DNA of 29,673 nt, from positions 1-29,673 of the IMG/VR virus record IMGVR_UViG_3300027699_000003, one strand, 5' to 3'. Both the position numbers and the translations under genes were made by a program. Below the pieces are notes generated by a model. The model did no database searches. It saw nothing but the letters and a program-made list of their open reading frames with translations, and had not been told where the DNA came from. Numbering within the stretch: position 1 is the stretch's first letter; each line of letters begins with the position of its first letter. Source of the stretch: a virus. Shown here one piece after another: positions 1 through 29,673 of this stretch.

Positions 1-3
1 CTA

Positions 4-1572
4 ATGTCAAAACGAATAGAAGGAATCACAAGAGATAAACAAACCGAAGCACCGGCTAATGGGCCGTTCTTGGCTAAAGTTATCAGTCATGTTGATTCAA
101 AGTTTATGGGGAATCTTACTGTACAGTTATTAAAACAAACTGCTACTGGTAATCAAGATTCAGCATCAGGACAGGTTTTTGCCGCAAAATATTTGTCACC
201 CTTTGGAGGACAAACACCAATTTGGTCAGCATCAAAAAATGACACGTATAGAGATAGTCAACAAAGTTATGGTATGTGGATGGTTCCACCTGATCCAGGA
301 ACACTTGTATTAGTAATATTTGCAGAAGGTAATATTAATGAGTGTTTTTGGATAGGTTGTATTCAAGATGAGTATATGAACTTTGCTACACCAGGAATCG
401 CGGCAACTACGTATACAACTGATGGCACACCAGAAGAGTTAAAAGGTAAAAAACTTCCTGTAGCTGAATATAATAAAGCACTAGAAACCGCACAAGGGCA
501 AGACCCAACACAATTTTTAAAACCGTATCAAAAAGAATTTACAGATAGTTTAGTAACACAAGGATTATTAGAAGATGAAACTAGGGGTATAACAACTTCT
601 AGTGCTAGACGTGAAGTTCCTAGTACAGTATTTGGTATTAGTACTCCAGGACCTTTAGATAAAAGAGTCGGAGCACCAAAAGGTAAAGTTGGAACTACAG
701 ATGCTCAAGCTCTTGTGCATAGAAGTAGACTTGGTGGATCATCATTTGTAATGGATGATGGTAATGATAAACTTTTAAGAAAAAATCCTGCAACTATGGC
801 TCCACCAGAATATGCAAATGTTATGCTTAATGAAACTAATGGTAATAGAACATTGCCACATAATGAATTAGTTAGATTAAGAACTAGAACAGGCCATCAA
901 GTATTATTACATAATACAGAAGATTTAATTTATATTGCTAATGCAAAAGGTAGTGCTTGGGTTGAGTTAACAGCAGACGGAAAAATAGACATTTATGCAA
1001 AAGATAGTATGAGTGTGCATACTGAAAATGACTTTAATTTAACAGCAGATAGAGATATTACAATGGAAGCTGGTGCAAATATATCAATAAAAGCAAGTGG
1101 ATCTTATCTTAGTACTGAAGATCCTAAACTTATTAAGGGTAGAATACAAATAGAATCAGCGGCAAATACTAAAATGTATGTTGGTGGAAATCATTGGGTT
1201 ACTACGCTAGGAAATTATGAAGCTAAAACTAATGGTGAAACTAAAATTACATCGGGTGGACAATCACATATTAAGTCGGGCGGTAATCATATAGAAACTG
1301 CTCCACAAATTCATATGAATGGTCCAGCGGCATCGGCCGCACAGATAGTTACACCTCTCAGTAAGCACATTTTACCAGGTACGCCAACAGGTAGTTTATT
1401 AGGTACTATAGGACAAAGAGCACCTATGCATGAACCGTGGTCGCATCATGAGAATTTAGATCCAACAAAATTTAAAATCGCGTTAACAGATAGAGACAAT
1501 ATACTAACAGTAATTACACCTGAGGTTGTTCCTCCAACGCCTGACCCATTTAAGAAGGAAGGGATAAAATAG
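4..1572 (+). CDS. gp5: Baseplate central spike/hub protein, gp5-like, without lysozyme domain
   Basis: This is likely the central spike at the baseplate centre that pierces the outer membrane during tail contraction. Residues about 20-131 read as the N-terminal OB-fold domain (conserved PPDPGTLVLVIF and FWIGCIQDEYMN). Residues about 131-228 form a linker. From about 229 onward, the stretch RTRTGHQVLLHNTEDLIYI followed by short alternating segments such as SVHTENDFNLTADRDITMEA matches the C-terminal beta-helix of gp5 and VgrG-type spikes. The last 80 residues are Pro-rich and may bind other hub parts. T4 gp5 (575 residues) carries a lysozyme domain between the OB fold and the helix. Here I see no E/D/T lysozyme core in that position, so the protein is probably structural only. 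The ATG overlaps a TAA at 2-4, which suggests that an upstream gene ends there. Family assignment is firm; the missing enzyme domain is read by eye. Confidence 0.88.
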   Translation: MSKRIEGITRDKQTEAPANGPFLAKVISHVDSKFMGNLTVQLLKQTATGNQDSASGQVFAAKYLSPFGGQTPIWSASKNDTYRDSQQSYGMWMVPPDPGTLVLVIFAEGNINECFWIGCIQDEYMNFATPGIAATTYTTDGTPEELKGKKLPVAEYNKALETAQGQDPTQFLKPYQKEFTDSLVTQGLLEDETRGITTSSARREVPSTVFGISTPGPLDKRVGAPKGKVGTTDAQALVHRSRLGGSSFVMDDGNDKLLRKNPATMAPPEYANVMLNETNGNRTLPHNELVRLRTRTGHQVLLHNTEDLIYIANAKGSAWVELTADGKIDIYAKDSMSVHTENDFNLTADRDITMEAGANISIKASGSYLSTEDPKLIKGRIQIESAANTKMYVGGNHWVTTLGNYEAKTNGETKITSGGQSHIKSGGNHIETAPQIHMNGPAASAAQIVTPLSKHILPGTPTGSLLGTIGQRAPMHEPWSHHENLDPTKFKIALTDRDNILTVITPEVVPPTPDPFKKEGIK

Positions 1573-1588
1573 AGGTTAAATATACATT

Positions 1589-2032
1589 ATGAGCGTTTCA
1601 AATAGAGAATTATACAAACAAATAGTAGTAGAGACTGGTAAGAAAGCACCTTCTCCTGTTAAGAGTAGAGCGTATCGAGGGTTGAGTACTGTTGACCCTG
1701 CTAACAATAGTCATATACTATATGATATTCAATTAATTAAACAAGATATTATAAATCATTTCCATATACGCCAAGGAGAGAAGTTAGAAAATCCAGAGTT
1801 TGGAACTATTATTTGGGACGCCATATATGAGCCTTTAACAGAGGGATTAAAAGAAACAATTGCAACTAATGTTACAGATATTGTTAATTCAGATCCACGG
1901 GTAGTAGCAGAGAGTATTCTTATTGATTCATATGAAAGTGGAATTATAATTGATTGTACATTAACGTATCTACCGTACAATATTTCGGAGCAAATGAGAT
2001 TAAAATTTGATGAGGGTGCGATACCATCTTAG
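1589..2032 (+). CDS. gp25: Baseplate wedge protein, gp25-like
   Basis: The protein belongs to the gp25/GPW family, which sits at the inner baseplate and starts sheath polymerisation. It has 147 residues; T4 gp25 has 132. The core signature is visible: RQGE at 61-64, NPEFGTIIWD at 68-77, EPL at 81-83 and DPRV at 102-105, followed by the alternating strands of the family's C-terminal half. The first 40 residues (Lys/Arg/Ser-rich) are longer than in T4. It starts 16 bases after the gp5 stop, with AGAGG at 1571-1575 as the probable ribosome binding site, and lies between gp5 and gp6, which supports the call. No enzymatic activity is expected: the old lysozyme-like name of this family reflects sequence grouping, not proven activity. 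Confidence 0.92.
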   Translation: MSVSNRELYKQIVVETGKKAPSPVKSRAYRGLSTVDPANNSHILYDIQLIKQDIINHFHIRQGEKLENPEFGTIIWDAIYEPLTEGLKETIATNVTDIVNSDPRVVAESILIDSYESGIIIDCTLTYLPYNISEQMRLKFDEGAIPS

Positions 2033-2064
2033 GTGGATAATTAAGTATGCATTTAATGAAATCA

Positions 2065-2072
2065 AATAAATA
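2065..2072 (+). promoter_or_regulatory. Possible T4-type late promoter before gp6
   Basis: AATAAATA lies here in the 59-base gap between gp25 and gp6. It resembles the T4 late promoter core TATAAATA. Nineteen bases from 2066 (ATAAATATAATTAATAGGG) recur almost unchanged at 24831-24849, in another gap before a gene. The ribosome binding site AGGGA at 2081-2085 follows, 6 bases before the ATG at 2092. The role is inferred from the box, its repetition and the gap. Confidence 0.5.
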
Positions 2073-2091
2073 TAATTAATAGGGAAAGATA

Positions 2092-5000
2092 ATGTCAGTA
2101 ACCAATAGACAAAATAGATTACTTCTTTCAGAGGATTGGAAACGAGTATATCAAAGTTTTAGAAACGCAGATTTCAAGTCTTATGACTTCGATAGTTTAC
2201 GCCGTACGATGATTGCGTATATAAGGGAAAATTATCCTGAAGATTTTAATGATTATATTGACTCTAGTGAATATCTAGCTTTAGTCGATCTTATTGCATT
2301 TTTAGGACAAAATATTGCTTACCGTATTGATCTTAATTCTAGGGAAAATTTTCTTGAATTAGCTGAACGCAGAGATTCAGTATTACGTTTAGCACGACTA
2401 TTATCATATAATCCAAAGCGTAATCAAACAGCTAATGGACTAATAAAATTTGATGCTGTTTCTACATCAGAAGAAGTAGTAGACTCTAATGGTACTAATT
2501 TAGCTAATCAAACAATTGTATGGAATGACCCGGCTAATCCAGACTGGAAAGAACAGTTTGAAAAAGTTCTTAATGCGGCATTGCCAATTAATTCTATTGT
2601 TGGAAAACCAGTTAAAAAAGATATTGTAGAAGGTATAATAACACATCAATATAGATATAAATCAAGTAATACTGATGTTCCTGTTTATAGTTTTGCTAAA
2701 AACATAGATGGAAGAAATATACAGTTTCAAATAGTTTCAACAGATGTTACTGATGGAGTTATATCTGAAGAAGCACCGTTACCAGGTAACAGTTTAGCAT
2801 TTTTATATAGAGATGATGGACGAGGGCCTGGAAGTAGTAATACAGGTTATTTTTGTCATTTCCGTCAAGGAACAATCGACCAAGGCGGCTTTACAGTTGA
2901 TGCACCAAGTACTAATCAATCAATTGCTGTTGACGCCACTAATGTTAATAACACAGATGTTTGGCTTTATAAATTAAATTCAATTGGAGCAGAATCAGAA
3001 TTGTGGACTAAAGTTGATGCAGTTGAAGGTAATAATATTGTTTATAATAGTGTACGTAAAAAGATTAGAAATGTTTATGGTGTACTTACTAAAGCACAAG
3101 ATAAAATTAATTTAATTTTTTCAGATGGTACGTTTGGAAATTTACCTAAAGGTGATTTTAGAGTTTATTATAGAACAAGTATTAATCAAGCGTACAATAT
3201 TGTTCCTGAAGATATGACAGCTATTGGAGTATCAATACCTTATACTTCTGCTGTTGGAAATCAAGAAACACTTAACTTAACACTAGCATTAAAATATACT
3301 GTAGACAATAGTAGCACTTCAGAAACTAATGTAAGTATTCGTGAAAATGCACCAGCTACGTACTATACGCAAAATAGAATGGTTACTGGAGAAGATTATC
3401 AAGTTTCACCATTAGGTATTAGTCAAGAAATTATTAAAGTTAAAAGTGTTAATAGAGCGTCTAGCGGTATTTCACGTTACTTTGATTTACTAGATAGTAC
3501 AGGAAAATATTCAAGCACAAATTTATTTGGTAATGATGGTGTATTATATAAAGAAACATTAACCAAATATAAAAATTTTACGTTTGTAACAAAAATTGAT
3601 ATTGAAGGAACAATAGTAAACACTATTGAGCCTATATTAGCCGAAAAACAATTATTAAATTATTACCTAACACATTTTCCTAAAACAATCGTTTCAGATT
3701 TAGGAGCTCTTTGGGTTCAAACAACAACAGGTACTAATTTAACAACTGGACATTTTGAAGATTCAGATGGAACAAAATATCAAGTAGGTACTTATACAGG
3801 TAGTGCTTTAAGATTTATTGAACCAGGTACATTAATAAAATTTACAGCACCGGCTGGATATCATTTTATGAAAGATGGTACACTAATGACTGGTGCCGCT
3901 GATCATGTTGATGCACTTGAGTATAAGTGGGTAAAAGTTATTAGTGTTGTTGGCGACGGAACTGCCGATAATGCTGATGGATCAGGACCGATTATACTTA
4001 ATGATGTAATTCCTGCAACGGCTGTATTAAATGAAGTTGTACCAAAGTTTTCTAAGTCAATAGAGTCAGCTGTACAAACACAAATTATTGATCAAATTTA
4101 CGCAACTAAAACATTTGGTTTACGTTACGACATTAATTTAAGACAATGGCGTGTAATTTCTGAAAACAATTTAAGCATTCTAGGAGATTTTAGTACAGGT
4201 AAAACAGGAGATACTACTAATCAACAATTAGATGCAAGTTGGTTATTACTATTTGAAACTGACGGTGAAAAGTATACAATTACATATCGTTCTTTAAGGT
4301 ATATTTTTGAAAGTGCCGCAGAGATTAGATTCTATTTTGATAGTAGCGATAAAGTATTCGACAATAAAACAGGACAAATTATTAAAGATAAAATTTCAGT
4401 CTTATCTATTAACTTAAAGCCTGATTTACTTACGCCATTTAATGGTAACCATGATTGGGAAATTAGTGATGCATACCGTGATGCTGATGGATATGTTGAT
4501 AGTAAAAAAATTGAAATTAGTTTTTATGATGATGATGAAGACGGAGTAGTAGACGATCCAGAAACATTTATTAAAGTAGTTAATGAAACAACTAATCCAT
4601 TAACGAAATACATTTTTCAAAAGAAATATATTACTACTGATGGAACAGAAGATTATAGTTTTGTAAGTACTGAAGAAGAAAGTATTTTAACAAAACAAAA
4701 TGAAAGTTCAATAGGAGCATTAAGTCAGTATACTGCTGGACAAGTATTCTATCTAGCTACAGAAGACGTATTTAAAAAGTATACAGATGGAGCACTAGCA
4801 TTAACAACTGACTATAAATCATATGTCGGAAGAAGCGGACTTAAATTTCAATATATTCATGCGGCAGATGATGATAACAGAATTGATCCTAGTAGCAGTA
4901 ATATTATTGATACGTACCTATTAACAAAACAGTATGATAATTCGTTTAGAGAATATTTAGATGGTACACTAACTTCAAAACCGTTGCCGCCAAGTAGTGA

Positions 5001-5553
5001 TAACTTGTATAATAATTATGGTTCAGAAATTAACAAAATTAAGTCAATTAGTGACGAAGTCATTTACCATCCTGTAAAATATAAAGTTTTATTTGGAGCA
5101 ACTGCTGACCTTGATTTACAAGCTACTTTTAAAATAGTTAAGAATCCTGATCAAGTTGTTAATACTAATGCACTTAAGGCATCTGTTATTTCATCAATTA
5201 ATCAATTTTTTGCTTTAGATAATTGGGATTTTGGAGATACATTTTACTTCTCAGAGTTGAGTACTTATATTATGGCTACCGTTGCACCAGATTTAGTAAC
5301 AATTGTAATTGTTCCTAATCAAGAGTTGCAAGGGTTTGGTAGTTTATTTGAAGTTAAGTCTGAATCAGATGAAATTTTTATTAGTGGTGCAACAGTTGAC
5401 AATATTGAAGTTATAGATTCTGTTACAGCAAGTAGACTTAAAGCATCTGGTAAAGTTTTAACAGTTGCATCTAGCACAAATGCAGGTCTGCAAAGTGCTG
5501 GGACATATACATCGGGTACTATTACATCAAGCTCTGGGGGGACTAAAATCTAA
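2092..5553 (+). CDS. gp6: Baseplate wedge protein, gp6-like, enlarged
   Basis: This is likely the wedge protein that forms the ring joining the six baseplate wedges. The N-terminal 120 residues carry the family signature: YDFDSLRRTMIAYIRENYPE, IDSSEYLALVDLIAFLGQN and RENFLELAERRDSVLRLARL. This region is mostly helical and is typical of gp6 proteins of marine T4-like phages. The rest is beta-rich with many Asp/Gly/Thr turns. At 1153 residues it is much longer than T4 gp6 (660); the extra length lies after the conserved N-terminal region, in the middle and C-terminal parts. The C-terminal end is Gly/Ser/Thr-rich (GTYTSGTITSSSGGTK). Its stop overlaps the next start by one base (TAATG at 5551-5555), so translation is probably coupled to the giant protein. 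Identity is supported by both motifs and gene order; the added domains are not identified. Confidence 0.87.
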   Translation: MSVTNRQNRLLLSEDWKRVYQSFRNADFKSYDFDSLRRTMIAYIRENYPEDFNDYIDSSEYLALVDLIAFLGQNIAYRIDLNSRENFLELAERRDSVLRLARLLSYNPKRNQTANGLIKFDAVSTSEEVVDSNGTNLANQTIVWNDPANPDWKEQFEKVLNAALPINSIVGKPVKKDIVEGIITHQYRYKSSNTDVPVYSFAKNIDGRNIQFQIVSTDVTDGVISEEAPLPGNSLAFLYRDDGRGPGSSNTGYFCHFRQGTIDQGGFTVDAPSTNQSIAVDATNVNNTDVWLYKLNSIGAESELWTKVDAVEGNNIVYNSVRKKIRNVYGVLTKAQDKINLIFSDGTFGNLPKGDFRVYYRTSINQAYNIVPEDMTAIGVSIPYTSAVGNQETLNLTLALKYTVDNSSTSETNVSIRENAPATYYTQNRMVTGEDYQVSPLGISQEIIKVKSVNRASSGISRYFDLLDSTGKYSSTNLFGNDGVLYKETLTKYKNFTFVTKIDIEGTIVNTIEPILAEKQLLNYYLTHFPKTIVSDLGALWVQTTTGTNLTTGHFEDSDGTKYQVGTYTGSALRFIEPGTLIKFTAPAGYHFMKDGTLMTGAADHVDALEYKWVKVISVVGDGTADNADGSGPIILNDVIPATAVLNEVVPKFSKSIESAVQTQIIDQIYATKTFGLRYDINLRQWRVISENNLSILGDFSTGKTGDTTNQQLDASWLLLFETDGEKYTITYRSLRYIFESAAEIRFYFDSSDKVFDNKTGQIIKDKISVLSINLKPDLLTPFNGNHDWEISDAYRDADGYVDSKKIEISFYDDDEDGVVDDPETFIKVVNETTNPLTKYIFQKKYITTDGTEDYSFVSTEEESILTKQNESSIGALSQYTAGQVFYLATEDVFKKYTDGALALTTDYKSYVGRSGLKFQYIHAADDDNRIDPSSSNIIDTYLLTKQYDNSFREYLDGTLTSKPLPPSSDNLYNNYGSEINKIKSISDEVIYHPVKYKVLFGATADLDLQATFKIVKNPDQVVNTNALKASVISSINQFFALDNWDFGDTFYFSELSTYIMATVAPDLVTIVIVPNQELQGFGSLFEVKSESDEIFISGATVDNIEVIDSVTASRLKASGKVLTVASSTNAGLQSAGTYTSGTITSSSGGTKI

Positions 5554-8500
5554 TGCCATTTACTGATGACCAGCATGAGTATCCACTTCCAGGGTCAGGT
5601 AAAAAACCCCCAAAAAGAGAAAGTGCTGAATTACTTCCAAGATATTTTAGAACTCAACATAATAAGAAGTTTCTAAATGCAACTTTAGATCAACTAAACC
5701 AACCAGGTGTAGCTGAAAAATTAAGTGGATATTTCGGACGTCGTACGGCTAAAGCATATGAAGCCGGCGATACTTATATTGCTGAAAATAATAGTGATAG
5801 AGAAAATTATCAATTAGAACCAGCCGCAGTAATTAAAGATGATTTAAATAATGTAACTTTTTATAAAGATTATTTAGATTATATTAATCAGACAAGAGCA
5901 TTTGGCGGTACAGTTGATAACCATGATAAATTAAATAGCCAAGAATATTATGCTTGGAATCCTAATATTGATTGGGATAAATTTACTAACTTTAGAGAAT
6001 ATTACTGGTTACCAGGAGGCCCAATTGGTATTGGTATTGTTGGTCAAGCCGATAATATTATAAGCACTTATAAAGTAACTAAAAAAGATAACTTAGATAA
6101 CAATGGTTATGTTTTTACTCCAGACGGATTAACACAAAATCCAACATTAAAATTATATAGAGGGCAAACCTACATCTTTGAAATTGATGCATTAGGAATG
6201 CCACTAACTTTTAGAACTGCACGTTCATTAGATCCTAGTTTATTATATTCTAAAGGATTAGATGATAGTACTCAGACTGTTGATGTAGGAACAATTACTT
6301 GGACTATTGATAATTCAGCACCTGATACATTATATTATGTAAACGGAAATGATATTAATGCAAGTGGATTAATTCAAATTGCAGATGCAATTGAAAATTC
6401 TTCAATTGATGTAGAAAACGAAATCGTTGGTAAAAAGACTTATACAATGACAAATGGTTATTCATTGTCTAATGGTATGAAAGTTTACTTCCAAGGGAAT
6501 GTAACACCAACAAAGTATGCTACAGGTGAATGGTATGTTGAAGGTGTAGGAAATGAAATTAAATTAGTTCACGAAAAAGATTTAGAAATTCCTGCTACGT
6601 ATTCAACAAATAAACCTGTACCATTTGATACTGAAGGATTTGATAGACTGCCTTATAGTAATGCTAATAGTTTTGCAGGCGTTAAAGATTATCTTGTAAT
6701 TAATAGAGCATCTAGAAGTAGAAGTCCATGGACAAGGTATAACAGATGGTTTCATAGAGATGTTATTGAAACAGTTGCAACTATTAACGGCACACCAACA
6801 GAAATAGATCAAGATTATAGAGCAAAACGTCCTATTATAGAATTTGAAGCAGGATTAAAGTTATATAATTTTGGTACTAGTGCTAAAGATGATATTGATT
6901 TACTTGATACATTTACTAAAGATGTTTTTTCAGATATAGAAGGAGCAACAGGATATAATATTGATGGTTTAGATATTGTTGATAATATGAGAATATTATT
7001 TACTGCTGATCCAGATAGTAGAGTAAAAGGAAAAATTTTTAAAGTAAAGTTTATTACACATAACCTTGTAAGACAAATTAGTCTTATTGAAGAAACAGAT
7101 ACAAATCCAATCGAAAATGAAACAGTATTAGTTAGAAATGGTGAAACTTATAAAGGTAAAATGTGGTTTTATAATGGCACCGATTGGAAAGCAGGTCAAG
7201 ATAAAACCATTATAAATCAGACACCGTTATTTGAATTATATGATAGTGTAGGATATAGTTTTGCAAATAACACTTATTATGCGGCATCAACATTTAAAGG
7301 AAATAAAGTTTTTAGTTATAAAGTTGGTGCAGGAACTGTCAATGATGCAGAGTTAGGATTTTCTTTAAGTTATAGAGCACTAGAAAACACTGGTGATATT
7401 TTATTTGATTTTAATTTGTTAAGTGACAATTTTGCATACCAAAAAGACAATGCAGTTTTAACAAAAAATACAGATATAGGATTGTTACGAGTTTATACTG
7501 CTATTAATACATTTACATATACTTCAGGATGGATTAAAGCGAAAGCTAATAGTCGTCAACACGTTATAAGACAGTATGTTGTAACTACAAAATTTAATGA
7601 TTTTGCTATTGATGTTTATGACCGTAGTGGTGACCTAAATGATCTATGGGACAGAGTTTATGTTAATAATGTAAGACAATATAACGGAGTAGATTATGTA
7701 CTTAATAGAATTAATGGTACAGCCTTTGTTACTTTTGTAAAAAAATTAAAAGAAGATGATGTATTATTAATTAAAACTAATAGTGCTACAAAGAAAAACG
7801 TTAATGGCTATTATGAAATGCCATTAAATTTAGAAAGAAATCCATTAAACAACAATGTTCTTACTTTTACTTTGGGTGAAGTAACAGATCACGTACAAAG
7901 TATGACTGAATATCGTGATGATACTACTGGGACATTTCCTGGTAATACTAATTTAAGAGATTTAGGAGATCTTGCTCCATATGGTAGACGATTTGTTCAA
8001 CATAGTGGGCCAATAAATCTTGCATTGTTCAGTATAACAGATCAAGAATCAAATATTATTCATGCAATTAGACACGCTAGTAAAGAATACGGAAAGTTTA
8101 GACGTTTATTTCTTCAGGAAGCAAACCAATTAGGATTTGATGGAGAAACAAAAGAACACTTTGACCGTGTAATGAAGAAAGTTGTTAGAAGTAAAACAAA
8201 TGATATGCCATATTACTTTAGTGATATGATTGGTATAGGAACGTCTACTAAAACAACGCATACAGTTGAAGATATAGATACAGTATTTTATGCCCTAGCA
8301 CAAGATTTTGGTTTATCAGACTTATCATCAAGAGCAGTTTATGTTTATAAAAACGGAGTTCAACTTGTTCATGGTGTAGATTATTATTTTCCTGAAGAAG
8401 ATCAACCAGGGTTTGTTGCTATTACTGGAACTAAAGTTATAGGCGATGTACTTGATGTTTATGAATATGAAACAAGTGATGGAAGTTATATTCCACCAAC

Positions 8501-11500
8501 ACCGAGTAAGTTAGGATTATATCCTGCATATAAACCATATAAATTTCTTGATGATACGTATCAAGTACCTACAGAAGTTATTCAAGGACATGATGGTAAT
8601 ATTTTTGTTTGCTATGGCGATTTTAGAGATGACTTATTATTAGAATTAGAAAAAAGAATTTATAATAATATAAAATGTGCATATGATAAAACAATTATTG
8701 ACATTCATGAGTTCGTTGGTGGTGAATCAAGAGATACAGGATTTACTAAATGGCAACGAGACAGAGCATTAATTACTGATTTTACAGCATGGTTATCTAA
8801 TGTTGGTGATTTAGATTATAGTGATTATGGTTTTTATCAAAGAACAAATAGTTTTACATTTAACTATGGTAGTATGACATCTCCAAAAGGTGCTAAATTA
8901 CCTGGTTACTGGCGAGGCATTTATAAAGAAGCATACGATACTGATCGCCCACATACACATCCTTGGGAAACATTAGGATATACACTTGAGCCGACATGGT
9001 GGAAAACTGTATACGGTCCAGCGCCTTATACAAGTGAAAATAAAATTTTATGGCAAGACATTGAAGATGGAGTAATTAGAGAACCTGGTAAATCATTAAC
9101 ATATCTTCCTGCTTATGCTAGAAAAGATATTACAAAACATATTCCAGTTGATGATGTTGGAAAATTATTAAGTCCACTAGATAGTAACTATGCTAAAAAT
9201 TATGTTCTTGCATTAACAGAAGGTCCTTTTGAGTTTGGAGATGAAGCTCCAACAGAAACTGCTTGGCGTAGAAGTAGTGAGTATCCGTTTGCATTTATTG
9301 TAAGTTGGATTCTTAATCAACCAAGTAAAATTGTAGGACTAGGGTTTGATAGATCACGAATTATTAGAAACCCAGCTAAAGAAATTGTATATAGTGAGAC
9401 TAGTAAAAGACTTAGATTAAAAGATTTAGTTTTTCCGAATACACATATGGATACAGTTAGGGTTAGTACATCCGGACTTGTTAATTACATTTTTGATTAT
9501 ATTGGTTCACGAACATTAGTATCTTATGATGCTTATAAGAAAAATTTAACAACATTAACTAATCAACTAGGATTTAAAGTTGCAGGGTTTACAAATAAAG
9601 CTAAATTTAAATTATTGTTAGATAGTAGAACTCCATATAATGAAGGGAATGTTTTTGTTCCTGATGAAAACTATAAAGTATTTTTAAATTCAAGTTCTGT
9701 TGTTGATTTAGTAAGTTATAGTGGAGTTATTATTGAAAAACAACCTGCAGGATTTATTGTAAAAGGATATGATAAAGCTAATCCTTACTTTAAGTATTTT
9801 GCGGTACGTGAAAGAGCAAATGATCCAGTTGAAAGAGTTGGTGGAGTTACTGATAGTTTTGTTATATGGAAATCAAACCAAACGTATGTTGAAGGACAAA
9901 CTGTAGAATTTACTAACGAATATTATAGAGTTAAAGAAGGGCATATTAGTACTGGTGATTTTAATTCTAGCTTTTTTGCAAAATTAGTTGAATTACCAAT
10001 ATCAGGCGGAGTGTCAGCATATTTTAGACGCGAGTTTGATACTGAACCACCGTTTATTAATAGTACATTAGAATTATCATATGGACATTTATTTAGAACT
10101 GTTCAGGAAGTGGTTGATTTCTTATTAGGTTATGGAGCATGGCTAGAGTGGAAAGGCTTTGATTTTAATTGGTTTAATAAAGATATTAATTCAGTTGAAA
10201 ACTGGACTTTAAGTGCTAAAGAATTTTTATTCTGGACTACACAAAACTGGAATGCAGATAGTGTTATAACATTAAGTCCTGCCGCTAACAAATTTAAGTT
10301 TAGAAAAGACTTTTATGTATCAGATAATATCTTTGATAGTTTTTATGATTATACACTCTTGAAAGCAGATGGTAAAAAATTATTACCTGAATTTGTTAAT
10401 GTTTATAGAAGTGTTAATAATGAATTCCAAATAACAACTAAAAATAGTGCTGACGGAGTATATGCAGTTAAATTACCGCTAATACAAAAGGAGCACGTTG
10501 TTCTATTAGATAATCATACAGTTTTTAATGATATTGTTTATGATTTAGAACCAGGATATAGACAAGAAAGAATTAAAGTTTTAGGTTACAGAACAGATGA
10601 CTGGACTGGTAATTTAAATATTCCTGGATTTATATATGATAATGCTATCTGTACTGATTGGATACAATATCAAGATTATGCTATTGGTGATACTGTACGT
10701 TACAAAGAATTTTATTATGTTGCTAAAATAAAAATACCTGGGACTGAAAGTTTCGAAGCTGAAAACTGGGTACGCTTAGACGAAAAACCAACGTCCGAAC
10801 TAATTCCTAATTTAGATTATAAAGCAAAACAATTTAAAGATTTTTATGATTTAGATACTGATAACTTTGATACAGAACAACAAAGGATGTCACAGCATCT
10901 TATTGGATATCAAAAAAGAAATTACCTTTCAAACATTATCAATGATGATGTTAGTCAGTATAAATTTTATCAAGGATTTATTCAAGATAAAGGTACACAA
11001 AATAGTTTAACAAAATTATTCGATGCTTTAAGTAATGCAGATAAAGATAGTATTGAGTTTTATGAAGAATGGGGTATTAAATTAGGCCAATATGGATCAG
11101 CAGAAGCGTTTGACGAAATTGAATTTAAATTAGATGAAGCAAAATTTAAGTTAAGTCCGCAACCATTAGAGTTAGTTGATACTATTTTAGGAACAGAAAC
11201 CGATTTAATTTATAGACAAAGACCATTTGAAGTTTATCTTAAACCTAATAATTATGATCATAAGCCGTTTCCAACGAAATATAAAGCAACGGATTATATA
11301 CCAACAGCAGGCTTTGTTAATGAAAGTGATGTTAAGTTAACAGTTGCTACCTATGATGATATTTTAACTCAAGATATTAAAACTTTAAATGTTGGTGATT
11401 ACGTATGGGCCGGGACACGAGGAACAACTTGGGATGTTGTCAAATATATTAGTACAACTGATAGAGTTACAGCTATAACTTCAGACACTGATGCTGGTAC

Positions 11501-14500
11501 AACTACAATAAAACTTAATACACAAGCTAGATATGAAGCAAATGAAATTATAGGTATTCTTGATGTAACTGATGCTGAGAAATTTTTTAAAGTTAAAAGT
11601 GTATCATTAGATACTGTTATTTGTTATGCAAATGGTACTACAGAAGATGTAGAGGTAGCAACGGGATTTGTTACAACATTTACTTCTTCAAGAGTTGCTA
11701 GTTTAACTGAAGCAAATACTAAAGCTATTAATAGTTCATTAAAAGTAGGTGAATTATTTTGGATTGACGATGATGATTCAAGTCGTTGGATTGTCTTAGA
11801 AAATAAACCTGCTTTTACTTCACATTCGTTAGTTACTAATCCTGAGTCAGGAATAGATCATGAATTTGGTAAAGTTATTGCGTCAGATGATAGAAATACT
11901 ATTTTAATTGCATCAGCTCCAGGACTAGAAAAAGTTTATGTATTTTTACGAACTACTGAAGGTACGCCTTATGCACTAGCACAAGAGATTGATGCACCAA
12001 CAGGACTTTATACAGGTAATGGAAAATTTGGTAGTAGTGTTGCATTAACTGATGACGGTGAGCATTTAGTTATTGGTGTGCCTGAAGCTAGTAATATAAA
12101 GACAAAATTTAAAGGTAACTTTGATACTGCAACGTCTTATGTTGCGGGAGAACTTGTTAAGCATCTTGAAACATTCTGGGAAGCTCAATGGCCTGTTGCA
12201 CCAGCAACTGGGGCATTAACATTTCCTAGTTTTGCTTCAACTTCTAAAATACAAGAATCTCATTATGATGCAGGAGCCAATTCGTATCCTACTATAGTGT
12301 TTGCTATAAGAGGTGATTATAATTTAGATGTTACAACAGATCATATATTAGTTAGAGCACCAACCAGTCAATATAATGGATCTGCACCTAATGATAAATT
12401 AGTTCTTAATTGGAATGAATTTTCACAAAATTATCCAACAGGAATTTTACCATGGGGATCAACAGGTCCTGGTGTAGCGGCATTTGAAGGAAGCAAAATT
12501 ATTGCGGCTAAGATTGATGCTGTTTTATATGTTGACAACTTAATACGTGTTCCTAATGTTGGAGATTCACTTTCATCATCAGCGGCACTAGGAGAAGTAG
12601 CATACATTCGAATTGAAAATGTTAGTCAAGCAATAATTTATATGAAAGATGTTAGTGGACAGTTTTCTGCTACTGACGAAATTTTCTTAAATGCAGTAAG
12701 TTGCGGAACTTATACATTAATTCAACCAGAAGGCGGAGCAAGTACATTTGCTGGCTGGTGGAAGATAGATGGATTTACACCGTTTACTACAACACTTACT
12801 TCAGCACAAAATATTCAAACACCAAACTTTGTGCTCCAAGATTTTATATTACAATCTGAATCACGTTCACCTGTTGTATTTGGTAACACAATGGATGACG
12901 TTCGTGCATTAAGTTTAATTACTGATCCAACCAGAGGTGGTCGTTTAGGTCATTTAAGTTATTATGATAAAAATGGATTACCTAATTTAAGTGAACTTTG
13001 GTTTATAAGAGCTCCTAAAGTTTTTACAGATCCAGCTAATCCAACAGACTCATTAAATATTTGGGTTAATACTATTAGAGGTGGTGTTGAACCTATCTCA
13101 GTATTTGACCCAGCAACGCTAGGTTTAACATTTAGTTACTTGAACGATACAACACATACAATTCATGACTTATGGTCAGGCTTTATTGATGTAACATTTA
13201 CAAACTTTGATGGTTTTGGGAATCCTTATATTCCACAAGAAGGTGATACTGTTATTGATGATACTACAGGCGCTGAAGCTGAAGTATCATATTTGCAAGA
13301 ACAATTATTAACGTGTAGATTATATTTAAAAAGTAGAGTAGGAACATTTAGGTTCGGAGTTAATAATGGTGAAACTAGTACCATTAGTATTAAAGATGCT
13401 ATTAGCCTTGGTGTTAATAGACTATCGGGGAGATTAGATCATGCGGATATGGATAGTGCGACTACAGGTGAAATGGTTGTTGTTAAAAACACGGATTCAA
13501 CTCAGTTTCCGGTTACTTCGTCGACTTTTCAAAACGAGTTAGAAGTACATTTTTATTCCAGCAGTACAGTTAGCGGAATTGCTCAAACACCGAGTTATCC
13601 TACACCACTGAATAAAGATTGGTTACAATATTATAATATTCCAGCTCATACTGAGGGTGTAGCAGGTTCGTATACTAATGAAGGAATGTATCTAGCTTAT
13701 GCAAAAACAGATTCAAGAGAGTATTCATTAAATTATGGTTACATAATACCAGACAGAGGTAATAACAAGTATGTAGGAAAGCAATTAGAATTTGCAACAG
13801 ATAATAAGTTACATTATCTTTATGTTAGTACAGGAGACCTTAATACAGTAGGTAATGCTGGTAGAATTTATTTTGTTAAACATGGTACTGACGCTGATGC
13901 AAATGAATATAGTTATGCATTAGGTAAGGACAAATATTATAAAGGAACATTTAGTAACAGTCAAACATACTTTGAAAATGATATAGTTTTATATACAAGT
14001 AAGTTTTATCAAAGTAAAACTAATTTAGCGGCTGGAGCCTTTCAGACATCTTTGTGGACAGAATTATCCACGCATATAGATTATGTAGGACATATTCCTA
14101 ATGATTCTGGTTTAACAGTTGATGGCGAAAATCTTGCAGATCAAAGTACAATAAAGAATTTTGCTCAACCGTTTGCTGAAAGTAAAGACGGAAGTGTTTT
14201 AGTTGTTGTAGCAGAATATACTGATACTAATCCTAAAATTTTAATTTATAGATTAAACAACGGTCATTATGAATTTAGTCAAGTTATTGTAACACCTAAT
14301 GCAGATATAGGATTTGGTCAAGCAATTGCAGTTTCAGATGATGGAACATTAGTTGCAGTCGGAGCCCCATTACAAGATGAGGTTAACGATAACAATGGTG
14401 CTGTTTATGTTTACAGACTAGTTTCTGGTAGCTTTATATGGTCACAAACACTTTATAGTCCGGAAGATGATGTAGCAGAAAGATTTGGGGCATCATTAGA

Positions 14501-17500
14501 CTTTGATAAAAATAATTTAATTGTATCATCTAGAGGTGGCGACCTTATTTCAACTACAACATTTGATGCTAATACTGTAGTTGCTACTACACTTGATAAT
14601 AATCTTACTCAGTTTAAAACAGCAAACGAAGATAGTGGACAAGTTCTTGTATTCCAAAGATTTAATAATACATTAATTTATAGCGAAAGATTTGTTTATA
14701 ATAATCCTGCAACTCGTAGGTTTGGTGAAAATTTATTATTCAGAGATAATCATGTTTATGTTTCAATGCCTGAATTAACAATATCAACAACTGATAACGA
14801 GATGGGCACTATACTTGACTTTAGACGTGATAGAGTTACACTATCATGGACTACTTTACGTACACCTATTGATCAAGTTGATATAGGAAAATACAGAGGT
14901 GTGTTTATTTACGACACAAGAGATAATTCGTTAACTAAACAAATAGATTATATTGATCCTATCCAAGGAAAGATTGCTGGTACGGCTGAAGAAGAATTAT
15001 CATATAAAACACCATATGACCCAGCAGTTTATACAACTGGAGAAGCTCCAGCTGTGGTTGATTCTGGAGGATACTGGGGTGAAAAATATGTTGGAAAACT
15101 TTGGTGGGATTTAAGTACTATAAAATTTCATAATCCTTACCAAGGCGACATAATTTATCAAACTGCTAACTGGGGTCGTTTATTTACAGGCGCAAGTGCT
15201 GATATTTACGAGTGGGTTGAAACTACACTTAAACCTTCAGAGTGGTTAGAACAAGCAGATACAGAAGAAGGATTAACTAAAGGAATTAGTGGAACACCTA
15301 AATATGATGATAATACTTTAGTGACAGGAAGAGTATTTGATAAACAAGGACAGTCTTTTTCTAACAAGTATTACTACTGGATTAAAAATAGAAAAATTAT
15401 TCCAGGAATAATAGATAGAAAAACTAGTGCATATGATGTTGCACAATTAATTGCAGATCCACAAGCACAAGGATATCAATTTATAGCACCACTTTCAAAC
15501 AATAGATTTGCTTTGTATAATTGTGCAAATTTACTTTCAGGAGATAATTCTGCAATTAACTTCCGTTATTGGAATATTGAAACACCAACAAATATCCATA
15601 ATGAATATCAAATTTTAAGTGATGGCTTGGGTACAAGTAGACCTAAACAGGAATTAGAACGTAAATGGTTTGATAGTTTAATTGGTTGGGATACAAAAAT
15701 GAGATCTGTTCCAGATCATGCATTAAGTGTAAAACAACGATATGGTATTTTAAATCGTCCAAGACAAAGTATGTTTGTTAATAGACTTGAAGGTGTTAAA
15801 CAATTTGTTGAACGAGTTAATTTAGTTTTTAAGCAAAACATAATTATTGATGAATATGATATTAGTAAATTTAATTTAGTTGATCCATTACCTACATTAA
15901 ATTCTGGAACGTATGATGCAGTTGTTGATACGTATGCTGAAATAGTTTATGTTGGTACGGCTAAAGTTGAACAAGCTATCTTAACGCCAACTTGGGTTAA
16001 TGGTAAGTTAACAGATGTAAAAATTACTAATCCTGGGCGTGGATATAAAGTACCACCTACATATGACTTTGCTAATATTGGTAATGGTAGTGGTGCTGTT
16101 ATAACTTTAACAATTGATACTTTAGGAAAAATTACTTCAGCAGTTATTAAATATGAAGGTAAAGATTATCCAAGTACTACTTCTATTGAAGTTAGAAAGT
16201 TTAGCACACTTATTAAAACAGACGAAACAGTCCAAAATAAATGGGCTATTTACGGATATAATGCAACTTCAAAAACGTGGGAAAGAACTGCAAGTCAAAG
16301 TTATAATGTACCTAAGTTTTGGTCTTATGCTAATTGGTATGCTATGGGGTATACTCAGTTTACAGATGTTGATTATCTAATAGACGAAAGTTATCAATTA
16401 ACAGCTTTAGATGATAGTATTGGTGATATAATTAAAATTAAAACAGTTGGTTCAGGTGGTTGGTTACTATTAGAGAAAACATCTGATGCGCCTGCTGTAG
16501 ATTATACTACTAATTATAAAACAATTGGTAGAGCAAACGGAACCCTTGAATTATCTTCAAAGTTATATAATTATCCAGCTTCACATATTGGTTATGATGC
16601 TTTAAGTTATGATACTAGTGATTATGATAATCAACCAGTACATGAACTTAGATTAATATTACAAGCACTACGTGATGATATTTTAATAGATGATCTTGCA
16701 GTAGAATATAATAAGTTATTCTTTTCAAGTGTACGTTATGCATTTTCAGAACAAAAATATGTTGACTGGGCATTTAAAACAAGCTTCATGAAAGCAAAAC
16801 ATAACATAGGAGATCTTAAACAAAAAATTACTTTCCAAAACGATAATCTTTCTAGTTATGAAGATTTTGTAGCAGAAGCAAAACCGTATAAAACAAAAAT
16901 TAGAGAATACTTAACTTCGTATACAAAAACAGATCCTACAAATTCGTCAGTAACTGATTTCGATTTACCACCAGCTTATAATGTACAAGATGGTAAAATT
17001 GTTCCGTCTGCTTTAAAAATAAAAGACGATGCAGTATATGGAGTAGATCCAGGGTTAGTAACTTATCCAAATAAACATTGGAAAGAAAATTTAGGATATG
17101 ACGTTGTAGAAATACAAATTAAAGATGGTGGAACAGGATATCTTGAGGTTCCAGTAATTACATTTAGTGGCGGTGGCGGAACAGGAGCCAAAGCTAGAGC
17201 ATATATTGGTACCGGTGGAAAAATTACTGCAATTATGATGACAAATGTTGGGTCAGGATACTTATCTGCACCAACAGTTATTATTAATGGTACACAATCA
17301 GATGATGGTAAGGAAGCAAGTGTTTCAGCTAAACTAGGCAATGGAAAAGTTCGTAATAGTCATATTATATCAAAGTATGATAGAGTTACAGGAACATTTT
17401 TAATTACAACATTAACAGAAACACAAAACTTTACAGGTAATGCAAGTGAAATTAATTTTGATTTAACATGGCCAATGGACTTAAGGCCTTCACAAATTGA

Positions 17501-20273
17501 AGTTACAGTTGCAAACATTGAATCATTAAACAGTGAGTACACATACTCTAATGTTGCAGATGAAACTAAGACTTATACAAGATATAAAGGTCGTATAACA
17601 TTTACTAATCCGCCAGCTAATAATGCCGCTATTGTGGTCAAGTATAGTAAATCAATTAATATGCTTCAAGCACAAGACCGTATTAGTTTATTTTATAAAC
17701 CAACAGACGGAATGCTAGGAAATGATATAGCACAATTAATGGATGGTATTGATTACGGTGGTGTAGAAGTTAGAAGTTTTGATTTTGGTGGAGGCGCAGG
17801 TTGGAGTTCAGAGCCTTGGTATACATCAACTTGGGATACGTATGATAATACGTATGAAGACGAAGTCTTTACATTAGATGGCAGTACAAATGTTTTTGCT
17901 CTTGCAAAACCATTAGAAGATGGCGTAATTTATAATGTTTATAAAAATGGTGTTAGAGTAGACGATCCAGAATATGATGGTAGTACTGTACCGGGTAATC
18001 CTAGTGCAGTTATGCAATCTATTACAGGTGATGGTACAACACAAACTGTTCAACTTAATGAAGAATTAATTCCAACAGTTGATGGCGATGTAATTATTAT
18101 TAGAAAGTCTTCAAGCGATGGAAGTTTTATTCCAGATCCAGATGCATATGATACATTATTACAAGGTGGCGATATGGCATATACATCAGCAAGGGGTCTT
18201 GCATCGGAAGAAATTGTTGTTGATGGTGATGGCTTTGTTACAGAATTAACATCAAAAGGTCCAGAAGAATTAATTCCAGGACAAGTTCTTGATACAGTTG
18301 ATTTTAAAGTTTATGATAGATCTACAGATGGATCAAGTATTATTAGTAGTCATAATTATTTTGGGGATGGATCTAAAACTGCATTTCCTATTACTAACAT
18401 ACCAGCAAGTCAAACAGATTTATTTGTAAAAGTAAATGGAATAATTTTAGATGCTACTCAATATACTGTAAATTATCAAACTAAACAAGTTGTGATTACT
18501 AACGCACCAGGACTTGACGAGCAAGTACACATTTCAACAATGTCAAACAATGGTGAAAAAATTATAGACTTTGATTCATTTGTTGGCGACGGTTCAACAT
18601 CACAGTTTGTTACGTCGGTTATTTATAAAACAGGATTGTCATATACATTAACAGTAGATGGCGAAACAGTACAAACTGATCTAGATGAAACCGATGCTAC
18701 ATATGAAGTACCAGGTAGGGTTGTTTTTAAATTAGGAACTGTACCTAACTCTGATGCAGTAATTCAATATGTAATTTATGATAGTGTTAGTAAAGCATTT
18801 AGCCAACTATCAACAGAAGCATTTACTGGCAATGGAGTTGACGCATCATTCACATTAAGTCAAGTACCATTTACTAGTGAACCAACTAGTCATAACATTA
18901 TAGTTAAATTAAATAATAAGATTTTAAGTGCAGGATATAATCAACAATTTACAGTTGTTGCAGGACGTGAATATCAATTAAGACAATGGCAAATTTCAAC
19001 AGCAACTATTAGTTCTGAAAATGTGTATGTTTTCTTAAATGGTGTTCAGTTAGAAATAGGAATAGAATGGCGTTGGGACACATATAATGGAACAGCAGTA
19101 TTATTTGATACTACAGGAACCATAGGTGATAACTTAGAAGTGTTTGTACTTGATAGTGGAGATTATCAATTAGGATACTTTGATAGTGGAACATCTTTAT
19201 TTGTTAAAACACCTAATAAAGTTTATTTAGATGTTGTTCCAGCTAATGGTGATATACTAACAATCTATCAATTTAGTAAGCATGATATTAGAAAAATTGA
19301 GAGAGAAGTATTTGATGTTGTAGCAAGAAATGACGTTACAGTTGGTACTGATGGTTATACAGAGTATCATCAATTAACTAAAGGAATAATTAGATTACGT
19401 GAAGAAGCCTTTGATGCTGAATATGTGTGGGTTACATTAAATCAAGACTTATTAACTCCAAGCATTGATTATTATGTTACAGATGATAAAAAACATATCA
19501 AAATTGTAGTTGATATCGATCCTAATGATAAGATAGAAGTAATTCATTTTACTAATCCTATTATTGTTCCAAAATTTGGATTTAGAATTTTCAAAGATAT
19601 GTTGAATAGAACACATTATAAACGACTTGGAGATGATAATAAATATACATTAGCAGAAGATTTACATTGGTATGATAGCAGAATTTATGTAACAAATTAT
19701 GATCGTTTACCTCTTCCTAACAAGGATAAAGGTATTCCAGGAATAATTTTTATAAACAGCGAACGTATTGAGTATTATTTGAAGGAAGGTGGAGCTATTA
19801 GGCAGTTACGTAGAGGCACGTTAGGTACAGGTATTGCAGAGTTACATAAAGCTGGATCAGAGTTAATTGATCAGAGCGGAACGCAAACAATACCATATAC
19901 TGATGAGACAAAAACGCAGGTATTTGAAGCAGATGGGTCTACAGCGGCTATTACAGTTGATTTTATTCCAAAAACTGTTAATGAATTTGAAGTATTTGTA
20001 GCAGGTAAGCGATTACGTAAAAATGCAATTAGTTCATTCGATGTAACGCTTAATTTAGATAGTCCTGAAGGAGATGTTACGTTACCACCTGAATTTAGTG
20101 TAGATGGTACAACATCAACGGTGACATTATTAAATACACCAGCTATTAATAGTAAAATTATAGTGGTGAGAAAGCTCGGAAGAACTTGGACTGATCTAGG
20201 TACTCCGTTGCATAGACAGGAAAACAACATAGGGCGTTTCTTAAGAAGCAAAGAGGTTGCGTTACCTAAATAA
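5553..20273 (+). CDS. Giant 4906-residue baseplate-region structural protein
   Basis: This single open frame fills half the window without a stop and follows gp6, where T4 carries gp7. I recognise the N-terminal part as a family of marine T4-like phages: LLPRYFRTQHNKKFLNATLDQ near 28-48, DWDKFTNFREYYWLP (about 139-153), RSPWTRYNRWFHRDV (391-405), and GYWRGIYKEAYD with EPTWWKTVYGPAPYTS in about 1120-1160. Other visible parts are a cupredoxin-like domain (196-276), four carbohydrate-binding-like segments, FG-GAP-like blades (2104-2180 and 2870-3074), two GxGY repeats, an RGTLGT motif near 4760, and a C-terminal array of GDGS beta repeats. A helical patch at 1786-1849 (KFYQGFIQDKGTQNSLTKLF) resembles a stretch I associate with wedge scaffolds. 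I infer a baseplate wedge or peripheral fibre-like protein in the outer baseplate, perhaps the gp7 equivalent and perhaps related to the VrlC-like proteins of cyanophages. The exact role is unproven. The frame is not a sequencing fusion by any sign I see: no shift in codon use or composition. Confidence 0.8.
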   Translation: MPFTDDQHEYPLPGSGKKPPKRESAELLPRYFRTQHNKKFLNATLDQLNQPGVAEKLSGYFGRRTAKAYEAGDTYIAENNSDRENYQLEPAAVIKDDLNNVTFYKDYLDYINQTRAFGGTVDNHDKLNSQEYYAWNPNIDWDKFTNFREYYWLPGGPIGIGIVGQADNIISTYKVTKKDNLDNNGYVFTPDGLTQNPTLKLYRGQTYIFEIDALGMPLTFRTARSLDPSLLYSKGLDDSTQTVDVGTITWTIDNSAPDTLYYVNGNDINASGLIQIADAIENSSIDVENEIVGKKTYTMTNGYSLSNGMKVYFQGNVTPTKYATGEWYVEGVGNEIKLVHEKDLEIPATYSTNKPVPFDTEGFDRLPYSNANSFAGVKDYLVINRASRSRSPWTRYNRWFHRDVIETVATINGTPTEIDQDYRAKRPIIEFEAGLKLYNFGTSAKDDIDLLDTFTKDVFSDIEGATGYNIDGLDIVDNMRILFTADPDSRVKGKIFKVKFITHNLVRQISLIEETDTNPIENETVLVRNGETYKGKMWFYNGTDWKAGQDKTIINQTPLFELYDSVGYSFANNTYYAASTFKGNKVFSYKVGAGTVNDAELGFSLSYRALENTGDILFDFNLLSDNFAYQKDNAVLTKNTDIGLLRVYTAINTFTYTSGWIKAKANSRQHVIRQYVVTTKFNDFAIDVYDRSGDLNDLWDRVYVNNVRQYNGVDYVLNRINGTAFVTFVKKLKEDDVLLIKTNSATKKNVNGYYEMPLNLERNPLNNNVLTFTLGEVTDHVQSMTEYRDDTTGTFPGNTNLRDLGDLAPYGRRFVQHSGPINLALFSITDQESNIIHAIRHASKEYGKFRRLFLQEANQLGFDGETKEHFDRVMKKVVRSKTNDMPYYFSDMIGIGTSTKTTHTVEDIDTVFYALAQDFGLSDLSSRAVYVYKNGVQLVHGVDYYFPEEDQPGFVAITGTKVIGDVLDVYEYETSDGSYIPPTPSKLGLYPAYKPYKFLDDTYQVPTEVIQGHDGNIFVCYGDFRDDLLLELEKRIYNNIKCAYDKTIIDIHEFVGGESRDTGFTKWQRDRALITDFTAWLSNVGDLDYSDYGFYQRTNSFTFNYGSMTSPKGAKLPGYWRGIYKEAYDTDRPHTHPWETLGYTLEPTWWKTVYGPAPYTSENKILWQDIEDGVIREPGKSLTYLPAYARKDITKHIPVDDVGKLLSPLDSNYAKNYVLALTEGPFEFGDEAPTETAWRRSSEYPFAFIVSWILNQPSKIVGLGFDRSRIIRNPAKEIVYSETSKRLRLKDLVFPNTHMDTVRVSTSGLVNYIFDYIGSRTLVSYDAYKKNLTTLTNQLGFKVAGFTNKAKFKLLLDSRTPYNEGNVFVPDENYKVFLNSSSVVDLVSYSGVIIEKQPAGFIVKGYDKANPYFKYFAVRERANDPVERVGGVTDSFVIWKSNQTYVEGQTVEFTNEYYRVKEGHISTGDFNSSFFAKLVELPISGGVSAYFRREFDTEPPFINSTLELSYGHLFRTVQEVVDFLLGYGAWLEWKGFDFNWFNKDINSVENWTLSAKEFLFWTTQNWNADSVITLSPAANKFKFRKDFYVSDNIFDSFYDYTLLKADGKKLLPEFVNVYRSVNNEFQITTKNSADGVYAVKLPLIQKEHVVLLDNHTVFNDIVYDLEPGYRQERIKVLGYRTDDWTGNLNIPGFIYDNAICTDWIQYQDYAIGDTVRYKEFYYVAKIKIPGTESFEAENWVRLDEKPTSELIPNLDYKAKQFKDFYDLDTDNFDTEQQRMSQHLIGYQKRNYLSNIINDDVSQYKFYQGFIQDKGTQNSLTKLFDALSNADKDSIEFYEEWGIKLGQYGSAEAFDEIEFKLDEAKFKLSPQPLELVDTILGTETDLIYRQRPFEVYLKPNNYDHKPFPTKYKATDYIPTAGFVNESDVKLTVATYDDILTQDIKTLNVGDYVWAGTRGTTWDVVKYISTTDRVTAITSDTDAGTTTIKLNTQARYEANEIIGILDVTDAEKFFKVKSVSLDTVICYANGTTEDVEVATGFVTTFTSSRVASLTEANTKAINSSLKVGELFWIDDDDSSRWIVLENKPAFTSHSLVTNPESGIDHEFGKVIASDDRNTILIASAPGLEKVYVFLRTTEGTPYALAQEIDAPTGLYTGNGKFGSSVALTDDGEHLVIGVPEASNIKTKFKGNFDTATSYVAGELVKHLETFWEAQWPVAPATGALTFPSFASTSKIQESHYDAGANSYPTIVFAIRGDYNLDVTTDHILVRAPTSQYNGSAPNDKLVLNWNEFSQNYPTGILPWGSTGPGVAAFEGSKIIAAKIDAVLYVDNLIRVPNVGDSLSSSAALGEVAYIRIENVSQAIIYMKDVSGQFSATDEIFLNAVSCGTYTLIQPEGGASTFAGWWKIDGFTPFTTTLTSAQNIQTPNFVLQDFILQSESRSPVVFGNTMDDVRALSLITDPTRGGRLGHLSYYDKNGLPNLSELWFIRAPKVFTDPANPTDSLNIWVNTIRGGVEPISVFDPATLGLTFSYLNDTTHTIHDLWSGFIDVTFTNFDGFGNPYIPQEGDTVIDDTTGAEAEVSYLQEQLLTCRLYLKSRVGTFRFGVNNGETSTISIKDAISLGVNRLSGRLDHADMDSATTGEMVVVKNTDSTQFPVTSSTFQNELEVHFYSSSTVSGIAQTPSYPTPLNKDWLQYYNIPAHTEGVAGSYTNEGMYLAYAKTDSREYSLNYGYIIPDRGNNKYVGKQLEFATDNKLHYLYVSTGDLNTVGNAGRIYFVKHGTDADANEYSYALGKDKYYKGTFSNSQTYFENDIVLYTSKFYQSKTNLAAGAFQTSLWTELSTHIDYVGHIPNDSGLTVDGENLADQSTIKNFAQPFAESKDGSVLVVVAEYTDTNPKILIYRLNNGHYEFSQVIVTPNADIGFGQAIAVSDDGTLVAVGAPLQDEVNDNNGAVYVYRLVSGSFIWSQTLYSPEDDVAERFGASLDFDKNNLIVSSRGGDLISTTTFDANTVVATTLDNNLTQFKTANEDSGQVLVFQRFNNTLIYSERFVYNNPATRRFGENLLFRDNHVYVSMPELTISTTDNEMGTILDFRRDRVTLSWTTLRTPIDQVDIGKYRGVFIYDTRDNSLTKQIDYIDPIQGKIAGTAEEELSYKTPYDPAVYTTGEAPAVVDSGGYWGEKYVGKLWWDLSTIKFHNPYQGDIIYQTANWGRLFTGASADIYEWVETTLKPSEWLEQADTEEGLTKGISGTPKYDDNTLVTGRVFDKQGQSFSNKYYYWIKNRKIIPGIIDRKTSAYDVAQLIADPQAQGYQFIAPLSNNRFALYNCANLLSGDNSAINFRYWNIETPTNIHNEYQILSDGLGTSRPKQELERKWFDSLIGWDTKMRSVPDHALSVKQRYGILNRPRQSMFVNRLEGVKQFVERVNLVFKQNIIIDEYDISKFNLVDPLPTLNSGTYDAVVDTYAEIVYVGTAKVEQAILTPTWVNGKLTDVKITNPGRGYKVPPTYDFANIGNGSGAVITLTIDTLGKITSAVIKYEGKDYPSTTSIEVRKFSTLIKTDETVQNKWAIYGYNATSKTWERTASQSYNVPKFWSYANWYAMGYTQFTDVDYLIDESYQLTALDDSIGDIIKIKTVGSGGWLLLEKTSDAPAVDYTTNYKTIGRANGTLELSSKLYNYPASHIGYDALSYDTSDYDNQPVHELRLILQALRDDILIDDLAVEYNKLFFSSVRYAFSEQKYVDWAFKTSFMKAKHNIGDLKQKITFQNDNLSSYEDFVAEAKPYKTKIREYLTSYTKTDPTNSSVTDFDLPPAYNVQDGKIVPSALKIKDDAVYGVDPGLVTYPNKHWKENLGYDVVEIQIKDGGTGYLEVPVITFSGGGGTGAKARAYIGTGGKITAIMMTNVGSGYLSAPTVIINGTQSDDGKEASVSAKLGNGKVRNSHIISKYDRVTGTFLITTLTETQNFTGNASEINFDLTWPMDLRPSQIEVTVANIESLNSEYTYSNVADETKTYTRYKGRITFTNPPANNAAIVVKYSKSINMLQAQDRISLFYKPTDGMLGNDIAQLMDGIDYGGVEVRSFDFGGGAGWSSEPWYTSTWDTYDNTYEDEVFTLDGSTNVFALAKPLEDGVIYNVYKNGVRVDDPEYDGSTVPGNPSAVMQSITGDGTTQTVQLNEELIPTVDGDVIIIRKSSSDGSFIPDPDAYDTLLQGGDMAYTSARGLASEEIVVDGDGFVTELTSKGPEELIPGQVLDTVDFKVYDRSTDGSSIISSHNYFGDGSKTAFPITNIPASQTDLFVKVNGIILDATQYTVNYQTKQVVITNAPGLDEQVHISTMSNNGEKIIDFDSFVGDGSTSQFVTSVIYKTGLSYTLTVDGETVQTDLDETDATYEVPGRVVFKLGTVPNSDAVIQYVIYDSVSKAFSQLSTEAFTGNGVDASFTLSQVPFTSEPTSHNIIVKLNNKILSAGYNQQFTVVAGREYQLRQWQISTATISSENVYVFLNGVQLEIGIEWRWDTYNGTAVLFDTTGTIGDNLEVFVLDSGDYQLGYFDSGTSLFVKTPNKVYLDVVPANGDILTIYQFSKHDIRKIEREVFDVVARNDVTVGTDGYTEYHQLTKGIIRLREEAFDAEYVWVTLNQDLLTPSIDYYVTDDKKHIKIVVDIDPNDKIEVIHFTNPIIVPKFGFRIFKDMLNRTHYKRLGDDNKYTLAEDLHWYDSRIYVTNYDRLPLPNKDKGIPGIIFINSERIEYYLKEGGAIRQLRRGTLGTGIAELHKAGSELIDQSGTQTIPYTDETKTQVFEADGSTAAITVDFIPKTVNEFEVFVAGKRLRKNAISSFDVTLNLDSPEGDVTLPPEFSVDGTTSTVTLLNTPAINSKIIVVRKLGRTWTDLGTPLHRQENNIGRFLRSKEVALPK
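6138..6380 (+). other. Cupredoxin-like domain in the giant protein (residues 196-276)
   Basis: Residues NPTLKLYRGQTYIFEIDA, then TITWTIDNSAPDTLYYVNGN and a closing GLIQI, follow the fold signature of cupredoxin-like domains found in many phage and marine proteins. In copper-binding members a His precedes the Phe/Pro near the first strand and a Cys/His/Met group lies after TLYY. Here these places read GMPLTF and VNGNDINASG, so copper binding is not expected. It is probably a structural beta-sandwich. Confidence 0.55.
9861..9998 (+). other. Carbohydrate-binding-like segment 1 (residues 1437-1482)
   Basis: The segment has the pattern Y-x2-G-x-x-V-x(5)-YY-x(n)-F-x(4)-F-x(2)-L: TYVEGQTVEF, EYYRVKEG, then FNSSFFAKL. 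This resembles the short CBM5/12 (chitin-binding type 3) module Yx2GdxVxYxgxxYxa...W. Three more copies occur in the same protein. The function is inferred; the last aromatic is Phe rather than Trp. Confidence 0.45.
10656..10784 (+). other. Carbohydrate-binding-like segment 2 (residues 1702-1744)
   Basis: DYAIGDTVRYKEFYYVAK followed by FEAENWVRL gives the fullest match in this protein to the CBM5/12-type pattern, with the conserved GD, V, Y, YY and final Trp all present. It lies directly after a beta-rich stretch and before the helical patch at 1786-1849. Whether it binds sugar is untested. Confidence 0.5.
10908..11099 (+). other. Helical wedge-scaffold-like patch in the giant protein (residues 1786-1849)
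   Basis: The patch reads YQKRNYLSNI, KFYQGFIQDKGTQNSLTKLF and DSIEFYEEWGIKLGQYG. It is the longest clearly helical stretch in an otherwise beta-rich protein. The layout (short helices around a GFI-x-x-KGT turn, then a Leu-Phe helix) reminds me of the C-terminal scaffold part of T4 gp7, where STKGIEASYKFLF occurs. This is a similarity of pattern, not an alignment. Confidence 0.35.
11862..12092 (+). other. FG-GAP-like propeller blades, first part (residues 2104-2180)
   Basis: Two blade-like repeats are visible: FGKVIASDDRNTILIASAPG and FGSSVALTDDGEHLVIGVPE. Each has the FG...SxDgxxlxIGaP pattern of FG-GAP/integrin-like propellers. The next blades do not appear until residue 2870, so about 690 residues interrupt the propeller. 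Confidence 0.6.
12108..12197 (+). other. Carbohydrate-binding-like segment 3 (residues 2186-2215)
   Basis: FDTATSYVAGELVKHLETFWEAQWPV follows the first two propeller blades. It has the Y-x-x-G-x-x-V core and the aromatic pair (FW). It is the weakest copy, because the second half after QW is not clearly conserved. Confidence 0.35.
13938..14069 (+). other. Carbohydrate-binding-like segment 4 (residues 2796-2839)
   Basis: NSQTYFENDIVLYTSKFYQS followed by FQTSLWTEL repeats the pattern of segments 1 and 2, with Tyr, Val, Phe-Tyr and the final Trp at matching spacing. It ends the long insertion and lies just before the second set of propeller blades. Confidence 0.45.
14160..14774 (+). other. FG-GAP-like propeller blades, second part (residues 2870-3074)
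   Basis: Blade-like repeats appear as FAESKDGSVLVVVAEY, FGQAIAVSDDGTLVAVGAP, FGASLDFDKNNLIVSS and FGENLLFRDNHVYVSMP, with strands such as GAVYVYRL and GQVLVFQR between them. Together with residues 2104-2180 this makes at least six blades, close to the seven of a full propeller. The parts may fold together around the insertion. Confidence 0.6.
15993..16193 (+). repeat. GxGY-type Gly-rich repeat, copy 1 (residues 3481-3547)
   Basis: The unit has two halves, each a strand followed by a G-x-GY-type turn: VKITNPGRGYKVPP, then GNGSGAVITLTIDTLGKITS and IKYEGKDYPS. The same layout recurs at residues 3848-3913. Such units occur in other phage tail proteins. Confidence 0.6.
17094..17291 (+). repeat. 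GxGY-type Gly-rich repeat, copy 2 (residues 3848-3913)
   Basis: This is the clearer copy: IQIKDGGTGYLEVPVITFSG, then GGGGTGAKARAY and MMTNVGSGYLSAPTVIING. The layout GxGY-x(3)-P-x(n)-GxGAxAxA-x(n)-GSGY-x(2)-APTV is a known repeat in phage structural proteins. Confidence 0.65.
17868..20129 (+). repeat. C-terminal fibre-like beta repeats (residues 4106 to about 4859)
   Basis: Units open with a D/N-G turn: LDGSTNVFAL (17868), TGDGTTQTVQL (18021), FGDGSKTAFPI (18357), FVGDGSTSQFVT (18579), FTGNGVDASFTL (18822), EADGSTAAITV (19923) and SVDGTTSTVTL (20094). Each is followed by a strand-turn-strand with a VxVNG or KNGVRV-type segment, as in phage fibre and receptor-binding repeats. Spacing is irregular (about 50-85 residues, and a large gap from 18857 to 19923), so copies have diverged. 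Confidence 0.6.
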
Positions 20274-20276
20274 ATA
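20270..20276 (+). promoter_or_regulatory. Possible late promoter overlapping the giant gene's stop
   Basis: ATAAATA runs through the TAA stop (20271-20273) of the giant gene. The spacer is 21 bases long and the ribosome binding site AGGAT at 20284-20288 lies 6 bases before the ATG at 20295. The box-to-GG distance (15) is close to that of the two strongest copies (16). Confidence 0.45.
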
Positions 20277-20294
20277 CACTTGTAGGATATTAAT

Positions 20295-20909
20295 ATGATA
20301 GACAATTTTAAAGAACAAAACGGTGTACTCTTACAAGGATACATCAAGATTTTTAATCCAGAGACTGGTGAAATCTTCGTAGATAAGCGAAATGCAATAC
20401 ACTACGAAAACATGAGTCTTGCATTAGCAGACAGTCTGGCAAACCAAGGCTATGGCTTTATTAATAGCATGGTATTTGGTAATGGTGGTACTTCTGTTGA
20501 TCCTACTGGAATTATTACGTATTTGTCACCAAATTCAACGGGCACAAACGCTAGTTTATATAGTCAAACTTATACTAAAGTAATTGATGATAATTCAATT
20601 AACAATACAGATCCTACACGAAATAAACTAGAAACTCGTCACGTTAGTGGTACAAATTATACAGATATTCTAGCAACTTGTTTACTAGACTATGGCGAAC
20701 CTGGCGGACAAGATGCTATTGATAATGCAACAGGAAGTGACAGCCTTTACGTATTTGATGAGCTTGGACTTGTTAGTTATGCAACATCAGGAACAGGACG
20801 ATTACTAACACACGTAATTTTCCATCCAGTACAAAAGAGCTTGAACAGATTAGTTCAAATTGATTACACCGTAAGGGTGCAAAGTTTAACCGGCTTTAAT
20901 GAGGCGTAA
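20295..20909 (+). CDS. Small virion structural protein, T4-like marine phage type
   Basis: The product has 204 residues. I do not recognise a T4 equivalent. The N-terminal part (QGYIKIFNPETGEIF, then NAIHYENMSLALADSLANQ) and a middle with SMVFGNGG look like a small baseplate or fibre-attachment protein of marine T4-like phages. The second half is beta-rich (RLLTHVIFHPVQ, RLVQIDYTVRVQSL). It is not gp8: T4 gp8 has 334 residues with different motifs. The gene lies between the giant protein and the first fibre, with 4 bases to the next start, so it may connect the giant protein to the fibres. This last point is an inference from position. Confidence 0.6.
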   Translation: MIDNFKEQNGVLLQGYIKIFNPETGEIFVDKRNAIHYENMSLALADSLANQGYGFINSMVFGNGGTSVDPTGIITYLSPNSTGTNASLYSQTYTKVIDDNSINNTDPTRNKLETRHVSGTNYTDILATCLLDYGEPGGQDAIDNATGSDSLYVFDELGLVSYATSGTGRLLTHVIFHPVQKSLNRLVQIDYTVRVQSLTGFNEA

Positions 20910-20913
20910 GTAA

Positions 20914-22941
20914 ATGGCATATATAGTATCACATACAGACCTTGCTAACAAAGGTACTATTACAGTTGAAGATAATACTATCAACCAAACTACAAGTTTG
21001 GATATTCCAGGACGTAATACTACTGCTTATGGTACAGCAATTGCTGATAACTTTTTACACTTACTAGAAAATTTTGCTTTTAATACATCACCAAGAAATC
21101 CTGTCGAAGGTCAACTATGGTATGATACTACTGTAGGCGCTGACCAATTAAAAATTTATGATGGTACAAACTGGATTTCTGCAAGTGGATTAAAAAAAGC
21201 AACAAACGAACCTGCCGCAAATCAATCAGTAGTAGGTGACCTTTGGGTTGATACAGATAATCAACAACTTTATCTTTATACAGGATCAGGTTGGATTTTA
21301 GTCGGACCGACATTTAGTGATGGATTGTCAACTGGCGTAAAGCCAACAATTATTGTAGGAACAGATAATGTTTCTTATACAGTTTTACAAGTAGAAATAA
21401 AAGCAAAAGTAGCCGCAATTATTTCAGCAGATACATTTACTCCAAAAATTGTTATTACAGGATTTACTACAGTTAATCCAGGATATAATTTAAGTACAGC
21501 AGACATTACAGGTGATGGTGCAGGAAAATATTATGGAGTTGCAGAAAAGGCAGAGAACTTAATTGTTGGAAGTCAAACAGTACCAGCATCTAGCTTTTTA
21601 AGAAATGATGTAACAAGTACAAGTTTATTTGCACTTAAAGTTAAAAATAATTCTGGTATTATTGTTGGAGCGGATAGTGCCATGTCAATTGGCGTTGAAG
21701 GCCAAGCAGGTATTATTGCCCACCAAACATCAGGATCTAATATTGATATAAGAGTTAATGATGCTGGCGAAATTAAAACAGTTATTAGAATTGATTCAGA
21801 AGCTAGAGTAGGTATTAATAATTTATCACCAGATCAAGCGTTAGATGTTACAGGTAATATTCAAACTAGTAATTTGTTACTAGTTGAAGGAACTACAGAT
21901 TCGTCAACTATTAGTACAGGTAGTATTACAACTAAAGGTGGCGTAGGAATTGCTAAAAAATTATTTGTAGGTGGTGATAGTAATATTGCAGGACTACTTA
22001 CAACACAAAATATTATTCCAAACGTAACGAATGCACGTAATATAGGAACTGTAAATGAACAATGGCTAAACGTATATGCACAAAATTTTATAGGTAACTT
22101 AACAGGAAATATCACAGGTACAGTTAGTGGACGTTCAGGCTCAGCAGATAAACTTGCGAGTCCAACAACATTCCAACTGACTGGAGATGTTTCAGCACCG
22201 TCGTTTAGTTTTGATGGACAAGACGAAAGTACTAAAACATTTACAACATCTATTGCAAATAGTTTTATTGCTAATAAAGACGAAAGTGCTACAACTCAAG
22301 TTGATGATGAATTTTTAATTAATAGAGTAAGCGGAACTACTGGTGTATATAAAGTTAATAGAACTAACTTGTTTAGTGCTATGCCAACATATCCAATTGG
22401 GGCTATTACAATGTATGGCGGTTTAGTACCACCAAATGGTTGGTTAATGTGTGACGGTACTGAAATTCTAATTGCATTATATCAGAATTTATTTACTGCT
22501 ATTCAATATAATTTTAAAGATATTACACTTGTTACAGCAGGGTCGTTTGCTTTACCAGATTTAAGAGGTAGATTTCCATTAGGTGCAGATAACATGGGCG
22601 GCGAAAGTGCTAATACAGTTACAAGTGCGGCGGCAGATAATATAGGAACACATAGCGGTCAACAAGACCAACAAGTTGCTGTTACAAATTTACCAGAACA
22701 CGAACATGATTTAAGAGGTGATAGTGGAGATCAATTTTATTCTTATAGAAAAGTTGCAGGCAATCCTAATGATTTAGGAAATATAGTATATGGTGCATTA
22801 GAAGGAGCAACTGGCGGTCAGGCTATGCCAACAAGTGGTGGAGTATTAACAGGACAAACATTAGGACAAGCAGTAGATATTATGAATCCATATATGACAA
22901 TTAATTATATCATATATGCAGGTGAGGCAGTAGAAAGCTAA
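20914..22941 (+). CDS. Tail fibre with collar domain (gp12-like C-terminal end)
   Basis: The product has 675 residues. Residues 1-135 form an N-terminal domain shared with the next two genes: TTSLDIPGRNTTAYG, NFLHLLENFA, VEGQLWYDTT and GDLWVDTDNQQLYLYTG. The middle (about 220-450) shows fibre motifs: VGINNLSPDQALDVTGN, ISTGSITTKGGVGIAKKLF, and NIGTVNEQWLNVYAQNF. The C-terminal end carries the phage tail collar domain: YPIGAITMYGGLVPPNGWL (493-511), CDGT, LPDLRGRFPLG (547-557) and a His-containing LPEHEHD. This domain is found in T4 gp12, the short tail fibre that binds the host surface. The protein is likely a receptor-binding short tail fibre. GAGG at 20901-20904 is the ribosome binding site candidate. 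Confidence 0.85.
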   Translation: MAYIVSHTDLANKGTITVEDNTINQTTSLDIPGRNTTAYGTAIADNFLHLLENFAFNTSPRNPVEGQLWYDTTVGADQLKIYDGTNWISASGLKKATNEPAANQSVVGDLWVDTDNQQLYLYTGSGWILVGPTFSDGLSTGVKPTIIVGTDNVSYTVLQVEIKAKVAAIISADTFTPKIVITGFTTVNPGYNLSTADITGDGAGKYYGVAEKAENLIVGSQTVPASSFLRNDVTSTSLFALKVKNNSGIIVGADSAMSIGVEGQAGIIAHQTSGSNIDIRVNDAGEIKTVIRIDSEARVGINNLSPDQALDVTGNIQTSNLLLVEGTTDSSTISTGSITTKGGVGIAKKLFVGGDSNIAGLLTTQNIIPNVTNARNIGTVNEQWLNVYAQNFIGNLTGNITGTVSGRSGSADKLASPTTFQLTGDVSAPSFSFDGQDESTKTFTTSIANSFIANKDESATTQVDDEFLINRVSGTTGVYKVNRTNLFSAMPTYPIGAITMYGGLVPPNGWLMCDGTEILIALYQNLFTAIQYNFKDITLVTAGSFALPDLRGRFPLGADNMGGESANTVTSAAADNIGTHSGQQDQQVAVTNLPEHEHDLRGDSGDQFYSYRKVAGNPNDLGNIVYGALEGATGGQAMPTSGGVLTGQTLGQAVDIMNPYMTINYIIYAGEAVES

Positions 22942-24824
22942 TGAGTTATAAATTAAATAAAACAGACGGAAGTTTATTAGTTGATTTAGTTGACGGGCAG
23001 TTAGATACAACTACAACTGATATCTCTTTAATTGGAAAAAATTATACAGGGTTTGGTGAATCATTAAATGAAAATTTAATTAAAATGCTGGAGAATTTTT
23101 CTAAAGCATCTGCTCCTAGCAATCCTTTAATTGGTCAATTATGGTATGATACAACAACTCAACGAGTAAAAGTATATGACGGTGTTGGCTTTAGAACAAG
23201 TGGTGCACCGGCAGTAGACTCGCAACAACCAGCTACATTAGTTGCTGGCGATCTTTGGATTGATAGTTTAAATAATCAATTACATTTTTATGATGGTACT
23301 GATTTAGAATTAGCAGGACCACTTTATACTAAAGCTCAAGGTAAAAGTGGATTTGAAGTTTCTACACTTATAGATACATTTAATAATAGTCAAATAGTAA
23401 TGAAATATTTTGTTGCTGGTACTATAGTAGGTGTATGGAGTAATACAGAATTTATACCAGCAGTTGGATTTACAATTTCAGGAATAACTGGATCTATTAA
23501 AAAAGGATTCACACCAGTTAGTCTTGATGATTTTAGATGGCGTGGTATTGCCGATGAAGCTAGTGCATTAAGAACCTCAGGTGGCATTGTTAAATCAGCA
23601 GAGAAATTTTTACCTGCAGACGCCGACGCAACTACAACAGGTTCATTAACAGTACAAAATACCGGCGGACTTACAATTGGTCTAGCACAAAATAATATTT
23701 TAAAAGTAGTAGGTACATCTTTTGTTACTGAAAACCAGTTATCAAATCATGATTGGAAAGTTAGAGTTAGAAAGCCAACAGGATTTATTGATGCTCTTGT
23801 AGTTGATACATCAGAAGAGCATTTCGGAATTTTTAAATCAGACCCGCAACACGCACTTCATGTAGGCGGTGATATGAAAGTTGAAGGCGACTTTATAGTA
23901 GGTGGTACTTCACTTTTTGTAGAAACAACAAATTTAAGAGTGCAAGATAAGAATATTGAATTAGCAATAACAAGTGATAGTACTGTACTTGATAATGCTG
24001 GAGTAGATGGCGGAGGTATTATACTTAAAGCCAATCAAGCCAGTTTAAATGTAGATAAAGAATGGGTATGGAAAAATAATGCAGGCGACGCCGATTCACA
24101 ATCGTGGACTAGTTCAGAGAATATTGATTTAGCCTCAAATAAACATTATATGATTGATGGGGTGAAGGTATTAGAGCACAATGAATTAGGAGGCCAAGTA
24201 TTAAAGTCATCTTTAACAAGTGTTGGAACACTTGCAACACTAAATGTTGATAAATTAAGGTTTTGTGGTGATCCTGCTTCTGGTGGTGCTGGAGCAAATA
24301 CTATTCAATCTATAGATATTGGATTACGAATTAAGAGTGCAGGTGCTATTGAACTTGATACTGCTCAAGAAATTACAGGGGTAGCTGAGCCCACAACTAA
24401 TTCATCAGTTGCAACCAAGTATTATGTAGATGATCAAATAAATCTAGAGCCTGTTATTATGAATTTAGACGTAACTGGGTTAAGTTCTACTGAAATTGCT
24501 TCAATTATTGAAGATATATATCCAGCTAATAACAAAAGACCAGGGTCGTATGCTTATATAATTACTTCATCATTAACGGGAGCAACTGTAAGCGGAATTA
24601 ATGTAGATACACCAGTTTTAACTAAATCACTTATAGCAGTTGATTCAAATGGTGTACAAAATGAGAGTGTATTACAAGATATTGCATTTACGGCGGCAAG
24701 CGGTACTGTAAATATAACGATTCAACGTGGTTTGAAACGGTTTCAAACAGTTGGTTCACCTGGATCACTTGTTTGGCAGTTTGAGAGTAACATTAATTCT
24801 ACCCATGTACCGCCATTGTGGTAG
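22941..24824 (+). CDS. Tail fibre, second paralog
   Basis: The product has 627 residues. Its N-terminal 115 residues repeat the domain of the previous gene: TTTDISLIGKNYTGFG, NLIKMLENFSKAS, IGQLWYDTTTQRVKVYDG and GDLWIDSLNNQLHFYDG. From about 300, PQHALHVGGDMKVEGDFIVG, LRVQDKNIELAI and DGGGIILK are fibre motifs common in marine T4-like phages. The C-terminal end has TKYYVDDQINLE and a last beta-rich region without a collar domain. Its start overlaps the stop of the previous gene by one base (TAATG at 22939-22943), so translation is probably coupled. It likely forms a distinct fibre or a different part of the same one. The receptor is unknown. Confidence 0.82.
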   Translation: MSYKLNKTDGSLLVDLVDGQLDTTTTDISLIGKNYTGFGESLNENLIKMLENFSKASAPSNPLIGQLWYDTTTQRVKVYDGVGFRTSGAPAVDSQQPATLVAGDLWIDSLNNQLHFYDGTDLELAGPLYTKAQGKSGFEVSTLIDTFNNSQIVMKYFVAGTIVGVWSNTEFIPAVGFTISGITGSIKKGFTPVSLDDFRWRGIADEASALRTSGGIVKSAEKFLPADADATTTGSLTVQNTGGLTIGLAQNNILKVVGTSFVTENQLSNHDWKVRVRKPTGFIDALVVDTSEEHFGIFKSDPQHALHVGGDMKVEGDFIVGGTSLFVETTNLRVQDKNIELAITSDSTVLDNAGVDGGGIILKANQASLNVDKEWVWKNNAGDADSQSWTSSENIDLASNKHYMIDGVKVLEHNELGGQVLKSSLTSVGTLATLNVDKLRFCGDPASGGAGANTIQSIDIGLRIKSAGAIELDTAQEITGVAEPTTNSSVATKYYVDDQINLEPVIMNLDVTGLSSTEIASIIEDIYPANNKRPGSYAYIITSSLTGATVSGINVDTPVLTKSLIAVDSNGVQNESVLQDIAFTAASGTVNITIQRGLKRFQTVGSPGSLVWQFESNINSTHVPPLW

Positions 24825-24830
24825 GAAATG

Positions 24831-24850
24831 ATAAATATAGTTAATAGGGG
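24831..24850 (+). promoter_or_regulatory. Possible late promoter before the third fibre
   Basis: ATAAATATAGTTAATAGGGG lies in the 37-base gap between fibre genes two and three. It differs at one position from the 19 bases at 2066-2084. AGGGG at 24846-24850 is the ribosome binding site, 11 bases before the ATG at 24862. The conservation of box, spacer and ribosome binding site together suggests one functional unit. Confidence 0.55.
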
Positions 24851-24861
24851 TTAAAACTAAT

Positions 24862-26367
24862 ATGGCATATACAATAGATAGATATAGTGGTGTAACACTA
24901 GTAGTCGTAGAAGATGGTACAGTTGATCAAACTACTGACATTAAATTAGTAGGTAAAAATTATGCTGGATACGGCGAAATTCAAAATGAAAATTTCTTAC
25001 ACTTACTAGAGAATTTTAGTGGTGCGGCGCAACCACCAAAAGCCATTTCAGGACAAATTTGGTTTGACGCTACGTCTAGTAAATTAAAATTTTATGATGG
25101 TTCTAAATTTAGAACTACAGGCGGTGCTGAAGTTGCCGCTACTGCTCCAGCAGGACTAGCCACTGGTGATTTATGGTGGGATTCTGCAAATGAGCAATTA
25201 TATGCTTTTAACGGATCAGGTTATATTTTAGTAGGCCCACAAGGTGTTGGTACTACTGTTTCACAAATGGTATCAAAAACTGTTCGTGATACAACTAGTG
25301 TAAACAGAGTTATTATTGCGGCTACTGTTAATGATGAAGTAATCTTTATTATTAGCTCAGTAGCATTTACAATAGATTCAACTGATCCAACTAACGCTAT
25401 TACAGGATTCGATAGTATTAAGAAGGGTACTACCCTACGTAATACAATAAATGCAACAGGCGGTGTAACTAGTACAACAGATTATTACTGGGGAACTGCA
25501 AGTAACTCATTAAAATTAGAAGGTTATGGTGCTTCAGAATTTGCTCTTGCAGGATCAGGAGCATTTACTTCATTAGCAACGTTCTCCGACGCTGGTATTG
25601 CCATTGGTGACTCCAATGACATGAAAGTTTACATCGAAAATGATAATGAAGGTGTAATACAAAATCAGGTTGGTACAAAAATTAAATTTAAAGTAGATGA
25701 TTCCGGAGGTATTGTTAAAGAACCTCTTACAATAACAGCTGAAGGAATGTATCCACCAACAGATAATACGTTTGAGTTGGGTACAACTTCATTTAAATTT
25801 GCAAATATTCACTCAACTGCATTTACTGGATTAGCTTCACAAGCCGAAACAATGAAAGTTGGTGCTAATTTTAGATCAGCAGATACTGCCGCAACTAATA
25901 ATACTGTAGCAGTTAGAGATGGTAGTGGTAATTTAACTGCAAATTTATTTACAGGTACAGCTACACAGGCACAATATGCTGACTTGGCAGAGAAATATAC
26001 AACTGATACAGAATATGACTTTGGTACAGTGGTTGCAGTTAGCGAAGGTGCATCAAAAGAACTTACAAAATGTGATGTAACAAATGAACAACACACTTTA
26101 GGGTTTGTTGCTCCAGCACCAGTTGGTGTTGTTAGTGAAAGCCCAGCTTATTTAATGAATTCAGATGCAGACGGTCAAAATATTGCACTTAAAGGACGAG
26201 TTCCAGTAAGAGTATTAGGCCCAGTAAACAAAGGTAATGCCGTTTATGCAGGCTTGAATGGAACAGCTACTACGTCAATTGAAAATGGGGCTCTAATAGT
26301 AGGGGTTGCCCTAGAAACAAATACTTCGTCCGCTGAGAAATTAGTAGAATGTATATTAAAGGTATAG
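24862..26367 (+). CDS. Tail fibre, third paralog, with possible self-processing C-terminal domain
   Basis: The product has 501 residues. Residues 1-130 are the shared N-terminal domain again: TTDIKLVGKNYAGYG, NFLHLLENFSGAA, SGQIWFDATSSKLKFYDG and GDLWWDSANEQLYAFNG. Residues about 298-360 show the fibre motif TFELGTTSFKFANIHSTAF, here before the C-terminal domain. From about 362 to 501, QYADLAEKYTTDTEYDFGTVV, SPAYLMN, ALKGRVPVRVLGPVNKGNAV and IVGVALE form a domain I know from many marine and other phage fibres. It resembles the Peptidase_G2 type, an intramolecular chaperone that cuts itself off after folding in some phage appendages. Cleavage here is a hypothesis. The protein is likely a side or long tail fibre. 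Confidence 0.8.
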   Translation: MAYTIDRYSGVTLVVVEDGTVDQTTDIKLVGKNYAGYGEIQNENFLHLLENFSGAAQPPKAISGQIWFDATSSKLKFYDGSKFRTTGGAEVAATAPAGLATGDLWWDSANEQLYAFNGSGYILVGPQGVGTTVSQMVSKTVRDTTSVNRVIIAATVNDEVIFIISSVAFTIDSTDPTNAITGFDSIKKGTTLRNTINATGGVTSTTDYYWGTASNSLKLEGYGASEFALAGSGAFTSLATFSDAGIAIGDSNDMKVYIENDNEGVIQNQVGTKIKFKVDDSGGIVKEPLTITAEGMYPPTDNTFELGTTSFKFANIHSTAFTGLASQAETMKVGANFRSADTAATNNTVAVRDGSGNLTANLFTGTATQAQYADLAEKYTTDTEYDFGTVVAVSEGASKELTKCDVTNEQHTLGFVAPAPVGVVSESPAYLMNSDADGQNIALKGRVPVRVLGPVNKGNAVYAGLNGTATTSIENGALIVGVALETNTSSAEKLVECILKV

Positions 26368-26370
26368 AAA

Positions 26371-27279
26371 ATGGCAGTTGGCGATATAATTACAGCCGCA
26401 AGGTATAATAATCTTCAAAGTAGAGTTGCAACTATTATGGGCGTCGGCTCAGCTGACGATGGCTACGGCCAGACTTTAAATAGTTCGCAAGTAGGAGTTA
26501 CCGACAAAGTAACAGCTACTCATATGGCGTTATTGTTTAATGATATTGTAGCTGGTAGAATCCACCAAACAAATATAACACCTAGCAATATTGCACTTAT
26601 TTCAGGTGCAGATCTAATTGAAGATAGTAATACAGTTAATAAAAAGGGTGTTGCCCAATACGAGAACAGAACTGGTGAACTTGAAACTGAAAAAAACAAT
26701 ATTGATGTAAACCAAGCTAGTGCTGAATCAGGTATTCAAGGCCAATATACTACTCCTTGGAATGGTCAACTTGATCATATTGTTAATGTAACATTTACAG
26801 GTTCAGACCATGCAAGACACTTTTTCAACTCAGGTGGACAAGTCCGCTTAAATGCCAATATTGCTTATGTTGGGACAGAAGAGAAAACTGTTGATTGGAT
26901 GAATATTTTAGCAAATATGGCACAAATTCAGTTTGGGGCTTCTAGTACGTTAGCTACTGGGACAGGATCGGGTGAAGCTTTAAAAGGTTATTTCCAGCTT
27001 ACTACGTCCTACCAAACACTTTTCACTAAACAAGGTACAGGTGATTATACAGAAAACTCTTATGTTGTTGAAGTAAAAGGAAATACTGTACCCTATCCTG
27101 ATATTGTAACATTTAGACTTAATTTTAACGATGATGATCCTACAGATCCAGGTACTCCAACTGATGAAACAGTTAAAGGTACTCTTACAAGCATTGTTAG
27201 TCAATTCCGTGCAACTGGTGTAAACGTTGAAGTTCCAACGCCTACTTATGCCAATGATGCGGGCAGTAACTTAACCTAA
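26371..27279 (+). CDS. Virion structural protein, marine T4-like phage type
   Basis: The product has 302 residues, with no known T4 equivalent. The N-terminal region MAVGDIITAARYNNLQSR, then GSADDGYGQTLNSSQ and VTATHMALLFNDIVAGRIHQ matches a protein family I recall from cyanophage virions. The rest is beta-rich with Gly/Thr turns (TPWNGQLDHIVNVTFTG, SGGQVRLNANIAY) as in receptor-facing tail parts. It begins 3 bases after the third fibre, so it is cotranscribed and may be a fibre partner or cap. The role is inferred from position. Confidence 0.65.
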   Translation: MAVGDIITAARYNNLQSRVATIMGVGSADDGYGQTLNSSQVGVTDKVTATHMALLFNDIVAGRIHQTNITPSNIALISGADLIEDSNTVNKKGVAQYENRTGELETEKNNIDVNQASAESGIQGQYTTPWNGQLDHIVNVTFTGSDHARHFFNSGGQVRLNANIAYVGTEEKTVDWMNILANMAQIQFGASSTLATGTGSGEALKGYFQLTTSYQTLFTKQGTGDYTENSYVVEVKGNTVPYPDIVTFRLNFNDDDPTDPGTPTDETVKGTLTSIVSQFRATGVNVEVPTPTYANDAGSNLT

Positions 27280-27305
27280 TTTAAACTCTCCAAAACATTT
27301 TTACT

Positions 27306-27312
27306 GTAAATA
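27306..27312 (+). promoter_or_regulatory. Possible late promoter before the 119-residue gene
   Basis: GTAAATA lies in the 56-base gap. It deviates from the other boxes at one base. The ribosome binding site AGGAGA at 27325-27330 follows, 5 bases before the ATG. A 7-base palindrome lies between them (27311-27325). Weaker than the other candidates. Confidence 0.35.
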
Positions 27313-27325
27313 TACTACTAGTATA
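27311..27325. repeat. Perfect 7-base inverted repeat
   Basis: TATACTA and TAGTATA are exact reverse complements separated by a single C. The palindrome overlaps the end of the GTAAATA box and ends at the ribosome binding site. It could be an operator, a transcript-start hairpin (5-base stem with 5-base loop), or chance in AT-rich DNA. Confidence 0.6.
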
Positions 27326-27335
27326 GGAGACAGTT

Positions 27336-27695
27336 ATGGATGAACGGTTAGCCAAAGCATTAGATTTTTCTAATTATATGGTTACGCTTAATAATCAAAA
27401 GCGTATTTTAAAAGAAAAATATTATGAAAGTGCAGTTCATTACTTTAATGGTGGCCAATTTTCAGTAACTAAAGAGCTGATTACGTTTGTTAGTATGCTT
27501 ATTAGCAAAGGTAATGATTCTGATGTAGTATTACTTGATGATAATGATACTCCAATTAAAATTCAAGATTTAGTTAAATTCTTTGACGATATATTGGACA
27601 TATATTTTACAGCTACTAATGAATATCAAACTGAGTATGAAAAAATTAGAACTAAACGAACAGTTGATGGGTTAGTCCAGTATGAGCAGTCATAA
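27336..27695 (+). CDS. Small conserved protein, unknown function
   Basis: The product has 119 residues, mostly helical and charged. Its core is DFSNYMVTLNNQKRILKEKY, followed by FSVTKELITFVSML and IKIQDLVKFFDDILDIYF. I recall similar proteins in marine T4-like phages but no defined function. It lacks a signal peptide or membrane segment. The probable ribosome binding site AGGAGA at 27325-27330 is strong, which supports the ATG at 27336. The last 14 bases overlap the next gene, so it is the first gene of the sugar cassette's transcription unit or a chaperone for it. This grouping is inferred from overlap alone. Confidence 0.65.
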   Translation: MDERLAKALDFSNYMVTLNNQKRILKEKYYESAVHYFNGGQFSVTKELITFVSMLISKGNDSDVVLLDDNDTPIKIQDLVKFFDDILDIYFTATNEYQTEYEKIRTKRTVDGLVQYEQS

Positions 27696-28536
27696 GCAAG
27701 GTATTTTAATTTTTGCTAGAAACAATGCTCAAATTGATTACATAAAACAAGCTCACTTTTTAGCAAAGCGTGTTAAGGAATATTTAAATCTTCCCACATC
27801 TATAGTTACGGATAGCATAAAGTATCTACATGAAACCTATACAGATTATAAAACTGTATTTGACCAGATTATTGAGGTACCGTATACTAAAGCTCCCAGT
27901 AGCAAACGCTATTATGATGGTGCGAATGTATATAAACAGTTAGAATTTAGGAACGATTTAAGAACTAGTGCATACGATTTAACACCATATGAAGAAACAT
28001 TACTATTAGATAGTGATTACATTGTAAGTAATAGTTTATTTAAACATTGTTTTACACAAGACCATGATTTTTTAATTTATAAAGATGCATACGATTTATG
28101 TGATCATAGAGATTTTCCAGAATTTGTTCATATTAGTGATACTAGTGTTGATTTTTACTGGGCAACTTGTGTATTTTTTAGAAAAACAGAAACTAATAAA
28201 ATATTTTTTGACCTAACAAAGCATATACAAGAAAACTGGCAACACTATAATAGTATTTTTCAAATTAATAAACGTACCTTTCGTAACGACTGGGTGTTTA
28301 GTATTGCAGTACATATAATGAATGGTTATCAACGAGGAGATTTTTCACACTCATTACCTAGTAAATTATACTATACAAGCGGCCTGGATATTTGTTGGGA
28401 AATAAAAGACGATCAGTTTTTCTTTTTAATACAAAAAGAGAAATTCTTAGGTGAATATACGCCTTTAAAAATTAGAGGTAGTAGTGTTCATGTAATAAAC
28501 AAGTTTAGTCTTAATAGGGTAATAGATAATGAGTAA
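27682..28536 (+). CDS. Glycosyltransferase-like protein, first of two
   Basis: The product has 284 residues. It has a GT-A-like layout: an N-terminal strand GILIFARN, a helix with YIKQAHFLAKRV, then TLLLDSDYIV with the DxD-type metal/nucleotide-sugar motif at D110-S111-D112. The later stretch VDFYWATCVFFRKTE matches the acceptor side of GT8-like enzymes, and NDWVFSIAVHIMNG resembles their last conserved region. It most likely transfers a sugar from a nucleotide donor. The sugar and acceptor are unknown. It is paralogous to the next gene in layout (start, DxD position, Trp-rich ends), and overlaps both neighbours (14 and 8 bases), so they are expressed together. Confidence 0.75.
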   Translation: MSSHKQGILIFARNNAQIDYIKQAHFLAKRVKEYLNLPTSIVTDSIKYLHETYTDYKTVFDQIIEVPYTKAPSSKRYYDGANVYKQLEFRNDLRTSAYDLTPYEETLLLDSDYIVSNSLFKHCFTQDHDFLIYKDAYDLCDHRDFPEFVHISDTSVDFYWATCVFFRKTETNKIFFDLTKHIQENWQHYNSIFQINKRTFRNDWVFSIAVHIMNGYQRGDFSHSLPSKLYYTSGLDICWEIKDDQFFFLIQKEKFLGEYTPLKIRGSSVHVINKFSLNRVIDNE

Positions 28537-29365
28537 AGGGTTTGTATTTTTAGCACAAAATAGTGAAGACGATTATGTTTTACAAGCGTGTTTATTAGCC
28601 ATGAGCTTAAAAGCAACTCAGGAAGATTGTAATATTTGTTTAATTACTAATGATGATGTTCCAGCAAAGTATAAAAAGCTATTTGACGTCATTAAAGAAA
28701 TTCCATGGAATGATAGTGCAAAAGATAAAGAGTGGAAAGTAGATAATCGTTGGAAACTATATCATGCATCACCGTATGATGAAACAATTGTACTTGATAC
28801 AGATATGTTGGTATTACAAGACTTAACAAACTGGTGGTCATTCTTAAAAAATTATGATTTATTTTTTGTTAACCGTGTTTATACATACAGGGGAGAATTA
28901 ATAACAAGTGATTATTACCGTAAAACATTTACTGCAAATAATCTACCTAACTTATATGCAGGGTTTCATTATTTTAAAAAATCAGAGTTTGCAAAAGAGT
29001 TTTATACTTGGTTAGAATTAGTAATGAATAATTGGGAACTGTTTTATGGCAAGTATGCTAAAGAATTGTACCAAAAAAGGGTAAGTGTTGATTTAAGTGC
29101 GGCAATAGTTGCTAAAATACTTGACTGTGATAAGAAGATTACAAATAATAAGAGTTTATTTCCTAGTTTCACACATATGAAGACTTATGTACAAGGCTGG
29201 GAAAACAGTAGTAGCAAATGGCAGAATCGTGTAGGTAGTTATTTGACTCCAGACCTAAAATTAAAAGTAGGGAACCATATGCAACAAGGAATTTTTCATT
29301 ATACTGAGAAAGATTTTGTTACACATGACAAAATTAAGAAATATAGGAAGTGGTTAGGCGTATGA
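28529..29365 (+). CDS. Glycosyltransferase-like protein, second of two
   Basis: The product has 278 residues. It repeats the layout of the previous gene: GFVFLAQNSEDDYVLQACLLAMSL at the N-terminal end, ETIVLDTDMLVLQDL with the DxD-type motif at D90-T91-D92, NLYAGFHYFKKSEFAKEFYTW in the middle, and a VSVDLSAAIVAKIL region near the C-terminal end. It is probably a GT-A-fold enzyme of the GT8 or a related family. It starts within the end of the previous gene and its stop is overlapped by the next start (ATGA at 29362-29365). The two enzymes may add two successive sugars. The substrate is not visible in the sequence. Confidence 0.75.
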   Translation: MSKGFVFLAQNSEDDYVLQACLLAMSLKATQEDCNICLITNDDVPAKYKKLFDVIKEIPWNDSAKDKEWKVDNRWKLYHASPYDETIVLDTDMLVLQDLTNWWSFLKNYDLFFVNRVYTYRGELITSDYYRKTFTANNLPNLYAGFHYFKKSEFAKEFYTWLELVMNNWELFYGKYAKELYQKRVSVDLSAAIVAKILDCDKKITNNKSLFPSFTHMKTYVQGWENSSSKWQNRVGSYLTPDLKLKVGNHMQQGIFHYTEKDFVTHDKIKKYRKWLGV

Positions 29366-29673
29366 AACCTCAAATTACGATAGCAGGATATGGATACGTA
29401 GGTAAAGCAGTTCATAGTGTTTTAACTAACGCAAAAATTGTAGATCCTAAGTATAATAAAGAGTCAATATCATCTTGGTGGAATAAACCAGGTGGAGTAA
29501 TCATATGTGTAGGTACTCCAACGTTTCAAGGTGTTTGTCAAATGAAAAATGTTATTGATGTTGTAAAGCAAGTACCTAATAGAATACCTATTTTAATAAA
29601 AAGCACAATAAGTTTACGTGGGTGGGAAACATTAATAACAATGTTTGGTAATAAGCCTATAACTTTTAGTCCT
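29362..29673 (+). CDS. Nucleotide-sugar dehydrogenase (UDP-glucose/GDP-mannose type), N-terminal part
   Basis: Only the first 104 residues are inside the window; the gene continues past the end. The N-terminal Rossmann motif TIAGYGYVGKAV (GYGYVG at 9-14) binds NAD. CVGTPT (49-54) and KSTIS (80-84) are the other landmarks of this family, whose members oxidise UDP-glucose to UDP-glucuronate or GDP-mannose to GDP-mannuronate. The region between the Rossmann motif and CVGTPT is unusually short (34 residues), suggesting a compact phage version. The start is chosen because ATG overlaps the previous stop (ATGA). The catalytic Cys and Lys lie beyond the window, so activity and substrate cannot be judged. 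It probably supplies a uronic-acid sugar to the two glycosyltransferases upstream. Confidence 0.8.
   Translation, partial: MKPQITIAGYGYVGKAVHSVLTNAKIVDPKYNKESISSWWNKPGGVIICVGTPTFQGVCQMKNVIDVVKQVPNRIPILIKSTISLRGWETLITMFGNKPITFSP

Follow-up and report, generated by a model that had tools for sequence, protein, structure and literature searches.

A 4,906-residue structural protein encoded behind gp6 in a T4-related virus is an oversized member of a jumbo-phage protein family

Results

The locus and its giant frame

The window, i.e. the whole stretch of 29,673 bases analysed here, is an entire IMG/VR virus record; as it is much shorter than the contigs of its relatives, the record is a fragment. 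It carries, all on the plus strand, gp5-, gp25- and gp6-like genes, a giant frame, a gene for 204 aa and three fibre-like genes (Table 1). The gp6 stop codon and the ATG of the giant overlap by one base, in a TAATG junction.

Table 1. Position of the genes of the window and of the blocks and domains of the giant protein (aa, amino acids; CV, coefficient of variation of length)
Feature	Coordinates (residues of the giant)	Strand	Basis
gp5-like hub protein, 522 aa	4..1572	+	phrog_13211, E 8.2e-51
gp25-like baseplate wedge protein, 147 aa	1589..2032	+	phrog_43, phrog_261; PF04965 below cut-off
gp6-like baseplate wedge protein, 1,153 aa	2092..5553	+	phrog_10646, 982.7 bits; phrog_219 (T4 gp6 family), 81 bits
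Giant virion structural protein, 4,906 aa	5553..20273	+	single open frame; phrog_10938; dN/dS
Module of ~100 aa common with a P-SSM2 tail-fibre-like protein	6096..6389 (182-279)	+	hmmsearch E 1.1e-22 to PSSM2_028
Scaffold part 1	6450..11222 (300-1890)	+	near-constant length among IMG/VR relatives
Small beta domain, fibre-anchor type	7596..7775 (682-741)	+	iterated HMM seeded on 905-976, E 6e-18
Small beta domain, fibre-anchor type	8286..8471 (912-973)	+	same HMM, E 2.8e-19 (seed here)
Chitin-binding-type module	9858..9992 (~1436-1480)	+	Pfam CBM_5_12, 22.7 bits, below cut-off 26.2
Most conserved stretch, largely helical, proposed gp6 interface	10773..11102 (1741-1850)	+	conservation windows, pLDDT
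Variable insert	11220..14867 (1890-3105)	+	197-1,642 residues among 116 sequences, CV 23%
FG-GAP-like repeats, first group	11775..12098 (2075-2182)	+	self-comparison with 2892-2999, probability 91-94%
FG-GAP repeats, second group	14154..14777 (2868-3075)	+	PF14312 and self repeats
Scaffold part 2	14865..17132 (3105-3860)	+	CV 3.6% in 105 sequences
Conserved low-confidence stretch, proposed interface	16743..16922 (3731-3790)	+	pLDDT, conservation percentiles
Variable C-terminal tail of small beta domains	17130..20270 (3860-4906)	+	CV 16%, 73 sequences
Linked gene phrog_11259, 204 aa	20295..20909	+	co-occurrence with the giant
Three fibre-like genes	20914-22941, 22941-24824, 24862-26367	+	phrog_15511 and phrog_14394 in all three

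The original prediction of a single frame of 4,906 residues proves to be correct, with an ATG start and exactly the bounds of Table 1. At the base composition of the window, the chance of 4,906 stop-free codons is about 10^-184, and the frame recurs in relatives. When it was compared with four of these (L018, L002, L004 and L006, 13 windows each of 400 codons, the last of 106), dN/dS ranged from 0.12 to 0.41 in 52 windows out of 52; the whole frame is therefore kept as protein, under purifying selection throughout. The mass of the product is estimated at about 540 kDa. A contig of 199,810 bp (L001/G001) encodes a protein 100% identical to the giant in the 1,016 residues that were searched. Of the 60-base probes taken from positions 1 to 18001 of the window, seven fall in the fetched stretch of this contig, which contains every one of them.

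The gene that follows the giant, phrog_11259, is present in 10 out of 10 giant-bearing records (five IMG/VR contigs of 122-400 kb and five isolate genomes) and in neither of two records without giant, T4 and HTVC008M. Of 41 testable loci, 37 have it at most 2.5 kb downstream of the giant, and the four exceptions (L041, L042, L045 and L047) have a frame of 326-377 codons directly after the giant. In RaK2, phrog_11259 is about 7 kb away from the giant homologue, on the opposite strand. As for the fibre-like genes, the first displays a tail collar domain (PF07484 Collar, 55 bits), and the three combine a common N-terminal module with differing C-termini, as if one anchor had been copied onto several fibres.

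Two adjacent ORFs at 27682-29365 of the window look by eye like glycosyltransferases (DxD-type motifs), and Pfam gave no match for them at E <= 0.01. On the 199.8-kb contig, the segment at 69-88 kb (L178) contains genes of the UDP-glucose/GDP-mannose dehydrogenase type downstream of the tail genes, at 348-1133—which continues the last frame of the window, 29350-29673—and at 8159-9334. At least four Radical SAM genes (at 3151, 10815, 11795 and 14207), two of them with SPASM domains, accompany these; this would be an unusual small-molecule or sugar-modification cluster for a phage.

Relatives in IMG/VR and in jumbo phages

The giant as query fetched 142 IMG/VR loci, from which three whose longest frame was gp6 were dropped. 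The remaining 139 loci correspond to 132 distinct sequences, and the family occurs in at least 597 IMG/VR stretches. The frame is complete from stop to stop in 59 of the 139 loci, with 4,074-5,345 codons; 58 of these frames have 4,459-5,345 codons and exceed the proteins of the isolates that we compared (3,138-4,449 aa), while the shortest one (L005, 4,074 codons) stops 178 bases short of the locus end. A gp6 match was found directly upstream of the giant in all 119 testable loci. In 118 of them the gp6 stop lies within 150 bases of the first ATG of the giant, with a median gap of 0 (TAATG-like overlap), and gp25 is present in 117. Locus L011 (1332-4871) has an intact giant preceded at once by a gp6 divided into two frames, of 561 and 617 codons; a sequencing error may be the cause of this division.

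Among PHROGs, the giant matches phrog_10938, "virion structural protein", with 1022.7 bits over five stretches of a profile of 3,324 positions; this match was run for the protein of the window only, the isolates being linked to the giant by tblastn. With residues 1-2000 as the tblastn query, 63 of 50,697 phage records match, and in at least 54 of them the match spans no less than half of the query; these records represent phage genomes of 284-490 kb, in full or in fragments. Six short matches, among the matches listed, belong to two Stenotrophomonas phages and four Prochlorococcus records. By annotated gene length, the homologues are gp355 of PA5oct (3,857 aa), gp465 of RaK2 (3,326 aa), CBB_236 of CBB (3,340 aa), gene 582 of 121Q (3,323 aa), AUZ94962 of Atu_ph07 (4,449 aa), AUS03005 of Vibrio 2.275 (3,771 aa), WAX21643 of RAS14 (3,138 aa) and gp140 of SCTP-2 (3,807 aa). 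By tblastn, homology extends to both scaffold parts, less so for RAS14, which matches only over residues 1029-1300 and weakly over 1751-1850. The giant of the window is the longest, with 4,906 aa against 3,138-4,449, mainly through its insert: 1,216 residues, against 197-494 in four out of five isolates and 1,488 in Atu_ph07.

The gene directly upstream of the giant homologue is gp6 in seven of the eight isolates, with 721-1221 bits for a profile made of the gp6 of the window and its relatives, which four of the seven matching isolates helped to build. In SCTP-2 there is no match to this profile within the 34-kb stretch around the homologue, and the gene directly upstream encodes an unnamed protein of 3,096 aa (L068 4612-13902); gp6 of SCTP-2 may have been moved, lost or much changed.

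Members of the family were already found in virions. CBB_236 was identified by mass spectrometry, with 21 unique peptides and a coverage of 7.72% (PMC5259590 Table 4), and the record of PA5oct gp355 bears an ESI-MS/MS note. In the protein table of phAPEC6 (PMC7247149 Table 1), gp245 (381.88 kDa, 17 unique peptides, 7.6% coverage) comes after gp244, a baseplate wedge protein of 131 kDa. 121Q, which we compared, is called there identical to phAPEC6 in the major capsid protein; phAPEC6 itself is likened by description. These identifications concern relatives, at a coverage below 8%, and bear on the presence of the protein rather than on an intact full-length chain. Also likened by its published description, gp58 of AP-J-162 ("Structural protein", 4,455 aa) is similar to the giant in size and sits after a baseplate wedge protein of 1,198 aa, as the giant sits after gp6 (PMC11242549 Table 2); it is reported as 49.6% identical to the Atu_ph07 protein (PMC11242549).

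In the published passages and tables on jumbo-phage structural proteins that we consulted, these proteins are called "structural" or "hypothetical" at most, with no function given (PMC6102473, PMC3622015, PMC5259590, PMC7247149, PMC11242549). The RaK2 passages on structural proteins make no mention of the giant homologue; those of the phiKp24 cryo-EM study describe capsid, tail and fibres, and no giant baseplate protein (PMC9700779); the words "baseplate" and "propeller" were not found in a word search of a jumbo-phage review (PMC7824862). NCBIfam has no family for the giant at E <= 0.01. The giant, of marine type according to the original prediction, is an oversized representative of a family that had been catalogued, and detected in jumbo-phage virions, beforehand; this kinship had escaped the original prediction. 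The proposal of a structural protein in the gp7 position, on the other hand, is borne out by gp25 and gp6 upstream, by relatives annotated as virion proteins and by the mass spectrometry of CBB_236.

Block architecture

Three kinds of block make up the giant: a scaffold whose length hardly changes among IMG/VR relatives, an insert, and a C-terminal tail of small beta domains, the last two both variable. In scaffold part 1 the CV of length is 1.6% for residues 300-900 (130 sequences) and 3.6% for 900-1890 (126 sequences); all block CVs were obtained mostly from IMG/VR relatives, excluding the sequences that do not reach past the block on both sides. The scaffold of the isolates (n=5) varies more: 565-872 residues for 300-900, 840-1,044 for 900-1890 and 563-776 for 3105-3860. 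Scaffold part 2 is nevertheless aligned in all five, except for much of 3400-3600.

The insert contains two groups of FG-GAP repeats which, by self-comparison, are about 690 residues apart. In the second group FG-GAP_2 (PF14312) is found at residues 2920-2954 with 36.1 bits, above the curated cut-off of 23, and the self repeats pair 2868-2994 with 2919-3073. The same domain was detected at E <= 0.01 in 31 of 35 inserts. By eye, both groups could be blades of one split propeller. CBM_5_12 is matched at E <= 0.01 in 25 of the 35 inserts (E 1.7e-13 for the best relative), and the model of the chitin-binding-type module of the giant, around residues 1436-1480, can be superposed on chitin-binding domains with a Z of 6.8 (45 residues, 1.2 A).

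The tail, which ranges from 190 to 1,656 residues among relatives, repeats itself (4265-4865 with 3956-4808, by profile self-comparison). The small beta domain recurs along the giant, at 682, 912, 4472 and 4615 (HMM E <= 3.4e-13). Near the N-terminus, the module at residues 182-279 is common with a fibre-like protein of P-SSM2 (L071 20116-21795); by eye it has a cupredoxin-like pattern, the window being devoid of the metal ligands. The earlier description of the protein as baseplate-like at its N-terminus and fibre-like at its C-terminus holds only in part: a baseplate assignment comes from the gene position and the relatives, not from a similarity to T4 sequences.

Structure models and conserved stretches

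Structure models were obtained for residues 760-1900 (AF2) and 3100-4200, with a mean pLDDT of 82.1 and 78.8 respectively. With either model, Foldseek found no solved structure at E <= 0.001; the first one matched 29 predicted viral structures, among which the Atu_ph07 homologue (E 9.6e-60). T4 gp7 is absent among the matches listed for these fold searches, an absence that excludes nothing. In PDB, the sequence of the whole giant had no match at E <= 1, and the profiles A4, A5 and A6 had a sole match under E 0.001, to 67 positions of a tailspike.

At the level of single domains, the model of the beta domain 912-973 aligns with TSP4 of CBA120 (VIA-align, Z 8.6, 1.9 A, 64 residues) and with T7-type fibre N-termini. 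The beta domain of chain B of the T4 structure 5IV5 aligns with small beta domains of the giant (VIA-align, Z 5.9 for 912-973, and 6.2), and the best alignment of domain 3951-4035 is with the fibre-anchor domain of the DT57C neck protein (Z 8.9). Unrelated models reach Z values close to these; from such single-domain matches we therefore claim only the type of domain, fibre-anchor, for the small beta domains.

The six top-ranking 60-residue windows of conservation all fall within residues 1741-1850, which is also the longest low-confidence stretch of the model 760-1900: residues 1760-1849 have a pLDDT of 26-50, with helices between 1774 and 1826. Similarly, residues 3740-3789 combine a pLDDT of 26-38 with conservation percentiles of 0.71-1.0, and only short helices are modelled there. 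Over each model the correlation between conservation and pLDDT is negative but weak (r -0.33 and -0.17); residues 971-1040 are also among the most conserved, yet their pLDDT is 91-96, and a low pLDDT could also come from a shallow alignment. We propose that 1741-1850 and 3731-3790 might be surfaces that fold on a partner. Since the wedge of T4 and of the T6SS is a trimer of two gp6 (TssF) and one gp7 (TssG), joined by a three-helix bundle according to the description in PMC6300606, gp6 would be the natural candidate for this partner.

Relation to the T4 baseplate proteins

Like the giant, T4 gp7 (1,032 aa) comes directly after gp6; the giant is nearly five times longer and has no detectable sequence or profile similarity to it. 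Profile comparison of the giant with T4 gp6, gp7, gp8, gp9, gp10, gp11, gp12 and gp53 gave a best probability of 3.6%, and at most 0.1% for gp7 by hhalign, when the homologous gp9 and gp10 profiles, used as positive control, reached 97.7%. The T4 profiles were small (18-24 relatives each) and all fetched through T4 gp7, so that a remote homology could be missed. As for the gp7 families, neither phrog_964 at E <= 1 in PHROGs nor Gp7_helical, Gp7_5th and Gp7_6th at E <= 5 in Pfam were found in the giant.

In the ten giant-bearing records, the models of gp7 (phrog_964), gp8 (PF09215) and gp11 detected nothing, T4 being positive each time; the contigs may be incomplete, and the absence of these genes there is thus weak evidence. 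The gp53 model matched eight of the ten records, over the cut-off in four and once across stop codons. It missed Vibrio 2.275, whose record annotates a gp53, which shows the limit of such profile searches. For this reason the non-detection of gp7, gp8 and gp11 is compatible with their replacement by the giant, without demonstrating it.

The module T4_gp9_10_N has no match in the giant. It is present in three of the ten giant-bearing records, always in other frames; on the 199.8-kb contig, gp9/gp10-type N-termini are found in three separate frames, one over the Pfam cut-off and two below. In L045 and L047 the gene directly after the giant carries a gp9/gp10-type module; in L041 and L042 that place is taken by a frame of comparable size. 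On the 199.8-kb contig, which comes from the population of the window itself, the frame over the cut-off lies on the minus strand (L179 8814-16943) and encodes 2,709 aa with a T4 gp10-type N-terminus, a second very large protein of fibre type in this virus.

Three other relationships were considered and rejected. The matches of the giant to phrog_438 (gp8) concern profile positions 185-276 only, that is one mobile beta domain, also present in gp055 of HTVC008M; T4 gp8 itself matches this profile at 3-86, 139-185 and 441-478. The matches to phrog_460 (head closure Hc2) at 3849-3925 correspond to the same mobile domain and are not taken as a function. Finally, a paralogy between gp6 and the first 1,100 residues of the giant (99.3%) was an artefact of three gp6 rows, L060, L063 and L064, which had entered the alignment as their giant frame is cut short; once they were removed, as in alignments A4 and A5, the probability fell to 0.2%. 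As for other T4-like phages of marine origin, HTVC008M carries, after a 618-aa "baseplate wedge subunit", a gene of 1,016 aa that bears the label Hc2, and gp6 was not identified in the stretch of P-SSM2 that was examined.

Discussion

We consider it rather probable that, in this T4-related and jumbo-phage-like virus, the giant is the outer protein of the baseplate wedge, standing in the place of gp7, binding gp6 and carrying fibres. It would be the third partner of the wedge, as gp7 is in T4. Stretches 1741-1850 and 3731-3790 would take up their fold on contact with gp6 or with another copy of the wedge; the periphery of the wedge would be made of the scaffold, with the insert and the tail pointing outward to hold the fibres encoded just downstream and to touch surface sugars. 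T4 gp7 is tabulated at six copies per virion (PMC3004832 Table 1), and on this model there might be one giant chain per wedge, hence six per virion. The earlier idea of a long peripheral arm fits with the tail of small beta domains.

Several observations argue for this wedge protein: the presence of gp6 upstream in every testable locus and in seven isolates out of eight, and of gp25 in 117 of 119 loci; the relatives in virions (CBB_236, PA5oct gp355); a length CV of 1.6-3.6% in the scaffold, compared with 23% in the insert and 16% in the tail; FG-GAP_2 and CBM_5_12 in 31 and 25 of 35 inserts; a most conserved stretch modelled with low confidence; and gp53 detectable in eight of ten giant-bearing records, gp7, gp8 and gp11 in none. 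At the opposite, T4 gp7 is matched neither by sequence nor by profile and is not listed by fold, SCTP-2 has no gp6 match in its 34-kb stretch, the conserved residues 971-1040 are modelled confidently, the scaffold lengths of the isolates vary more, and the link between conservation and pLDDT is only partial. Besides, proteins of adjacent genes, such as gp6 and the giant, need not touch.

The giant could instead be a fibre or whisker protein merely encoded beside baseplate genes, its main job being host contact through the propeller, the sugar-binding modules and the beta-domain tail. The CBM- and FG-GAP-type modules, the fibre-anchor domains and the fibre genes directly downstream would suit such a role, and sheath whiskers are described in some relatives (CBB, PMC5259590). 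However, the length of the scaffold varies far less than that of the modules presumed to make contact, the protein persists in PA5oct, RaK2 and Vibrio 2.275 without most of the insert, and its gene is tied to gp6 throughout the 119 testable loci; we regard this possibility as rather unlikely.

A true fusion, in which one chain would have taken over T4 gp7, gp8, gp9 and gp10 as originally suggested, is allowed by the size of the giant and could account for gp7, gp8 and gp11 models that are positive in T4 and in none of the ten giant-bearing records. Against it, profile comparison with T4 gp7 to gp12 did not exceed 3.6%; gp9/gp10-type N-termini—separate homologues being what would speak against a fusion—lie in other genes, three of them on the same 199.8-kb contig (one over the cut-off); and the phrog_438 matches are limited to the mobile beta domain at 185-276, which is not among the T4 gp8 parts. 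The fusion is not supported, and we hold it for improbable. Even less credible is a polyprotein that would be cleaved, in the course of assembly, to give several proteins of the baseplate and the fibres: its size and its distinct blocks joined by variable stretches might evoke one, but the coverages tabulated for phAPEC6 gp245 (7.6%) and CBB_236 (7.72%) are compatible with a cleaved chain as with an intact one.

A bolder reading is conceivable, although we advance it only tentatively: a reduced wedge, made of gp25, gp6, gp53 and one giant chain that would do the combined work of T4 gp7, gp8 and gp11, with an exchangeable sugar-sensing head (FG-GAP propeller and chitin-binding-like modules). 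A single polypeptide of up to ~5,300 residues would in that case both sense the host and take part in switching the wedge.

The new elements are the block architecture, the almost invariable association with gp6 and phrog_11259, an insert of variable length that bears sugar-binding-type modules, and the negative result on a gp7-gp10 fusion. An anonymous annotation that recurs across dozens of jumbo-phage records and no fewer than 597 IMG/VR stretches is now tied to a place behind gp6, to a block architecture and to phrog_11259, and these ties yield testable predictions on jumbo-phage baseplates built without recognisable gp7, gp8 and gp11.
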